DNA of 64,000 bases, from assembly GCF_016406125.1 (NCBI RefSeq), contig NZ_CP066339.1:4588001-4652000 (forward strand). Reading direction: 5' to 3'. Source of the DNA: Alicyclobacillus sp. SO9. Its GTDB lineage: Bacteria > Bacillota > Bacilli > Alicyclobacillales > Alicyclobacillaceae. This document shows positions 1 to 64,000 of this stretch, in pieces. Each line of letters opens with the position of its first letter. Position 1 is the stretch's first letter. The position numbers and the translations under genes were made by a program. The notes beneath the pieces are model-generated. The model saw only the letters and a program-made list of their open reading frames with translations. It ran no database searches and was not told the origin of the DNA.

Positions 1-110
1 TATTACCTACAATTATACAATATAAATACTTTTATAACAAGGAAAAAGTTATCCACTGTCCAAACACATTTTGACCTACATTTTTGAGCTCAAAACACAA
101 CTTATCAACA

Positions 111-132
111 GAAAAACCGCGCAACGGCGCGG
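111..132 (-). terminator. Rho-independent terminator of the ABC exporter operon
   Basis: On the minus strand a 6-bp GC-only stem (CCGCGC/GCGCGG, 4-nt loop) is followed directly by TTTTTC. It lies 19 nt past the stop codon of the permease gene, the expected place for the operon terminator. Confidence 0.8.
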
Positions 133-150
133 CTTCGGGATACTGATAAC

Positions 151-705
151 CTACTTTTCCACAGCTAAACTGTCAAAGATGAGCTTTAAAAACAGTTCGA
201 TAACGACAAAGACCCCAGGTACAAGTTTCAAATTGGTTACGACAAACGTCCCCAGCCAACTCACACCTATGGTTGTCCCGAGACGAACAAGAAACAACAA
301 ACCAAATAGCAGGATTACGGAATGATGTGAAAAACTGAATGTCACTGTATACGTCAATGTAGAGGGCATAGTCTCCACAATTGTAATCACTGTAAAGGAT
401 AGAACCATAGACACCGTTGACACACGAAAACGGCTCAGCAGTCTTGTCTCTTGCCGTACAAAAAAGTATTGATATGAGCGGCTCCAGCCCTCGGATAACA
501 CCGTGATGACGGTAAGCAGTATCATTAATGAAAAACGACTGATAGCCGGTAAGGTAACAATCGCATCTGGGCTTTCGTTCAGAAATCCAAACACTAAAGC
601 CGCGTAGCCTGCCAAAACCCAAATTCCCAGTCGTCCTCGGTGAAATCGAACATACTTATTCCAATATTGTCGTACATCGGCTGCAACAATGTGCCGGGTT
701 GTCAA
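151..705 (-). CDS. ABC transporter membrane protein
   Basis: This 184-residue protein is hydrophobic, with about five predicted membrane segments and a basic N-terminus. It starts at TTG, which overlaps the TGA stop of the ATPase gene (TTGA), with a GGAGG ribosome site upstream, so the two are translationally coupled. Its position directly after an ABC ATPase makes it the likely permease half of an ABC-2-like exporter. At 184 residues it is shorter than usual ABC-2 permeases, so a half-size subunit or a partner elsewhere is possible. The substrate cannot be told from sequence. Confidence 0.65.
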   Translation of the reverse strand: MTTRHIVAADVRQYWNKYVRFHRGRLGIWVLAGYAALVFGFLNESPDAIVTLPAISRFSLMILLTVITVLSEGWSRSYQYFFVRQETRLLSRFRVSTVSMVLSFTVITIVETMPSTLTYTVTFSFSHHSVILLFGLLFLVRLGTTIGVSWLGTFVVTNLKLVPGVFVVIELFLKLIFDSLAVEK

Positions 706-1424
706 CCTTTCTCCTCCCGTCTCTCAAGCAAGGACCGATAGAACTCTTCAATTCTACGATTCGTGGAGCCGGAGGCATCCCGAACATGCTCAGGCAATGG
801 GCCAAGATACCTCATTTCTCCATGATCCATAACAAGAATTCGATCTGCCACGTCAACTACGATATCCAATAAATGGCTTGAGAGAAAAATCGCCTTACCT
901 TCCACGGCCAGTTCTCGGATTTGCTCCTTCACCTCTGCGTTGGCCACAGGGTCCAGTCCGTTTGTAATTTCGTCCAAAATGAGCACATCGGGATCTTGAA
1001 TCAATGCAGCTGCTAAAGAAAGTTGGCGCCGCATACCTAATGAATAGGACTTTGTTAATTGGTTCGCTGCGTCCGTCAAATGTGCGCGAATCAATTGTTT
1101 CTCAACGATAGCATCGATTTGACGTTTATCTACGCCAGACATGACGCTGATAAATCTTAGAAATTCTCTTCCTGTCAAGTGCTCATAAAGAATTGTCTCA
1201 TCCGGTACATATGTCAACTGTTTCGTGGTTCGTTGAATTTCTCCACTCGTGGGCTTCACTTCATCGGCAACCAATTGCATCAAAGTAGTTTTACCAGCAC
1301 CGTTTCTTCCAACAAGGGCTAACACCTCACCAGATTGTAGTTCGAATGATACGTTACCGACTGCTCGAAGTGTTCCATAACGTTTGGTAAGTTGACTAAC
1401 GACTATGAACTTTTTTGTAGTCAC
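702..1424 (-). CDS. ABC transporter ATP-binding protein
   Basis: The protein has a Walker A motif (GRNGAGKTT), an ABC signature variant (YSLGMRRQL), Walker B (VLILDE followed by NGLDP, the D-loop region) and a switch histidine (SSHLL). This is the single-domain ATPase of an ABC-2-type exporter. I chose the GTG at 1424 (240 residues; the family fold begins a few residues later, and AAGGA lies 4 nt upstream). The frame stays open to 1517, so a start at 1517 or the ATG at 1487 is possible. The gene overlaps the permease gene by 3 nt. Confidence 0.85.
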   Translation of the reverse strand: MTTKKFIVVSQLTKRYGTLRAVGNVSFELQSGEVLALVGRNGAGKTTLMQLVADEVKPTSGEIQRTTKQLTYVPDETILYEHLTGREFLRFISVMSGVDKRQIDAIVEKQLIRAHLTDAANQLTKSYSLGMRRQLSLAAALIQDPDVLILDEITNGLDPVANAEVKEQIRELAVEGKAIFLSSHLLDIVVDVADRILVMDHGEMRYLGPLPEHVRDASGSTNRRIEEFYRSLLERREEKG

Positions 1425-1784
1425 GTTGTCCTTAAAGAACTGTTTGTTAAATATCTCCGTCGTCGAACACTTCCTTATCTGAGTCATATGCATGCCAGAC
1501 GACCCAACAGTTTCCAAACTCGTTTTCGTGCAGGTCGTTTTGGAGTAAGCTTACATTCGATACCACCATTAGAGGCATTGACTCTATTCGAAAGCGTACA
1601 ACATAATTGTGAAGAGAATATAAACAAATCATCAAAACCCTGTTACGATCTTCTTATTTCGACATGCTCTCCCCCATCATGACCAACCATGTGACGGATT
1701 TAGTTCTTAACAAAGAAGAAACAGCGTAATGGCGGCATACTTGCCGCGAATGCCGGAATGCACCGATTCGCTTATGCCACTTTC
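1425..1784. other. Intergenic stretch, no gene recognised
   Basis: Short open frames on both strands here lack ribosome sites and protein-like composition. A 6-bp hairpin (GCGGCA/TGCCGC, around 1724-1739) lies downstream of the small secreted gene but has no T-tract. Confidence 0.4.
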
Positions 1785-2165
1785 TTATTTACCGGATTGA
1801 TACATCCCCTTGAGTTGACCCATCAATTGATTCATCTTTGCTACATTATTTGCACCAATGTCCTTCTTCAGAGCTTGGTCTGAATTCATAAGAGATTCCA
1901 TACGACCAAAATCCTGCTCTTTCATAGCTTGCTGCATGTCTGGAGAATTTCGTAGTTCCTGCATGGCAGAAGAGCTCATGAATTGTTGTTGTTGCTGAGG
2001 CGAGAAAGTCTGTGACATGAAGGACCTCATCTCTGCACCCCATGAACCACTTGAATTCATAGTTGTGTTTGCAAAAGCCGGAAGTGTCATGGCCCCTACT
2101 AGGGCAATAACACCAATTCCTGCCCCGGTTGCTATACCTAATTTGTTGATAAATTTCATGTTCAC
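1785..2165 (-). CDS. Small secreted Met/Gln-rich protein
   Basis: The 126-residue product has a Sec signal peptide (basic N-terminus, hydrophobic core, cleavage after an AFA motif near residue 32). The mature part is rich in Met, Gln and Ser, with a QQQQQ run and motifs such as SPDMQQAM, and has no Cys. I take the GTG at 2165 as start (AAGGAGG 5 nt upstream); the ATG at 2159 is the alternative. It resembles the small secreted protein at 4152-4373 (same AFA signal, FM-SPQ-QQ pattern). A promoter with 11-bp repeats lies just upstream. Methionine-rich exported proteins often bind copper, but that is inference; the family is not recognised. Confidence 0.75.
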   Translation of the reverse strand: MNMKFINKLGIATGAGIGVIALVGAMTLPAFANTTMNSSGSWGAEMRSFMSQTFSPQQQQQFMSSSAMQELRNSPDMQQAMKEQDFGRMESLMNSDQALKKDIGANNVAKMNQLMGQLKGMYQSGK

Positions 2166-2224
2166 ATTATCCTCCTTAGATATCAGGTAGCCGTCATTTA
2201 CGCTGTTTTCAACTTTGTGTTACT

Positions 2225-2284
2225 ACGTTATCCTTGAAATGTGGAGAAAGTTTAAGGATTGTATGCGCAAAGTGTGGAGAAATT
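2225..2284 (-). promoter_or_regulatory. 11-bp direct-repeat promoter, site A
   Basis: Read on the minus strand there are five consecutive 11-nt blocks, including AATTTCTCCAC, ACTTTGCGCAT and ACTTTCTCCAC (2241-2251). Ten nt after the last good block is TAACGT, a -10-like hexamer. It points into the secreted-protein gene, 60 nt away. Confidence 0.7.
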
Positions 2285-2767
2285 ACGATGTGGCACAGGT
2301 GAGTGTGGTTCACCGCACCCCGAAGACTTAACCATTCGGACTTCGTTGCGGGGAAACAAATCAAGTTCTGTGAAAATCCGTTCCAATATAAAACAAGTCC
2401 GCAACAACGATGGTCTGATGCGCGCACCAAACGTGCTGAACAAGCCTTCCAAAGGAATGGCGTATTGCTAGTAAAGCATGATGATATTGATATGGGGAGT
2501 CAGCATCGCTCTGGAAATTATAAGTTAGAATCTTAAAATCGGACAAGGACCCTACTCGATGTTGTCCCCATACATAGTAATTTTATCGAACTGCTTAGCG
2601 TTACCCCCCCTTGGGTTCACATGCTACGCGTCGTTCTTTTGTGAAACCTTTTCAGCAGGCTCCTCAGAGACATTTCCTCAATCGGTAACACTTTCATGAT
2701 ATCGGCGAGGCTTGTTCGCATCAGCAATGATGTAAATTTACAAATAAACCTTTATTCCAAGTGGATT
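2285..2767. other. Intergenic stretch, no gene recognised
   Basis: Overlapping short open frames around 2300-2550 on both strands have no ribosome site and no coherent protein pattern. Nothing else convincing is visible. Confidence 0.35.
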
Positions 2768-3022
2768 TTATTTTAATACATGAATCGACTCTTCCAAAAC
2801 TTCATGAACAGACTCTCCACCATTCATCAGTTCCTCGCGAATGCAGTATTGCATGTTTTCACCGGCCACATACATGATGACTCTCTCTATAGCAGAACGG
2901 ATAGCCGAAAGCTGATTCACGACGTCGTCATGATCTCTTTGACTGTCCATCATTTTGATAATTCCACGAACCTGGCCCTGAACTCGGCGCAGACGATTTT
3001 TCATTTGATCATTATAGTCCAT
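2768..3022 (-). CDS. CsoR/FrmR-family (DUF156) metal- or thiol-responsive repressor, non-canonical
   Basis: The 84-residue all-helical protein matches the DUF156 fold (RLRRVQGQVRGI near the N-terminus). Start ATG at 3022 has GGGAGG 8 nt upstream. In copper-sensing CsoR the ligands are Cys, His, Cys; here the first Cys position reads His (RDHDD), the His position reads Asn (GENMQYC) and only the last Cys remains. It therefore probably does not bind Cu(I) as CsoR does; another metal, formaldehyde or a thiol signal is possible. It stands alone, with no obvious target except its own region. Confidence 0.75.
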   Translation of the reverse strand: MDYNDQMKNRLRRVQGQVRGIIKMMDSQRDHDDVVNQLSAIRSAIERVIMYVAGENMQYCIREELMNGGESVHEVLEESIHVLK

Positions 3023-3437
3023 GGTCATGCCCTCCCACAGTTTCATCTATACCAATGTGGTCACGTTGTTCCCAAGGCGAGACCGCTGATCACTGGGATA
3101 GCTACTTTTCAGCTTTTTAGAATGAAAATTTTTCAATGGTTATATAGATGTCTCCAGAATTACGGTCAACCGTCATGTGACTGGAACTAGGGATTCACCT
3201 TACCCTTTCGTACGATGCTTATCGTGCCCATCAACACAAGCAAGACTATGACGCAGGCGTATATGTACCCTGTCGTGCATCCACCAGTGGATGTTAAGAG
3301 TTCTTCGCAACCATGATCGTCCCAGTTGTTGATAACACCACCACAATCATGCTAAGGATTTGTAATATCTATCCTATCTTTTACTGTGTAGACGTCTAGT
3401 CAAGCAAACCCATCCATCATCGCGCGCAGTCATTTTA
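3023..3437. other. Intergenic stretch with a possible Cys-rich membrane peptide frame
   Basis: On the minus strand a 54-codon open frame ending with TAG at about 3188-3190 would encode a Cys-containing outer segment (DDHGCEELL, GGCTTGY) followed by one membrane helix (VIVLLVLMGTI). It has no ATG, GTG or TTG at a sensible place and no ribosome site, so it may be a gene remnant or chance. Confidence 0.25.
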
Positions 3438-3794
3438 TTATATATGTCGAAGAGTTGAATGTAGCAGGTCCCATCCTACTAAAGAAAGGTTTTGTGAATG
3501 AATGCGTCGCATTACAACAAATGATTGGAAGCACTTTAATAACTCCCCGTATAAAGCATCGAAGAAGGTTTGGCTGAAAGATGTAACCCCCGCAAAGTCG
3601 AGTTCAACAGTGCATTTGGTAGCTAGATCGTGCCAAATCAATAGAAAGAGTCTGTGCCCTTCAGAGCGAGCAGTACACTCCCTGCCGACTTCTGATATTA
3701 TCCGATACGTTAGAGTTACGGTTTCGCCATCTTGCTCCCACCTAGCAACGTTCCGAAAACACTTTGATTCGTCTCCATCAACAATGTCCTTCAA
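3438..3794 (-). CDS. STAS-like (DUF4325-type) protein
   Basis: The 118-residue soluble protein carries the DUF4325 hallmark, a beta strand then LDFAGVTSFSQTFFDALYGEL (residues about 65-85). Such domains are often fused or adjacent to regulators, and their biochemical role is not settled. The start is TTG at 3794 with AAAGGAG 10 nt upstream. There is no partner gene next to it. Confidence 0.55.
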   Translation of the reverse strand: MKDIVDGDESKCFRNVARWEQDGETVTLTYRIISEVGRECTARSEGHRLFLLIWHDLATKCTVELDFAGVTSFSQTFFDALYGELLKCFQSFVVMRRIHSQNLSLVGWDLLHSTLRHI

Positions 3795-4151
3795 TGTGAA
3801 AATACTCCTTTCTTATGAACCTAGTAGGGGGGTTGCCTGTACCTAACATCACGGAGCTTATTCTATTAACATGAAATAGAATTTAAGTAGGTACGGCTAG
3901 CCCCAACTATCGTGTGCTCAAGGACATGAGTGCTCTACCAGAAAGAGTACATTGCCCGTCTATAACGCCAAGAAATTTCACAGTCTATTCTCCATCTCTT
4001 CTTCACCCCGTCGAAAATCGTAAAGTAATGCTAGAGATATGCCGCTCAAAAACCTCGACATGCAGAGAGACCAGTTAACGGAAGTGGTCTCTCTCAAAAT
4101 AAACGGAGATGAAGAACACCTCACCTCAACTGAATTATCAAGTTGATACGG
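3795..4151. other. Intergenic stretch with a 10-bp hairpin
   Basis: No gene is seen. A perfect 10-bp inverted repeat (AGAGAGACCA, 11-nt loop) lies at 4064-4094, 57 nt past the stop of the next minus-strand gene. It lacks a clean T-tract, so it is a weak terminator or a processed RNA end. Confidence 0.4.
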
Positions 4152-4373
4152 CTAGCTTGCTGAAGATCCTCCACTACCTTGTACCGTATAGCTGTTACAT
4201 TCCTGCAACATTTGCTGCCCTTGGGGGCTATCCATAAACTGTGTCATTTGCTGGTAAAAACCGCTGTTACTTGAAGTTGAGGTTGTGTCCGCAAACGCAC
4301 GCGGGGCAATCAAACTGAATGCCCCTGCACCCACTACGATTCCCGCTGCCAGAAACGCAAGGGCTTTGGACAT
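4152..4373 (-). CDS. Small secreted protein, paralog-like to 1785-2165
   Basis: This 73-residue precursor has a clear Sec signal peptide ending in AFA at about residue 28, leaving a mature peptide of about 45 residues with one Cys and a QMTQFMDSPQGQQML stretch. ATG at 4373 has AAGGAGG 7 nt upstream. The signal type, the FM-SP-QQ motif and an upstream 11-bp-repeat promoter are shared with the gene at 1785-2165, so both are probably induced together. No known family is recognised. Confidence 0.75.
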   Translation of the reverse strand: MSKALAFLAAGIVVGAGAFSLIAPRAFADTTSTSSNSGFYQQMTQFMDSPQGQQMLQECNSYTVQGSGGSSAS

Positions 4374-4516
4374 GTCTGCTCCTCCTTAATGTTGTTTTGT
4401 GGAATTTTTCTGTATTTCACATACACGCCGAGGTAAACCCACGCTATGAAAGCGATGCTCTGAACCATCCAGCGGATCCCGCTTCCTTCAGGCGTCCTCA
4501 TCTCCTTTCACATTGC

Positions 4517-4565
4517 AGCTTAGCCACAAAGTGTCCGGAAAGTTTGTGAAAAGCATGTAGAAAGT
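4517..4565 (-). promoter_or_regulatory. 11-bp direct-repeat promoter, site B
   Basis: On the minus strand four contiguous 11-nt units follow one another: ACTTTCTACAT, GCTTTTCACAA, ACTTTCCGGAC, ACTTTGTGGCT. Counting 10 nt from the third unit gives TAAGCT as -10. The start codon at 4373 is 144 nt downstream. Confidence 0.7.
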
Positions 4566-4823
4566 ATGAAGATCAAGTTTATGCTCTTTATCATTGCCCC
4601 ACAATTGACGGTGTAACAACGCTGATGCATTAAGAAGTACTGACATCTACTGGATTCTGTATTGATCTTCCTGACTTAAGGAGCGGCTATACAGAATGGA
4701 AAAATCTCATTCGCGGACGAGGAAAGTTCTCGCTAGCTCTATATATGGCGTTCTCCAAGCCAGTACCCGTACTCTAGAATGAACACATATCAGCACGTGC
4801 GGCCTAAAGATTTAACACTTCAC

Positions 4824-4872
4824 AGGATCTCCATACTTTCTTGAAACTTTCTTCATGATTTGAGATTAGATT
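4824..4872 (+). promoter_or_regulatory. 11-bp direct-repeat promoter, site C
   Basis: Units AGGATCTCCAT, ACTTTCTTGAA and ACTTTCTTCAT follow with 11-bp steps, then 10 nt, then TAGATT. It is almost identical to site F at 24705, which precedes a paralogous gene. The downstream ATG is at 4919. Confidence 0.75.
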
Positions 4873-4918
4873 TCAACGTGAATGTATGAAATAAATGTGC
4901 ATACGAGGAGGGTTTTTG

Positions 4919-5119
4919 ATGAATAATTCAAGTACGCTTAACCTGAATTCCGAAAATCAAGAGCACGTACTTGGAAATTTGACGGAAGGTCATCCTGATC
5001 GCAAGAGATTGGCGCAACAAATGAGAAACTTCGCCGTTGACTTGCCTTCAATCATTGAAGTCATGCGGCATCTCGAAGAAACGGAATCAACAGAGAGGCC
5101 AAAGGCAATGAACATATGA
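4919..5119 (+). CDS. Small soluble protein, paralog of 24795-25004
   Basis: The 66-residue acidic helical protein starts at ATG 4919 behind GAGGAGGG. It shares with the product of 24795-25004 the block LTEGHP-RK-L--Q---FAVD-PSII-VM-H. The family is not recognised. Its stop overlaps the start of the MFS gene (ATGA), so it is the first gene of a coupled operon with the transporter and a DUF302 protein. Promoter site C lies 47 nt upstream. Confidence 0.75.
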   Translation: MNNSSTLNLNSENQEHVLGNLTEGHPDRKRLAQQMRNFAVDLPSIIEVMRHLEETESTERPKAMNI

Positions 5120-6387
5120 AGAGCATCGTGCTTTGGCACCCGTTGCAGCCGTTTACGTCGCCTCAGTTCCGTTTACTTTGGGGCATTATTACCTTTGCCA
5201 ATGCCGGGCAATGGACCTTTTTACTTGTCTCTGGCTGGCAAACCTATACTTTGACCCAGTCTTCCGCCTGGACAGGTGCCATGGTGCTTGCGGTATTTGC
5301 TCCAAATCTAATCGGTTCGCCCATTGGCGGCGTTTTGGTAGATAAATTCAATCGAAAACAGGTATTAACGGGTGCACTCTTGTTCGCTACAGGGATTAAC
5401 GTATTGCTGGGCTTAATGTCGTTTGCCCGGCATCTGACACCAACAACGCTCTTTGTATTCACATTACTATACGGAATCTCACTCAGCCTGTTAGGCGTCT
5501 CTACCAACACACTAGTTCCTGTATCCGTAACTCCAAATCAATTATTTCATGCAGTGTACCTTCAGTCTATAGCACAAAGAGGTGCTGAGTTTCTGGGACC
5601 AGCACTGGCCAGTTCTATCTTGGCCAAGAGTGGTCCTGGAGCCGTATATATTTTCACTGCAATTCTTTATATTTCAGCCATCCTTCTCACGGCACTCTTG
5701 CCATCAAATGGGAGGCTAACCTCCCCATTAAATGATGGTTCAGGATTTACCCATCTGTTGAAAGAAGGCGTTGGTTATGTGATGCATTCAGGTCAGTTAC
5801 GCAAGCTCATCTCCTTTACCAGCCTGCACTGTATTCTAACGATGGCTTACATTGGATTGCTACCAACATTTGTATCTGTAGATGTCCGGGCCCACTCCGG
5901 ATTTTACGGAGCACTCTTGGCCTATGCCGGACTCGGCGCTATCGTTGGCATTTTATTTCTCACGATGTTGGGAACTGCCATGTGGAAGGATGGAATGTTA
6001 TGGATAACTGCCTTACTTAGTTCCCTGTCCCTGATAGCGCTCAGTGTCAGCGTGAATCCCCTCATCGTGTCGGTCTCGGTCTTTTCAGCTGGACTGGCTC
6101 AAGGAATGTTTATGGCGCTCGTCGTCGCGATGATTCAAGAGATGACAGATGAATCATTCCGGGGTCGAGTCAATAGCTTTTATCTTGTGGTCACTGCTGG
6201 ACTCATGTCCGTTGCGAATTGGGGATTTGGCGCCTTGGGAACCCTTATGTCTGAGTCACACACGTTTGGTTTAATGGGCTTTGCGTTTCTCATGGTGGTC
6301 ATGTTCTTTTGGACGCGTATTCGTAGATTTTCCGGAAAGAATGAAGGTAAAAATTATGCGCTATCAGCTGTACGACGTTACTTATGA
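5116..6387 (+). CDS. MFS transporter (EntS-like drug/siderophore exporter family)
   Basis: The 423-residue integral membrane protein has about 12 hydrophobic helices and the MFS loop motif GGVLVDKFNRKQ (residues about 73-84). The overall pattern matches the MFS_3 exporter group. It overlaps the preceding small gene and the following frame by 4 nt on each side. The substrate is unknown; the promoter it shares with other envelope-stress genes suggests efflux. Confidence 0.8.
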   Translation: MKSIVLWHPLQPFTSPQFRLLWGIITFANAGQWTFLLVSGWQTYTLTQSSAWTGAMVLAVFAPNLIGSPIGGVLVDKFNRKQVLTGALLFATGINVLLGLMSFARHLTPTTLFVFTLLYGISLSLLGVSTNTLVPVSVTPNQLFHAVYLQSIAQRGAEFLGPALASSILAKSGPGAVYIFTAILYISAILLTALLPSNGRLTSPLNDGSGFTHLLKEGVGYVMHSGQLRKLISFTSLHCILTMAYIGLLPTFVSVDVRAHSGFYGALLAYAGLGAIVGILFLTMLGTAMWKDGMLWITALLSSLSLIALSVSVNPLIVSVSVFSAGLAQGMFMALVVAMIQEMTDESFRGRVNSFYLVVTAGLMSVANWGFGALGTLMSESHTFGLMGFAFLMVVMFFWTRIRRFSGKNEGKNYALSAVRRYL

Positions 6388-6455
6388 AGATGGGTATCCG
6401 ACAGGGAACTCCCCTGAAAGATGATAAAATTCAAAACTTGAATGAGGTGAACAAA

Positions 6456-6839
6456 ATGTTTGACTTTACTATTGAAACAGAGAAGACCGTTGAGGAGGCT
6501 ATTTCAGCTGTCGAGGAAAGCTTGAAAGGACACCGTTTTGGAGTTCTGTGGAAGCTTGATCTGCGGGCCAAACTCCAGGAAAAAGGAGTTGAGTTCACAA
6601 GACCTTATCACGTGTTGGAAGCATGCAATCCAGTTGAAGCTAAAAAGGTCTTAGAGCAAAATCGTCTTGGAGGCTATTTCTTACCTTGTAAACTTGTCGT
6701 GTACCAAGAACAGCAAAAGACCAAAATCGGCTTAACACGTCCAACCACATTGACCGGGCTTTTGGATGATGCGGAACTATCAGCCATTGCAGCAGATGTG
6801 GAGAAAGAGCTAATAGCAGCTGTACAGGAAGCGCAATAA
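6456..6839 (+). CDS. DUF302-domain protein
   Basis: The 127-residue protein has the DUF302 pattern (TVEEAISAVEESLKGHRFGVLW, then ACNPVEAKKVL and LPCKLVVYQ). Start ATG at 6456 follows a TGAGGTG ribosome site; an in-frame ATG at 6384 overlaps the MFS stop but would add an atypical 24 residues. DUF302 proteins are small cytosolic or exported proteins found near metal and redox genes; their function is not established. Confidence 0.8.
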   Translation: MFDFTIETEKTVEEAISAVEESLKGHRFGVLWKLDLRAKLQEKGVEFTRPYHVLEACNPVEAKKVLEQNRLGGYFLPCKLVVYQEQQKTKIGLTRPTTLTGLLDDAELSAIAADVEKELIAAVQEAQ

Positions 6840-6944
6840 AGGATACGGAGGTTCAATCAAAACATCGAATCGTCCAATTGACATAGTAGTCGTCCAAATC
6901 AACAGAGACAAGTTGGGTTCGTGGCGGCAAACTCTGCTGTTGAG

Positions 6945-6981
6945 ACGTACAGTGCCATAGTGCGACTATGGCACTGTATGT
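6945..6981. repeat. 17-bp near-perfect inverted repeat
   Basis: Arms of 17 nt with one G-T pair surround a GCG loop about 105 nt past the DUF302 stop. No T-tract follows on either strand. It may stabilise the 3' end of the upstream transcript or be an operator. Confidence 0.5.
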
Positions 6982-7420
6982 CATCTGTTTCAACACGCTC
7001 CCTTTAGATGCCGGGTTGAATCTTCGTCTGTTGCAAAACAATGCGTAATCATGTATGCAATCTGCAATCGGCAGTAAGCTATTCACACCTATCAAAAGAA
7101 CAGTCAACAACGGCAGCGATCACCCAATTTGAACCAGTACACTCGGTTGCAGCAATGCTTGGTTTAGTACAGAACCAACAATTGTATTGCATAAGACAGC
7201 AAAACAATGCTGAAAATATCGAAAAAAGCATATAGACTTCGTCCGCGAAGTTTGTCCCACAACGAAGGTTAGAAGAACTTGAAGAATGTGATACCCATAG
7301 CGAGCTGGAAGAGATTTGTTGGAGTTATAATTTCAAGGAAGCAGATTGAGGAATGACGGTTTCAATTTTGTAAGTCAATTGAGCAAAATTATTATTAACT
7401 GAGTATTTCAGGAAGCATGC
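6982..7420. other. Intergenic stretch with a possible interrupted plus-strand frame
   Basis: A plus-strand frame at 7041-7232 is closed by TAG at 7233-7235 and stays open in the same frame afterwards to a TGA near 7350, with protein-like composition at its end (RRLEELEECD). There is no ribosome site. It could be a decayed gene carrying an in-frame stop, or chance; no family is recognised. Confidence 0.2.
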
Positions 7421-8056
7421 CTACATAACGGTTAGAACATAGTCATTAAATCCGCGTCTTACAACGTCGGACTTACGTGTACACCCTAACTTATAGAGCA
7501 CATGGCGGACATGATTACGAATCGTATGTTGACTTAATCCAAGTATACTTGCAATCTCCTTATCTTTTTTTCCGAGAGCAATCAAACGAAAGACGTCCAA
7601 CTCCCGTTCTGAGAGCTCAAAGCGTCTTGCAACTTCGTTCTCGTAGTTGATGACAGCATCCATGGGGGGTTCGAATACGAAATTCCCCTCATAAACAGTG
7701 TCTATGGTTTTCATAAACATGGCTTTCGACGCACTCCGAGGAAGATAACCATTCACCTTCCACGTAAACGCTTCAAACCGGTGCTCGCCTGAATCTCCTA
7801 TTATCAAGATAGATGGCATAGGAACCATACGACGGAATATACGCACTAATTCAGACACCATAGCCGGGGAGTCATTCATTACAATAATCACAACTTCAGG
7901 ATGAGCATGTGCAAGCACTTCCAGACATTCTCTTTGCGTTGCAACTTGACTGATTTCTTGGAATCTGTCATCCCCGGCCAAAATAGAATACAGCCCCGCC
8001 CTATACATTTCAGTTTCATCAAAAACCAACAATTTAATGCGTGATGGATTTCTCAT
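7421..8056 (-). CDS. LuxR/NarL-type regulator with degenerate receiver domain
   Basis: The 211-residue protein (ATG at 8056, GGAGG 8 nt upstream) has an N-terminal receiver-like domain and a C-terminal LuxR HTH (LSERELDVFRLIALGKKDKEIA and LGLSQHTIRNHVRHVLYKLG). The phospho-acceptor Asp position reads Val (PEVVIIVMND), and the conserved Lys region reads GYLPRSAS. Phosphorylation control is therefore unlikely, making it a pseudo-receiver regulator. No kinase is adjacent. Neighbours are the YHS and SHOCT metal-binding genes on the same strand. Confidence 0.8.
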   Translation of the reverse strand: MRNPSRIKLLVFDETEMYRAGLYSILAGDDRFQEISQVATQRECLEVLAHAHPEVVIIVMNDSPAMVSELVRIFRRMVPMPSILIIGDSGEHRFEAFTWKVNGYLPRSASKAMFMKTIDTVYEGNFVFEPPMDAVINYENEVARRFELSERELDVFRLIALGKKDKEIASILGLSQHTIRNHVRHVLYKLGCTRKSDVVRRGFNDYVLTVM

Positions 8057-8143
8057 GCCATTCACCTCCGTAAGGAACCTGCGAACCAAGAAATCCATCT
8101 CAGTTCGCAGGTGTTTAAAATAGATGTCGAGGTTGATCTCTAT

Positions 8144-8341
8144 TCAGTGATGATGGTGGTCATGTCCGTGATGATGGTGCTCGTGACCAGAATGTCCCTC
8201 TTGATTCACATACTTCTCTGGTGATTCACTGAAGGACTTCTTACAAGCATCGCAGCAAAAATAATACGTCGTACCTTGATACTCAAAAGACGGTGCTCCC
8301 TCTTCTTGCACATCCATTCCACATACCGGATCCTTACTCAT
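8144..8341 (-). CDS. YHS-domain metal-binding protein with His-rich tail
   Basis: The 65-residue protein is a YHS domain (DPVCGMDV, then YYFCCDACKKSF) with a tail of eleven or more His residues. YHS domains accompany heavy-metal ATPases and mercuric or copper systems and are thought to bind metal. A GAGAGGAG ribosome site precedes ATG 8341. It lies next to a His-rich SHOCT protein and csoR-copA, which supports a copper-binding role. Confidence 0.85.
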   Translation of the reverse strand: MSKDPVCGMDVQEEGAPSFEYQGTTYYFCCDACKKSFSESPEKYVNQEGHSGHEHHHHGHDHHHH

Positions 8342-8408
8342 GTTCCATTTCTCCTCTCTAAACTGCGGTCATTGTTCTACACCATTACTTATTGTTATTT
8401 TCCCCTGA

Positions 8409-8630
8409 TTAGGAAGTGAGAACCTGAGAAATCTGTTGGTACTCATCTAACGTAATCTCGCCTTTCGCCAATCTCTCTTTTAGCAAATCCAAAGCTGTAG
8501 GTTCACTTGAAGACTGCCCTACTGAACCTGCGTGCTGGTGACCTTCCATGCTGTGGTGCCCATAGTGACCGTGAGAACCGTGGTGTCCAAAGCCTATATT
8601 GTGATGATGTCCACCTCCGCAGCATCCCAT
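8409..8630 (-). CDS. Gly/His-rich SHOCT-domain protein
   Basis: The 73-residue product begins MGCCGGGHHH and is packed with Gly-His pairs, then ends in a SHOCT domain (ALDLLKERLAKGEITLDEYQQI). Two related proteins lie at 29001-29234 and 36062-36352. SHOCT domains are short C-terminal modules of unknown role. The two Cys and about 15 His in the first 35 residues suggest metal binding. Confidence 0.8.
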   Translation of the reverse strand: MGCCGGGHHHNIGFGHHGSHGHYGHHSMEGHQHAGSVGQSSSEPTALDLLKERLAKGEITLDEYQQISQVLTS

Positions 8631-8948
8631 TCTCTATCCACCTCCTATCTTCTACCCTATACGATACCCTTGTTAGGTATATTTTTAAAGGCATAGATGT
8701 GAACCTTTTGTTAACTCGATACACTTCAGAGTTCATACACTTCGATGCTTCATCCATTTCACTGAAAAGAACTGTAAGATGATAGCACGATTTGAGCCAA
8801 TACCCTTGTTGTGATAAATAATTATCTTAATGGACAAAATTAAGATCAGGGGCAAGCACGAGCTTACCGCTTAGATATATGTGGTGCCCAGAGTGTCACG
8901 GAAACTAGTCCATCTTTACTAAATTTATTACCAACGCTTGACGAACCA
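8631..8948. other. Divergent intergenic region between SHOCT gene and csoR
   Basis: No gene is seen. The region separates the minus-strand metal-binding genes from the copper operon and ends at the CsoR operator. Confidence 0.4.
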
Positions 8949-8964
8949 TACCATACGGGGGTAT
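8949..8964 (+). promoter_or_regulatory. CsoR operator of the copper operon
   Basis: TACCATACGGGGGTAT matches the copper operator I recall for Bacillus copZA (TACCCTACGGGGGTAT) with one mismatch. It lies 44 nt upstream of the csoR start, where Cu(I)-free CsoR would block transcription. Confidence 0.75.
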
Positions 8965-9007
8965 TATCCGGGTATACGACAAATCCTTTTGAAACGAGGG
9001 GTTCGCC

Positions 9008-9301
9008 TTGATTACTGAACAATGTACCCACAGCTACGGCACGCAGCAACCTGACTTACTCCGGAGATTACGACGTTGTGAAGGTCAAATCCGAGGAATT
9101 CACAAGATGGTGGAAGATGGTCGCTATTGCGTCGATATTCTTGTTCAAATTGCGGCTGTAAAGAGTGCACTTCAGCAAGTCGGGCTCTCTCTTCTTGACT
9201 CCCATACAAGAGGATGTGTTGCGGATGCGATTGCAGTACAAGATGGTGAGGAGAAAATTGATGAACTCATGGGAGTGATTCGTCAGTTCACGAAATCGTG
9301 A
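9008..9301 (+). CDS. csoR: Copper-sensing repressor CsoR
   Basis: The 97-residue DUF156 protein retains all Cu(I) ligands: Cys in GRYCVD, then His and Cys in DSHTRGCV. It starts at TTG 9008 with GAGGGG upstream. CsoR tetramers release DNA when Cu(I) binds. The operator at 8949 and copA 27 nt downstream make this a self-regulated csoR-copA operon. A second canonical csoR lies at 42874. Confidence 0.92.
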   Translation: MITEQCTHSYGTQQPDLLRRLRRCEGQIRGIHKMVEDGRYCVDILVQIAAVKSALQQVGLSLLDSHTRGCVADAIAVQDGEEKIDELMGVIRQFTKS

Positions 9302-9328
9302 ACCTATAAATTAAGGAGATGATTTTCC

Positions 9329-11704
9329 ATGCCAGAAGTCGCTGAATATACAGTTCCAGTTGAAGGCATGACCTGTGCATCCTGTTCGGCCAGAATCGAG
9401 AAGAATGTTTCAAAGCTTCCTGGTGTCAAGGAAATCAACGTCAATCTGGCTTCAGAACGGGCTCGAGTGGTTTTGGACGCAGCAACCACTTGGGAGCAAG
9501 TCGTGGAACGTATTGAAAAAACCGGGTATACCGTTCCGACGCGAGAAGTCGAACTTAATATTGAAGGAATGACCTGTGCGTCGTGTGTGGCACGAATCGA
9601 GAAAGTAGTGGGCAGACTCGATGCCGTAAAGTCTGTACATGTCAACCTGGCTTCAGAAAAAGCCCACATTGAATACGTGCCAGGGATTATCCAGGATGAA
9701 GACCTCCTCAAGGCAGTGGAGAAAGCCGGCTATAGTGCAACATTTGCCTCGCAAACCGCGGCAGAAGATGAAAAGCTGCGAAAGCAAAGGCAATACAAAA
9801 AGGAAGTCATAACGTTTTGGGGTGGTGTCATACTTACACTGCCGCTGGTCATTCAGTTATTCTATGAACTGTTTGGCGGTCAAGCGTTTATGCCGAACTG
9901 GGTCAGTTGGCTTTTAGCAACCCCCGTTGAATTTTATGTCGGCTGGCGTTTTTACATTGGCGCGTACCACTCCTTACGGGGCGGCGCTGCGAACATGGAT
10001 GTGCTCGTCGCTCTTGGAACTGGCGTCGCATACTTTTACTCAGTTGTACTCATGCTTTTGGGGTCATCAAATATCTACTTCGATACCTCAGCTACCGTTG
10101 TCACATTGATTTATATGGGGAAACTGCTCGAAACGAAGGCCAAAGCGAAATCCAGCTCTGCCGTGGAGTCCCTTGCCAAGCTGGGGGCGAAAGTAGCACA
10201 CGTCATTCGGGACGGAAATGAAGCAGACGTCCCCGTGGAGGAGTTGCAAGTCGACGACGTGGTCCGTGTTCGTCCTGGCGAAAAAATCCCAACCGATGGG
10301 GTTGTTCTTGAAGGGACTTCAGCCGTCGATGAATCCTTCTTAACAGGTGAATCCATGCCTGTAGAAAAGGCAGTAGGTGACACCGTGGTTGGGGCTGCTG
10401 TCAACCAAACCAGTGCTTTCATGATGAAAGTAACCAAGGTTGGTGCAGACACCGCCTTGTCTCAAGTCATTCGTCTCGTCGACCAGGCACAAGGTTCAAA
10501 GGCACCTGTACAACGACTTGCTGACCAGATATCTGGCATTTTTGTCCCCATCGTGCTTGGCATTTCTCTGGTGACCTTGCTGGCATGGGGGCTCATTACC
10601 GGAAATTGGTCTCACGCCCTCTTTGCCGCCGTTGCGGTGCTGGTCATTGCCTGCCCCTGCTCCCTTGGCTTGGCTACTCCAACTGCCATTATGGTTGGGA
10701 CGGGTCTCGGCGCAGAATCCGGCATTCTAATTAAAGGCGGAGAGCACCTAGAACAAGCGCACAAAGTCAACACAGTCGTCTTTGACAAGACAGGGACCAT
10801 CACGTCAGGAAAACCAGCAGTGACAGATGTCTGGACTACCGATGTATCTACAGAAGAACTCATCGCCAGTGCCGCAGCCCTTGAATCGCAAAGTGAGCAT
10901 CCCCTCGGAGCAGCTGTAGTAACGTATGCCAAAGATAAAAAGTTTACGATAAATACTGCAGTAAACGTGAAGGCCATTCCTGGGAAAGGCATTGAAGGGA
11001 CCGTAGGGGAGCAAACCATCCGCATCGGGAATCGGCGGTGGCTTGAGGAGACTGGGATTCACGAGTTTCCTGATGAAGTACTGAACAACTACGAAAATGC
11101 AGCCAAGACAGCCATTCTGGTGGCATCGTCGGAAAAACTCCTCGGTGTTCTTGCCATAGCAGACACCATCAAGCAGGATGCCAAGCAAACTGTAGATGAA
11201 CTCAAAGGACTCGGTATTGATGTATGGATGATTACCGGAGACAACGAACGGACAGCGTCTGCTGTGGCTGCACAAGTCGGTATCGACCATGTCATTGCAG
11301 GTGTGTTACCTGCCGATAAAGCCAGCAAGGTCGATGAACTTCGGAAAGGCGGCAAAATTGTAGCGATGGTTGGCGATGGCATCAACGATGCACCGGCCTT
11401 GGCAACCGCGGACATTGGAATTGCCATGGGGACAGGTGCAGACGTCGCGCTTGAAGCTGCTGATATTGCCCTCATGCACGGGAGTACTCAGGGCGTCGCA
11501 GATGCGATTAAGCTATCCAAGTCAACCATGAGAAAGATTCGTCAGAATCTGTTCTGGGCCTTCTTTTACAACGTACTTGGAATTCCGCTGGCTGCCTTTG
11601 GCATATTGAGTCCAATTATTGCAGGGGCTGCGATGGCCTTTAGTTCGGTCAGCGTTGTTTCAAACAGTTTGATACTGAAACGGCTAAAACTCGGTACATC
11701 ATAA
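9329..11704 (+). CDS. copA: Cu(+)-exporting P1B-type ATPase
   Basis: The 791-residue protein has two N-terminal heavy-metal-associated domains (GMTCASC at residues 13-19 and 80-86), eight expected membrane helices, the CPC transport motif (ACPCSLG, about residue 440), the phosphorylated Asp in DKTGT (about 486), the SEHPLG nucleotide-binding motif and [10 protein letters not shown] (about 681). It pumps Cu(I) out of the cytosol. ATG 9329 has AAGGAG upstream. It is co-transcribed with csoR. Confidence 0.96.
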
Positions 11705-11813
11705 ACAACCGAGACTTAGAATGAACCATATTGTAGCCGTTCCGCCAATTCGGTTTAGCAAGCGCCGACAAACAGCGTGAGCGGCTACACCGTACAGGGA
11801 GGATATAAGCTGC

Positions 11814-12476
11814 GTGGAGAAATACTATAGATATGAAAGCACATACTCATCTGCATATATGAGCAGAGTTTACGGATGGATGTTCTTAGCGCTTTTGACA
11901 ACAGCAACAATGTCGCTTGCGACCATCGAGTTTCCGCCGTTGGCTGCAATTGCTACACATGGTTTTTGGTTTTTGTTCATCGCAGAACTCGGGATTGTCT
12001 ATTGGCTGTCAGCCCGTGTCACAAAAATGAAACCGGAAACGGCCATAACCTGGTTTTTAGCGTATTCGGTACTCAATGGCATTGTCCTGACGCCCATCGT
12101 GTTTGCCTATACAGGCAGCACTGTCGCGTTAGCATTTGGTGTATCTGCGTTGTCGTTCGGCGTCATGAGCATTTACGGGACACTTACCAAGACAGATCTA
12201 AGCCGCTTCGGTCATATTGCCGTTCTGGGGCTGATCGGTATTCTCATTGCGTCGTTCATGAATTTCTTCCTACATTCACAAACAGTAAACTGGGTGATTT
12301 CTTACCTAGGTGTGGTTATCTTCACCATTCTCACCGCCTGGGATACACAGAGAATCAAAAATAATCCGATGTATCAACGGTATACAGTGATTGGAGCATT
12401 GACACTATACCTTGATTTCATCAACATTTTTCTCTTTCTTCTCTCGATCTTTGGCGGTGGAGTTAGGCGCAGATAG
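11814..12476 (+). CDS. Bax inhibitor-1/YccA-family membrane protein
   Basis: The 220-residue protein has seven hydrophobic helices and BI-1 family signatures (YGWMFLALL near the N-terminus, TAWDTQRIK near residue 182, ending in a LYLDFINIFLFLL segment). Bacterial members act as pH-sensitive calcium channels or interact with membrane proteases. The start is GTG 11814 with GGAGG upstream. Placement after copA may reflect read-through, but 109 nt separate them. Confidence 0.88.
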   Translation: MEKYYRYESTYSSAYMSRVYGWMFLALLTTATMSLATIEFPPLAAIATHGFWFLFIAELGIVYWLSARVTKMKPETAITWFLAYSVLNGIVLTPIVFAYTGSTVALAFGVSALSFGVMSIYGTLTKTDLSRFGHIAVLGLIGILIASFMNFFLHSQTVNWVISYLGVVIFTILTAWDTQRIKNNPMYQRYTVIGALTLYLDFINIFLFLLSIFGGGVRRR

Positions 12477-12492
12477 TAAATCCGTACTCGAT

Positions 12493-12541
12493 ACAGCGTG
12501 GCGTTCCGCATAGATTATTTTATGCCGAACAGCTACGCTGT
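12493..12541. repeat. Extended imperfect hairpin after the BI-1 gene
   Basis: Nested pairings ACAGCGT/ACGCTGT, GTTC/GAAC and GCATA/TATGC fold into one long stem-loop 17 nt past the BI-1 stop. There is no T-tract. It probably marks the transcript end. Confidence 0.45.
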
Positions 12542-12697
12542 GATGCCCCGCAACGTTTTACATTTCCATCTCAATTCACCTTCGTACCCTTTATGTTTCC
12601 TCTTTAAAACATTAAGCTATTTTATTACCGTCAAATTATATGAGCGTTTTACAGATTTCTGAGCCCTTGTGGGGCAAGCGATAGCAGAGTATAAAAG

Positions 12698-13323
12698 ATG
12701 GCCCCAATTTTCGAGAAGATTTCAAGCGACCAAACCCAAATCTCCGAAGGAGAGAAGTCCCACTTGTATCTTCCCCAAAAGTCTCTCTTTTTCTTTGAAT
12801 CTTGGCTAGAAATTGAACCCAGCGAGCGGTTGGAACTGTTCTTTTCAGCCTTGGACCTTCACCCTTATGCAGCTAAGCTGAAAAGTTCGTCACCCTAGGG
12901 GTCGAAAACCTATCAATCGTGAAGCGAGCTTGCGAGCCGTACTGGCGGTACCATCGGAAGGTATCTCAACCTTTACAGGATTGCACAATCGGTTAGATAC
13001 GGACTTGCAATTCAGTTACCAGTGTGGATTCCGGCTTGATGAAAATGCGCCGTCTGTGTCTACGCTGAGCCGCGTGTTTGGGGCTATTTCGAAATTAGGG
13101 CTTGCCGAAACGCTCTTTGTTGATCTGGTCAGTCAATGTAAAGAAGCGGGCATCATTGATGGCAGTCATCTTGCCATCGACAGTACAGCCATCAAAGCCT
13201 TTGAAAAGAAACAGCCGAAACAAAAGAGCCAGGAAACCGGTAATACGGACTGGGGTGCAAATTCGGATACGTTTGGAAACAAGCTCACTTGGTTTGGTTA
13301 CAAAAATTCATCTTGCCGTCGAT
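12698..13323 (+). pseudogene. 5' part of a decayed DDE transposase gene (DUF772-type)
   Basis: Translated fragments read as one transposase: an N-terminal piece from ATG 12698 ending at a stop near 12896, then in another frame RKPINREASLRAVLA, GISTFTGLHNRLDTDLQF and the first catalytic Asp region (AIDSTAIKAFEKK). There is a frameshift at about 12890-12905. A second lies at an A5 run near 13302: removing one A restores GYKIHLAVD. The gene then runs into the IS21 insertion at 13324. The 3' part resumes at 19671. Confidence 0.8.
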
Positions 13324-13328
13324 TGCAT

Positions 13329-13443
13329 ATTCCGGAATCTCTTGGACGGGCATTCCGGTAAGTCTTGGACGTCAATTCCGAAAACTCTCGGCCACCTATT
13401 CCAATAACTCTTGGACACCCTTTCCGAAAAGTCTTGGACAGGC
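13329..13443 (+). repeat. Five tandem 23-bp repeats at the IS21 left end
   Basis: ATTCCGG-like starts recur at 13329, 13352, 13375, 13398 and 13421 (exact 23-bp period), each unit holding TCTTGGAC. Such multiple terminal repeats are transposase binding sites in IS21-family elements. Confidence 0.85.
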
Positions 13444-13587
13444 AACATGCTAGTTCAGGTACTCCTTACTTCATTTCTCAAATTCGTCTGTGTGGCGACC
13501 AAACAAAAGCAGGGAATTTGCCCCTTTTGTCGGATCTTGTTGTATTCCGCGAAAGGAGGCAATGTCTTGGCTGAATGGAGGTTGCCC

Positions 13588-14327
13588 ATGCCAAAGCTAA
13601 AAGAAATATTACGTCTGTTTCATGAAGGGGGTTTGAGCCGTCGAGCTATTGCGGCGAGTCTCGACATTTCACGCAGCACCGTAACCAATGTTCTAACGCG
13701 TGCTGAGACTGCCGGGGTCGGCTGGCCGTTGTCTACGGAGTTGGAAGACGAGTCAAAACTCGAGTCTGCGCTGTACCCCGCTGTCACGGGGCGGCCACGG
13801 AAAATTGTCGAACCGGACTGGAATTACGTGCATCAGGAACTTCGCAGAAAAGGCGTTACGCTACAGCTATTGTGGATCGAGTACAAGCAGGAACACCAAG
13901 ACGGATACCAGTACAGCCAATTCTGTGAGCACTATCGCCAATGGAAAAAGAAGCTGGATGTGTCCATGCGTCAGAAGCACCGTGGTGGTGAAAAGATGTT
14001 TGTGGATTACGCGGGGCAAACGGTATCAATCATCGACCCAGAAACAGGGGAGGTCCGTGAGGCGCAAATCTTCGTGGCAGTGCTTGGAGCCAGTAGTTAC
14101 ACATACGCCGAAGGACAATGGTCCCAGGGACTTGGAGATTTCATTGGCGGACACGTGAACGCCTTTGAGTACTTCGGTGGCGTTCCCGAACTCGTTGTTC
14201 CAGATAATCTGAGATCAGCAGTGAGGAAGGCAGATCGCTATGAACCCTCAATGAATCGGACCTTCGCAGAAATGGCGCGACACTATGGGTGTGCTGTTAT
14301 GCCAGCAAGACCGTACAGACCAAAAGA
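13588..14327 (+). pseudogene. istA: istA transposase, 5' part (split by RIT element)
   Basis: The reading frame gives an N-terminal HTH (LSRRAIAASLDISRSTVTNV) and the start of the DDE integrase core (FVDYAGQTV and VPDNLRSAV), as in IS21 IstA. ATG 13588 has GGAGG 6 nt upstream; TTG 13567 also has a good ribosome site. The frame is cut after codons reading RPYRPKD by the RIT insertion at about 14322-14328 and continues at 17878. The split protein cannot be made whole. Confidence 0.88.
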
Positions 14328-14350
14328 TTATCCCGACAATTTGGTTATCC
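14322..14350 (+). repeat. RIT left terminal inverted repeat
   Basis: This 29-nt end contains GATTATCCCGAC. It matches the complement of 17823-17851 except at three positions. Confidence 0.8.
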
Positions 14351-14504
14351 TGAATTCGTCACGGAAAGGGTATCGCTACGAATTTATCGTGAGCAAAAAC
14401 TTCGGGATAACTAAAATTTATTCAAATGACTGATCTTCGAATCGACCACCCATACTGATGACACCGGGGGCTATTTCCGGAAATAAGAGTTGGGGGTCAA
14501 GTCC

Positions 14505-15755
14505 ATGGAACGATTAACGCTTCAAGAATTGATCGTGAGAACGAGAGACGGCATTAGACCGATGCATCACAGTCAGTCCACAGTTTGGCAGTATGAATAC
14601 AGTTGGAGAAAACTTTGTGATTATTTCTCTAAACACGGAGTATCATCTTTCTCCGAGAAATTGGCTCAGCAGTTCATCATAGAAATCCGCAAACAGTATG
14701 AAACAGGGGCAATAAAGAGATGGAAATTTAAACTTTTTCGAAAGGCGACTTCGCTGTTAGGGGAGTACCATCAGACTGGATGTGTAACTTGGAGACACGC
14801 TCCGAAGTGGGACAGTGGAGGACTAAAAAGCGCTTCACTCATTACCATTATGGATGACTACACCCGGTATTTGAAAAAACAAGACTACGGCGGCGGAACG
14901 ATTGGCCTTTACAAGACCGTGTGTAACCAGTTTCTTATGTACCTAGAACAGGAGAGCCACCACGATCTCTCCCAACTAACGCTGAGAGACGTAAGTCGAT
15001 TCATTCCGTTTGCTTCAGCCCTGTATCAGTCTACAAGCATGAGGACTGTCTTGTCATCTCTTCGATGTTTTCTCCGATACGCGGACCACATGCATCTGAC
15101 CCATTCCGATTTGGCATACGCTGTTCCCAGTAGCTCGGCAAGGAAGACGCAGACCGTTCCAACGATAACGTCAGAGGAAGAGCAGAGACTGCTTGCTAGG
15201 ATTGACCGGGGTACTCCCGTTGGTATGAGAAACTACGCAATTGTGCTACTAGCCTTGCGACTGGGCCTCCGGTCGATAGACATTGTTCAGTTGAAGTTGG
15301 AAAACATTAAATGGGGAACAAACTCGATTGAGATTACTCAGCAGAAAACGGGGCGGCAACTAGCAATTCCGCTACTGGCTGATGTGGGAAACGCCCTGGT
15401 AGATTATCTGCAAAACGGTAGACCCACATCGCAGGATAGTCATGTGTTTCTAAAAAGCGTTGCTCCGTATACCCCACTATCTCCCACCGCTGGCCTCTAT
15501 TCACTGATTAGCAATTGTATGAAGTATGCCGAAGTTAGACAGGCCAAAGACGAAAGAAGGGGTCCGCATGTACTCAGGCATTCTTTGGCGGCTCGCCTCC
15601 TGATTGCCGAGACGCCGCTACCAGTCATTTCCGGCATCCTTGGACATGCTGACAAAGACTCAACGAAAATTTACCTTTCTACTGACTTAGAGCATCTTCG
15701 TGCCTGTGCTCTAGGCACGGCTGGGATTGAAGTTTCAACGGAGGAATTGAAATGA
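14505..15755 (+). CDS. RIT tyrosine recombinase A
   Basis: The 416-residue integrase-family protein has an N-terminal SAM-like DNA-binding domain and a C-terminal catalytic domain with Arg (LRLGLRSIDIV), HxxR (HVLRHSLAARL), GH (LGHADKDST) and the nucleophile Tyr (KIYLSTD). ATG 14505 follows a GGGGG ribosome site. Its stop overlaps the start of recombinase B (ATGA). It is the first of three recombinases that probably act together to move the element. Confidence 0.88.
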   Translation: MERLTLQELIVRTRDGIRPMHHSQSTVWQYEYSWRKLCDYFSKHGVSSFSEKLAQQFIIEIRKQYETGAIKRWKFKLFRKATSLLGEYHQTGCVTWRHAPKWDSGGLKSASLITIMDDYTRYLKKQDYGGGTIGLYKTVCNQFLMYLEQESHHDLSQLTLRDVSRFIPFASALYQSTSMRTVLSSLRCFLRYADHMHLTHSDLAYAVPSSSARKTQTVPTITSEEEQRLLARIDRGTPVGMRNYAIVLLALRLGLRSIDIVQLKLENIKWGTNSIEITQQKTGRQLAIPLLADVGNALVDYLQNGRPTSQDSHVFLKSVAPYTPLSPTAGLYSLISNCMKYAEVRQAKDERRGPHVLRHSLAARLLIAETPLPVISGILGHADKDSTKIYLSTDLEHLRACALGTAGIEVSTEELK

Positions 15756-16714
15756 CCTCTCTGTTTTCAAGTAACTTTAAGAGTCAGCTGGGGGAATTCA
15801 TTCGGCAGAAACATGCAGTGGGTTTCCCATACGAGTCCTCGGAACTAAGACTAAGGGCATTTGACCGCTTTTGTATTAGACATCACCCGCGAGAGACACG
15901 CTTAACGAAAGAAATCGCCATGCACTGGGCGGAGAAACTGCCTAGAGAACATGTGAATACGCTGATTCGTAGAATTACTCCGATCCGTCAATTTGCGAAG
16001 TACCTGAATAGTATCGGGTCTGAGGCCTACGTCATCCCTTCAGGCATTCCGGCGAAGGGCGTTCGTTATGTTCCACATATCTATACAAAGGAAGAACTCA
16101 CAGCCTTCTTCCGTGAATTAGATCATTGCCTGTACAACAGCAATTCGCCAGCGCGTCACTTAGTTGTTTCTGTGATATTTCGCGTATTGTACTGCTGTGG
16201 CCTACGTTCCTCGGAAGTACTTGGGCTAAAAGTTGAGGACGTTGATTTGGTGACAGGTAAACTCTTCATTTGCCAATCAAAAGGCCACAAGGATCGCACA
16301 GTCGTGATGTCGGACGATATTTTGAAGCTCTGCCAAATTTACCACAGCAGAGTTAGTCTCATTTTCACCAATCGAGTTTACTTCTTCCCGAACCATCGCG
16401 GTCATCACTACAACAGACAGTTTCTAGATTTCACATTTCGTGAGTTTTGGACAAAGACCGGTATCGTCTTCACTAACGGAAATCCACCTCGCGTTCATGA
16501 TTTCCGCCACACATTTGCTGTCAATCGATTGAACCAGTGGGTAAAGGAAGAGAAGGATCTTAACGCCTATCTACCTTACCTCTCCATGTATCTTGGCCAC
16601 GAACACCTGACAGATACTGATTACTATCTGCACTTGGTGCCAGAGTTCTTCCCTGTGCTGACATCTGAATCTGACGAACGATTCTCGCAGTTGATACCGG
16701 AGGCTAAGAAATGA
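15752..16714 (+). CDS. RIT tyrosine recombinase B
   Basis: The 320-residue integrase-family protein has catalytic Arg (YCCGLRSSEVLGL), HxxR (HDFRHTFAVNR), GH (LGHEHLTDTD) and Tyr (DYYLHL). It overlaps recombinases A and C by 4 nt each (ATGA), so all three are translationally coupled. Confidence 0.88.
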   Translation: MTSLFSSNFKSQLGEFIRQKHAVGFPYESSELRLRAFDRFCIRHHPRETRLTKEIAMHWAEKLPREHVNTLIRRITPIRQFAKYLNSIGSEAYVIPSGIPAKGVRYVPHIYTKEELTAFFRELDHCLYNSNSPARHLVVSVIFRVLYCCGLRSSEVLGLKVEDVDLVTGKLFICQSKGHKDRTVVMSDDILKLCQIYHSRVSLIFTNRVYFFPNHRGHHYNRQFLDFTFREFWTKTGIVFTNGNPPRVHDFRHTFAVNRLNQWVKEEKDLNAYLPYLSMYLGHEHLTDTDYYLHLVPEFFPVLTSESDERFSQLIPEAKK

Positions 16715-17742
16715 AAATAGATGACCGTTTCTTTAGGCTTGTTCGAGATTTTCTCCTGATTTATCTGCCTAAGAACAGATGCTGCAGCCAAAACACAGTG
16801 AAAGCCTATCGAGACACAATTCACCTTCTGCAAGTTTTTATGAAGGAGCAAAAGCGGGTACCTTTTGCAAAGATCACGTTCGACAGGCTGAACCATGCAC
16901 TTGTCAGTGAGTTTTTAGACTGGCTTCAGACAGAACGAAAGTGCAGGGTATCCACAAGAAACCATCGGCTCGCAGCCCTGAAGTCGTTCTTTAAATATGC
17001 AGCACAGGAAGATGCTTCACTAATGTTTGCGTACGTTGAGCTCGGCAAGGTACCGGTCAAGAGACAGCCTGGTAGGCGTGTGAGTTACATGTCTGAGTCA
17101 GGGTTGGCCGCTCTGCTCCAAGAGCCGGATGAAGGTACCAAACGCGGTATACGTGATAGGTTCTTCATGATTTTTCTCTACGACACGGGTGCCCGGATTC
17201 AGGAAGTCTTAGATCTGCAACTGGGAGATTTGCACCTGAAAGACAGCGTTCCCTGCGTCTACCTCACAGGCAAACGACAAAAGACAAGAGTTGTCCCACT
17301 GTTAAACAAGACACTACAGCATCTGGAGCTGTATCTGCAGCACTTTCATCCGAAAGAGGCATATAGCAGCAACAACAGCTTGTTTTACACGGTCATTAAT
17401 GGCAAGACGGGAAAAATGTCTCCAGACAACGTTGCTAGTTTTTTGAAGCGTTATGGTGCATCTGCGAGGCTCAGGTGTTCGGAGGTTCCCGAGCGGGTGT
17501 ATCCTCATCTCTTTCGGCACACGCGTGCGATGCATCTGTACCAATCTGGAATGCCACTCTCTTACATTAAGGATTTTCTTGGTCATGCCAGCGTCAACAC
17601 CACAGATATCTACGCTTCCGCAGATGTTTCTATGCTGAAAGCTGCTCTTGAGAGAACTTATGTCAATGGAGATATTCGACCCGAGATTCCTGTCTGGGAA
17701 GATAATGAAGAATTGCTGCTTCACCTATGCGGACTGCAGTAG
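16711..17742 (+). CDS. RIT tyrosine recombinase C
   Basis: The 343-residue XerC/D-like recombinase has catalytic Arg (YDTGARIQEVLDL), HxxR (HLFRHTRAMHLY), GH (LGHASVNTTD) and Tyr (IYASAD). It is the last gene of the trio. The frame is intact, so the element may still be active. Confidence 0.88.
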   Translation: MKIDDRFFRLVRDFLLIYLPKNRCCSQNTVKAYRDTIHLLQVFMKEQKRVPFAKITFDRLNHALVSEFLDWLQTERKCRVSTRNHRLAALKSFFKYAAQEDASLMFAYVELGKVPVKRQPGRRVSYMSESGLAALLQEPDEGTKRGIRDRFFMIFLYDTGARIQEVLDLQLGDLHLKDSVPCVYLTGKRQKTRVVPLLNKTLQHLELYLQHFHPKEAYSSNNSLFYTVINGKTGKMSPDNVASFLKRYGASARLRCSEVPERVYPHLFRHTRAMHLYQSGMPLSYIKDFLGHASVNTTDIYASADVSMLKAALERTYVNGDIRPEIPVWEDNEELLLHLCGLQ

Positions 17743-17822
17743 GCATACTTGTTATCCCGAAGTTTTCGTCCAGGAAGGGCTGCCTTGGACACAGTGGGAA
17801 CAGCTTTCGCGTCCATTCTTCG

Positions 17823-17851
17823 GGATAACTACATCGTCGGGATAATCTTTT
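17823..17851 (-). repeat. RIT right terminal inverted repeat
   Basis: The complement matches 14322-14350 at 26 of 29 positions. A further 26 nt lie between it and the istA junction, so the right side is longer than the left. Confidence 0.8.
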
Positions 17852-17877
17852 TTATCCTGAGTTCGGAATAAAAAAGA

Positions 17878-18682
17878 CAAGCCAAAGGCCGAGGTGGGCG
17901 TCAAAATCGTAGAGCAGTGGATTCTCGCGGCGCTCAGAAATAGAAGGTTCTTTAGCCTTGGAGAACTGAACACTGCCATTCGTGACGCGTTGGAAGTGCT
18001 CAACAACAAACCGTTTCAAAAGCTGGAGGGCACGCGCGTATCCCTGTTTGACGCCGTGGATAAGCCGGCCCTCCGAGCCCTACCGACCATCCCCTACGAG
18101 TTTGCCCGTTGGGTTCAGGCCCGTGTAGCTCCAGACTATCATATCGAGGTGGACAAGAACTACTACAGTGTGCCTTACTCGTTGGTTCGAGAGTACGTCA
18201 ATGTACGAATCAGCGAAAAGATTGTTGAGGTGTTTTTGCATGGGAAACGGGTTGCCAGTCACGTTCGGGCTAGGCACAAATATGGGCACATCACAGAACC
18301 GACCCATATGCCCAAGTCCCATCGGGCACACATGGAATGGACGCCGGAGAAGTTTATCGATTGGGGTAAAACCTTCGGTCCATACACAGCGGCGGTGACA
18401 GACCAGATTTTGCTTCGAAAAGCGCATCGTGAACAGGCCTACCGCTCCTGTCGGGGACTACAATCCCTAGCAAAAAAATACGGAAAGGAGCGAATGGAGT
18501 CAGCTTGCGCACATGCCGTTTCTATCAACGCCTGCACCTATCGAAGTGTGAAATCGATCCTTGAAGCCGGCATTGACCAGGTGACATTAGACGTCGATAC
18601 AGACAAGCCCACTCCGCTTCATGAGAATGTTCGTGGAGCTACGTACTACGGCTCTACCTTTGCAACTGAAAAGCCTCACTAG
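17878..18682 (+). pseudogene. istA: istA transposase, 3' part
   Basis: The frame resumes with [21 protein letters not shown], the region of the last catalytic Glu of IstA, and continues through the C-terminal DNA-binding part to TAG at 18682. It is a continuation of 13588-14327 and has no start of its own. Confidence 0.85.
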
Positions 18683-18757
18683 TTCATGTATCATCCGCCG
18701 GTGTCCAGATTCAACGGACGCCGGCAGCTCTATCAAAATGCAGGGAGGAATCTATCA

Positions 18758-19531
18758 ATGCTTAGTAATCAAACGACCAACACACTTCGCCAACTTCGAC
18801 TCAACGGTATGGCTGACGCGTATGCACGGCAGCAGAAGGATGCTCATGCTGCAGAACTCACCTTTGACGACCGCCTTGGATTGCTTGTCGACCACGAATG
18901 GACTTTGCGTCAAAACCGTCAATTGGCCCGTTTGCTCAAAGCGGCCCACCTCAGAGTTCAAGCGACTCCGGAGGAAATCGACTACCAGGTGCCTAGAGGC
19001 ATAGATCGCTCACTCGTCCAGCAATTGCTCACGGGACAGTGGCTAACCGAACGACACAATCTACTCATCTCCGGACCCACAGGAGCAGGCAAAACTTTTC
19101 TGGCCTGTGCCCTAGCCACTGGGGCATGTCGACTTGGCTTCAAAGTCCAGTACCATCGACTCTCTCGTCTCCTACACCAAATGATGATGGCTAAGGGAGA
19201 CGGTACCTACGGGCGCGTAGCCAAAGCCTTGTCCAAGATCGATCTACTCATTCTTGACGATTGGGGCCTGGCGAACGTCTCAGCACCTGAAGCCAGGGAA
19301 CTGTTGGATATCCTCGACGATAGAGTACGGCAGCATTCCACCTGCGTGGTTAGTCAAATCCCAGTAGAACTCTGGTATGAACAATTTTCTGATGCAACAC
19401 TGGCAGACGCCGTGTTGGACCGTCTTGTCCACGATGCGTATAAGATTCAGCTCAAGGGAGAGTCCATGCGCAAGCTCAAGAGCGGGATAAAAAACAGCAC
19501 TGGGGACGAAAAAATGATTGCAAAAAACTAA
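18758..19531 (+). CDS. istB: IS21 helper ATPase IstB
   Basis: The 257-residue AAA+ ATPase has Walker A (SGPTGAGKTF, about residue 108) and Walker B (DLLILDDWG). IstB assembles on DNA and directs IstA to target sites. ATG 18758 has GGGAGG 9 nt upstream. The frame is intact although its partner istA is broken. Confidence 0.93.
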   Translation: MLSNQTTNTLRQLRLNGMADAYARQQKDAHAAELTFDDRLGLLVDHEWTLRQNRQLARLLKAAHLRVQATPEEIDYQVPRGIDRSLVQQLLTGQWLTERHNLLISGPTGAGKTFLACALATGACRLGFKVQYHRLSRLLHQMMMAKGDGTYGRVAKALSKIDLLILDDWGLANVSAPEARELLDILDDRVRQHSTCVVSQIPVELWYEQFSDATLADAVLDRLVHDAYKIQLKGESMRKLKSGIKNSTGDEKMIAKN

Positions 19532-19576
19532 GAAATTTGTTTAATTTCAAAGTAATCCCACACGGACGAACGGAAA

Positions 19577-19668
19577 GTGTCCAAGAGTTTCCGGACTAAG
19601 TGTCCAAAACTTTTCGGAACAACTGTCCACGACTTTCCGGATTCGGTGTCCAAAAGCCCCGGAATATG
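19577..19668 (-). repeat. Four tandem 23-bp repeats at the IS21 right end
   Basis: GTGTCC-like units begin at 19577, 19600, 19623 and 19646 (exact 23-bp period). They are the inverted counterpart of the left-end array. Confidence 0.85.
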
Positions 19669-19670
19669 CA

Positions 19671-20098
19671 GTCGATACCGCCAGTGAATTGCCTGTATCC
19701 GTTGAGGTCACGCCAGCACATGTCTACGATGGTGAAGTTGCCATCCCACTCATGAAAAATGTTGCTGAAGACCTGGTCAAGTTTGTCATGATGGACGCTG
19801 GTTATGACCAAGTGAAGAACTATCAGGCAGCCCGAGATTATAGTGCACAAGCCATCATTGCACTCAACAAGCGTGGTGAGAAAGAACCACCAGCTGGCAT
19901 GTCTACAAATGGTACACCTCGTTGCACGATGGGCGCGAGCGCTTGAAGTTTCGTTGTCCGCATGTGTTAGGCAAAGTCGATTGTCCACTCGGTGCTGCAG
20001 ACTGTTCTGATTCAGATTACGGTATGGCTCTCAAGCGAAACCTTCCCGACGATGTACGTTGCTACTCCAATCCTCACCGCTTTTCACTTGCCGACTGA
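19671..20098 (+). pseudogene. 3' part of the decayed DDE transposase gene
   Basis: After the second GTCGAT the host transposase continues (VDTASELPVSVEVTPAHVYD, second catalytic Asp; then VMMDAGYD and ALNKRGEKEPPAGM). A further frameshift or internal deletion at about 19930 moves the reading to RERLKFRCPHVLGKVDCPLGAADC, ending at TGA 20096-20098. The gene was dead independently of the IS21 insertion. Confidence 0.8.
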
Positions 20099-20341
20099 TG
20101 CATTGCCAAGGCAGAGCCTAGAAGAACAATTGCATTGAGATAGACATGGGCTGTTACTTTCCCAAGTCCGGAAACATGAGCATCATTTACGGTGAGATTC
20201 ACCTTGAGCCTCGAATTACAGTGTTCTACAGTCGTTCGCTCATTGTACAGTTCCGTCCATCCTCGGGTATTTTCATTTCAGCGAAAAACGTTATTCTGCA
20301 AAGCGCTCATATAAATCACGACAGAAAATGTGGAAACACTG

Positions 20342-20379
20342 ACGTTCTTTAAACTTTCTACACATATTCATTGTAGACT
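20342..20379 (+). promoter_or_regulatory. 11-bp direct-repeat promoter, site D
   Basis: Units ACGTTCTTTAA, ACTTTCTACAC, then 10 nt and TAGACT. The next convincing start codon is at 20555, so a leader of about 170 nt or an unseen small gene lies between. Confidence 0.65.
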
Positions 20380-20554
20380 AGCTTCAACTGGAATTTGGAG
20401 AAGGCAAGCGACAGATATGTGAGAACTACATTTGAATGTTATGAAGCTGAGTTCAATAGTTATCATTCTTCCCAATTTCACGAGTTTGCTGACTCAACTA
20501 AAATAATACTGTTCCAAGATGCACTATGCGTAGATACAGAAGGTGGAGCGATGA

Positions 20555-20887
20555 ATGAAACGAAGTACTTGGATAGTAGCGGGAGGCCTCGTCTTCTTAG
20601 GCATTCTCTTGTTATTCACAGCGGGTCTTGGACTTCAATCTAAATCAATGATGGGGATGATGTCACCAGCAAACATGATGCTGATGCCCACCATGTTGTT
20701 GAGGTCGCTGAGAGTTTTCTTAATCCTCTTTGGTGTGTTCACTGTATTCATTGAATTATTCGTCATCTCTTACCGCTTGATACGGTATCGTACTATTCAT
20801 TGTCCTACATGCCAAAGTACAGTTAGAGGTAAATGGGCCTTCTGCCCTCATTGTGGCTCGACCCTTAGACACAACTCCGTACGCTAA
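20555..20887 (+). CDS. Membrane protein with C-terminal zinc ribbon
   Basis: The 110-residue protein has two hydrophobic helices joined by a Met-rich loop (KSMMGMMSPANMMLMPTM) and ends in a CPTC...CPHC zinc-ribbon. GGTGGAG lies 6 nt before ATG 20555. The Met cluster between the helices could bind copper at the outer face (inference). No named family is recognised. Promoter site D lies upstream. Confidence 0.75.
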   Translation: MKRSTWIVAGGLVFLGILLLFTAGLGLQSKSMMGMMSPANMMLMPTMLLRSLRVFLILFGVFTVFIELFVISYRLIRYRTIHCPTCQSTVRGKWAFCPHCGSTLRHNSVR

Positions 20888-20969
20888 AATATGTTATAAA
20901 ATTAAACATCCTAGATTCGAAACGGAACACTTCTCAGCTTGTATCGCGTGATGTCTAATGATATCAGAG

Positions 20970-21284
20970 TTATTTTATCACCCAAGTATGAGCCCATCTA
21001 TTCACTTGGTCTATAACAGACTCTAAAACGTTCCCCTTCTGCGTTAGCGTATATTCAATCCTGACCGGTGTGTCGGGATAGACCGTCCGTACCACGATTC
21101 CTTTCTTCTCCAACTCCTTGAGTCGTAGCGTTAGTATTCGGTCGCCGATATCTGGTATCCGCTCACGTATTTCTTTGAATCGTTTAGGACCATCTAGTAG
21201 AACACTTACAATGAGCCCGGTCCAGCGCTTTCCCAAGATTTGAAACGCTGATTCGAAGTTGGGGCGGATGAATGTAGTCTCCAT
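20970..21284 (-). CDS. HxlR-family winged-helix regulator
   Basis: The 104-residue protein matches HxlR/MarR-like regulators (ILGKRWTGLIVSVLLDGPKRFKEI, then IGDRILTLRLKELEKKGIV). It has no Cys, so it is not of the redox-sensing HypR/YodB type. ATG 21284 has GGAGGGG upstream. It is monocistronic. Its target is unknown; HxlR members usually control nearby detoxification genes. Confidence 0.85.
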   Translation of the reverse strand: METTFIRPNFESAFQILGKRWTGLIVSVLLDGPKRFKEIRERIPDIGDRILTLRLKELEKKGIVVRTVYPDTPVRIEYTLTQKGNVLESVIDQVNRWAHTWVIK

Positions 21285-21420
21285 GTGTCACCCCTCCATT
21301 CATAATTCCTTTTACAAACATAAATTGATAGTTTAGACGCCGCTTATCAAACACCGCTATTTGAAATTAAGAACATATAAAATATCGGGGCCTTCCGTCT
21401 TCTAGGTAGCAAGAAACAGA

Positions 21421-21457
21421 GCACATGACTAACATCGGACTATCATCAGTCATGTGC
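21421..21457 (-). terminator. Terminator of the cytochrome b operon
   Basis: A perfect 10-bp stem (GCACATGACT/AGTCATGTGC) with 17-nt loop is followed on the minus strand by a pyrimidine-rich run (TCTGTTTCTT). It lies just past the small membrane gene at 21469. Confidence 0.6.
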
Positions 21458-21468
21458 GCCTGTAGACA

Positions 21469-21579
21469 TTAGCCTTTTACACCATATACCGCGGAAAGAA
21501 GCCACCAAATAATCCCCAGAAACAGTGCCATAGATACTAAAAGTGATAGCCCGTCTCTATGAAGTTTAAACCAGTTCAT
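21469..21579 (-). CDS. Small single-helix membrane protein of the cytochrome b operon
   Basis: A 36-residue frame starts at ATG 21579, one nt after the stop of the preceding gene. It encodes a basic N-terminus (MNWFKLHRDG) and one membrane helix (VSMALFLGIIWWLLSAVYG). Codon use and tight coupling support a real gene. Small single-span subunits are typical of respiratory complexes. Its precise role is unknown. Confidence 0.6.
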   Translation of the reverse strand: MNWFKLHRDGLSLLVSMALFLGIIWWLLSAVYGVKG

Positions 21580-21580
21580 C

Positions 21581-21799
21581 TTAGGACCGCATCCTTTCAC
21601 GGTATTCCTTGATATCCTTTTCTGCCCATCTCATCATGATGGCAAGCAGTATCACCATCACTGTAAAGATTCCTGCGTACTCCAGTGTCCACTTTGAAGT
21701 AAAGTGACTGAACATCTCTCCCATAGCCCAAATACCCACTAAAGAAAGCGCTAAAAATGTAAGGGACGAGATAAGTGGGTGATTCTTAAACCTCGGCAC
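21581..21799 (-). CDS. Two-helix membrane protein of the cytochrome b operon
   Basis: The GTG start at 21799 follows GGAGG by 9 nt and is one nt after the upstream stop, giving 72 residues. An ATG frame extending to 21847 would overlap the preceding gene by 47 nt and is less likely. Two hydrophobic helices flank a short loop, and the C-terminus is charged (WAEKDIKEYRERMRS). The family is not recognised; it is probably a structural subunit. Confidence 0.65.
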   Translation of the reverse strand: MPRFKNHPLISSLTFLALSLVGIWAMGEMFSHFTSKWTLEYAGIFTVMVILLAIMMRWAEKDIKEYRERMRS

Positions 21800-21800
21800 T

Positions 21801-22730
21801 TTAATGCACCTCCGTTCCATGAGCGCCTTGTGACTCTTTTTTCTCATTCGGATCCACGGCGTATATCAACTTATAGAGCCCAAGGTATTTAGGTATAGAC
21901 CGTAATCCTGGAACCAGTGGGAATATCACGACAAAGAACAACGCGATGACTCCGTTCCAGAGAATGAATCCCAGAGCAGTTGAGCCCTGTGGTAGTTTGA
22001 CGTGGGCGATAGCCGGTACGATGAGGTACCAAGGGCCGACAAAAAATCCTCTCTCTTTAACCATGCCCCACTGGTCGTCTGTGAGCCCCTTTTTCATCGC
22101 TGTGTTGAGCATCATAGGCTCGTCATACAGCCAAATATTTGTATATTGATACACATGGTTTGGACTCGTTCCTTGGAAATAGGTTTGCAAGTATCCTTTT
22201 TGAGCAAGCTTCAAGACAGCGTTCGCTAGAATTGGAACCGGACCAAAATTTCCTTTGAGTGAAGAGATTTTGCTCAAGGTTGGAACCGGTGTTGGTCCGC
22301 CGTCCCCACTATTCCCCTTGCTCGCTATGGTTTTCTGAATGGCAGTATCATAGTTCGCTGCCCATGTCTTCTGCTGTGCAGGGGATGCTGCTCCATAGGT
22401 TTTCAAGGCTTGCTTCTGCTGAGATGATAAAAACCATGAAGCACTCTGGATAGGTTTTAAAACAAGAGTTTTCGCAGGATCTTTCATACCATATTCGTGT
22501 TTATTCACCTGAGAAGCAGAGGTGCCATCGAGTTCTTGGGCCACAGCCCATATTGTACCCCCAGGCTGCTTTACTGCTGTGCTCTTAATGGTATCCGTGG
22601 GGTAGAACGGGGAGCCAACAGAAAACCCTACAATTACCACGAACAGTATTACGATTAACCCAACAATCGGGTATTTCCAAAAGCCGTGCGTCACGATAGA
22701 AAATCTTGTTGAACTTTTGTCTGTCTTCAT
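21801..22730 (-). CDS. Cytochrome b6f subunit IV-like protein with large outer domain
   Basis: The 309-residue protein has one N-terminal helix, an outer domain of about 180 residues without heme-binding CxxCH, then a helix pair including FILWNGVIALFFVVIFPLVPG, as in the C-terminal half of b-type quinol-oxidising complexes (subunit IV). A peripheral FFVGPWYL segment precedes it. It directly follows the cytochrome b gene (16 nt gap). Calling it the subunit IV partner is inference from position and topology. Confidence 0.5.
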   Translation of the reverse strand: MKTDKSSTRFSIVTHGFWKYPIVGLIVILFVVIVGFSVGSPFYPTDTIKSTAVKQPGGTIWAVAQELDGTSASQVNKHEYGMKDPAKTLVLKPIQSASWFLSSQQKQALKTYGAASPAQQKTWAANYDTAIQKTIASKGNSGDGGPTPVPTLSKISSLKGNFGPVPILANAVLKLAQKGYLQTYFQGTSPNHVYQYTNIWLYDEPMMLNTAMKKGLTDDQWGMVKERGFFVGPWYLIVPAIAHVKLPQGSTALGFILWNGVIALFFVVIFPLVPGLRSIPKYLGLYKLIYAVDPNEKKESQGAHGTEVH

Positions 22731-22746
22731 CGCATGTCACCTCCCT

Positions 22747-23406
22747 TTATAGCGGTCTTGCAATACCCTGGAGTTTCACCAATGTTAAATGCAAGCCCAT
22801 CAATAGTACTAAGACAAAAGGAATCAACGCCACATGAATAATAAGCGCTGATGTGAAATTTTCCGGCGAGATAAGTCTCAAGAATGGAACAGTGAAAAGC
22901 ATGTCATCTGAATGCATGGAGACAAACTGAGACTCCCAATCTCCGCGTGACAGCAGCCCAAACAAATTCTCACCTAAAGCGAGAAAGAATGTGACAAATC
23001 CAATCGCATAATTTACCCATCTCTTTCCTTTGTAAGAGCCTGTCAACCAAACACGAATGATATGAAGAAACAGGAAGAAGAAAAACGCCTGTGCAGACCA
23101 GTAATGCATTCCCTTAAACGCTGCTCCCGCCGAGGTATTGTTCCACCAAGTAGGTCCAAAAAAGGTAAGAACCAATCCTGTAAGAACCAAAAGGATGAAA
23201 GAAAAGAAGGTAAGTCCCCCCATACAATACCAATAGGATTCCGCATAGGACGGGGCCACTTTCCCAAACATCCGATTGAACGGCGGCATGTAGGCAAAAC
23301 TTTCAAGAAAAGCCCTCCAAAAGCCACGTTCTCTAGATCTTTCCTTGAAATTGAACCGTTCACTCTTGTGATGGTCAAAATACGCCTCTGTATCCTTGGA
23401 ATTCAT
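22747..23406 (-). CDS. Cytochrome b6-type diheme subunit
   Basis: The 219-residue protein has four hydrophobic helices and both heme-ligand pairs: His in GMHYW and LFLHII (13 residues between) and His in LIIHVAL and MGLHLTL (14 between). It resembles the N-terminal diheme half of cytochrome b/b6. No Rieske protein is encoded nearby, so quinol oxidation must pair with another electron carrier; the rusticyanin-like protein at 26414 is a candidate. Confidence 0.85.
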   Translation of the reverse strand: MNSKDTEAYFDHHKSERFNFKERSRERGFWRAFLESFAYMPPFNRMFGKVAPSYAESYWYCMGGLTFFSFILLVLTGLVLTFFGPTWWNNTSAGAAFKGMHYWSAQAFFFFLFLHIIRVWLTGSYKGKRWVNYAIGFVTFFLALGENLFGLLSRGDWESQFVSMHSDDMLFTVPFLRLISPENFTSALIIHVALIPFVLVLLMGLHLTLVKLQGIARPL

Positions 23407-23648
23407 AGCGGTTTCACCTCAATTATTGAAAGTTGGTTGTTAAATCCCGTTCCCTCACTGAGTTATACCAACTATACTCACCCAACCCTCCTTCACTTTT
23501 TGAAGCATATACCTATACTATGATAGGGTATATTAGTGTAAAAGACCCAAACAGATCAACTGCATTTCCCGAATGCACTAGTCGTATATAACTAGTGCTG
23601 CGTAATGAAAGCGGCCATGTATCATGTTTACACACACAAATCCATAAT

Positions 23649-23686
23649 ACTTCCCACACATTTTCTACATATTTCTCTGATATCGT
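23649..23686 (+). promoter_or_regulatory. 11-bp direct-repeat promoter, site E
   Basis: Units ACTTCCCACAC, ATTTTCTACAT (23660-23670), then 10 nt and TATCGT. It faces the small membrane gene at 23806 and lepB. Confidence 0.6.
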
Positions 23687-23805
23687 TTCATCACGAAAGG
23701 GAAGTTATACCTATACCAGGTATATACGAAAACAAGTTTAAGCTTTACATCAGAATCATGTGAGAGAGGAAACTTCGTACTTACCAAATAAAGGAGGTTG
23801 CAAAA

Positions 23806-23952
23806 ATGGATGTTAGCCACATTCTAGGCGTTCTGGCGTGGTCAGTCATTGTTATTGGCTCATGCTATTTTGTTTACTTGATGCTTCCATTACTTCGTTT
23901 CCTAAAAAGAATTGACATGCAGCGGCCTCGGTCAATATCCAATGACCGGTAA
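23806..23952 (+). CDS. Small membrane protein upstream of signal peptidase
   Basis: A 48-residue frame starts at ATG 23806 behind a strong AAAGGAGG. One membrane helix (ILGVLAWSVIVIGSCYFVYLML) carries a Cys and is followed by a basic tail. It lies between the regulatory repeats and lepB, 29 nt before the latter. No known family is recognised. Confidence 0.7.
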   Translation: MDVSHILGVLAWSVIVIGSCYFVYLMLPLLRFLKRIDMQRPRSISNDR

Positions 23953-23981
23953 TCCTCAACTCAGAATAGGGAGAAAGCATA

Positions 23982-24557
23982 TTGATATCCAATAGACTTC
24001 GTAAATCACTCTACAGTTTCCTTCCAGTTGTTTTCGGGGTCGTCGTTGCCTTAAGTATTAAGACTTGGGTCATCAGTGCCGCATTTGTACCTTCTGCGTC
24101 AATGTACCCCACGATCCCAGCTTTAGATAGAAAAGATCCAGCGTATATTACGGTAGATAAATTGGCGACAGAATTGGGGCACATTCATCGCGGAGAAGTC
24201 GTAGTATTTCATTTCCCAGATGACCCGTCGGAACTTTTTGTCAAGAGAGTAGTGGGTATGCCTGGAAATACGGTCACTGTTACCTCAAATGCGGTGTATA
24301 TAAACGGCCAGAAACTTAATGAATCAAACCCGGATATCTCAGTGTTGAACGGGCCTTATCATGGCACCTTTCATGTACCCATTGGGCACTATTTTATGCT
24401 AGGTGATAATCGTCCTATATCGGATGACAGCCGTATGTGGGTTCACAAATATGTATCTCGTTCTGCGATTGTCGGGAAAGCAAATGTCGTTTTTCACGAC
24501 TTCACCATAAAGGCAATCTCACAAAGCTTAACCCTGAAGAAAAGATATGGGAGATAA
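23982..24557 (+). CDS. lepB: Type I signal peptidase
   Basis: The 191-residue protein has one N-terminal membrane helix and signal peptidase boxes: catalytic Ser in VPSASMYPT (Ser40), Lys in FVKRVVGMPG, and GDNRPISDDSR. It cleaves Sec and Tat signal peptides on the outer face. The start is TTG 23982 with GGGAG upstream. It belongs with the repeat-driven transcript that also encodes a small membrane protein, next to several secreted-protein genes. Confidence 0.93.
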   Translation: MISNRLRKSLYSFLPVVFGVVVALSIKTWVISAAFVPSASMYPTIPALDRKDPAYITVDKLATELGHIHRGEVVVFHFPDDPSELFVKRVVGMPGNTVTVTSNAVYINGQKLNESNPDISVLNGPYHGTFHVPIGHYFMLGDNRPISDDSRMWVHKYVSRSAIVGKANVVFHDFTIKAISQSLTLKKRYGR

Positions 24558-24704
24558 AGCCAGAGGAGATCAGTAGGGGTGAAAGCTCTTCAGTATAAAG
24601 TAAACAGTTTGTAAAAAGCAAGAAATCATCTGAACTGTAGAAATTCGGCCCCGGATGTTTAATAACTATCAAGAAACTGTATCGTGAATTTTGTAGATCT
24701 TCAC

Positions 24705-24753
24705 ACGAACTCCACACTTTCTTGAAACTTTCTTCACCACTTCCCTTTACGAT
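24705..24753 (+). promoter_or_regulatory. 11-bp direct-repeat promoter, site F
   Basis: Units ACGAACTCCAC, ACTTTCTTGAA, ACTTTCTTCAC, then 10 nt and TACGAT. The ACTTTCTTGAA-ACTTTCTTCA core is identical to site C. Confidence 0.75.
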
Positions 24754-24794
24754 GACAGGGTAAAAAAAGCTTAAATAAAGGAGTTGGTCATACC

Positions 24795-25004
24795 GTGCTT
24801 ACAACAAGTGATCTTGAGCGTAACACCAAAGAACAAGAGCGTCTTCTTGAGGAATTAACTGAAGGGCATCCAGAAAGGAAACAACTTGTACGGCAACTGA
24901 AAAGTTTTGCTGTCGATGTACCATCCATCATTGATGTTATGAAACATATAAAGACAAAAACAGTAACAGCGTATTATACTGGGCAAGAGACTGAGCAACG
25001 ATGA
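24795..25004 (+). CDS. Small soluble protein, paralog of 4919-5119
   Basis: The 69-residue protein starts at GTG 24795 with GGAGT upstream. It shares the LTEGHPERKQL--QL--FAVDVPSIIDVMKHI block with the product of 4919-5119. The pair also share almost identical promoters, so gene and promoter were probably duplicated together. Function is unknown. Confidence 0.75.
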   Translation: MLTTSDLERNTKEQERLLEELTEGHPERKQLVRQLKSFAVDVPSIIDVMKHIKTKTVTAYYTGQETEQR

Positions 25005-25371
25005 CGAAATAAAACTTATGAGTTTGTCCATCCCACAAACACGTAAATGAAGCTATGGATGTATTTGAGCAAAACCCAAAAACTACGAACTTACTCTTTT
25101 ATGGAAATTCAAACTACCATCAAAATCTGCAATTAGAGTTGTATTCAATGAACCATATTACGCTCTCGAGATCTATGTTCCAGTAGATGCTAAAGAAATA
25201 CAGAATTCTCACTGCCGGATGTTTTTGGACGCGTAAAGGCGCGCGGCGAACTCCCTTCATAATACGTGCTCTTGCCCATTGCTTTGGTCACAATCACTTT
25301 TGGTCCTTCGTCTTTACTCTCCTCATAATTAAAAATATTGGTCAATGTTGGATGATAGGAGGTCAACTCAT
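25005..25371. other. Intergenic stretch with a coding-like remnant at 25069-25236
   Basis: The frame at 25069-25236 on the plus strand lacks a start codon but has protein-like order (LLWKFKLPSKSAIRVVFNEP then YYALEIYVPVDAKEI) ending in TAA. It looks like the tail of a lost gene. No family is recognised. Confidence 0.3.
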
Positions 25372-25956
25372 ATGGAATTTCATAAGGATTTGTCGCATGT
25401 AGGATGGGAAGAAGTTAAGCGAAGACAGTTACAAAGGGAATCCTTAGTATATGAATGGATTAAACTTGTCGGGATGAAACCCGGAAAATCGGTGCTTGAT
25501 ATTGGTACAGGACCTGGAGTCTTCACATTGAAATATGCTCAGGTTGTTGGAAATGAGGGTATAATTTATGCTTTAGATCAATCAAAGGAAGCTCTTGACT
25601 TATTAGTAGATGCCACAGACACGAAGCATAGCAATATTCATACGGTTTGTGCAGATGCCGAAATGCCACTACCGTCTGTCGAGGGAGTTGATATTGTGAT
25701 GATTACGGATATTCTTCATCACGCTCATTCTCCGGTTCGCGTCATAAGAAATATCTATCAGCACATTAAATTGCATGGAAGTGTGCTGATTTCCGAATTC
25801 GATCCAAGTTCTGAGGGCCATATTGGTCCACCATTACAAAACAGAATCTCGAAAGAAGAAATTAAAAAGTTAGTTCAGATGGAAGCATTTCAGATCGTCA
25901 AGGAGGGAAAGCAAGAACATGAGCATTACTACCTGCTATTAAAGAAGGACGCTTAA
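25372..25956 (+). CDS. Class I SAM-dependent methyltransferase
   Basis: The 194-residue protein has SAM motif I (VLDIGTGPGVFTL), acidic motif II region (YALDQS) and motif IV (DIVMITDILHHAHSP), typical of UbiE-like methyltransferases. ATG 25372 follows AGGAGG by 9 nt; the frame upstream to 25345 includes the ribosome site and is not used. The substrate is unknown. It is monocistronic. Confidence 0.85.
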   Translation: MEFHKDLSHVGWEEVKRRQLQRESLVYEWIKLVGMKPGKSVLDIGTGPGVFTLKYAQVVGNEGIIYALDQSKEALDLLVDATDTKHSNIHTVCADAEMPLPSVEGVDIVMITDILHHAHSPVRVIRNIYQHIKLHGSVLISEFDPSSEGHIGPPLQNRISKEEIKKLVQMEAFQIVKEGKQEHEHYYLLLKKDA

Positions 25957-26328
25957 GAGCCATTCACGTTGTAAGACGGATTGCCTTGCATAATTCAGTC
26001 AAGTTCCTAAGTCCCTGGCATGCTGATATACAAGGCCAAGAGCTTGATTCATATGTAGAGTTGGCACCAGACTCCAGTCGCCCTTATGTGAGCCGTTAAC
26101 CTTACTTCTTAGTCCTCAGGTAGACCAAGGACGATAAGATTCTCCAGCTCGGTCGTCCTCGGTCGTCGATTTCCCCCACTGCTTAGCCGATACATACGAA
26201 ACCCGAAACCTACAGTGTATCCATTTCAGTACCACGAGCTACCTACTATGAACTCTAGTGTATGAACCTCCCCTTATAGGCCGCCACACCGAATTTTGGT
26301 GTGACGGAAGGTTTATATTGCCCATCAC
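25957..26328. other. Intergenic stretch with a terminator-like hairpin
   Basis: No gene is recognised. At 26281-26307 CCG-C-CACACC pairs with GGTGTG-A-CGG around a GAATTTT loop, followed by GGTTTATATTG, a weak terminator ahead of the rusticyanin-like promoter. Confidence 0.4.
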
Positions 26329-26377
26329 AGTTTCTCCATACTTTGCCCAAACTTCGCACACAAATTCTTGTTAGTTT
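26329..26377 (+). promoter_or_regulatory. 11-bp direct-repeat promoter, site G
   Basis: Units AGTTTCTCCAT, ACTTTGCCCAA, ACTTCGCACAC follow with exact 11-bp steps, then 10 nt and TAGTTT. The rusticyanin-like gene starts 37 nt later. Confidence 0.7.
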
Positions 26378-26413
26378 AAATACCGTACAGAGTATATGAA
26401 AGGAGAATGACAT

Positions 26414-27061
26414 ATGAAAAAAACATTCCTGTATGTACCCGCTGTTCTGCTAGGGATAGGAATCGGTGGTCTTGGGATTGTTCAGGTCATGGCTCAAAGA
26501 AATGCTTACACCGGAGGGACCAACAGTACGTCTTACGCTTCCCCAGGCTGGGGTATGATGCAATCCTTTACGGGTTCAAACGCAAACTCAGTACAGGCCA
26601 TGTCCAAGCAACAGGCAAATACAGCCATGCAAAACTCACTGCAGGATGCGAGTGTAAATAAAGAAACAAATACCATCACCTACTCGAAGCAAAACGTAAC
26701 CATCGTCTTTTTCGCCGGTCCCGAAGAGGCTGATGGCAAATTCGTCGTTGGAGGGTTGGTCAACCCGACGATTCATTTGCCAAAGGGTGCACACGTACAG
26801 TTTAAGATAATTAACATGGATAGCGGTATGCCACATGGTATTGAATTGACCGCAGCAAACCCGCCCTATTCGTATATGTCGATGATGCAGGGTGGGATCT
26901 ATTCAGGGTCCTTTATCCCACCTTTGCCAGAGGCGCAAAATGACCAATACCCAGTTGCTGCATCTACTTTCGTTGTGAACCAGACCGGTAATTTCCATTA
27001 CCTCTGTCAAGTACCAGGACATGCTGCCAAAGGCATGTACGGAAAAATGATTGTCAGTTAA
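26414..27061 (+). CDS. Rusticyanin/sulfocyanin-like blue copper protein
   Basis: The 215-residue precursor has an N-terminal membrane anchor or signal (MKKTFLYVPAVLLGIGIGGL). The C-terminal cupredoxin domain carries all four type-1 copper ligands: His in SGMPHGIEL and the Cys-x4-His-x4-Met set in LCQVPGHAAKGM, the spacing found in rusticyanin. Such proteins carry electrons outside the membrane in iron- or sulfur-oxidising acidophiles. ATG 26414 has GGAG upstream. It is near the cytochrome b operon and is driven by promoter site G. Confidence 0.88.
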   Translation: MKKTFLYVPAVLLGIGIGGLGIVQVMAQRNAYTGGTNSTSYASPGWGMMQSFTGSNANSVQAMSKQQANTAMQNSLQDASVNKETNTITYSKQNVTIVFFAGPEEADGKFVVGGLVNPTIHLPKGAHVQFKIINMDSGMPHGIELTAANPPYSYMSMMQGGIYSGSFIPPLPEAQNDQYPVAASTFVVNQTGNFHYLCQVPGHAAKGMYGKMIVS

Positions 27062-27073
27062 CACTTTATCCGT

Positions 27074-27111
27074 CGTTTCTCCATTCTTTCTACACATTTT
27101 TTTGCCATACT
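27074..27111 (+). promoter_or_regulatory. 11-bp direct-repeat promoter, site H
   Basis: Units CGTTTCTCCAT, TCTTTCTACAC, then 10 nt and CATACT. It drives the pspA operon starting at 27153. Confidence 0.7.
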
Positions 27112-27152
27112 GTACGTGCTGAACAGGGGGACTTAGTAAGGAGGGACCTACG

Positions 27153-28217
27153 TTGGGACTATTTGACCGCATCAGGGATGTATTCAACCATCAAGAAAGC
27201 AGTCCCCCGGAACACCTTGAGGGGTACCGGCGCATTGGCGATCAGGTCTATGAAGCGAAAGTGGAATTGGCCGACGAGCAGAATCCGACAGTCCGACTGT
27301 TGCTTCGCGTGGCCGAGGTATTTCAAATCATGGGAAATGCATTGCTTCGCGATGTCATATCCCCCTCCACCACTTCTGCTCGTCGGGTAGCAGATATCAC
27401 CCATGAACAAGCGGAGACTTGGTACGGGCATATTCCCGACCTGCTCATCGCTGCACGAAAAGAGGTGTTGTACGCAGAGAGCAGCAGGGTAGAACTTCCT
27501 ATCCAGATTGGAGAGCGCGTTGAATCCCAGGACATGTGTCCTCTCAGCCATTTGATTGGACTGCGAAGAGCTGCAAATGGACTCGAAGATCTCGTAGCAG
27601 ATGATATTTCCCGCATGCGCGCAGACAAGGACAGGTATCGTCAAATACTCTTCCTCTATGAGGAGGCAAGAACACGGCGAAGTACGGGAGATGCCCTTGT
27701 TGGCCCTGTCATGAATGGAGAGCGTGTTCCACACGAGACCCATGAGGATGCAAAGGAACAATACTGGCAGGCCCTTGCAAATTATCTCCTCATCGTCCAA
27801 GGGATAGAAAACGACTCACTCATCACTGAGTTATTTTCCCCCCACAGCAAGCTGGATTTAGAAGACGTTTGGAAAGTCACTGCCCAACTTGCTTTGGAAG
27901 ATATCGGTGACGCAGAGAAACGTGATCAAACCAATCAAGAATTGGAGTCATTCTGGGACTCGCACCGTATTACAGATGAGGAACGCCGTTATGAACACAC
28001 AGTAGAGAAACTGGTTGTTCGGGGGGATATCCAGGAAAATGGATATTGGTACCGCATCCCTTTTCAACCAGTATATATGGTGACCGCATCGCGAATTGAT
28101 ATTGCCGGACACAAGATTTCACGAGGGCATGAGTTTGTATGGGACTACGGTAAGGAAGCAGGGCAAAGGTTTCTCTCCCGCTCTGAGTTTCGTTACGCTG
28201 ACGAGAGATTCCATTAA
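27153..28217 (+). CDS. Uncharacterised soluble protein of the pspA operon
   Basis: The 354-residue protein starts at TTG 27153 behind GGAGGG. Its N-terminus (MGLFDRIRDVFN) resembles the short amphipathic start of PspA proteins (compare MSLFSRLKDLV of the next gene), suggesting membrane contact. The rest is mixed helix with no motif I recognise. It precedes pspA by 60 nt and shares its promoter, so a role in membrane stress is likely. Confidence 0.65.
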   Translation: MGLFDRIRDVFNHQESSPPEHLEGYRRIGDQVYEAKVELADEQNPTVRLLLRVAEVFQIMGNALLRDVISPSTTSARRVADITHEQAETWYGHIPDLLIAARKEVLYAESSRVELPIQIGERVESQDMCPLSHLIGLRRAANGLEDLVADDISRMRADKDRYRQILFLYEEARTRRSTGDALVGPVMNGERVPHETHEDAKEQYWQALANYLLIVQGIENDSLITELFSPHSKLDLEDVWKVTAQLALEDIGDAEKRDQTNQELESFWDSHRITDEERRYEHTVEKLVVRGDIQENGYWYRIPFQPVYMVTASRIDIAGHKISRGHEFVWDYGKEAGQRFLSRSEFRYADERFH

Positions 28218-28277
28218 CAAAGAACTGTACCAGACATTAGTCAGTTAAAAGCAATAATTTGAAAGGAGATCATCTCA

Positions 28278-28967
28278 ATGTCACTATTTAGTCGTTTGAA
28301 AGATTTAGTCAGGTCCAATTTAAATGACCTTATCTCCAAGGCTGAGGATCCAGAGAAAAGCCTGAACCTGTTTATTGAAGATGCATCCGAACATTTACGA
28401 CAATTCACCGTCGAAGTAAACCGCTATGAAGCGGAACGAATCCGGGTAGAGAAGCAAACTGAGCAATGCCAGAAATCCGCCAAGGAATGGCATGAGAAAG
28501 CCCAATTGGCTCTCAAACAAGACCGCGAAGACCTGGCCAGAAAAGCTTTGGAACAGGAGCAAAAGGAACAAAATCGACTCGAAGAACTGAACGCAGAACT
28601 CGTAAACATGGAGCAAACTTCCAAAGAATTAAAGGAACAGCACCGACTGTTGCAGGAAAAACTGGAGGAAGCAAAAGAAAAACGGGACGATTTGGTTCGT
28701 AGAAATCGATTGGCAAAGGCACAGCAAGGGGCGGCTAGTTCCCTTAACAAGGCAGGTAAAGAGGACCCTTTTGCAAAGTTTGACCGCATGGCAGACCTTG
28801 TAGAACGGCGAGAAGCCGAAGCAAAAGCTTCGTATAATACCATGACGGGGACTTTATCCTACGAAATGGATCAGTTGAAAAAAGAACAATTAAACTCGGA
28901 AGTGGACGATGCACTGGCAAAGCTGAAGGCAGAAACGGAGTCTAACGCCGACAATTCACGAGATTAG
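28278..28967 (+). CDS. pspA: PspA/IM30-family membrane-stress protein
   Basis: The 229-residue protein is almost entirely coiled coil with the N-terminal amphipathic helix MSLFSRLKDLVRSNLNDLI and the PEKSLNLFIEDA segment. PspA/IM30/LiaH proteins form ESCRT-III-like assemblies that protect the damaged cytoplasmic membrane. It has a GGAGAT ribosome site and sits between an uncharacterised gene and a SHOCT gene in one operon. Confidence 0.93.
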   Translation: MSLFSRLKDLVRSNLNDLISKAEDPEKSLNLFIEDASEHLRQFTVEVNRYEAERIRVEKQTEQCQKSAKEWHEKAQLALKQDREDLARKALEQEQKEQNRLEELNAELVNMEQTSKELKEQHRLLQEKLEEAKEKRDDLVRRNRLAKAQQGAASSLNKAGKEDPFAKFDRMADLVERREAEAKASYNTMTGTLSYEMDQLKKEQLNSEVDDALAKLKAETESNADNSRD

Positions 28968-29000
28968 GCTTATTCCCACGAAAGAAAGGAGGTCGTTAGA

Positions 29001-29234
29001 TTGGGATGTGGCGGAGGTCATTCCCATATGCCGTTTCCGTTTCCAATACCACCGATGGAAGAACCTATTGAGCGCAGACAGTCTGGCAAGGAGATCTTAA
29101 AGACACGATTAGCCCGTGGAGAAATTACGCTGGAAGAGTACGAGGAAATGATAAGCGTATTGGACAATGGACCACACGTTTCTCGACCCATTTCCCGATC
29201 TCAGAAGCGCACTTCGCATATCCGTATGCCGTGA
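29001..29234 (+). CDS. SHOCT-domain protein of the pspA operon
   Basis: The 77-residue protein starts at TTG 29001 (AAAGGAGG upstream). It has a Gly/His/Pro-rich start (MGCGGGHSHMPFPFPIPP) followed by a SHOCT domain (GKEILKTRLARGEITLEEYEEM). It is related to 8409-8630 and 36062-36352 but with fewer His. Function is unknown. Confidence 0.8.
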   Translation: MGCGGGHSHMPFPFPIPPMEEPIERRQSGKEILKTRLARGEITLEEYEEMISVLDNGPHVSRPISRSQKRTSHIRMP

Positions 29235-29248
29235 CCTATTGGTTGAAG

Positions 29249-29275
29249 CACTCCGCTACTCTGCGGAGTGTTTTC
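29249..29275. terminator. Bidirectional terminator between SHOCT gene and histidine kinase gene
   Basis: An 8-bp stem CACTCCGC/GCGGAGTG with 6-nt loop is followed by TTTTCTT on the plus strand. It overlaps the last codons of the convergent kinase gene. Confidence 0.8.
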
Positions 29276-30350
29276 TTCCTCCTTTTCGCCAGCTGATACA
29301 GAAGGAAGTTCCCTCGTCAAGTTCACTGTTCACTGTAATCTCTCCCCCAGTACTTCGTACGAGTTGCTGAACGATGGCCAAGCCTAGACCGCTTCCCCCT
29401 TTCTTCCGATCCCTTGACTTATCAATCCGATAGAATCTTTCAAATACATTGGCCAATTCCTCTTCAGGGATACCGACACCTGTATCTGTCACGCACAATA
29501 CACTGCTTCCTTCCACATTATCAACAACAATATCAATGCGGCCGCCTTGCGGAGTATACTTCACCGCATTATCAAGTAAATTCCACAAAAGTCTCGATGC
29601 GTCTTCACGACTGATACGTACCTCTACAGGTTCCTGCGCATATCTTACAGCCAGCTCTATGCCGACATGCGTGCACCGTGTTGAAAAAATTTTTTCAAGC
29701 GATTCCACGACTTTTCGAACATCCAGCAACCGTGGCGCAATGGCGTTTTGTACGTCAGTCTCGTAAAGTGTTTCAATAGAGGCGACCAACTTTTCAAAAC
29801 GTTCCACTTCTTCCAACCAACTTTGTAGTCTCTGCTTGTCGGGTTCCCACACTCCATCGAGAAATGCTTCGGCATGAGACTTCAGTGTCATGAGTGGTGT
29901 CCGTAACTCGTGGGCCATATCCTGTATCATCTGCTTACGCAGCGCTTCCTGCTTGTTCAACTGTGTGGTTAAATAGTTCAGCGTATCAGCCAGTGACGCC
30001 AACTCATCATGGCCCTTTATCGGGATTGAGCGGTTCCACTCACCCTCTGCAATGTCTCGTGCATGGTCCGTCATAACTAGAATTCTTTTGGTAAAGAGAC
30101 GGGTTAAGATTGTGAGTAATATGACAATGACAATCACCAGCAGTGGTATGATCCACAGCAAGCTCTGGGTCAGCGCCTGGTTGAACCTTCTTTCGAGCTG
30201 CTGCGACAGACCTTGCGGCAAGTGGGAAACAGATTCACACGCCATACCAAAACAATGAGAGATCTCCAGTTTCAACATGAATGTAAGTAATATTAATAAC
30301 AGTAAGATGACGGAGAAGAGTGTCAGAGATAACTTTGTTCGAATCTTCAT
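29256..30350 (-). CDS. Sensor histidine kinase with Cys-containing outer loop
   Basis: The 364-residue protein has helix 1 (residues 8-27), a short outer loop, helix 2 (64-82), HAMP, HisKA with phospho-acceptor His147 (MAHELRTPL) and HATPase motifs (NLLDNAVKYT, DTGVGI, GGSGLGLAI). The outer loop of about 35 residues contains HCFGMACE (Cys33 and Cys38), a possible disulfide or metal-binding sensor site. It overlaps the response regulator gene by 4 nt and is the last gene of the resA-like operon. Confidence 0.93.
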   Translation of the reverse strand: MKIRTKLSLTLFSVILLLLILLTFMLKLEISHCFGMACESVSHLPQGLSQQLERRFNQALTQSLLWIIPLLVIVIVILLTILTRLFTKRILVMTDHARDIAEGEWNRSIPIKGHDELASLADTLNYLTTQLNKQEALRKQMIQDMAHELRTPLMTLKSHAEAFLDGVWEPDKQRLQSWLEEVERFEKLVASIETLYETDVQNAIAPRLLDVRKVVESLEKIFSTRCTHVGIELAVRYAQEPVEVRISREDASRLLWNLLDNAVKYTPQGGRIDIVVDNVEGSSVLCVTDTGVGIPEEELANVFERFYRIDKSRDRKKGGSGLGLAIVQQLVRSTGGEITVNSELDEGTSFCISWRKGGRKHSAE

Positions 30351-31048
30351 GCTTGTCTCCTGCCAAAACGGTAGCCTACGCCATAGACGGTCTCTACGTA
30401 TTGTGGATGTTTTGGATCTCTTTCGATTTTACTTCTCAAATTTTTAATATGGGCATCGATTGTCCGAAAATCCCCTTGGAAATCAATCCCGAACACAAGC
30501 TCAACTAACTCTATTCGACTGAAGACTCGTCCTGGATTTCTACACAACGCCAGCAACAGGCGATACTCCGAAGCGGTTAATGGTACCTTGGCTCCGTTTT
30601 TCGAAACCAACTGTTGTCCTGCATCAATAAACAGGGCGCCGTCACTGTACCACAACCTCTCAGTCAAGAGTTCATCAGTGTTCGTCCTTCTAAGGATGGC
30701 TCTCACTCGTGCGACAACCTCCTTTGGACTGCAAGGTTTCGTCACATAATCATCGGCCCCGAGACTGAGACCGCGTAATAAGTCCACTTCCAAATGCTTG
30801 GCTGTTAACATTAAAATGGGCACTGATGATTCGCTCCGTAGGATTGCGCATACGTCTTCACCGCTGATATCCGGCAGCATGAGATCCAACACCACTAATG
30901 AAGGCGCATTTCTGCGGAACAAAGCCAGCGCTTCTTCCCCGCTTGCAGCTGTCAATACCTGAAACCCATCTCTTCGCAGATATTCTGAAATGACATCGAC
31001 AATTTTAGGCTCATCATCCGCAATAAGAATCGTATAATTTTTATTCAT
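30347..31048 (-). CDS. OmpR/PhoB-family response regulator
   Basis: The 233-residue protein (ATG 31048, GAGGAAG upstream; the frame is open further to 31159 but overlaps the previous gene) has a receiver domain with Asp55 (VVLDLMLPD), Lys in VTKP and a winged-helix effector domain (TIDAHIKNLRSKIE, YGVGYRF). OmpR-class regulators bind direct repeats spaced 11 bp, matching the repeats found in this window, including one ahead of its own operon. It is the best candidate regulator of those promoters. Confidence 0.93.
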   Translation of the reverse strand: MNKNYTILIADDEPKIVDVISEYLRRDGFQVLTAASGEEALALFRRNAPSLVVLDLMLPDISGEDVCAILRSESSVPILMLTAKHLEVDLLRGLSLGADDYVTKPCSPKEVVARVRAILRRTNTDELLTERLWYSDGALFIDAGQQLVSKNGAKVPLTASEYRLLLALCRNPGRVFSRIELVELVFGIDFQGDFRTIDAHIKNLRSKIERDPKHPQYVETVYGVGYRFGRRQA

Positions 31049-31736
31049 GTTCTTCCTCACAACCTGCAGTTTCATGTAATCCCGAACTTCGTACATCCCG
31101 AAGGGCTTCTCCGCCCAAGCCAATAACAATGACGAGCAAATACAGCCACTGTGCCGCACTAAAAATGAAAAGGTGTGTCACTTGCGGTACAAATAACGTT
31201 GTCGCAAAGAGAACTGCACCCGTGATACCCCACCTCAGCGGTGCTGAGATCCAACGTTTTGTGCGTTTCATTTGCAAGAGAGTAAACAAAAATAGGAAGA
31301 TAGTACTTCTTATCACGTCTTCTAATCGAAAAGGCATCAGATTTACTATAGACAAATAGAGAAAAAAAGTGGCGGAACCTAGATAAAAAATCATTGCGCC
31401 ATGTGCGAATGCTTCTTGTGTGAATAATTTGCGCTTGTACAATCCCCACAAACTGTAGAGAATCATTGCTGCTACCCCTATAATCCAGCCATACACGGGC
31501 GCCCCGCTTAATACGGCTAGCAGATCCTCCTTCAAATTCACTGTTGGATGGAGCATCAATCCTGCAAGGAATCGGCTAAATATAATAAACACCAAAAGGA
31601 TACCTGGCAGTTGCTCCCGAAACAGCGCTCCCACCTGCGACTTATCGAACCATTTTAGATACCCCCACAATACAAAACCACTGACGGCCAGTCCAATCCA
31701 ATCTGACGGGATCCGGTAAAATAATGACGTCAGCAT
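31041..31736 (-). CDS. Multi-spanning membrane protein, Lgt-like topology
   Basis: The 231-residue protein has about seven hydrophobic helices and a Cys at its C-terminus (ETAGCEEEHE). Segments such as LHPTVNLKEDLLAVLSGAPVYGWIIG recall the lipoprotein diacylglyceryl transferase layout, but the Lgt catalytic signature is absent. It is coupled on both sides (1-nt overlap TAATG upstream, 8-nt overlap with the regulator gene). Function unknown; an accessory membrane partner of the two-component system is possible. Confidence 0.6.
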   Translation of the reverse strand: MLTSLFYRIPSDWIGLAVSGFVLWGYLKWFDKSQVGALFREQLPGILLVFIIFSRFLAGLMLHPTVNLKEDLLAVLSGAPVYGWIIGVAAMILYSLWGLYKRKLFTQEAFAHGAMIFYLGSATFFLYLSIVNLMPFRLEDVIRSTIFLFLFTLLQMKRTKRWISAPLRWGITGAVLFATTLFVPQVTHLFIFSAAQWLYLLVIVIGLGGEALRDVRSSGLHETAGCEEEHE

Positions 31737-32278
31737 TAGCTTGCGATCCTTTTTAGGTCAGCGTTCAGGGTACCAGCAGATAAAGAGCCGACATTTTTCG
31801 CAACGATAATTCCTTGTCGGCTGACAAAAAACGAAGTAGGAATACCAACGACCTGGTATTCTTTTGACACCTTTCCCGACCTATCTAACGCAACAGGCCA
31901 TGTCATGCCATATTGATGAACAAAGTTAGCCATCGCCTGAACGCTGTCCTCAGATGTGATGTTTACACTTAGAAACACAACCTGCTTTCCATATTTTTGA
32001 TAGGCCTTCACAATATCCGGCGTTTCAAGACGACAGTAGGTACACCACGACGTCCAGAAGTTAATGAATATCGGTTTTCCTTGAAGGGAATCTGTTGATA
32101 CCGGCTTATTATCCGGGTACTCCTTTAAGGTAAACGCTGGCATTTTGTATCCGGTTTTGGGCGCCTCAGCGACGGAAGAAGTCTCACCGCGGCTCCTTTG
32201 AGTTCCAGCATACGCGACGCCTATCCCTAAAACCACCATAAATATACCAATCAGGGTCCATTTATATACTTTCTTCAT
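31736..32278 (-). CDS. TlpA/ResA-like membrane-anchored thiol-disulfide oxidoreductase
   Basis: The 180-residue protein has an N-terminal membrane anchor and a thioredoxin fold with active site WCTYC, the insert typical of ResA/TlpA (KPIFINFWTSWCTYC, ETPDIVKAYQ) and cis-Pro (VGIPTSF). It probably reduces cytochrome c apoprotein or other envelope disulfides with electrons from the CcdA-type protein encoded just upstream. Confidence 0.9.
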   Translation of the reverse strand: MKKVYKWTLIGIFMVVLGIGVAYAGTQRSRGETSSVAEAPKTGYKMPAFTLKEYPDNKPVSTDSLQGKPIFINFWTSWCTYCRLETPDIVKAYQKYGKQVVFLSVNITSEDSVQAMANFVHQYGMTWPVALDRSGKVSKEYQVVGIPTSFFVSRQGIIVAKNVGSLSAGTLNADLKRIAS

Positions 32279-32298
32279 CCCAGCACTCTCCCACTACA

Positions 32299-33009
32299 TT
32301 AAAATCCTGTAAACCCACCATATAACTGAATTAACCAAACGGTGATTCTTGCCATCTCATTGGTAATGAGTAGAAAGCCGATGACAATCATCAGATAGCC
32401 CCCAACCTTGGAAAGGATGACTCCATACTTCACCAACTTCCGTACGGATCCCAACGTTAAGCCCAATATGAGAAACGGTATGGCAAAGCCGATGATGTAT
32501 GCCACTGTCAGAGAAATACCAAGGGAACTTTCGGTGGCACTCAACACGAGCACGGATGCTAAAATCGGTCCGATGCAGGGCGTCCATCCCGCAGCAAAGC
32601 TAATCCCTACGAGTACAGAACCCACATAGCTCGTCTTCCTTTGTTTGTAATGCCACTTTCTCTCCTGAAAAAGCCATTTAGGTGAGATCAGACCACTCAA
32701 AAACAAGCCCATGATTACAATGATGATGCCGCCGCCAATTCTGATGACGTTGCGATACTGCACGAAAATTTGGCCCAAGACCGTTGCCGTCAATCCAAGA
32801 GCAAAAAACACAATGGAGAATCCAAGAATAAAGAACACCGTATGGGTAAGAGCTCGTACTCTGTATTTCGGTTTAGAAGTTTCAGTGCCGCTGAACGTAA
32901 TACCCGATATGTAGGAAATATAGGACGGGTACAGTGGCAGTGTACAAGGCGAAATGAATGACAATACGCCGGCTAAAAATGCAAGCCAGAGCGTCGGATG
33001 AGTTGCCAA
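32299..33009 (-). CDS. ccdA: CcdA/DsbD-type transmembrane electron carrier
   Basis: The 236-residue protein has six helices with the two conserved Cys (FISPCTLPLYPSYIS and GWTPCIGPILASVL). CcdA passes electrons from cytosolic thioredoxin to outer-face thioredoxin-like proteins. The TTG start at 33009 follows GGAGGG. It lies between two ResA/TlpA-type genes in one operon. Confidence 0.93.
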   Translation of the reverse strand: MATHPTLWLAFLAGVLSFISPCTLPLYPSYISYISGITFSGTETSKPKYRVRALTHTVFFILGFSIVFFALGLTATVLGQIFVQYRNVIRIGGGIIIVIMGLFLSGLISPKWLFQERKWHYKQRKTSYVGSVLVGISFAAGWTPCIGPILASVLVLSATESSLGISLTVAYIIGFAIPFLILGLTLGSVRKLVKYGVILSKVGGYLMIVIGFLLITNEMARITVWLIQLYGGFTGF

Positions 33010-33081
33010 AATAACCCCTCCCTTAGGATCCGCATCTTTTTATCATTACAGAAGACAAATGGCGTCTCCACACATGTGCGT

Positions 33082-33627
33082 CTATTCAGCAAGTTTCATA
33101 TCAGTTTCCATCTGCTGCAATGTCAAAGGACCAATCACGTGCTTGACAAGTTTCCCATGAGACGTAATGAACAGCGTCTCAGGTTGACCTGTGATACCAA
33201 AAACAGGCGTCCAACTATTGTTGGGATCCAGCAATACCGTGATGCTATCCGGTAAGTGGTATTTCTTTATATACTGCACCACAAGTGCTTTGCTATCACC
33301 ACGGTCGACCATGACGACATGAACTTTCTCACCATGTTTCTTAGCAAAGGTAATCAAGTCTGGTGTCTCCTCAATACAGGGAGGACACCAGGGTGCAAAA
33401 AAGTTTAGAAACACCGGCTCGCCGCGCAGTGAATCCAATTCAAAAGAGGTTCCGGCCACCGTCGTTGTACGAACATTTGGGACAGTTTGACCAGGTTTGA
33501 CAGCAGATCGAGGATGATAATTCTTAAACATCAAGATAAGTACGACTACCAGGGCCATCACGGCTGACGCAACGATGATGATGCTTCTTCTTTCGATTTT
33601 CAACAGTCTTCTCTCCAAGCGCGACAT
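33082..33627 (-). CDS. ResA/TlpA-like thiol-disulfide oxidoreductase
   Basis: The 181-residue protein has a membrane anchor (residues 16-34) and a thioredoxin fold with WCPPC and a downstream GQPETLF cis-loop (cis-Pro). It is the first gene of a six-gene operon (resA-like, ccdA, tlpA-like, membrane protein, response regulator, kinase). Divergent 11-bp-repeat promoters lie between it and lgt. Confidence 0.9.
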   Translation of the reverse strand: MSRLERRLLKIERRSIIIVASAVMALVVVLILMFKNYHPRSAVKPGQTVPNVRTTTVAGTSFELDSLRGEPVFLNFFAPWCPPCIEETPDLITFAKKHGEKVHVVMVDRGDSKALVVQYIKKYHLPDSITVLLDPNNSWTPVFGITGQPETLFITSHGKLVKHVIGPLTLQQMETDMKLAE

Positions 33628-33649
33628 TCAAATTTCTCTGCTGCTTGTA

Positions 33650-33687
33650 AGAATAAAGCATAGTTTTGAAGAAAATATGAAGATGGT
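33650..33687 (-). promoter_or_regulatory. 11-bp direct-repeat promoter, site I (redox/two-component operon)
   Basis: On the minus strand ACCATCTTCAT, ATTTTCTTCAA, then 10 nt and TATTCT. The resA-like start codon is 23 nt downstream. This operon encodes the OmpR-type regulator, implying autoregulation. Confidence 0.65.
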
Positions 33688-33709
33688 AGTGGAACACAAA
33701 CTTGCACCA

Positions 33710-33747
33710 GGGATCTTCATTCTTTCTTCACATTTCATCGTTAGAAT
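33710..33747 (+). promoter_or_regulatory. 11-bp direct-repeat promoter, site J (lgt)
   Basis: GGGATCTTCAT, TCTTTCTTCAC, then 10 nt and TAGAAT. It faces lgt and is divergent from site I, only 22 nt apart. Confidence 0.7.
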
Positions 33748-33814
33748 CTACCAGTGTTTGAATCCACTCGTGTAACTTATGGGCCAGCCCCAAGTACAAC
33801 TGGAGGTAGGTTGA

Positions 33815-34627
33815 ATGCATTCCTATTGGTTTTGGATTGGGTCCTTTCCAATTCGCTCGTACAGTACCATTTTCGCCCTGGCATTTTTGCTGGGTCTGGC
33901 TGTTACGCTGTATTTTACCAAGATTTACGGAAATCCGGGAGACAGCGAACTTTGGTGGAACATGGGACCGATATGCCTCTTAGGAGGGATTATTGGTGCC
34001 CGAGTTTGGCAGGTATTTTTCTTTGATTGGTCCTTTTACTCACATCATTTGGGCCAAATTGTTGCCGTTTGGAACGGTGGACTCTCGATTCAAGGGGGAA
34101 TTGTTGGCGGGTTTATCGCAGGTGTTTGGTATATATGGAGGAAACAAAAGAGCTGGATTCACTTTGCGGACCTCGCCGCACCAGGGCTGTTGATTGGGCA
34201 AAGCATCGGACGCGACGCCGATTTTATGAATGGGAGTGCATATGGTTCTCCAACACACAGTCAATTCGGCGTGCTGTTTCCAAAGGATACACTGGCAGCT
34301 CAACAGTATCCTGGACAAGCATTATGGCCCTCTGTAGTTTGGGAGGCACAAGCAGACATCATTTTGTTTGCAATTCTCTTAATCCTCTTCCAACGGAAGA
34401 AAAAATGGCCTTCTGGTACAGCTTTTTCCTTCTACTTAGTCGCCTACAACGCTATGCGTTTCTTCATGGAAATGTTACGTGGCGATTCACCCCGGTTTGC
34501 CCTGGGATGGGATGCGGCACAGTATACGGCAGCCATATCCGTACTTATTGGGATCGGTTTGACCATCTGGGTATTTATCAGAAAGAAGCAAACCCGGGTC
34601 TCTTATACAGGTTCGTCAGAAACATAA
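33815..34627 (+). CDS. lgt: Prolipoprotein diacylglyceryl transferase
   Basis: The 270-residue membrane protein has the Lgt landmarks: GGLSIQGGIVGG (residues about 89-100), the GRDADFMNGSAYG version of the Lgt signature (usual GRxGNFxNGExxG), and a C-terminal RFFMEMLRGD segment. Lgt attaches diacylglycerol to lipobox Cys before signal cleavage. GGAGG precedes ATG 33815. The altered signature hints at a specialised paralog rather than the housekeeping enzyme. Confidence 0.88.
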   Translation: MHSYWFWIGSFPIRSYSTIFALAFLLGLAVTLYFTKIYGNPGDSELWWNMGPICLLGGIIGARVWQVFFFDWSFYSHHLGQIVAVWNGGLSIQGGIVGGFIAGVWYIWRKQKSWIHFADLAAPGLLIGQSIGRDADFMNGSAYGSPTHSQFGVLFPKDTLAAQQYPGQALWPSVVWEAQADIILFAILLILFQRKKKWPSGTAFSFYLVAYNAMRFFMEMLRGDSPRFALGWDAAQYTAAISVLIGIGLTIWVFIRKKQTRVSYTGSSET

Positions 34628-34636
34628 TATGGTTTC

Positions 34637-34680
34637 CCGGAAAGAGGCGTCTTTGAACTTTCCTCTTTCCGGCCCTTTTT
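34637..34680 (+). terminator. Rho-independent terminator of lgt
   Basis: A perfect 11-bp stem (CCGGAAAGAGG) with 14-nt loop is followed by CCCTTTTTG, 10 nt past the lgt stop. Confidence 0.9.
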
Positions 34681-34803
34681 GTGTTCTTTCGCTTTGTTTA
34701 TTACAAAGTCTGTTTCGGCAGACTCTGTTGCGTCGGGACAGTATCATCAGGATGCATCATACCGTCCCAAAGCCAATGACGATTCTCTTTAGAAGAAGAA
34801 CCT

Positions 34804-35076
34804 TTATAGTATGAGACGTTCAATCATTTCTTTATTTTGTTCAAAGCCGATAAAGTGCTGTTCTTTTTTGCCAAGACCTAAAAATCCTTTTTTGGTAATG
34901 ACAATGCCGGGGACAATTCTCCCTCCCGTTTTTTTCTTTAAGTCTGCTTCTTTTTCGGGATTTTCAGTAAGGTCAATGTTTTGATACTGAATTTGGTGAG
35001 ATGAAAGAAACTCTTTCAACGCTTGGCAATCTGTTCAAGTAGGGCGTGTGTATATGGTAATATTCGATGTTTGCAT
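34804..35076 (-). CDS. Glutaredoxin-like protein with in-frame UGA at the first active-site Cys
   Basis: From ATG 35076 (GGGG 7 nt upstream) the frame reads MQTSNITIYTRPT, then TGA (35035-35037, codon 14), then TDCQALKEFLSS through a normal glutaredoxin C-terminus (GGRIVPGIVI, cis-Pro). The family motif would be CTDC, so UGA sits exactly on the first catalytic Cys. It could be a UxxC selenoprotein; an AU-rich 7-bp hairpin with a GUU loop starts about 17 nt after the UGA. Otherwise it is a nonsense mutant or sequencing error, with a shorter product from TTG 35019 lacking the active site. Confidence 0.7.
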
Positions 35077-35136
35077 AAGGCATCCCCTTTCTAAGTATCC
35101 AAATTACTCTTTCCATTTTAACCCCTTTAAAAATCC

Positions 35137-35751
35137 TCATTCAAATCTCGGAACTGCGTCAATGCGACGAAATATGTCTGAAAAGGCAACAAGTTTCACG
35201 TCTTTAATTGAGAAACCCGCTGCAGAGAGATTGTCCATCGTTCGCCGATTCACATTGGCACCTGTCATCCGAACAACCACTGGATTCATCACATGAAGCA
35301 TGGCTGCAAGTGGAAGATGATCGCTAAGCATATGCTCCAACATGAGCAGATGCCCATCAGGCTTCAATACACGACGAATCTCCTGCAATCCTACAATAGG
35401 GTTAGGCACTGAGCAGAAAACACAGGTTGAAACGACTGTATCAAAAGTATTGTCTGCAAAATCCAAGTGCTGAACATCCATCTGTAACAGTTGAATAGTT
35501 GCTTGAGATTCGTGAACTCGCTTGGATGCATACGATAGCATCCGCGGACTAAAGTCAATCCCGACAACATGCGTCCCTTCGGAATAATACGGCAGGTTTG
35601 CTCCCGTTCCTACACCCACTTCGAGAACTTCACCTTGTGCAGCACGAATCAGCTGCTCGCGTTGGTCCTCATCGACCATTCGGTCCATCCGGTCAAACAA
35701 CGGTGCAATCCGGTCATATCGCCGACGAATTTTATTTGATTTAACATCCAT
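35137..35751 (-). CDS. Class I SAM-dependent methyltransferase
   Basis: The 204-residue protein has motif I (VLEVGVGTGANLPYY), an acidic loop (VVGIDFSPRML) and FDTVVSTCVFCSV, close to phospholipid N-methyltransferase and UbiE-like enzymes. ATG 35751 has AGGTGG upstream. It is co-transcribed with the glutaredoxin gene 60 nt downstream and preceded by repeat promoter K. Substrate unknown; a lipid is possible. Confidence 0.85.
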   Translation of the reverse strand: MDVKSNKIRRRYDRIAPLFDRMDRMVDEDQREQLIRAAQGEVLEVGVGTGANLPYYSEGTHVVGIDFSPRMLSYASKRVHESQATIQLLQMDVQHLDFADNTFDTVVSTCVFCSVPNPIVGLQEIRRVLKPDGHLLMLEHMLSDHLPLAAMLHVMNPVVVRMTGANVNRRTMDNLSAAGFSIKDVKLVAFSDIFRRIDAVPRFE

Positions 35752-35830
35752 AGTGAACCACCTGCCAATGAATTTTAGAAACCTATGTTTAACATACTCC
35801 TGAATTCACCCAGGTACTTTCCTTAGTCTA

Positions 35831-35868
35831 GTTATATCCCAAAAATATGTAGAAAGTATGTAGACACT
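35831..35868 (-). promoter_or_regulatory. 11-bp direct-repeat promoter, site K
   Basis: On the minus strand AGTGTCTACAT, ACTTTCTACAT, then 10 nt and TATAAC. It drives the methyltransferase-glutaredoxin pair. Confidence 0.75.
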
Positions 35869-36001
35869 GTGACTGCAGGCGGTGAGTAAAACATGACGGT
35901 TTGTCCAGCCCAATCCATTGTTCACTTTAGCGGTCAATCCCGTGGAACAGTTGGACGGCTTTCACCATCAAACTGGATGTCCGGTTTTTCAAAGTTGTTA
36001 T

Positions 36002-36039
36002 CGTTTCTTGATACTTTCTACACAAGTTTTATGTATGCT
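36002..36039 (+). promoter_or_regulatory. 11-bp direct-repeat promoter, site L
   Basis: CGTTTCTTGAT, ACTTTCTACAC, then 10 nt and TATGCT. The SHOCT gene starts 23 nt later. Confidence 0.75.
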
Positions 36040-36061
36040 CCCTATGGAGGTGAAGACAAAG

Positions 36062-36352
36062 ATGATGTTCGGGGGCTTCTTTTTTATTGTGATTATCGCG
36101 ACAATCTTATATTTCTCTGTATTGCGCCACGGAGGACACAGTTCATGGCATCACGGTTATCACAATCATCATGATGGTCATCACCATGACCACGGTCATT
36201 ATGATAATCACCATCATTCTCATTACAGTTCTTATCGGGACAATGAGAGTCATTCTAGTGACGATCTCATTACACTACTGCAACAGCGATATGCCAAAGG
36301 AGAAATTGACAGGGAAACATATCAGAAGATGTTAAAGGAACTGAAAAGATAA
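36062..36352 (+). CDS. Membrane-anchored His-rich SHOCT protein
   Basis: The 96-residue protein (ATG 36062, GGAGG 10 nt upstream) has one membrane helix (FFFIVIIATILYFSVL), a stretch of about 30 residues with more than a dozen His, and a C-terminal SHOCT domain (DLITLLQQRYAKGEIDRETYQKML). It is a membrane-bound relative of the SHOCT proteins at 8409 and 29001. Extracytoplasmic metal binding is plausible. Confidence 0.8.
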   Translation: MMFGGFFFIVIIATILYFSVLRHGGHSSWHHGYHNHHDGHHHDHGHYDNHHHSHYSSYRDNESHSSDDLITLLQQRYAKGEIDRETYQKMLKELKR

Positions 36353-36415
36353 CCATAAATTTAAATCATTACACTGTGACAGCATTCTTCTCCATTCGAA
36401 ATTGCAGTTACCTCG

Positions 36416-36461
36416 TACCGTCCGCCGTCTCCTGACGGAGAATTCCACAGAGCGGACGGTA
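36416..36461. terminator. Compound hairpin between convergent SHOCT and copper-storage genes
   Basis: A perfect 10-bp stem TACCGTCCGC/GCGGACGGTA encloses smaller stems (CGTC/GACG, CTCC/GGAG). It lies between two convergent genes, 64 nt past one stop and 68 nt past the other. No strong T-tract is present, so its termination efficiency is uncertain. Confidence 0.5.
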
Positions 36462-36529
36462 GCGGAGACAATAAGGTTGAAGTCTTTGCACCCCAACATT
36501 TCAGATGATGAAAACTCCTAGTAGCCAGA

Positions 36530-37000
36530 CTAAGCAGCGCCAACGAACTTTCGGCACTCATGGGCGCATTTGAGACACATATGACCACATCGTTGTGAGT
36601 GTGAATCATGAAAATGAAGGCATTCGTTACCGCATGACTCGCAAACCTTCGCGCATAGCTTCACCTTTTTTCTAGCAAACGGGCTGTTGGCTGAAAGAGA
36701 TTGAGCTGTGTCTTTACAGGTTTTTGCACACTCCCTTAGCAGTTGTATCTGTCGAAAACGCATGGAGGTGTCGGTTGCCTCCAGGAGAACAGTAATGGTT
36801 CTATGGCACATATGTTCACATTCGTGAAGTGTTTTAAGAAGCCTATCACTGTGATGGGCGGCCCCATCTTGAATACTAAACGATTGACTGGGCTGAGCAG
36901 TTGAGTGAGCCATCACCCCCCCATCGGAGAGAGGGTGTTGCATCGAGGAATTGTGCGTGTGCTCCGCACGGTGTTCAGCCCGCTGATTGTCGTCGGTCAT
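36530..37000 (-). CDS. Cys-rich four-helix copper-storage (Csp-like) protein
   Basis: The 156-residue protein has a His/Gln-rich N-terminus without a Cys, then a helical Cys-rich region: CEHMC, CAKTC, CAKVCESCGNEC, CGHMCLKCAHEC. Regular Cys spacing in helices is the mark of Csp-type copper storage proteins and related four-helix Cys proteins. No signal peptide is visible, so it would be cytosolic (Csp3-like). AAGGAGG precedes ATG 37000. Confidence 0.85.
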   Translation of the reverse strand: MTDDNQRAEHRAEHTHNSSMQHPLSDGGVMAHSTAQPSQSFSIQDGAAHHSDRLLKTLHECEHMCHRTITVLLEATDTSMRFRQIQLLRECAKTCKDTAQSLSANSPFARKKVKLCAKVCESCGNECLHFHDSHSQRCGHMCLKCAHECRKFVGAA

Positions 37001-37349
37001 ATAATTCTCCTCCTTAACTTAGCCTTGGAAATCTACACGATAGGTATGCCATGTGTCTTTGTCCGTGTGCAGGTGTGGAGGAAAATTGGGTGTTTGCCGA
37101 GTCAGTAAATCTTATACTCAATGGAATTCGTCCCCGCTCGCAGGGTAGGGGCCTTCAATGATTCTTCAGTAGATCAATAGACACAGTCTTCAACGACATC
37201 CTCCTGCATAGTTATAAGGAGCAGAACTTCATATTTTCGGAGTGGTCACAACGCGTCTCATGAAGAATAACTTTGGTGCGCGTTGAACTATCAGCGGTAT
37301 AGAATTGTGTCCGCGCATCCTTGAGACACTGCATGTAGGAGGCCTCATA
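37001..37349. other. Divergent intergenic region
   Basis: No gene is recognised. The minus strand near 37065-37090 has a loose ATTTTCCTCCAC resemblance to the 11-bp repeats, but the spaced -10 hexamer is missing, so I do not count it as a site. Confidence 0.35.
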
Positions 37350-37763
37350 GTGGTTGTTATCTCCATGAGTCTGTTGGGAACGATGCTTGGAGTGTTCGTG
37401 ACTTATGCATCAATCTCAGAAGTGTCGTCCTTAAACCATAGTCGCATCATGCGCATCTCCATGCTAAATACAATGTCCCTCACATTTATCTTTTCCATTC
37501 TCGTTATCACGACCACGGGGAGTCAATTGCTTGCTATGATACTGCCAGTATTTATAATGACGAACTCTATGGTGAGGTTTAGTCAAAAATTCAGTAAACT
37601 TGACGTGGTGGAAGGGCTTCTCACATCGATAATGAGCGCATCGATGGGTGTCATGCTTATCGGAATGTTTTCGAGAGCGGCCGTGTGGGCACTCGAATCG
37701 TTCCTCGTCCTTAGTGAGATTCTTCTGTTGGCTTCCATAGCCAGGCCAAAAAGACGCCAATAG
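37350..37763 (+). CDS. Hypothetical four-helix membrane protein
   Basis: From GTG 37350 (AGGAGG 7 nt upstream) a 137-residue protein with about four hydrophobic helices is read, ending in a basic tail. The frame is open back to TTG 37305 without a ribosome site. No family is recognised. It is monocistronic. Confidence 0.6.
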   Translation: MVVISMSLLGTMLGVFVTYASISEVSSLNHSRIMRISMLNTMSLTFIFSILVITTTGSQLLAMILPVFIMTNSMVRFSQKFSKLDVVEGLLTSIMSASMGVMLIGMFSRAAVWALESFLVLSEILLLASIARPKRRQ

Positions 37764-37856
37764 CACTCTGTTGTCGTCTCCTTTACATTTCTCTCGAAGT
37801 CTGTACTTCAAATCTGTTTACTGCCTCTACAATTGAACTTCGCAGACAATGACCAG

Positions 37857-37892
37857 CTACCTAGTGTAGTCTCATGAGACTACACTAGGTAG
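37857..37892. repeat. Perfect 36-nt palindrome
   Basis: Two 18-nt arms (CTACCTAGTGTAGTCTCA and its exact complement) meet without a spacer at TCATGA, about 95 nt past the membrane protein stop. No T-tract follows. It may be a transcription end structure or a protein binding site. Confidence 0.7.
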
Positions 37893-38060
37893 TTCATCCA
37901 TTCTCTCCGGTTAGTACCCTTCCCCGGTATTGGTATGTCGTTGTGGAGGAGTAAAAATAGTCGGAATTATTCTTTAGATAATAAACCGTCACCCCCATAC
38001 TAAAAGTACAGTTATTAAAAAATTTACGGGGGCGAAAAATATGAAAAAGGCTTTAATGAT

Positions 38061-38915
38061 GTGGTTGGAATGGCACTGTTGGTGCTGGCAGGGTGTGGAA
38101 CACAGAATTCCACTACCAACGGCCAAGCCTCGACAACACCGGCTAATCATACAAACACCACCGCAACGGCCTCGTCCAAAACTACTTCAACTTCCCTGAA
38201 GAAACAGCACATTTACTTAACCGTTTTACCCGGTGGAAAACTAGGCTCTGATGGCAAGAAACACGATGCGTTCTCACCGAGCAACTTTACATTGGTGAAA
38301 GGTGTTCCAACAACCATCACGATTTACAACTTTGACGACATGAAGCACAGTGTTACAAACAGTAAGCTGGGACTGAATATCCAAGCCAATCCATCCAAAA
38401 AAGATGGCAAACCCGGTGTAACGACGGTGACTTTCACACCAAAACAGGTGGGGGATTTCACATGGCAGTGCGTCGACCCCTGTGACACAGACAACAACGG
38501 CTGGGCCATGTCTCATACCGGATACATGAAGGGAACCATTCATGTTGTACCTAATCAGAAAGCGACACAGGATATTTCCTTAACAGTCATGCCCGGGGGC
38601 AAACTGGGCCCCGATGGAAAGAAACACGATGCATTTTTGCCGGCGAATTTTACAATGCAAAAGGGGGTCCCCGTCAAATTAACAATCTATAACTACGACG
38701 ACATGAAACACAGCATCACCAGTCCAAAATTGAACCTGAATGTTCAGGCGAATCCATCCAAGAAAGACGGTAAGGCTGGCGTAACGACGGTGACTTTTAC
38801 CCCGAAACAGGCGGGCACATTCCAATGGAACTGTGTTGACCCCTGTGACACAGACAACAATGGCTGGGCGATGTCTCATTCCGGCTACATGATGGGGAAT
38901 ATTACAGTTCAGTAA
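38061..38915 (+). CDS. Lipoprotein with two tandem CuA-like cupredoxin domains
   Basis: The 284-residue frame begins at GTG 38061 with a lipobox (VLAGC), a Ser/Thr linker, then two near-identical domains (about residues 50-165 and 170-284). Each has His in DMKHS and a C-x3-C ... H-x3-M loop (WQCVDPCDTD... MSHTGYM; NCVDPCDTD... MSHSGYM). The CxxxC-His-Met set recalls the CuA site of cytochrome oxidase subunit II, with a longer Cys-to-His loop. An ATG at 38041 (MKKALM) is one nt out of frame; adding one A to the A5 run would fuse it into a normal signal peptide. Confidence 0.7.
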   Translation: MVGMALLVLAGCGTQNSTTNGQASTTPANHTNTTATASSKTTSTSLKKQHIYLTVLPGGKLGSDGKKHDAFSPSNFTLVKGVPTTITIYNFDDMKHSVTNSKLGLNIQANPSKKDGKPGVTTVTFTPKQVGDFTWQCVDPCDTDNNGWAMSHTGYMKGTIHVVPNQKATQDISLTVMPGGKLGPDGKKHDAFLPANFTMQKGVPVKLTIYNYDDMKHSITSPKLNLNVQANPSKKDGKAGVTTVTFTPKQAGTFQWNCVDPCDTDNNGWAMSHSGYMMGNITVQ

Positions 38916-38956
38916 CAGTGCTTATCTCTCTTTACTTAAAAATATTGGTTTCTATA

Positions 38957-38990
38957 AACCGCCACACGTGCTGTGGCGGTTTCCCCTTTC
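38957..38990. terminator. Terminator between convergent CuA-like and Sco-TlpA genes
   Basis: A perfect 10-bp stem AACCGCCACA/TGTGGCGGTT with 5-nt loop is followed on the plus strand by TCCCCTTTCTT. It probably serves both convergent genes. Confidence 0.75.
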
Positions 38991-39057
38991 TTACGGCGAT
39001 TCTCGGATAACTTCCATTGATCTTTTAGCAAGCTGCTGAGTATACGTAAGAGTTATT

Positions 39058-40275
39058 TTATTGATTGCCCTGTAAAGCCTTGTCCACATCTGTTTTCAGG
39101 GACTTCCATTTGAGCAGACCCTGGTGGTACCACAGTATATGACCGGATGAAGATACTAATACTTGTGTAGGGATCCCATTCACTCCATACTTTTCTGCGA
39201 CCTTATCTTGATTGTCCAACGCAACCGGGAATGATAATTTAAACTTTTTCACATAATTCACAACGTGTTTCGTCGAGGGTTCCGATAAACGCAAGTCCAC
39301 TCCGACAACGCTGGGAAAGTTCTTATGATTTTTCGACCACTTCTCAGACTTCAGCAGTGCAGGAATCTCTTCTTCACAGTCCGGACACCAAGTGGCAAAA
39401 AACTCCAGTAGTTTGGGACCTCCTCCACCTCCCACTGAAATGGAACCATTCTTGCCCCCAGGTAAAATCGCAAGCAGGTGAAATGGACGGCTCTTCGATT
39501 CCTTCGGACCGACCTTACCCGGCAAATAAGCTAATTTTCTGGTCGGGGGGATGTTCACCGAGGGGTGGCCCGGTATGAGCGGAACTACCTGTTTCAGAAG
39601 GTCCCTTGTTTCGGTTCCAATGACCGAAGTCGACGCCTTGGTGGAGTTAAGATACAACCATTTTTCGTGTCCATCGGGCCCAATCACATATACCGCTGGC
39701 GTATGCTGTATATCTGTCCCATGGATAACCTTGGACTCTATAAAATATTTCTGATATACGGACTTTAACTGAGAGGCCGATCCCGTAAAGTAGTTCCACA
39801 TATGCAACACATGGTGTTGCTGAGACCAGGTATGGACATCCTTCACTGAACTCGCGACAGGGTTTGCGTTGACGCCTACAAAAGCTACTTCCGATGCAGC
39901 GGACCCGAGATCGTACCGAACATTCTGCATAACGACTGCCGTAAGTGGACAAACCGTCGTCCCCTTACTATCGATGAAGCTCAAAACCACCACTTTATGA
40001 CGAAACTCAGAGAGGCTCCCCGGTTGTCCGAACTGATTTGTCAAATGAAAATTAGGCGCCTTCTTCCCGGATAGCGATGAACCGGAATCAACGGAAGGCG
40101 ATGAAGTATTAGAGGAAGATTTCGATGCCTTTGCAGAACTGACAGTTCCCACTCCAGAACGGGGATTACCCAGATGTGTAACAGTTTTCCACGCAGCCAC
40201 CCCACCCCCTAAGACGACTGCAACTACAGCTACGGCAATGACCCCGTCACGGAGTCGTTGAGTACTTCTCTTCAT
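39058..40275 (-). CDS. Sco-TlpA fusion protein 1 (active TlpA half, Sco Cys lost)
   Basis: The 405-residue protein has a membrane anchor (11-28), a Ser-rich linker, a Sco-like thioredoxin domain (about 70-235) and a TlpA-like domain (about 265-405). The Sco copper motif CxxxC reads GTTVC (Gly105, Cys109), with the downstream His191 kept (IQHTPAVYVI). The second domain has a normal WCPDC (Cys297, Cys300). It is paired with the CcdA-type gene 46 nt upstream and is the mirror of the protein at 41208. Confidence 0.85.
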   Translation of the reverse strand: MKRSTQRLRDGVIAVAVVAVVLGGGVAAWKTVTHLGNPRSGVGTVSSAKASKSSSNTSSPSVDSGSSLSGKKAPNFHLTNQFGQPGSLSEFRHKVVVLSFIDSKGTTVCPLTAVVMQNVRYDLGSAASEVAFVGVNANPVASSVKDVHTWSQQHHVLHMWNYFTGSASQLKSVYQKYFIESKVIHGTDIQHTPAVYVIGPDGHEKWLYLNSTKASTSVIGTETRDLLKQVVPLIPGHPSVNIPPTRKLAYLPGKVGPKESKSRPFHLLAILPGGKNGSISVGGGGGPKLLEFFATWCPDCEEEIPALLKSEKWSKNHKNFPSVVGVDLRLSEPSTKHVVNYVKKFKLSFPVALDNQDKVAEKYGVNGIPTQVLVSSSGHILWYHQGLLKWKSLKTDVDKALQGNQ

Positions 40276-40321
40276 CTCATTTCACCTCTACCGCTGTTAA
40301 TGCCAGAATCCAAGCTTTCAG

Positions 40322-41017
40322 TTACAACACCGTTTGGAAACCAGGACCAAAGACCCAGTACCAGACGAGATATAGCCCACCAGCTGCCATGACCAAGGCA
40401 CTAAGCTTCTGTATGATTGGTATCGTGCTGCGTATAAAACGGATCACAAACGTACGTGTCAGCATGGTGAGCAGAGAGAGCAAAGTGATGACAACTCCCA
40501 TCCCCAGCGTATATGCTGCGAATAGAAGAATTACTCCGCGCGTTCCTGTACTCAGTCCTTCCGCAACGACAGCTAAGAACACGGGAAGACTACAGGTTAA
40601 GGAAACGAGTCCATAACTTATACCGTAAACAACAAATGAGCCGTTCGACCCACGTCGAAAAATTTGCTCGAGCCGCTCTGTCCAAGTTCCAAAGGACCAT
40701 TTGATAGACAGTGTACCGCGCCACGTAAATACAGCAGCAATTAACAGCAAAATAGCCACAAGAAGTGATATAAACGGCACGGCAGCAAACAGTAAATGGC
40801 CAATTAAACCGACCAAGAAACCAGCCGCACCAAACACTACAACAAAGCCTATTGTTATCAAAATCCCTGATCGCAAACCTACGTACCAAGGATTTTGATT
40901 CGTTTCTATCCTGTCTGACAACAAATACATGAGATATGATGGGAGCAGCGCAATACCGCAGGGATTGAACGCACCAATCATTCCGGCGGTAAAGGCCACA
41001 AACCACGGAATCGCCAA
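40322..41017 (-). CDS. CcdA-type transmembrane thiol electron carrier, second copy
   Basis: The 231-residue protein has six helices with conserved Cys in GAFNPCGIALLPSYLMY and SLTCSLPVFLAV, the CcdA pattern. The TTG start at 41017 follows GGAGG. It is the first gene of an operon with Sco-TlpA fusion 1, to which it probably delivers electrons. Confidence 0.9.
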   Translation of the reverse strand: MAIPWFVAFTAGMIGAFNPCGIALLPSYLMYLLSDRIETNQNPWYVGLRSGILITIGFVVVFGAAGFLVGLIGHLLFAAVPFISLLVAILLLIAAVFTWRGTLSIKWSFGTWTERLEQIFRRGSNGSFVVYGISYGLVSLTCSLPVFLAVVAEGLSTGTRGVILLFAAYTLGMGVVITLLSLLTMLTRTFVIRFIRSTIPIIQKLSALVMAAGGLYLVWYWVFGPGFQTVL

Positions 41018-41207
41018 GTTGAACCCTCCAGAGCTCGTGTCTTAAGGTTTTCTAAAATTCTCCCTTTGGATTATAACAGCTACACTACTATAATAGGTAA
41101 CATAAGTCACGATTCTGTAACATGTAAGCACAGGACGCTGTTGACTAAGTGCTCTCTTGTCACTCCAGAGGAACAATACACAAAAGACAAATAAGGAGGA
41201 ACTACAA

Positions 41208-42413
41208 GTGAAGAAAGGTTTTTGGCGTAGTGAATGGGTAGTTCCTATTGCAGTATTGATAGTTGGAATCGCCGTTTTATCTGTTTTGAAGGCCAACTTT
41301 GGACAGAGTGTTAAACACACAACCACCCCTAATCCAGGCGGTAATCTCACAAAGTCCACTGCAAAACACAAAACAACTGGCAGTAACGGACAGTCCAAGT
41401 CAAAGAACAGTGTTATCAATGCGGGTGATGCGATGCATGGAAGACCTGCGCCGAATTTCACCCTAACAAACCAATTCGGGAAGAAGGTATCACTAAGTCA
41501 ATTTAAAGGTAAGACGGTGATACTGTCATTTATCGACAGTACGTGCCATGCCATCTGTCCCTTAACCACGGAAGATATTAAGACTGCCGTTCATTTACTC
41601 GGTCCAAAGGCTCAGAAGAACATACAGATAATCGGTGTCAATGCGAATCCAAAATCGACTTCCGTCGCGGCTGTAAAAAAGTACTCAATAGAGCACGGTA
41701 TGTTGCATTCATGGCAGTACCTGACGGGATCGTCAACACAACTGCACAAAGTTTGGAAAGACTACTACGTATATTCAGGCGTAGTAAACGGACAAATAGA
41801 CCATACTCCTGCTCTGTACGTCATAGGGCCAAAAGGGAAAGAGAAGCTGCTTTATATGGTCCCGAGCCAATACTCCTCAGTGAACGCTGAGTCTCACGTG
41901 CTGGCAAAGAACATCGCCAAGTATCTGCCGAGTTCCATTAAAACAAATATTACACCAGTACAATATCACGCGCCTGCCAAAGGACCAGGGAACCTCATTC
42001 AGTTGCCGTCAGCCCTTTCAACGGGATCGGCAAAGTCAGTGACATTAAATCCGAGGAAGCCGCAACTCGTTGTGTTCTTTGCCTCGTGGATCCCGCATAT
42101 CAAGGAAAAATTGACACGGTTGAACAAATACGCAAGTCAGCCGGGGCATCCTCAGGTCATAGCAGTGGACGTGGCAACTACGGAACCTGGGCTAAAACCA
42201 TTAACAAAATTAATGGCGCAATTTCCAAAACTGAACTTTAAAGTGGGAATTGATAAAACGGGAAAAGTAGCAGACGCATATCACATACAAGAGTTGACCT
42301 GGTTTGCTTTAAAAAGCAGTTCTGGAAAGATTGTCTGGCATCATTCTGAGTGGATTAAAATGACACAAATGAGCAAGGACGTTAAGAAAGCCCTGACGCA
42401 ATCGCATCAGTGA
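41208..42413 (+). CDS. Sco-TlpA fusion protein 2 (Sco Cys kept, TlpA Cys lost)
   Basis: From GTG 41208 (AAGGAGG 8 nt upstream) a 401-residue anchored protein is read. Its Sco domain keeps CHAIC (Cys113, Cys117) and the His of IDHTPALYVI. Its TlpA domain has WIPHI where CxxC should be, so no redox site remains. It is transcribed away from fusion 1. Together the two proteins hold one working copy of each activity, with Cu delivery expected for this one. Confidence 0.85.
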   Translation: MKKGFWRSEWVVPIAVLIVGIAVLSVLKANFGQSVKHTTTPNPGGNLTKSTAKHKTTGSNGQSKSKNSVINAGDAMHGRPAPNFTLTNQFGKKVSLSQFKGKTVILSFIDSTCHAICPLTTEDIKTAVHLLGPKAQKNIQIIGVNANPKSTSVAAVKKYSIEHGMLHSWQYLTGSSTQLHKVWKDYYVYSGVVNGQIDHTPALYVIGPKGKEKLLYMVPSQYSSVNAESHVLAKNIAKYLPSSIKTNITPVQYHAPAKGPGNLIQLPSALSTGSAKSVTLNPRKPQLVVFFASWIPHIKEKLTRLNKYASQPGHPQVIAVDVATTEPGLKPLTKLMAQFPKLNFKVGIDKTGKVADAYHIQELTWFALKSSSGKIVWHHSEWIKMTQMSKDVKKALTQSHQ

Positions 42414-42513
42414 ATTTTCATTGTGTCAACAGCATTCAAGTAAAGCCCAAACGCAAGAGAGTACAGAGCATGTGCCGTCCCTCCCAGTCCCAGTTCTATT
42501 TGTCGACAATGGA

Positions 42514-42720
42514 TCATGCGACATCATAGCCAGCCTCTTCGATGGCAGATTTCAGGTCTGCCTCCGTTGCTGTTGCTTCATTAAAGATAACCTTCGCTTC
42601 ATTGAGCTCCAAACTTACCTCCACAGTTTCAACGCCATCGACAAGTCGTAAGGCTTTCGTAACGGAGTTCACGCATCCTTGACAAGTCATGCCCTCGACG
42701 GGAATGGTAACAGTCCTCAT
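42514..42720 (-). CDS. copZ: Copper chaperone CopZ
   Basis: The 68-residue protein is a single heavy-metal-associated domain with GMTCQGC (Cys13, Cys16). It carries Cu(I) to CopA-type ATPases. GGAGG lies upstream of ATG 42720. It diverges from the second csoR. Confidence 0.93.
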   Translation of the reverse strand: MRTVTIPVEGMTCQGCVNSVTKALRLVDGVETVEVSLELNEAKVIFNEATATEADLKSAIEEAGYDVA

Positions 42721-42873
42721 TATAGATTGTTCCTCCTTTCCTTATCACTGCACGATTTTTACGTATTGTACCTCAAACGGCTGAAAAAATCCGTACTCTA
42801 TGGCTGACACGAAAAACATGCATTGAAATAATTTTGAACTTACTCTCATTAGATTATCCTGGGGTGATTACAT

Positions 42874-43152
42874 TTGATACATTCTTACGGCGGAGACAAG
42901 GCCAAATTACTTGCTAGACTACGTCGAATCGAAGGACAGGTTCGAGGAGTTCAAAAGATGATTGAGAATGATAGATACTGCGTGGACCTTCTCGCTCAAT
43001 TGGCCGCAGTTAAAAATGCTACTAATAAGGTCGCTCTTTCCGTCCTAGAGTCTCACACGCGAGGATGCGTCACTGATGCCATACAAAATCGCGAATCAGA
43101 AGATGAGAAAATAGACGAACTCATGGACGTCATTCGTTACTTCACAAAATAA
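42874..43152 (+). CDS. csoR: CsoR-family copper repressor, second copy
   Basis: The 92-residue protein retains the Cys-His-Cys ligand set (DRYCVDLL, ESHTRGCV) and is close to the product of 9008-9301. The TTG start at 42874 follows GGGGTGA. No clear G-run operator is visible in the 150-nt divergent region with copZ, so its target site may differ. Confidence 0.9.
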   Translation: MIHSYGGDKAKLLARLRRIEGQVRGVQKMIENDRYCVDLLAQLAAVKNATNKVALSVLESHTRGCVTDAIQNRESEDEKIDELMDVIRYFTK

Positions 43153-43533
43153 TCCATAGAACTAGAATCCCCGGATTCAGCCGACTTCTGGCGTATCCCC
43201 GGGGAAACGTGAGTAAATATGTTAATGGCACGTAAAAGCGAGTCACTTCTTTCGCAGTCACGTGAAGTGTAATGATAAGACTCATTATATGGTTTCCACT
43301 CATCAGAATAAAATCTATACTGCTATAATATGCAAAGTCGTCGCATGCGGCCCATGCGACGACCGTAAGTTGTGTACTCAACAACCCTCTCAGTTTATTC
43401 TTCATTCCCATATCCTGTTACGAAAATCCTTATACATTTAATGTACGGATAAGTGCACGTCGAGTAGGGATGCAGCGGTAGTCTGTATGTTTCGTGATGG
43501 AAAATAAGATATTAAGGTTCAGTACATCATCGT
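43153..43533. other. Intergenic region with strong hairpins
   Basis: A loose inverted pair TCCCCGG/CCGGGGA just past csoR may act as terminator. At 43337-43363 an 11-bp perfect stem (GTCGTCGCATG) follows a TATAAT at 43324-43329, and a smaller stem comes after it. This could be a small RNA. A 89-codon minus frame here has no ribosome site. Confidence 0.35.
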
Positions 43534-44283
43534 TTAGTATGAATCTATAATGATGGGACTGCCTACATGGAAATACGAGGAGGAATCATCAGAGTGTAAT
43601 GCGATCTGCACATTCATTTTGCGGCCATTTGTCCTTAGATGAATTGGCAGTTTAGAAGAATAAGCAGATAGACTCGTGAGTTCATGATTTTGGATACCTT
43701 CAATTGGACGAGCATGTATTCCTTTAAGTGCCTCTTTAATCACAGATTGTGCCTTATCGTCAGACAATTTCTCTGAGAGTAACCCGCTGATGGATACACT
43801 AATACGCCCTGTCCAAGCTTTAGTCAAAGGTACATCACTCATTTCTTTAATAACCACCTCCATTTCACATAATTGATACTGATTTCCTTCCGCACGAATC
43901 ACTAGGATTTTCGATTGCTCGTTCTTCCTTATCAAAATCGAAACCCGGATTCCATTTGGGCGGAACCCGATGATTTTACATGTACCCTTGTATAATGATA
44001 CTTGGGTCAACCGTTGGTCGATTTTTAATCGTTTGGCAAACCGATATCCTTGAGATTGTATATCTGCCGAATCATCTTTTCCCGCCGAGCTCTCCCCATA
44101 GTAGTGAATTCTAAAACAATTCACTATTTCCGGACTGAGTTCGGTCACTGCCAATCGGACAATAGATGTCTGTACCTGATGGTAATGTTTATTACATATG
44201 CTACTCCAAGATATTTTACTTCGCTCTACAATGGAATGCCACAGCGCTTCATTGACTGACATAAAATTATCAAACAGAATCAC
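43534..44283 (-). CDS. ywmB: YwmB-family protein
   Basis: The protein of about 249 residues matches the YwmB family by its C-terminal half (ARPIEGIQNHELTSLSAYS, LRTNGRKMNVQIA, HVGSPIII). YwmB is conserved in spore formers but of unknown function. I prefer GTG 44283 (AGGAAG 8 nt upstream) over GTG 44292. An obvious signal peptide is missing, unlike typical members, so the N-terminus may be shortened. It is divergent from spoIIR. Confidence 0.65.
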   Translation of the reverse strand: MILFDNFMSVNEALWHSIVERSKISWSSICNKHYHQVQTSIVRLAVTELSPEIVNCFRIHYYGESSAGKDDSADIQSQGYRFAKRLKIDQRLTQVSLYKGTCKIIGFRPNGIRVSILIRKNEQSKILVIRAEGNQYQLCEMEVVIKEMSDVPLTKAWTGRISVSISGLLSEKLSDDKAQSVIKEALKGIHARPIEGIQNHELTSLSAYSSKLPIHLRTNGRKMNVQIALHSDDSSSYFHVGSPIIIDSY

Positions 44284-44434
44284 TAGATTCACTTCCTACC
44301 ATTTGCATCTACTTAGATATTGTCTCCAAATACATGTACAAAGATACATCATCATTGATGTCTTTATTTCTAGGTTTATCTTGCGTATGAAATGGTGACA
44401 CTTCTACTAGATTTGGTAGAGGTGGCGATACAAT

Positions 44435-45121
44435 ATGAATTTACGGCGTGTACTTCTCTTTCTGGCTGCTATTTCTTCTATCGTAGGTATCAAACGATAT
44501 TTGTTTCCTGCTGCTGTATCAAGTAATCATCAGGATGCCCTTATTCACAATCTAGCGACACCGCAGGAAGCTCCCATTCCTAAAGAAGCATTGAGATTGC
44601 GTATTATTGCCAACAGTAACAGTCCTAAAGACCAAAGCGTGAAACTTCAAGTTCGAAATGCCATCGTAATGAAGGTTGCCAAATTACTACAAGGTACACA
44701 AACCCAGTCTGAAGCCAAACGTATACTCAAACAGAATACATCTTCACTTGAGCAAATAGCGGTGAACATAGTCCGTCAAAAGGGGCAGGAGTACCCCGTT
44801 CAAACAGAGGTAGCCAAAGTCCCATTTCCAACAAAGGTGTATGGCAATAAAGTGTATCCTGCCGGTGATTACGAGGCCCTTAGAATTGTACTTGGAAATG
44901 GAAAGGGTGCAAATTGGTGGTGCGTTGTATTTCCGCCACTATGTTTTATAGACATTGCTGAGGGGGACGCTGTTGCAAACTCTAAAGGCTTTCCCGACAC
45001 TCCCCCACTCGAAACAATCCAAATAGCGGGCCCACAAGGTAAACCAACGAAAGTTCAAGTAAGAATGCTGTCATTGGATCTCGGTGAAGAAATTTGGCAC
45101 GCGGTAGAAAACCGCCTGTAG
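44435..45121 (+). CDS. spoIIR: Stage II sporulation protein R
   Basis: The 228-residue secreted protein has the SpoIIR signatures RLRIIANSNSPKDQ and AGDYEALRIVLGNGKGANWW followed by CVVFPPLCFID. SpoIIR is made in the forespore and triggers SpoIIGA to process pro-sigma-E in the mother cell. An N-terminal signal helix is present. It shows that the host is an endospore former. Confidence 0.95.
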   Translation: MNLRRVLLFLAAISSIVGIKRYLFPAAVSSNHQDALIHNLATPQEAPIPKEALRLRIIANSNSPKDQSVKLQVRNAIVMKVAKLLQGTQTQSEAKRILKQNTSSLEQIAVNIVRQKGQEYPVQTEVAKVPFPTKVYGNKVYPAGDYEALRIVLGNGKGANWWCVVFPPLCFIDIAEGDAVANSKGFPDTPPLETIQIAGPQGKPTKVQVRMLSLDLGEEIWHAVENRL

Positions 45122-45228
45122 TGCCGAATGATTTGTGGGTTTATCCCCCAATAAGACGGACTGTAGAGCTAAACACGGAGTTTAAAGCGGGGCTCTCAAC
45201 TAACCTGTGACTCTGTTGTTCTCATTTT

Positions 45229-46257
45229 CTAGTCCTTGAACTTCTCAGGTGCGACCGTCATCGCCTGTTTACCAAGCTGATCCCATGCTTTGATAAATGG
45301 ACCAATCGGGACTTTTTCCGCGGCCACACCGCCTTTCAGCGGATTATTGATGTACACGTAGTGTTTATTATAGCCTACCAAAAGGACTGCGTGTTCAAAG
45401 AAGGTGGCTTTGACCGTTCCCTCTGGACTCTTCCAACTAACCCATGAGTCCGTCGGTTTAAAGGAAGTTGTATCCCACACTTCAACAGGCGTTCCATTTG
45501 CCACAATCGCCTCTAAGTTCTTAAAGGACATCCCCGTTAAATCAAGACCGCGGCCAGGCAAAATTTTGTTGACTAGTTTAGTCAACGGCCCATGATAAAT
45601 ACCATATCCGAGATTCTTTTTCCCTGAAACGCTCCCAACAAAACCAACATTCGGATTCCCCCATGAAATCCATTTCTTATTTTTTCTTACAAGTGGCGTC
45701 TTGTCCTGCGGCTCCTCTTTAGCCAAGGTCAGCTTGCTAACTGGATGTTTTTCAAATGTGAGCAACATAGCCAGGCTTGTCACTTCACAGCCATTACGAA
45801 GCTGTGGTAACTGGGAAATGGCCGGGACATGAATCAGTGCATGACTCGGTAACGAATGTTTCATCATCTTCTGTACAATATCGTGTTTGCTTGGAACATG
45901 GTTCTCGTAATGGTTGGAGCTATCCCCGTCCTTCGCTTTGACTGTAGCTCCGCTTCCTATTTGTCCCTTTGCTGATGATGGCGTCTGTCCTAGATTGCTG
46001 GCCCCTCTTGTCTGATTTACAGAACTGGAACTGGAGGTTGAATTCCGTGGCCCGGAAGCGGACGTTGAGTAAACGTTATAGTGACTTACCTTCTGAATAA
46101 TCCACGCGGCGGTTGTACTTCCGCCAAGGACAGCTAAAACCAAGGTTGCCGCAGCCAATCGGCGTGTACGCTTGTTTGGTACCTTGCGTGCGTTGGGCGG
46201 GATTTTGTACCCAACTTTCCTTTTATGCTGTTGTTGCTTTCTCTTTCTATCTCTCAT
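45229..46257 (-). CDS. Secreted C39-family peptidase-like protein
   Basis: The 342-residue protein has a very basic N-terminus, one membrane helix, a Ser-rich linker and a C39-like papain fold with catalytic Cys in LRNGCEVTSLAML and His in FFEHAVLLVGY followed by INNPL. It belongs with YvpB-type proteins. Start ATG 46257 follows GGGGA by 8 nt; a TTG at 46272 is in frame. Substrate is unknown; cell-wall location is expected. Confidence 0.85.
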   Translation of the reverse strand: MRDRKRKQQQHKRKVGYKIPPNARKVPNKRTRRLAAATLVLAVLGGSTTAAWIIQKVSHYNVYSTSASGPRNSTSSSSSVNQTRGASNLGQTPSSAKGQIGSGATVKAKDGDSSNHYENHVPSKHDIVQKMMKHSLPSHALIHVPAISQLPQLRNGCEVTSLAMLLTFEKHPVSKLTLAKEEPQDKTPLVRKNKKWISWGNPNVGFVGSVSGKKNLGYGIYHGPLTKLVNKILPGRGLDLTGMSFKNLEAIVANGTPVEVWDTTSFKPTDSWVSWKSPEGTVKATFFEHAVLLVGYNKHYVYINNPLKGGVAAEKVPIGPFIKAWDQLGKQAMTVAPEKFKD

Positions 46258-46351
46258 TTTCACCATCCCCAAGTTGTGAGTATCAATAAATGCTCTAGGT
46301 AATCAGAGATCTCTGTAATGGACTTATGTTTCGCTTATCAAATCTGAAAGA

Positions 46352-46594
46352 TTACAGTCCTTTACGGTGATACATAGAGACGAATTGTGATTTAGGAGCA
46401 TGTGACAAATCAATTTTGATACTGTCTGTGAGGACTCTTTCATCATCCACCAGTAAAATTGGAACCGTGAACCTCCTCGAAGCCCAGCGTATAAGGTTAG
46501 CAGGGCTTTCGAATAGGTCCTGTACCATTACATATATACTGCCATTGCTGCGAGGGATAAGACTAATACGAGAGATGTAATAGTCTTTCAACAC
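46352..46594 (-). CDS. Small hypothetical protein
   Basis: An 80-residue frame from TTG 46594 encodes a mixed, partly beta sequence with no membrane helix and no known motif. Its ribosome site is weak. A repeat promoter (site M) on the same strand lies 183 nt upstream, which supports expression. Confidence 0.4.
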   Translation of the reverse strand: MLKDYYISRISLIPRSNGSIYVMVQDLFESPANLIRWASRRFTVPILLVDDERVLTDSIKIDLSHAPKSQFVSMYHRKGL

Positions 46595-46776
46595 TCTTTC
46601 TGTCAGGTTTCACGTTGACGTCTTCACCGTACGACTCACTACCGTTTGTATGGTGTTTTGAGAAACCTCTCTCTTCTGAGAGCGGTCTTCGAATTTCATT
46701 TATGATTCATAAAACCACTTCTCGTACCACTGTAGACTTGCTCCCTATAGGTCGTCTTCTCACGGCTTTTATTTAT

Positions 46777-46814
46777 AGAGTAATGTGTAATGTTGAAGAA
46801 AGTATGAAGACTTC
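46777..46814 (-). promoter_or_regulatory. 11-bp direct-repeat promoter, site M
   Basis: On the minus strand GAAGTCTTCAT, ACTTTCTTCAA, then 10 nt and TACTCT. It points toward the small gene at 46594 and the C39 peptidase gene. Confidence 0.6.
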
Positions 46815-47209
46815 AGGGGAAACTTCCGGACCCATATGGGGTCACGTCACGAAACGGATATTTCTCTACGCTAAGCGTCTTGTATATCGTGAAACGTCTT
46901 GGCACGTCTAACTTAACAGCAGAAGCGTCAGAATTGGCTTATTTGGGGGTTTTCCTGACGTCATGATATAGACGTCTAAGGCTCTAATCTGACAGTTCAG
47001 AGCCTTAACGTACGATTTTCCGTTTCATGAGCAGACCCCAAGCACATAGTCACAGCTCCCTCTGTTCGCGGAATCTCAATCAACGGTTGAGCAGCACCTC
47101 TACCCACAACTTTGGATTCTGACTCCCTCAGGTCCATAATGCTTTTCTCGGACTTCCAGAACCTTTTTATCAGGAAGCTATGTAATCCACCGCGTTTTGC
47201 TTGTTTAGT
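46815..47209. other. Intergenic stretch with hairpins, no gene recognised
   Basis: An 8-bp stem AAGGCTCT/AGAGCCTT with 13-nt loop lies at about 46979-47007. Short open frames on both strands have no ribosome site. Confidence 0.35.
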
Positions 47210-47233
47210 ACATATTTTAATATTAAAATATGT
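47210..47233. promoter_or_regulatory. Perfect 24-bp palindrome, probable ArsR-type operator
   Basis: Arms ACATATTTTAAT and the exact complement meet without spacer, 138 nt ahead of the arsR-type gene. AT-rich imperfect 12-2-12 palindromes are typical SmtB/ArsR sites. Confidence 0.55.
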
Positions 47234-47370
47234 TTGCAAGCCATTACTGGCTGCCAGGAAGTATCGTCTTTTATGGGGCGTTGTAATGTTCACTGTCTCA
47301 CGCAAAAAGAGAAATCTGGGACAGCGGATTCCATTTACATACATGCCTCAAAAGAGAATCACTGGGGAGT

Positions 47371-47721
47371 ATGATGGCTATGTATGAGTTGAATATTGAA
47401 CCGCATATCAGTTCTGCACAGACAGAGATTTATGCAAAGTTTTTTCACGGATTGTCGAACCCGACACGATTTAAAATCGTGGAAGCTCTTCTGGACCAAG
47501 AGTTAAACGTGAGCCATCTCGTGGATATTATCGGGGCCTCTCAAAGCCAAGTATCAAACCAGCTCGCTTGCTTGAAGTGGTGCGGCTATGTGACATCGAG
47601 ACAAGAAGGTAAATATATTCTATATCGCATATCCGATGAGCGTGTTCGCACCATCCTGCAACTGGCAAAAGAAATTGTTGCCGGCAATGCCGAGAACATT
47701 CATTCCTATACTCGGATGTAG
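47371..47721 (+). CDS. ArsR/SmtB-family metal sensor (CmtR-like)
   Basis: The 116-residue winged-helix protein has the ArsR pattern (FFHGLSNPTRFKIVEAL, ASQSQVSNQLACLKWCGYV). Two Cys in the recognition helix, CLKWC, occupy the position of the Cd/Pb ligands of CmtR. With merA downstream a Hg(II) or Cd(II) sensor is likely. ATGs at 47371, 47374 and 47380 are all possible; GGGGAG is best spaced for the last. Confidence 0.88.
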   Translation: MMAMYELNIEPHISSAQTEIYAKFFHGLSNPTRFKIVEALLDQELNVSHLVDIIGASQSQVSNQLACLKWCGYVTSRQEGKYILYRISDERVRTILQLAKEIVAGNAENIHSYTRM

Positions 47722-47933
47722 CCGGTGCATTGCTGGTGTACTTGCGTGAATTATGGGCAAAGCAGTGGCCTGAAGTGCGAAATTGTCGGTGTAACCTTCA
47801 ATTCTCCTGGGGATACTGATGTTATTTACCGGACGTAGTGTTGCAAAATGAATTCGTTTCGGAGTCCGATAGATGCGGTGCCCGTACGTTCGTATTTATG
47901 TATTTATGTGAGATTTTAACGGAGGGATTTCAT

Positions 47934-49601
47934 ATGACTGAATCAAGCAGCAAAAAACAAGTTCGACTCGTCGTAAAAGGCATGACTTGCGATGATTGTG
48001 AACGCCATGTCTCCCATGCGCTTGAAAGCGTGGGAGCGGACAATATATTAGCGAGTTTTCGCCGCGATGAAGCTACATTCGAGTTGACAGACCTAAATCA
48101 GCTTGATGCTGCCAAACAGGCGATTACGAATACAGGGTACAAGCCTGGTGACGCTACCGTCCTCGGCGATCCACAGCCCAGCGTTCTACCCGATACGGGT
48201 GGGAACTTCGACTACGACTTGCTGATCATCGGGTCAGGCGGTTCAGCATTCTCAGCGGCGATTCAAGCCGTGTCGTATGGTGCGAAAGTTGCCATGGTGG
48301 AGAGAGGAACCGTCGGTGGGACGTGCGTAAACATTGGTTGCGTACCCTCAAAGAACATGCTTCGGGCGGGTGAGATTAATCGCATAGCGACGCAAAATCC
48401 GTTTCAGGGGCTTAACACATCGGCCGGACCAATCGATTTGGGTAAACTCATTGACCGCAAAGATGAGTTGGTTGGAGACCTCCGGCAAGATAAGTATGTG
48501 GACCTGATTGACGAATACGGCTTTGAGCTCATTCAAGGTGAGGCTCGTTTTGTAGACGAGTCGACTGTTGAAGTGAATGGACAAAAGATCATGGCTCGAA
48601 ATTTCCTGATTTCTACCGGAGCATCTCCTGCTGTGCCCAATATTCCGGGATTGAATGACGTGGATTACCTGGTCAGCACCACGGCGCTTGAACTCAAAGA
48701 GCTTCCAAAGCGATTGGCTGTCATAGGTTCTGGATATATCGCCATGGAGCTTGGCCAGATGTTCCACAACTTCGGCACAGAGGTTACTCTGATGCAGCGG
48801 AGTGCTCGTGTATTGAAGTCGTACGATCCTGAAGTTTCGGCGGCAGTCACCACGGCGTTGACAGACCAAGGGGTCGACATCATCACCGGGGCGACATTCA
48901 ATCGAGTCGAGCAGGACGGGGGCATCAAACGGGTACAGCTCACTGTGAATGGCCAGGAGCAAATCGTCGAAGCGGAAGCCTTGCTCGTTGCAACAGGTCG
49001 AAGGCCCAACACGGAGACTCTGAATCTGAGCGCAGCAAATGTACAAGTTGGCGATCGCGGTGAAGTTCTGGTGAATGAATATCTTCGCACGAGTAATCAC
49101 CAGATCTATGCGGCAGGCGACGTTACAATGGGACCCCAGTTCGTATATGTGGCAGCATATGAAGGCGGGATTGTAGCAAAGAACGCACTGGCTGGAAGCG
49201 AAGAAAAAGTTGACTTGACGGTCGTTCCAGGCGTGACATTTACGAATCCAGCGATTGCAACTGTCGGTCTTACAGAAGAACAGGCAAAGTCCAGTGGATA
49301 CGAAGTTTTGACTTCCGTACTTCCGCTTGATGCAGTACCTCGGGCTTTGGTCAATCGAGAGACCACAGGCGTATATAAACTGGTGGCAGATGCCAAGACA
49401 CGAAAGATTCTCGGGGTTCATGTGGTGGCAGAAAACGCAGGAGACGTCATATACACGGGTGTGCTCGCAGTGAAGTTTGGACTGACCATTGAAGATCTGC
49501 GATCAACGCTTGCTCCGTACCTAACCATGGCGGAGGGGGTAAAGCTGGCAGCACTGACGTTTGACAAAGACGTGTCAAAGCTTTCATGCTGTGCTGGTTG
49601 A
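47934..49601 (+). CDS. merA: Mercuric reductase
   Basis: The 555-residue flavoprotein has an N-terminal HMA domain (GMTCDDC), FAD-binding [10 protein letters not shown], redox pair CVNIGC (Cys131, Cys136), a second dinucleotide fold ([10 protein letters not shown]), AAGDV and the C-terminal vicinal Cys552-Cys553. It reduces Hg(II) to Hg(0) with NADPH. ATG 47934 has GGAGG 8 nt upstream. No merT/merP-like transport gene is in the window. Confidence 0.96.
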
Positions 49602-49798
49602 ATCCAGAGCGAAAGCAATTGCGGTGCTGTCTTCACAATGACGATTGTTGGGAGACTTGTCTGGGTCGTCCGTTGGTAGCTCGGTACGTGCAGTGTAGGT
49701 GTAGCGAACAGAAGAGAAAGCAGATAGGGCTGTATTCATGCACTTGCCTGGAATGGTCTAGCAAACGAGAATGATGCGATGGATTAGGGTTGGATAGG

Positions 49799-49818
49799 AA
49801 GAGACGGCTCTTTTCTTG
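49799..49818 (+). terminator. Weak terminator after merA
   Basis: A 6-bp stem AAAGAG/CTCTTT with ACGG loop runs into TTCTT. It lies 200 nt past merA, so the assignment is tentative. Confidence 0.35.
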
Positions 49819-49833
49819 ATGTATTCATTTGTT

Positions 49834-50204
49834 TAACCATTCTCTTGCAGCGCGTTTGCCAACTTCTCTTGAAGCTGTTTTTCAGCTTCTTCCCGGTTTA
49901 TGCGTTCCAAAACCGTTCGGCTGATAGCGAGGATGCGTTGTGCATGTTCCTTCGTAAATTCCCCGCAAGTAAGTTATAAAAAATTTGGTTCCCTATATAC
50001 CGAAGATACGCCGCTACTTCTTGGCATCATCAATTAGGAGAAATCCACTTGTAAAAAGAGGTCAAGCGTCTGTCTTGCTGGTTTTCCTGCCCAATGAGTC
50101 GTGGAAGAATTCCCATAAAAATCCGTGAGGAACGGTTGCATCGCTTGTACAACTTCTGATGCAATGGGTGTGCTGGCATTACAATCAAGATAAATTCTCT
50201 GCAT
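49834..50204 (-). pseudogene. Remnant of a cysteine desulfurase (NifS/IscS-like) gene
   Basis: From ATG 50204 the minus strand reads MQRIYLDCNASTPIASEVVQ, PFLTDFYGN and HWAGKPARQTLD, the start of class V aminotransferase/cysteine desulfurases. After about 47 codons stops appear, followed by an open C-terminal piece (HAQRILAISRTVLERI) ending at TAA 49834-49836. About 300 residues including the PLP Lys region are missing. Confidence 0.65.
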
Positions 50205-50437
50205 GTCTGTATCTCGTTATATCCGACATACTATTCAAAGGAATTTCCAAATGAGATCGTGGCCAAATCCATCCAAGGCTGGATAATGTGCCTTTGGTAC
50301 CAAATCGAACTCCTATAAGACTCATAAGTGGCAGGATTCGTTCCGCATTGTCATTACCGTAACTCTACTTACCATTCTTGAGCATGATTGAAACAAGCTG
50401 TGATAGTATGCTCAGTTTGGACTAGTGCACAACCGCC

Positions 50438-51685
50438 TTAATCCCCAGATACAGTTTTTCGGTTCCCCTGTGCATGGTGCGTCGTCAGTGACTCTCGTAG
50501 AATTGTAGTCACCACAAGACTGGATATAATCTCCAATATCCCCACTATTAACATGGCGTGCGAAATTCCCAGGAGATCCGCTAGAACCCCAGAAAAAAGA
50601 GCCCCTGCAGCATAACCAAAATCTCTCCAAAAACGGTAGACTCCCAGAGACGATGCACGGGACTCCGATGGCGCCAAATCGGATATTGCAGCAATCAGGA
50701 CTGGATATACGAGTGCAGTCCCCAATCCTAATCCGACTGCGCCAACGAGCCAGTAGGTAAAAGTGTCCATGAAGACAATTTCTAAGATAGACACACCCTG
50801 AATGAACATGCCAAGCCCAATCAGCCACTTCCGCCCGATCCGGTCACTAAGCGGTCCGCTAAAAAGTTGCAGAATGCCCCATGTACCAGGATACACTGCG
50901 ACAATCGTTGCAATGGACGACAAATCCAGTCCTCTTGCTACGAAAAATAACGGGAACAATCCCCATGCCATTCCATCCTTGAAATTCGTCATAAAACCAG
51001 CCTGACTGACACTGAACAATTGTTTATCCTGCCATGAAGTTATCAGAAAACTTTGGGCCAACGAAATGGTGAGTGATGAAGATCCGCGTTTGTGGCCAGT
51101 GTGGGTGTTTCGGACTAAAAAGAGCGACATGAACAGACCGATAAAAGCGAAAACGACTCCCAGATAGAACGGTTGAGGACGGACCCCATAGGTTGCTGCG
51201 ATATATCCAGAAAGCAGTGCTGTTATTGAAATAGCAAAATACCCAGCAAACTCGTTCAGTCCAACAACCAAGCCCCTGTATTTGGAACCGGCCAAATCAA
51301 TCTTCATATTCACAGTCATGGACCAACAAAATCCTTGGTTAATCCCAAGCAAGACATTCGCAAAGATAATCCATCCCCAGTTTGGAGCGAACATAACAAT
51401 GAAGGGAATAGGGATTCCAATGAGCCATCCTAGGACCAGCAACTTTTTTCTCCCAATTCTGTCTGCCAAACGCCCGGCAAACAAATTGGAGATGGCCTTG
51501 ATGACACCAAAACTGACAATAAAAGAGACTGCTGCAATTTTACCATACAAACCGAAATCTTGATTTGCCACAAGCGGCAGAACAGTTCGCTCCAACCCGA
51601 CCATTCCGCCCACAAAGAGGTTCAGAACTACCAAAAGGGTGATTTGCGCTGCGTTCTCACGGAGTAAGCTATTCGTCTCCGTCAT
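50438..51685 (-). CDS. MFS transporter of the rhodanese operon
   Basis: The 415-residue protein has 12 hydrophobic helices and two copies of the MFS loop motif (GRLADRIGRKKLL and GPLSDRIGRKWLI). Start ATG 51685 overlaps the rhodanese stop (ATGA). In the same operon are two rhodanese genes and an ArsR-rhodanese regulator, so export or uptake of a sulfur compound is plausible. Confidence 0.85.
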   Translation of the reverse strand: MTETNSLLRENAAQITLLVVLNLFVGGMVGLERTVLPLVANQDFGLYGKIAAVSFIVSFGVIKAISNLFAGRLADRIGRKKLLVLGWLIGIPIPFIVMFAPNWGWIIFANVLLGINQGFCWSMTVNMKIDLAGSKYRGLVVGLNEFAGYFAISITALLSGYIAATYGVRPQPFYLGVVFAFIGLFMSLFLVRNTHTGHKRGSSSLTISLAQSFLITSWQDKQLFSVSQAGFMTNFKDGMAWGLFPLFFVARGLDLSSIATIVAVYPGTWGILQLFSGPLSDRIGRKWLIGLGMFIQGVSILEIVFMDTFTYWLVGAVGLGLGTALVYPVLIAAISDLAPSESRASSLGVYRFWRDFGYAAGALFSGVLADLLGISHAMLIVGILEIISSLVVTTILRESLTTHHAQGNRKTVSGD

Positions 51686-52302
51686 GATTGGACGCCGTCT
51701 ATGGGTCCGCCATGGTCCTCCCATGCATGCATACCGTAGGGGAGATAAAGCACATCAAATCCCTGTGCTCGTAGTTTGGCGGTAGCAGCGATACCACGGT
51801 ACACTCCGGCACAAAATGCTACATATTTTTTTGCGATGTTTAGCTCTTGATCCAACCAATTTAATTTTGAGAGAGGAATGTTTATCGAACCATGAACGTG
51901 TTTTTTGGTCCATTCCTCTTCAGTACGCACATCTATAAATTCGAATGAGATGCGATTCTTCAGCAGGTTATCGATTTTTATCGTTTCGAGTGTCAATGTA
52001 GTATATCCAGCCTGCTTCCATTCATCATAAGAGGCATATCCTTGTACAGTTCCGCCAACTTCCCGAACGAAGCTTAGAATGTCGGTTGAAACCATAGCTT
52101 CTTCAGTGATGAAGACCACGTTTCGTGGATGCGGCCAGATCTTGTGCAGGTTGCTAAAAAAGTCTTTCTCGCTACTTGGTAAATTGATTGAGCCGAGAAT
52201 AAATCCTGCCATAAACTCCGATACGGAGCGAAGATCCAGAACATCCAGTGAATTGGCCTGTAGAAACTTCTTCAGCTCTTCAGTAGAGAGCTTGGAAATC
52301 AT
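51682..52302 (-). CDS. Tandem-domain rhodanese
   Basis: The 206-residue protein has two rhodanese modules. The first (LDVLDLRSVSEFMAGFILGSINLP) lacks the catalytic Cys (FITEEAM). The second has DVRTEEEW, HGSINIPL and the active loop FCAGVYRG. It fits thiosulfate/persulfide sulfurtransferases. It is coupled to the MFS gene downstream. Confidence 0.88.
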   Translation of the reverse strand: MISKLSTEELKKFLQANSLDVLDLRSVSEFMAGFILGSINLPSSEKDFFSNLHKIWPHPRNVVFITEEAMVSTDILSFVREVGGTVQGYASYDEWKQAGYTTLTLETIKIDNLLKNRISFEFIDVRTEEEWTKKHVHGSINIPLSKLNWLDQELNIAKKYVAFCAGVYRGIAATAKLRAQGFDVLYLPYGMHAWEDHGGPIDGVQS

Positions 52303-52446
52303 CAGTTTTCCTCCTCGACTTGTGATAAAGAACTCGGCTAGTTTTGTCTAGAGCGGCGGTCCGAACTGGGAACTTTATATGCACTTTACTTTTTCCAATG
52401 TTTCATTCATAGCGGTCAATATGCCAAATAAGGTACACTTCGCGGC

Positions 52447-53112
52447 TCAATGGTATGTGGAATAAAGCTCATTCCATTCCCGAACTCCTTCCTGTAAGCG
52501 AATCGCTTTGTATCCTTTCGATGTAAGCAAGTCAGTTGCTTGAGTAGCATACACGCAATATGGACCCCGGCAATAGGAAACAATCTCCTTATTTCGTGGT
52601 AGGGTTGACAGTTTTGTCTCAAGTTCTGTAATCGGAATCGAGATCGCTCCCGGTATGTGAGCAACGTCATATTCTTCTTTGGGTCGAACATCTATGAGGG
52701 TAATATCACCCGATTTTAGCCGGGTCTCTAATTCCTCAACAGACAACGGTTCGGGAAAATCCGTGTCTTTTGTTAGTTCTTCTCGCAAGTGATTGATCTC
52801 GGTCAGAATCTCCTCGCCTAAATCTTCAAACAGTAACAGCAATTTAGTCGTGGTTCCACTCGATAGTTGGTAAACCGCATACGTACCCTGTTTTTCGAAA
52901 CGAACCATTCGTGCTTGTAACAAGACCTGTAAGTGCTGAGAAACGTTTGCCACACTCGCCTCTGTTTCATGAGCCAATGTCTCGACTGTTTTGGGCCCCT
53001 GGGACAAAAGTTCAAGTATCTCCAAACGCTTTGGACTAGCAAGTGCCTTTCCAATTCGGGCGAATTGACTATAAATTTCATCTTTCCACGCTCTCGTATC
53101 GTGCTCGAACAA
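52447..53112 (-). CDS. ArsR-type HTH fused to rhodanese domain
   Basis: The 221-residue protein has an N-terminal ArsR winged helix (IGKALASPKRLEILELL, ASVANVSQHLQVLLQARMV) and a C-terminal rhodanese (LIDVRPKEEYDVAHIPGA, active loop YCRGPYCVYA). The fusion suggests that a persulfide on the rhodanese Cys controls DNA binding. The TTG start at 53112 follows GAGGTGA. The operator-like palindrome at 53131 lies in its promoter; rhodanese and MFS genes follow. Confidence 0.9.
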   Translation of the reverse strand: MFEHDTRAWKDEIYSQFARIGKALASPKRLEILELLSQGPKTVETLAHETEASVANVSQHLQVLLQARMVRFEKQGTYAVYQLSSGTTTKLLLLFEDLGEEILTEINHLREELTKDTDFPEPLSVEELETRLKSGDITLIDVRPKEEYDVAHIPGAISIPITELETKLSTLPRNKEIVSYCRGPYCVYATQATDLLTSKGYKAIRLQEGVREWNELYSTYH

Positions 53113-53130
53113 TTCATCACCTCATCCAAT

Positions 53131-53148
53131 AGTATTCAATTGAATACT
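53131..53148. promoter_or_regulatory. 18-bp palindrome, probable operator of the ArsR-rhodanese regulator
   Basis: AGTATTCAATTGAATACT is a perfect palindrome 19 nt upstream of the start codon. The ATTCAA/TTGAAT arms are typical of ArsR-family operators. Confidence 0.7.
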
Positions 53149-53550
53149 TGAATTATGAACATAACAGATCAAATCGTCAAGAGGCTAAAACAAAGACTGT
53201 CTTGGGATGACCTTCGGTGCTTGACCTTTAGCCCGCTATTATAAACATCTGGGCCAGGAATCCTGGTCCATCTCACATTTGCCATGAAAGTGCAAGTCGC
53301 TGGTTATGATGTGCTTCACGGCCGCTTCCTGAATGCTGCCCGTTAATTCAATATCCATATTGTTCCATAATCAATTGCGGTCCAAAAAGAGGATCTGGTG
53401 TCATCTGTGGTCAATTGATATATTAATTCACAGTCCAATTCGCATACGAAATAGCACGTACACATGAATCATTTCCACTCATCCAAAACCCCTTGCGATT
53501 TGTTATTCTAATTCAAAGGTGATTTCACGTATAAGATTTGATTTATAAAG
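53149..53550. other. Intergenic stretch next to the transposon
   Basis: No gene is recognised. A left terminal inverted repeat of the Tn3-family element would be expected in or near this stretch, but I could not identify one with confidence. Confidence 0.3.
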
Positions 53551-53589
53551 AAAAAACGGAGTGCGATTCATTATGCGAATTTGCACTCC
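53551..53589 (-). terminator. Rho-independent terminator downstream of the transposon genes
   Basis: On the minus strand GGAGTGC pairs with GCACTCC (with an inner GAAT/ATTC pairing) and is followed by GTTTTTTC. It lies about 215 nt past the stop at 53805. Confidence 0.85.
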
Positions 53590-53804
53590 ACTTGCTGTTA
53601 TTTACCGTTTTGCACCTGAGAAGATAAGCCGTTAGGCTGCTGTAATCGGCAACCTTTGTAATTATTTCATATTGGATTCGCCTGTATTTGGTAATTAGAA
53701 AATGCCCCTTTCGCCGACAATTTGTGCATAGCACCGTCAAATTTGCTTGTTATTCTGTTGGCCTTGAATTAGAACGAAAATTTGTTAGAGATTGGCGCTC
53801 TTAA

Positions 53805-55079
53805 TTAATCGATTCTTGTCAACAACCGATTCACTTTTCGTGCCAACCTCTGTCCCCAAGCCCACGAGTCACTTCTACGATGTCTTGCCAAAACGTAGTG
53901 GTTCTCCATCAAAGCAGTGATACTTGCGCGGTCCCATGCACCTTGAGGCGTGATAGATTCATTCAGGAGTCTCACAGCAGTCTGTAGAGGAGCCTTCGGC
54001 GCATGAAATTGTGCGTAGAGTAACGTCGACATACTGTGTCCATCTCGACCATCCACCTCCAATATGTACACCTTCCTGTTCATCGAATGAATCGCAACAA
54101 CGGCATAGAGGCGGTCGGCTTCGTCTAACGTTCGTGAAATGGGTGATTCTTTAGGGATTCTCTCAATGATGAACCCGACATCGTACCCTCGTTGAAACGT
54201 CATCCCGTCAATGGCCCGGAAAAATGGCAACATCGAATCAGGTACTGAGCTTTCTTCAAGTCCTCTAAACGGAGTAAACTCACCGGCGGGCAAAAAGCCC
54301 TGCCCTCCCTCCTCATAAAAACTGACCTCCCTCGATTCAGACTTACCCACTTTGCGATATCTAGTGACGTTTTCCTGCGCACCGTTTTTTCCAATCCCCG
54401 ACCTAGGCTTCATCCCTAATTCGTGAACCTCCATATTCGATACGTTAAAGTGTTGAGATATGTCGGTACCCAGCATGACAGGTTGGGTAATCGCCGTTGG
54501 ACTCGTGGGTTCACGCGGAATTTGAACCTCTCTATTTGAAGGGGAACTTGAGTGGCCTCCCTTTGATGACCCAACGTGAAACTCTCCGTGCTTCACCGAG
54601 TTCGGGTGAGAGAACCAAATCTTCGTAAATGGGAAGGAAGTTGAAGATTCGGTGCGAACGATTCGAAGTACAAATGACAAGGTTCCCGAAGAGTACCCGA
54701 GAGTTGTCCATCGGCTCCCCGCCAAATGAGGTGGCTCACAAGTAAGGGGAACCGTGCACCCCGCATCGTTGTTACTCGGTCGGTTGTGCCAGACCTGTTT
54801 CCACCGTTCATTCCAATCAGGATTCGTTAGAATTTGCCCAATCAATGCGACCGTATATTTAGATCGAAGGATGCTGTGCGGCATCTTTTTGTCGAATCTC
54901 ATCCTAAGAATGTTACCATCCAGGGTGGCCCTCACAAGGTCCGCTAAACCGCTAGGGGTCAGTATTGCCTCAGCCATCATCCGATTTGGGCAATAGAATG
55001 CGCGGATGACCTCAATACGGGGTCTGTGTAGCAATGGAACAGAAAACCGGAATAAGCGATCCAGTTTATGTAACGCCAT
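53805..55079 (-). CDS. Uncharacterised protein coupled to tnpA, TnsE C-terminus-like
   Basis: The 424-residue protein starts at ATG 55079, overlapping the tnpA stop by one nt (TGATG). The N-terminus (HKLDRLFRFSVPLLHRP) and a low-complexity middle are followed by a C-terminal domain with RLYAVVAIHSMNRKVYILEV and DGRDGHSMSTLL. That pattern recalls the C-terminal domain of Tn7 TnsE, a target-selection protein, from memory only. Coupling to tnpA suggests a role in transposition or targeting. Confidence 0.5.
   Translation of the reverse strand: MALHKLDRLFRFSVPLLHRPRIEVIRAFYCPNRMMAEAILTPSGLADLVRATLDGNILRMRFDKKMPHSILRSKYTVALIGQILTNPDWNERWKQVWHNRPSNNDAGCTVPLTCEPPHLAGSRWTTLGYSSGTLSFVLRIVRTESSTSFPFTKIWFSHPNSVKHGEFHVGSSKGGHSSSPSNREVQIPREPTSPTAITQPVMLGTDISQHFNVSNMEVHELGMKPRSGIGKNGAQENVTRYRKVGKSESREVSFYEEGGQGFLPAGEFTPFRGLEESSVPDSMLPFFRAIDGMTFQRGYDVGFIIERIPKESPISRTLDEADRLYAVVAIHSMNRKVYILEVDGRDGHSMSTLLYAQFHAPKAPLQTAVRLLNESITPQGAWDRASITALMENHYVLARHRRSDSWAWGQRLARKVNRLLTRID
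55019..55072 (-). repeat. 54-bp segment repeated at 63867-63920
   Basis: This stretch covers codons 3-20 of the gene coupled to tnpA. It recurs exactly, in opposite orientation, at 63867-63920, with no similarity beyond the 54 bp. Confidence 0.9.
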
Positions 55080-58000
55080 CAGAAAGAATCTGCACTCCCT
55101 CGATTTAACGGTCGTAAATCACCATGTGCAATTTCTTCTGGTAAGGTAAACGAGTATCGGCCCACCATGTTAATGTGGTCGTGTCCCACGGGAGAAAGCC
55201 GTTTTATATCAGTAAGGTCCATCATTTGACCTTGTACTCGCAAATTTTGCAAGGCCGCACTCATATACCGGGTATTCCAAAGAACAATCGCATTCACGAC
55301 GAATCCGAGTGCGCCGAGTTGATCCTCCTGGCCTTCCTTGTATCGCTGATGAAGCTCTCCACGCTTGCCATAGCAAACAGCCCGAGCTAGGCTGTGACGA
55401 CTTTCTCCGCGATTGAGCTGCGTCAATATCCGTCGCCGATATCCGGGATCATTCAAGTAATTGAGCAGGTAAATTGTCTTGTAAATCCGCCCGTATTCCC
55501 CAATCGCTTTCCCTAAAGTTGTCGGTCGGCCGTCACGTTGAAGAGTTCGAATCAATCGAGAGGCGGTGACAGTTCCAAGTTTCAAGGAACCGGCGACACG
55601 TAGCATATCGTTCCAGTTCTGAACAATGCGCTCCGGGTGTAAACGGTGGCGAGCCAAATCATTGAGTGGCCCATAGTTGGCAGCGGGATCAAGCCGCCAA
55701 AATCTTGATTCTCCAATGTCAGCTAAGCGCGGACTAAATTGATACCCCAAAAGGCCAAACAGTCCAAAGATAATGTCACTGTACCCAGCGGTATCCGTCA
55801 TGATTTCTTGGGGCTGTAGGACCGTTTGTTGTCCTAATAATAGATCTAGCAGATACAGCGAATCCCGAATTGTTCCAGGAATGACGATGCCATTCAACCC
55901 TGTAAACTGGTCGCTAGCGAAGTTGTAATATGTCACGCCACGCCCGGCACCAAAGTATTTGGGATTGGGACCCGCGTGAATCGTCCGAACCGGTGTTACA
56001 AATCGAAGCCCATCGGCAGATGCAACTTCGCCGGTACCCCATGTCGTCGCCAACTGCAGGCCGCTTTGATATTCCACGAGTTTATTGTTCGCTTGTGTGA
56101 GCGTTTCAGCTCGAAAATAGTTTTGCTCAACCCAAGTCAATCGATCCCGAGTCAAAGCGGGGACACCCAATTGGACGACCGGTTCCAGTCCGATGTTACA
56201 TGCCTCGGCAATCAGCACCGCACAAACGCTAGTCGTCAGGTCCTGTACCCTCGACCCACCTTCACTAAAGTGGGTAAAAGCATCTGCAAATCCGGTCCAG
56301 GTATTGACTTCAAGCAACAATTCCGGCAAGTCAATCCGGGGTAGTAGGGATTGAATTTGTGACCGAAGTGTTTGCAGAGAAGGAGGTTCCTCCAATTTGT
56401 CCAAAGCGGTCAAAACAACCCGGCTCTTCCCCTGAATGTTCTCCATACGGACATCTGTATTCTCAGGCCAACGTTCGGCGGTTTGTTGATACGCGGTGTT
56501 CAACTTCTCCCCGAGTTCTCGGACTTCCTGCTCAGCATCTATAGTTCGATCCAACGTGCGTAAAACTTGTGGACGCACTGCTTCCCAAGCCTGTCCCTGG
56601 AGAAGTTGTGCCCTTGGGTCATTGTATCGCTCACTCGGAGTAACGAAGATGTCGTGGTGGCGCAGAGCTTCATGGATGCGAATGAGTACCCAGAACGTAT
56701 AGGCCCGTTGCTGAATCTGATCATTCTCGTCATAGACTACCTGCTGCCAAGAAGTTGTCATTCCGGTGACGGGTGCCTGTGTCCAAGGGATCTTCTTCGC
56801 CCCCTCATAGTCACGTAAGAATCGCCAGGCGTCTAAAACTGGCTTTGCAGATGAATTCGCCTCGAAATGAATCATCCGAAACATCTGGGGTAAAAACCGA
56901 CGAATCCCGTTGTAATGGCTAAACAACTGCGTAAAGTACACATTTTCCTCTGGCCGGCGCGTTAGGGCATCGATGGTTTGAATGGAGTCTGTCAGTACCT
57001 CAGCAGATACCCGAGCAAAAATCGTTGCCCGAAGCTTGGCATCCGGTGTCTGATCGTTTAGGAGGATTACACAGGCTTCCCGTAACTGACGTGCGGCCGC
57101 ATCCAGATCGCGGATCGTTCGGAGCCGGGCCCGCTTCCCCTCTTGCTGGGTCTTGGCTAAAAGTTCAGTCATAAGTCGATCAAACAACTCCAGCAAATCG
57201 TCCTGAGCCGTAATCGCAAAAACGTTGGCAAACGCGACTAAAGTGGCCAGTTGTCGTTCCAAAGACATCCGGGATATCGCCTGTGCCCTGGCTGCAGCCG
57301 CAAAACGGGCGAGGGTGTGCAGTCGTCCTACAGGAATGTGCGACAAATCCCAAGTCGTACCTCCGTAAGAACGGACGACTGCCAAGCGTTCTAACCCTTC
57401 CAACATCCCTTTCGCCGTAAGGTTTGTTGGTGGACGGCGAAGATGGTCTAATTCGGTTTGTCGAGAGGAAACTTTCGCAGTCAACAACTGCTCTAGTCGA
57501 TTACGCTCAGAGTAGTTTGGAACCTGGGCCAAGAGGCGCCAGAGCCGGGTGGCCACGCGGTCACGGATCTGGGCAATCAGCCGTGCAAGTATCGTTACAC
57601 CAGGCAATAAAACTTTCTTTTCTACACACCTGGCCGTGGCTAAATCAAATAACACGCTGGGCCGTTCTGCAGTCAACCAAGCGTGGTGGTACAACCATCT
57701 CACGAATTCGAAGTGATGCGGCTGGTCTGGGAAATCGCGATATCCATATGCCTTTCGAATTTCCGCTGTGTGATCCCACCGACTCTCCGAACCACGATAA
57801 CGCTCGAAAACACGAGTATTGGCCATTTGCAGTTGACTTGCGACATACCTTACAACGGATATTGGGACATCCGTGGGATCGGTTAAAAAGGTCCCTAAAA
57901 ATCTGACGGTACCGAGTTGGATAGCAAACCCCAGTTGATTATGGGAACCTCGATGTTGTGTGACAAGATGGTGATCGCGGTCATCTAGCCAAAAGTAACG

Positions 58001-58081
58001 AGCCAGTTGTTCCGGTGTTGGCTCTTCAATCATTCGACCGTATCGGCGCTCTTGTTCTGGAGTAAGGAAATCTACAGGCAC
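55079..58081 (-). CDS. tnpA: Tn3-family transposase TnpA
   Basis: The 1000-residue protein has the length and order of Tn3 transposases: N-terminal DNA-binding part (RYGRMIEEPTPEQLARYF), then the DDE core with MTDTAGYSDIIFGLFGLLGY (catalytic Asp) and the C-terminal LNRGESRHSLARAVCYGKRGEL. It catalyses replicative transposition. It starts 23 nt after tnpI and is intact. Confidence 0.95.
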   Translation of the reverse strand: MPVDFLTPEQERRYGRMIEEPTPEQLARYFWLDDRDHHLVTQHRGSHNQLGFAIQLGTVRFLGTFLTDPTDVPISVVRYVASQLQMANTRVFERYRGSESRWDHTAEIRKAYGYRDFPDQPHHFEFVRWLYHHAWLTAERPSVLFDLATARCVEKKVLLPGVTILARLIAQIRDRVATRLWRLLAQVPNYSERNRLEQLLTAKVSSRQTELDHLRRPPTNLTAKGMLEGLERLAVVRSYGGTTWDLSHIPVGRLHTLARFAAAARAQAISRMSLERQLATLVAFANVFAITAQDDLLELFDRLMTELLAKTQQEGKRARLRTIRDLDAAARQLREACVILLNDQTPDAKLRATIFARVSAEVLTDSIQTIDALTRRPEENVYFTQLFSHYNGIRRFLPQMFRMIHFEANSSAKPVLDAWRFLRDYEGAKKIPWTQAPVTGMTTSWQQVVYDENDQIQQRAYTFWVLIRIHEALRHHDIFVTPSERYNDPRAQLLQGQAWEAVRPQVLRTLDRTIDAEQEVRELGEKLNTAYQQTAERWPENTDVRMENIQGKSRVVLTALDKLEEPPSLQTLRSQIQSLLPRIDLPELLLEVNTWTGFADAFTHFSEGGSRVQDLTTSVCAVLIAEACNIGLEPVVQLGVPALTRDRLTWVEQNYFRAETLTQANNKLVEYQSGLQLATTWGTGEVASADGLRFVTPVRTIHAGPNPKYFGAGRGVTYYNFASDQFTGLNGIVIPGTIRDSLYLLDLLLGQQTVLQPQEIMTDTAGYSDIIFGLFGLLGYQFSPRLADIGESRFWRLDPAANYGPLNDLARHRLHPERIVQNWNDMLRVAGSLKLGTVTASRLIRTLQRDGRPTTLGKAIGEYGRIYKTIYLLNYLNDPGYRRRILTQLNRGESRHSLARAVCYGKRGELHQRYKEGQEDQLGALGFVVNAIVLWNTRYMSAALQNLRVQGQMMDLTDIKRLSPVGHDHINMVGRYSFTLPEEIAHGDLRPLNRGSADSF

Positions 58082-58104
58082 GTTTTCCTCCCTGGAGTCA
58101 GGAG

Positions 58105-58992
58105 TTACACCTCCATTTTGAGGCCTTCCATTGCCATTGCGCGGTCCTCGTCACTCGGTAGGCTATATCGCCGCGTTGTATCCAGTCGCTTGTGGCCTGC
58201 AAGTTCAGCCACCATCACAAGGTCGTGACCATTACGTACCAAATTGGTCAGGCAAGTATGCCGAAGCGTGTGAGCAGACAATGTGAGTCCAGCGTCTTGT
58301 GCGATTTTTCGAATTACTAAATCGACAGAGCGAATCGAGCAGCGGTTCCCACGTCGAGTGAGGAACAAAGCCGACTCTGCTGTACCCGGAAACTGAATGT
58401 GGCGATCATCTAGCCACGCCTGCAAGGATGATCGAACCGAAGCGTTCAGAGGAACTTCCCGATATCGATTTCCTTTTCCCATTCGAACCGTTACTTGCCC
58501 TTTACGTTCCGAGATCATAACGTCATCTACATTGAGTTGTACGCACTCACTGATACGTAGGGCGGTATAAAAGAGAAGCGTCCCGATTGCTTGGTCTCGA
58601 GTATTCGGTTGACGTTCAACCGCTCGTAAGAAGCGTCTTTGTTCTTCGGGAGAAAGCGCCCGTGGTGCTTGATTCGGCAGTTCCTCTCGCTCTACCTGGG
58701 GACTCCCCATCTGAAGATATCGAGCATAGAAGTGGTCAAGAGCAGCGAGAGCAAGATTCACGGAAGCTGGCTTGGCATGGTGTATCGTCTTCAGATGAGA
58801 CTTAAAATCCCGCACCGCGTAGTCACGAGCGGATGATTCACCAAGCGGATCTCCGTATACAGCCGGATATGCATTCAAGTAACGTACAAATTGTTCAACC
58901 CATCGACGGTACGCAATTCGAGTATTTGGTGAAAAAGGTTGCCGATTCAACCAAGGAAGATAACCCTCAAGTACCGAGTTTATATGTGCCAT
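58105..58992 (-). CDS. tnpI: Tyrosine recombinase TnpI (cointegrate resolvase)
   Basis: The 295-residue XerC/D-like protein has Arg (TALRISECVQLN), HxxR (HTLRHTCLTNL), GH (LAGHKRLDTT) and Tyr (RRYSLPSD). In Tn4430-type transposons TnpI resolves cointegrates at a site upstream of its gene. Direct repeats at 59018-59117 are a candidate for this site. Confidence 0.9.
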   Translation of the reverse strand: MAHINSVLEGYLPWLNRQPFSPNTRIAYRRWVEQFVRYLNAYPAVYGDPLGESSARDYAVRDFKSHLKTIHHAKPASVNLALAALDHFYARYLQMGSPQVEREELPNQAPRALSPEEQRRFLRAVERQPNTRDQAIGTLLFYTALRISECVQLNVDDVMISERKGQVTVRMGKGNRYREVPLNASVRSSLQAWLDDRHIQFPGTAESALFLTRRGNRCSIRSVDLVIRKIAQDAGLTLSAHTLRHTCLTNLVRNGHDLVMVAELAGHKRLDTTRRYSLPSDEDRAMAMEGLKMEV

Positions 58993-59017
58993 CTAATCAG
59001 GTCTCCAGACGGTTCTT

Positions 59018-59117
59018 ATTATTGGAAGTGGATTCAACGCCTTACCCCAGCAATTTCGCCGCATTATTAGAAGTATATCAGGTCTTTTAATTCGAATAAA
59101 TAATATTATTAGAATAA
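59018..59117. promoter_or_regulatory. Candidate internal recombination site of TnpI
   Basis: ATTATTRGAAGTR-like units lie at 59018, 59063 and 59105, with an inverted, less exact unit at 59091-59104. Several arm sites plus a core inverted pair is the layout of TnpI sites. Confidence 0.45.
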
Positions 59118-59150
59118 GCTTAGCGTGTATGTGTGAATCCATGAACTCGG

Positions 59151-60239
59151 TCATTGGGAACCGAATACTTTTTTCAACCGAAATGTCAGAACGGCGAATA
59201 TTGGCATGAGGACCAAAGTGAAACTAAAATATGCCGGTGTCACATAGACCATAAACTCATGCAGGTCGGGCGAATTGTGAAAGAATAAAATGCTGGCTGT
59301 CCAGATGGCGATTCCATTCGGCCAAACTACATTTCTGAAGGTGGAAAGTCGAAAGGTATCCTGCATGGCTGAAGACATGGCATATAGAAACACGGAAATT
59401 TTTAAGACCATCGTAGCGATTACGCCCATTACGTAAATGGTGTCGAACCTTTGTATGAATTCGCCGATACGGATTCCCCGAATGACCTCGGCCACAGGTA
59501 AGGACAAATAGGTTATCGATGGACCCAGCACTGAAATTATCAACATCTCAACCAATACTCCAAATACGGTCAAAGATGCCCCCACGTACAACAGGTCCCG
59601 CCCAAGTGTTTTTCCACCTTTGATCGATTTCACAAATTGTAAAACGCCAATCAATTCAAACGCGAACGATGTGGCGGGCAACACAGATGCTCGAAGTACT
59701 GGGGTCCAGCCATGGGCCAACACAGGTTGGATTTGGGAAAAGTCTGCATTTTGGAAGGACAATACAACCAAAATCACGCCAATCATTAAGGCTACTGGTG
59801 TGAGAAATTCTGCCAATCGTCCCACTACCTCAACACCTTGAAAAACCCCGTACGCAATTGGAACCAGGATAGTCGCAGAAATCAGGTACGCCGGAGTTTT
59901 GGGAAGACTCGTGACTTCCACAAATACCGTAAGTTCCCGAAGCAACATGGCCGAGAAAACGAAAAAGAAAATTATCATCCAAACCCCTATTAACCGACCA
60001 AGCCAAGGGCCAAAGGCGGTTTCGAGCCCATTAGCAAGTGATTGATTGGGAAACGTCCGGATAAACACGACGCATACGATCGCGGCGACTATCGTGCCGC
60101 CAAAAAAGAAAAGAGGAACCATCCAGCCGTCCTGAATGGTAAATTGAGCGATGGCAAGGGGTAAAAGGACAATTCCAGTCCCCAATATGACCCATATCAT
60201 TAAATACATCAATTGCAGTCGTGATATTTGTGTCTCCAT
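59151..60239 (-). CDS. gerAB: Spore germinant receptor subunit B (GerAB/GerKB family)
   Basis: The 362-residue membrane protein of the amino-acid permease superfamily has about ten helices. The start ATG 60239 has GGTGG upstream; an in-frame start at 60275 would overlap the small gene before it. GerB subunits bind the germinant. The transposon has entered just past its stop codon, without damaging the gene. Confidence 0.92.
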   Translation of the reverse strand: METQISRLQLMYLMIWVILGTGIVLLPLAIAQFTIQDGWMVPLFFFGGTIVAAIVCVVFIRTFPNQSLANGLETAFGPWLGRLIGVWMIIFFFVFSAMLLRELTVFVEVTSLPKTPAYLISATILVPIAYGVFQGVEVVGRLAEFLTPVALMIGVILVVLSFQNADFSQIQPVLAHGWTPVLRASVLPATSFAFELIGVLQFVKSIKGGKTLGRDLLYVGASLTVFGVLVEMLIISVLGPSITYLSLPVAEVIRGIRIGEFIQRFDTIYVMGVIATMVLKISVFLYAMSSAMQDTFRLSTFRNVVWPNGIAIWTASILFFHNSPDLHEFMVYVTPAYFSFTLVLMPIFAVLTFRLKKVFGSQ

Positions 60240-60253
60240 CAAGCACCACCATA

Positions 60254-60472
60254 TTACAAAATCGAGTACAGCCACTTCGTGATGGGTTCAAAAAGCCATT
60301 GTATCCCCCAAAGAAGGTTGATCTTCGGCCAAATATTGAAACTCACGATGCCCGAACCGAGCAGAGCAAATATGAATGCCGGTACGTTCACAATCCATTC
60401 TCTCCATGTCACCTTCTGACGAAACCCATGGACCACCAGGATGCTTGAAAAAAACAGTGCAACCCAAATCAA
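60254..60472 (-). CDS. Small two-helix protein of the ger operon (D-subunit-like)
   Basis: The 72-residue protein starts at TTG 60472, overlapping the gerAC stop (TTGA). It has an N-terminal helix (MIWVALFFSSILVVHG) and a second one (VPAFIFALLGSGIV). Small two-helix D proteins occur in many germinant receptor operons of bacilli and modulate the receptor. The assignment is by size, topology and place. Confidence 0.7.
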   Translation of the reverse strand: MIWVALFFSSILVVHGFRQKVTWREWIVNVPAFIFALLGSGIVSFNIWPKINLLWGIQWLFEPITKWLYSIL

Positions 60473-61692
60473 GGAGCAACCCCTTCCCGTCCAGCATGAG
60501 GAGGGAGTCCTTCTGGAGAGTACTCCACATCCGGAGATTTGGAAGCCAGACCGTGACGTAACAGCTGGACCTGAACGTCATAGGTCACTTGAATATGCGG
60601 AAAAAGTTCCTTCCACTGGTGAGCCATTTGTTGCCAGAGGATCGGATTTCTCTTATAGAGGACATCGGAGAAGTGGACAGAGTCCACATCGTCTTTCTGG
60701 AGCCGCGTGAATACGCGCTGCATCTGTTCCTGAAGCGTGTGATCAAGTTGGATCTCCCATTTTGAATAGGTTTGAGGCGTCGGTTTACTCCCAGGACATA
60801 ACCGTGAAATTTCTGCTTGTCCACGAACATTCACGAAAAACCTGATCTCATTGCCGTGAACTTGCGGGGTCACGTTCGTATGAGTGTGTAGGATGCGATA
60901 GGTCTGACTCATATCTCCTTGTGGCGTCTCTTTATTTGTGCAAGGGATTGTGATTTCAGTTTGCTGAGTGTCCTGCATAAACCGCAACAATGCCGGAACT
61001 TCTGCAGATGTCAAATAATCTTTATACTGACCTCCATCAAAGAGCCCAATGCCTTCCGGAACAATGCCGTTTTTGGCCGTCTCCAGACGAGCCATCGCTG
61101 GAGTGTGTGAAGGACGCAGGTATTGTTTCATGAAACTTAATTGTGTACTGTTCACCGCAGTGGATTTGTGCATTCCTTGTTCGACTAGGGAACGCATAGC
61201 CGTTGCATGATAGAACTCTGGTGTGACCGAAGACGTCATCAAATCGGATGCGGTACCATCGGTGACCACAAACAATTGATTGCGCCGATAACTCCGATTC
61301 CGCTCTAAATAATCCAGAGCGCGATCGATCCCGTGTGTGGCATAGTTATGTCCGAATATAATCACGGAATTATGGGCCAAAAACAACTTTCTTGGGACTT
61401 CTTCATCCAATAGCCCGACCGCCTCTTCGATGGTACTTCCGGTTTGTTGGCGTGTAATTGTAGCTTCATCTCGCTTGCCCGTACCCGCACCTGAGCTTGG
61501 TCCACGACTATTCGCTGGATCCACGATTTCTGTGGTGACTCGAATCCGTTGATCCTGTGTTTCGTCGATACCGACGGCTAACACGATATTGAGATCATCG
61601 ACTTCTCGCAGGTCTTTACATCCAGGTACTCCGAGCAATATCCCCATCAACAAAGCCGAAACGATCCACCGAGTGTGTTGTCCCATCGTCAT
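60469..61692 (-). CDS. gerAC: Spore germinant receptor lipoprotein C (GerAC family)
   Basis: The 407-residue lipoprotein has a lipobox (GVPGC, Cys25), the family start (KDLREVDDLNIVLAVGIDE) and GerAC-like domains ending near the small gene. ATG 61692 overlaps the gerAA stop (ATGA). It anchors on the outer face of the spore inner membrane. Confidence 0.93.
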   Translation of the reverse strand: MTMGQHTRWIVSALLMGILLGVPGCKDLREVDDLNIVLAVGIDETQDQRIRVTTEIVDPANSRGPSSGAGTGKRDEATITRQQTGSTIEEAVGLLDEEVPRKLFLAHNSVIIFGHNYATHGIDRALDYLERNRSYRRNQLFVVTDGTASDLMTSSVTPEFYHATAMRSLVEQGMHKSTAVNSTQLSFMKQYLRPSHTPAMARLETAKNGIVPEGIGLFDGGQYKDYLTSAEVPALLRFMQDTQQTEITIPCTNKETPQGDMSQTYRILHTHTNVTPQVHGNEIRFFVNVRGQAEISRLCPGSKPTPQTYSKWEIQLDHTLQEQMQRVFTRLQKDDVDSVHFSDVLYKRNPILWQQMAHQWKELFPHIQVTYDVQVQLLRHGLASKSPDVEYSPEGLPPHAGREGVAP

Positions 61693-63269
61693 GTCGAATC
61701 CCTGGAAGGAGGGGATGGTTTAGGAGCTCGGTTTCGTGTCGAATTGACGGATTCGTAAAACTGTGGACGCTGGTTCATGGCCCACCAGGGCGCTCGGATG
61801 AAGGTGTCACGCATCTCTGGCCATGAAAATGGGGCAAGTGGTGCCATGTACGGAACACCAAATGACCGTAAGGAAACCATGTGGATGACGAGGACTAATC
61901 CTAATGCGACGATGCCGTATAAACCCAACAGCGACGCCACGATCATAAACGGATATTGAAGAATGCGGTTTGTATTGACCAAATCCTGCGATGGAGTCGT
62001 ATAAGATGCCACGCCCGCAGCTGCCACAACAATCACCATGCCAGGAGAAACAATACTCGCATTGACTGCCGCATCCCCGATAATGAGCGTGCCAACGATA
62101 CTCACAGATTGTCCGACCGCTCGCGGCAGACGTAGACCCGCTTCCCGGAGAGCCTCAAAGGTAGTTTGCATGCCTATCGCCTCGACGATGGTCGGGAAAG
62201 GAATTCCTCCGTGCTGGGCCTCCAAACTAATGAGCAACGGAGTTGGAACGAGGTCTTGATTATACGAAAGTAATGCTATATAGAGTGACGGAAGCAACAA
62301 AGATGACCAGTACATGGCATGACGAAGAATCCGTAGAGGCAGGGCCGTCATGAAGTGTCCGTAATAGTCTTCTGCAGAAATCAACCCACCTACAAAAACC
62401 ACGGGTACCGAGATAGCCGTGGGCGTTCCATCGATCAAAAAACAAATTCTCCCCTGTAACAACCCCGCTACCGTACGGTCCGGCCGTTCTGTAACCTCCG
62501 TCAATCGAAAGGGTGAAAACGGTGCATCACCAATCATTTCCCGAATTTCATTGGCGGAGATGATACCATCGATTTGAATCCGCTGTAGACGCTGATGGGC
62601 TTCCTCAACGAGGCCGGGTTTGACAATGCCCTCCACGTACAGCAACGCCAACTGTACATTGGTTTTTGTCCCCACCGGCAGGGTTTCAATTTTGAGTTTC
62701 GAAGTCCGCAGACGTTTGCGAACGAGCGCCAAGTTCGTTTGCAAGCTTTCAATAAATGCCTCCTGGGGTCCCTGGATGGTGGGTTCGTTTTGAGAAGTCT
62801 CAATTGCACGTGCGGGGAATTTGTTGACATCCACCAGCAAGGCTCCCGATTGCCCATCCACCAAAGCCACGACTTTTCCCTGGGCAATGGCCTGATGAAT
62901 CGCAGAGATTTGAGAGGTCTCTTCCGTCATCAGGGCGTTCAAGGTGTCCTTCAATGCAGGTAAGGTAACTTTGCCTTGTTCATATCGTGTTAAGGGTTCC
63001 ATCAGAGTGCGCTGAGCAGTCTCCTGATCGATTAAGTTGCTGATAAACACCAGACACACAGGTACTCCCTGAACATGCAAGTGCTGATACTGCACATCTG
63101 CACACTTTGCCCATTCGTCTTGAATCAATGCCAAGGACTCTTGCAACTCAGAAGGAATCTCTGCCGGATCATCAGATACATTCCAAAACGAGATGTCCTG
63201 TAGCTGCTTTCTCAACGATCGTCTTTTGGATTTACTACGAAACTGTAACCAAGTGGTTTTTCTTCTCAT
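61689..63269 (-). CDS. gerAA: Spore germinant receptor subunit A (GerAA family)
   Basis: The 526-residue protein has an N-terminal soluble domain of about 290 residues and a C-terminal membrane domain with the family motif PFSPFRLTEVTERPDR and five helices. GerA subunits oligomerise into the receptor channel. ATG 63269 has GAGGGG upstream. The operon order is A, C, D-like, B. Confidence 0.95.
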   Translation of the reverse strand: MRRKTTWLQFRSKSKRRSLRKQLQDISFWNVSDDPAEIPSELQESLALIQDEWAKCADVQYQHLHVQGVPVCLVFISNLIDQETAQRTLMEPLTRYEQGKVTLPALKDTLNALMTEETSQISAIHQAIAQGKVVALVDGQSGALLVDVNKFPARAIETSQNEPTIQGPQEAFIESLQTNLALVRKRLRTSKLKIETLPVGTKTNVQLALLYVEGIVKPGLVEEAHQRLQRIQIDGIISANEIREMIGDAPFSPFRLTEVTERPDRTVAGLLQGRICFLIDGTPTAISVPVVFVGGLISAEDYYGHFMTALPLRILRHAMYWSSLLLPSLYIALLSYNQDLVPTPLLISLEAQHGGIPFPTIVEAIGMQTTFEALREAGLRLPRAVGQSVSIVGTLIIGDAAVNASIVSPGMVIVVAAAGVASYTTPSQDLVNTNRILQYPFMIVASLLGLYGIVALGLVLVIHMVSLRSFGVPYMAPLAPFSWPEMRDTFIRAPWWAMNQRPQFYESVNSTRNRAPKPSPPSRDST

Positions 63270-63357
63270 GGCAACCCCTCGTCGGATTCAACAGTAAGAT
63301 TAGAGGATGATTCGCTTCGTCAAGTCGGCAACTCCCGGCTTTCATGTGTGAAAATTC

Positions 63358-63573
63358 TTAGTGAATGCTCTGTTTAACCATGTATAGGTGGTCAACAAGG
63401 GCCTTAACTGCGGCCAAGGTGATATAAATGTCTATAAGTCCTGCAAACAAAACAATCAAAATCAACCATGAATAATGCGGGTCCGTTCGAACGGCCTCTT
63501 GCATACGCTTGGAAATATGAGCAAATACCAAGCTGCTCATGGCACTCGCAGAAAACAGAAGCCATGCCAACAT
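63358..63573 (-). CDS. Small two-helix membrane protein upstream of the ger operon
   Basis: The 71-residue protein has two hydrophobic helices (LAWLLFSASAMSSLVFA and WLILIVLFAGLIDIYITLA). ATG 63573 has a poor ribosome site (GGCGAG). It runs in the direction of gerAA, 88 nt upstream. The family is not recognised. Confidence 0.5.
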   Translation of the reverse strand: MLAWLLFSASAMSSLVFAHISKRMQEAVRTDPHYSWLILIVLFAGLIDIYITLAAVKALVDHLYMVKQSIH

Positions 63574-63866
63574 TTTTCTCGCCGTCCCATGCGGATGACC
63601 TTATTGTGTGATTATTATTATCCAATGAAGGAATAAATACACATTTTCTTTGAGGTAAAACGAAAGGCATAGAAAGCACAAGAAGTAGATGCGATTTGTG
63701 CAGGTATCCAGAGTTGGGGATTTCGGTGTCAATTGCAAACTTGCTTCAGGAGTACATGACACCTTAGTTACTCCTGGAAAACGGAGGATTGCGACTATTT
63801 AATGTTCTGTTGATGAAATTTACGGTAAGACCGAGATGTTACGGAAGAACAACCCATTAGCAAACA
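63574..63866. other. Intergenic stretch, no gene recognised
   Basis: No open frame with a ribosome site is visible. The sequence continues to a fragment duplicated from the transposon gene. Confidence 0.35.
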
Positions 63867-63920
63867 TACATAAACTGGATCGCTTATTCCGGTTTTCTGT
63901 TCCATTGCTACACAGACCCC
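63867..63920 (+). repeat. 54-bp copy of the start of the tnpA-coupled gene
   Basis: It reads HKLDRLFRFSVPLLHRP on the plus strand and is identical to 55019-55072 (opposite orientation). The frame stops five codons later. Flanks do not match. Confidence 0.9.
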
Positions 63921-64000
63921 AATACAAGGAATAACTAACACGTGCTTCCCGAAGGAGATTCGAACACAACGCTCGTCTAAATTCTTATGGGTCACTAATG

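Follow-up and report, generated by a model that had tools for sequence, protein, structure and literature searches.

In the present study, a glutaredoxin gene of Alicyclobacillus sp. SO9 that looks broken by a stop codon, yet is almost certainly intact, has been analyzed within a 64,000-nucleotide stretch of the genome (hereafter, the window). The gene is taken to be intact, with its in-frame UGA read as selenocysteine (Sec), because its relatives share the UGA together with a downstream hairpin and because the genome contains the machinery for Sec insertion. It very probably encodes a functional glutaredoxin-fold thiol/selenol oxidoreductase, in which SelB and Sec-tRNA acting on the hairpin would place Sec at the UGA. 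That this is a selenoprotein gene can be stated with high confidence and the mechanism is an ordinary one; the interest lies in a subfamily of the Bacilli, a nearly fixed hairpin, copies on plasmids and a link with metals.

The putative glutaredoxin-family selenoprotein gene occupies 35076-34804 on the minus strand and comprises 90 codons, counting the UGA as a Sec codon, followed by the stop. The frame runs MQTSNITIYTRPT-UGA-TDCQALKEFLS...LIL-stop, and the single in-frame TGA is codon 14 (35037-35035, minus strand), at which the predicted Sec would replace the first Cys of a CxDC motif. The resolving Cys of the resulting UxDC motif is encoded by the TGC of codon 17 (35028-35026, minus strand) and is Cys in all 17 aligned members. 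A sequence resembling a ribosome-binding site (AGAAAGGGG, 35092-35084, minus strand) stands 7 nt before the ATG. The sequence-only reading had described a frame continuous on both sides of one UGA, a ribosome site ahead of it, and the UGA at the first catalytic Cys, and each of these features was borne out: when the UGA is treated as a residue, the frame with 8 added upstream residues matches PF00462 (Glutaredoxin) at 3.7e-15, with 56.3 bits against a gathering cut-off of 22.9. The frame is otherwise intact and its conserved residues are kept in the 17-member alignment, which comprises 17 of the 20 matches of at least 77 bits; the three left out are L056 and L064, as near-copies, and the second copy in G260, which has no locus. 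The predicted fold is that of a glutaredoxin (pLDDT 90.1), with residue 14 just ahead of helix 1 (residues 15-26), and it matches the structure of E. coli Grx3 (1fov; TM 0.70/0.76, E 3.2e-4), with thioredoxins in the same list. Among solved chains, 7c10 (E 1.3e-9), titled dithiol cGrx1, is the closest in sequence, and we take it to be a Cys form of a selenoprotein glutaredoxin. Structures of Clostridium oremlandii glutaredoxin-1 are reported in the available part of one source (PMC7642778), and the title of 7c10 matches these by name.

A SECIS-like stem-loop of 7 bp, UGAAAGA-GUU-UCUUUCA, is located at 35018-35002 on the minus strand, in agreement with the earlier description of a 7-bp hairpin with a GUU loop about 17 nt past the UGA; it starts 16 nt after the UGA. 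The UGA-to-loop distance of 23 nt also agrees with the claim that the hairpin lies in the SECIS distance range, since the bSECIS model, as given in the available part of its description, has a UGA-to-loop distance of 16-37 nt, a loop of 3-9 nt that has G at position 1 or 2, a stem of 4-16 bp, and a minimum free energy (MFE) of at most -7.5 kcal/mol (PMC13188914). The window element resembles this model in its 3-nt loop starting with GU, its 7-bp stem and its distance, whereas it differs in energy (-5.6 rather than at most -7.5 kcal/mol) and in a primary sequence that is nearly invariant in two glutaredoxin groups. Over 46 nt, the energy of -5.6 kcal/mol has a z score of -0.01 against shuffles and is unremarkable alone. 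Scans of the 64-kb window returned no Rfam match and no tRNA, and in 34600-36100 a promoter and terminator scan showed no excess (three promoter sites versus a shuffle mean of 2.8). SelB carrying Sec-tRNA would dock on the hairpin, which starts 16 nt past the UGA (35037-35035), and would insert Sec at this codon; conservation together with the machinery suggests that a U-T-D-C active site would result. The fold further suggests that the selenol, placed where the first active-site helix begins, would either attack disulfides or bind ions of soft metals, Cys17 being the resolving thiol.

The sequence-only reading had proposed a search for the Sec genes, and all of them are present in the source genome (5.29 Mb, two contigs), each over its curated cut-off: tRNA-Sec (63.9 bits versus 47; anticodon tca by ARAGORN, run on one 19-kb genome stretch outside the window), SelA (507 aa, 559 bits versus 268), SelB (651 aa, 373 bits joined versus 242) and SelD (400 bits versus 125). 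The selD gene (L076, G000:C1:3770106-3771035, minus strand) has an in-frame UGA of its own in SGUGCK, and the selenophosphate synthetase of this genome is probably itself a selenoprotein. A second glutaredoxin (L017, G000:C1:2651043-2651252, minus strand) carries UGA in place of its first Cys (TSTUPYC), with a hairpin of its own, 8 bp long (GGUUAAAA-GGU-UUUUAACC), 14 nt past the UGA in a shifted register, and a third (L023) is in the Cys form. Taken together, tRNA-Sec, SelA, SelB, SelD and the UGA codons in selD and L017 indicate a full Sec pathway with at least two further in-frame-UGA genes.

The same codon recurs in relatives. A scan of named species genomes, with a reach of close relatives, returned one locus, in Vulcanibacillus modesticaldus (NZ_MIJF01000019.1), whose protein is 57% identical. 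The corresponding codon there is likewise TGA, the hairpin reads CUGAAAGAGUUUCUUUCAG, and the gene directly upstream encodes a related methyltransferase; the V. modesticaldus genome also has tRNA-Sec at 71.9 bits. The recurrence of codon, hairpin and neighbor at 57% protein identity in another genus is more than chance. A profile search in 398 genomes of the class gave 20 matches of at least 77 bits in 19 genomes, with UGA at the subfamily codon in seven genomes of seven species (the source genome, G087, G077, G325, G104, G291 and G148) and Cys in the other 12; the G087 glutaredoxin sequence is the same as that of V. modesticaldus. A selB gene over the cut-off was present in 7/7 UGA genomes versus 1/12 Cys genomes (G240), with a Fisher p of 1.6e-4 that overstates independence because the genomes are related. 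Beyond this subfamily, 12 further genomes have glutaredoxins in which UGA takes the place of the first active-site Cys, and all 12 have selB. Orthologues with Cys or UGA at this codon had been named beforehand as a check, and UGA was found as expected in V. modesticaldus, the nearest named relative, in five more species of the class and in six plasmid records; Cys orthologues also exist, though 11 of the 12 Cys genomes are without selB over the cut-off. An in-frame TGA as a general artifact of such matches was considered and rejected: in G274 and G368, which are without selB, the TGA immediately precedes the ATG, and Cys is found in the active site. In the tree, 6 of 16 branches were starred for support, and the Sec and Cys states need three changes, with two as the least number forced. 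Two sisters (96/94) differ in state, L050 having UGA in a genome with selB (G325) and L052 having Cys in a genome where no selB exceeds the cut-off (G341). Locus L052 retains GAAAAGAGTTTCTTGC, with the stem down to four consecutive pairs and KEFLA in the protein, and likely represents a Sec-to-Cys change with decay of the hairpin.

Among 72,556 plasmid records, 127 were also found to have relatives of less than 60% identity, and 100 of the 127 bear the name Staphylococcus. The active-site codon was read in nine of the 127 (H1-H8 and H10), and six of these copies have UGA and the same hairpin: Mesobacillus foraminis (L108), Cytobacillus firmus (L107 and L121), C. oceanisediminis (L119 and L120) and C. 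pseudoceanisediminis (L122). The remaining three, from Staphylococcus cohnii (L106), Metabacillus sp. (L123) and Exiguobacterium acetylicum (L124), have Cys. Annotation misses the UGA glutaredoxin genes, as no listed gene begins before the UGA in any of the six copies: three begin at the next codon, two further on, and in the sixth no listed gene lies over the match (the gene table describes itself as incomplete). In a plasmid search with SelB, the six UGA plasmids were absent among the 20 matches listed of 206 records, and a megablast of 10 kb against plasmids gave no match.

These distributions bear on the possibility, which the sequence-only reading had regarded as a real alternative, that the gene is a pseudogene, an ordinary glutaredoxin gene whose Cys codon became UGA by mutation amid other broken genes. 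TGA is one base from TGC or TGT, and the region has transposase- and integrase-like frames. However, the frame is otherwise intact with its conserved residues, V. modesticaldus has the same UGA, hairpin and neighbor at 57% identity, six plasmid copies repeat the UGA and the hairpin, and the UGA is shared by seven species that all have selB. Mutation is accordingly rejected, and we consider it exceedingly improbable that the gene is a broken one rather than a Sec-encoding gene.

To compare the recoding signal between Sec and Cys forms, 42 glutaredoxin loci (18 UGA and 24 Cys) were placed in the same codon register, leaving out L008, L009, L010, L014, L016, L018, L019, L022, L024 and L068-L075, as well as L001 and L045, which are copies of L047 and L046. 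Counted from the loop, six to nine consecutive stem pairs were present in 16/18 UGA rows versus zero to four in all 24 Cys rows, and without the five rows found by pattern the comparison is 11/13 UGA rows with at least six pairs versus 0/24 Cys rows. The UGA exceptions without the hairpin in register are L017 and L021. An MFE of at most -7.5 kcal/mol was reached by 15 of the 18 UGA rows, with the window (-5.6), L017 (-6.0) and L048 (-6.6) falling short; L053 and L021 reach it, yet their best fold differs from the conserved hairpin. In an alignment of 11 of the 18 UGA rows, which left out the five pattern-found rows, L017 and L021, a choice that favors the counted structure, 95.5% of pair positions were paired versus 41-73% when the structure was slid, and compensatory changes were observed at two of eight pairs. 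The pattern TGA-N17-GAAAGAGTTTCTTTC matched in 11 of the 398 genomes, compared with one of 398 for the reversed control, and all 11 matches have TGY three codons past the TGA. A second group of glutaredoxins, with UGKC, UGQC, UGPC and UGAC sites (L007, L013, L015, L020, L087, L089, L092, L096 and L097), has the GAAAGAGTTTCTTTC hairpin at an equal distance from the UGA.

The hairpin overlaps the codons for KEFLS, and its conservation might in principle be a by-product of this peptide, the gene using another, unseen recoding signal. KEFL lies in a helix of the protein, the hairpin energy alone is unremarkable, and Cys forms can hold part of the stem: L052, with KEFLA, has four consecutive pairs, and the Cys plasmid copy from Metabacillus (L123, outside the 42-locus set), with KEFLS, has five. 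The choice of codons argues against such a by-product. The UGA members inspected spell GAA(A/G)GAGTTTCTTTC at a fixed distance from the UGA; of the 288 synonymous spellings of KEFLS, 16 keep a six-pair stem, given the preceding G, and eight of these 16 also give G at the loop start. All seven UGA members from the class search use spellings from those eight, and other UGA glutaredoxins share the same spelling. A by-product of the peptide is thus very unlikely, and the hairpin is better read as the signal for Sec insertion. The tracking of the full hairpin with UGA also bears on the identity of the inserted residue. Because the position is Cys in the 12 other subfamily genomes, the UGA might be read as another amino acid, either as Cys through a tRNA with a UCA anticodon or as Trp by readthrough. 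As to further tRNAs with a UCA anticodon, the ARAGORN run covered a single 19-kb stretch of the genome. Against such a reading, UGA tracks selB in 7/7 and then 12/12 genomes, and tRNA-Sec and SelA are both present in the source genome, so that decoding as anything other than Sec has hardly any probability.

A glutaredoxin with a UxxC site is a listed, experimentally verified selenoprotein family in Table 1 of PMC13188914, so far as the available part of that source goes. The available parts of other reports describe selenoprotein glutaredoxins from the Sargasso Sea (PMC1088965) and in Geobacter, Alkaliphilus and Moorella (PMC1794560), the latter source giving three selenoproteins in three families for the Firmicutes/Bacillales. 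Because the family was already listed, the suggestion of a possible new selenoprotein needs qualifying: a selenoprotein is supported, although as a new member and subfamily of the listed glutaredoxin family and not as a new kind. The window protein shares the glutaredoxin fold and the UxxC site with the Sec glutaredoxins of PF00462, e.g. that of C. oremlandii. In contrast, its subfamily is separate, has a longer VP-to-GFE segment than is seen in relatives, e.g. L002, and partly has metal-gene neighbors, and its clear members lie within its class in the samples searched. A phylum-wide search at E <= 1e-15 matched 4 of 398 genomes (the source genome, G148, G084 and G715) and gave no clear new member; G084 belongs to the same class (61.7 bits), and G715, also at 61.7 bits but with an internal TAG, to a different one.

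Membership in the UXX-star (seleno)protein families was also considered. These families are glutaredoxin-like and show local similarity to the window protein of 37-52 bits, but it falls under their curated cut-offs (52.3 of 100 for NF041211, 50.2 of 66 for NF041212 and 37.4 of 97 for NF047338), and membership is rejected; the same cut-offs are missed by the V. modesticaldus orthologue and the UGA members L048, L050, L051 and L053. The best NCBIfam match is the YruB-family glutaredoxin-like protein (TIGR02196), at 59 bits under a cut-off of 88.55, and each of the 16 NCBIfam models listed at E <= 0.001 has a cut-off that the protein does not reach. No model of the subfamily's own was found in the NCBIfam release scanned, and no description of it was found in the portions of the open-licence PMC literature available.

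Regarding the gene neighborhood, a methyltransferase gene precedes the glutaredoxin gene, as previously noted: a class I SAM methyltransferase (Methyltransf_11; 35751-35137, minus strand) ends 60 nt before the ATG, with a V. modesticaldus counterpart in the same place (50% identity over 183 aa). Among the 19 class-search loci, a methyltransferase within 1.5 kb was observed at these two only. The L122 plasmid has an upstream methyltransferase 37% identical to that of the window over 78 aa, and none was found upstream in L107, L108, L119 or L121. The methyltransferase may or may not be a functional partner of the glutaredoxin.

Genes for handling metals were observed near several orthologues. 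CsoR-type repressors are located near those in G341, G217 and G325, an HMA protein and a P-type ATPase near that in G341, and a P-type ATPase near that in G104; judging from the first residues of the neighbors, no evident metal gene lies near the G077, G291, G148 and V. modesticaldus loci. On the plasmids, a repressor and a cation transporter are listed near the glutaredoxin of S. cohnii, a P-type ATPase and a multicopper oxidase near that of M. foraminis, and in E. acetylicum a P-type ATPase precedes the glutaredoxin and a heavy-metal-associated protein follows it. No metal gene is listed within 7 kb of the glutaredoxin on the C. firmus CK19 plasmid, and for the other five plasmid regions the view extended 600 bases to either side. 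In the window, genes for a DUF326 Cys-rich protein (36530-37000, minus strand), presumably like copper-storage proteins, a cupredoxin-like protein (38061-38915, plus strand), thioredoxin-like proteins, SCO1/redoxin and a DsbD-type protein lie within 5 kb of the glutaredoxin gene. A pyridine-nucleotide oxidoreductase with an HMA-like start (47838-49601, plus strand; HMA 24.3 bits versus a cut-off of 24.8), 13 kb away, appears on reading to be mercuric-reductase-like, and a copper-type P-ATPase, assigned by sequence, lies at 9329-11704 on the plus strand. Transposase- and integrase-like frames, some apparently split, were observed by translation at 12930-19531 and 53805-58992, which suggests a mobile or rearranged region. 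Because several orthologues adjoin CsoR/CopZ/CopA-type genes and the window holds metal-handling genes, redox protection under metal stress is most likely the role of the glutaredoxin, as a best guess from context.

Herein, we tentatively propose a broader picture, one that is possible but somewhat less likely than not: a selenoprotein glutaredoxin of the Bacilli, chromosomal and plasmid-borne and linked to metal resistance, with a selenol that would deal with soft metals, such as Cu and Hg, or with disulfides that metals induce. Its near-invariant 15-nt hairpin (GAAAGAGUUUCUUUC) would be recognized by SelB through both sequence and shape and would dictate KEFLS. Several implications follow from the present study. 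First, the selenoprotein list gains a subfamily from the class Bacilli that occurs in both Sec and Cys forms, the form tracking the presence of selB. Second, TGA-N17-GAAAGAGTTTCTTTC is a simple DNA pattern that picked out UGA glutaredoxins. Third, the hairpin offers a natural test of SelB recognition, and the standard energy cut-off would discard it. If the proposal is true, the hairpin would dictate KEFLS across glutaredoxin groups, and an RNA signal would thereby shape the protein.
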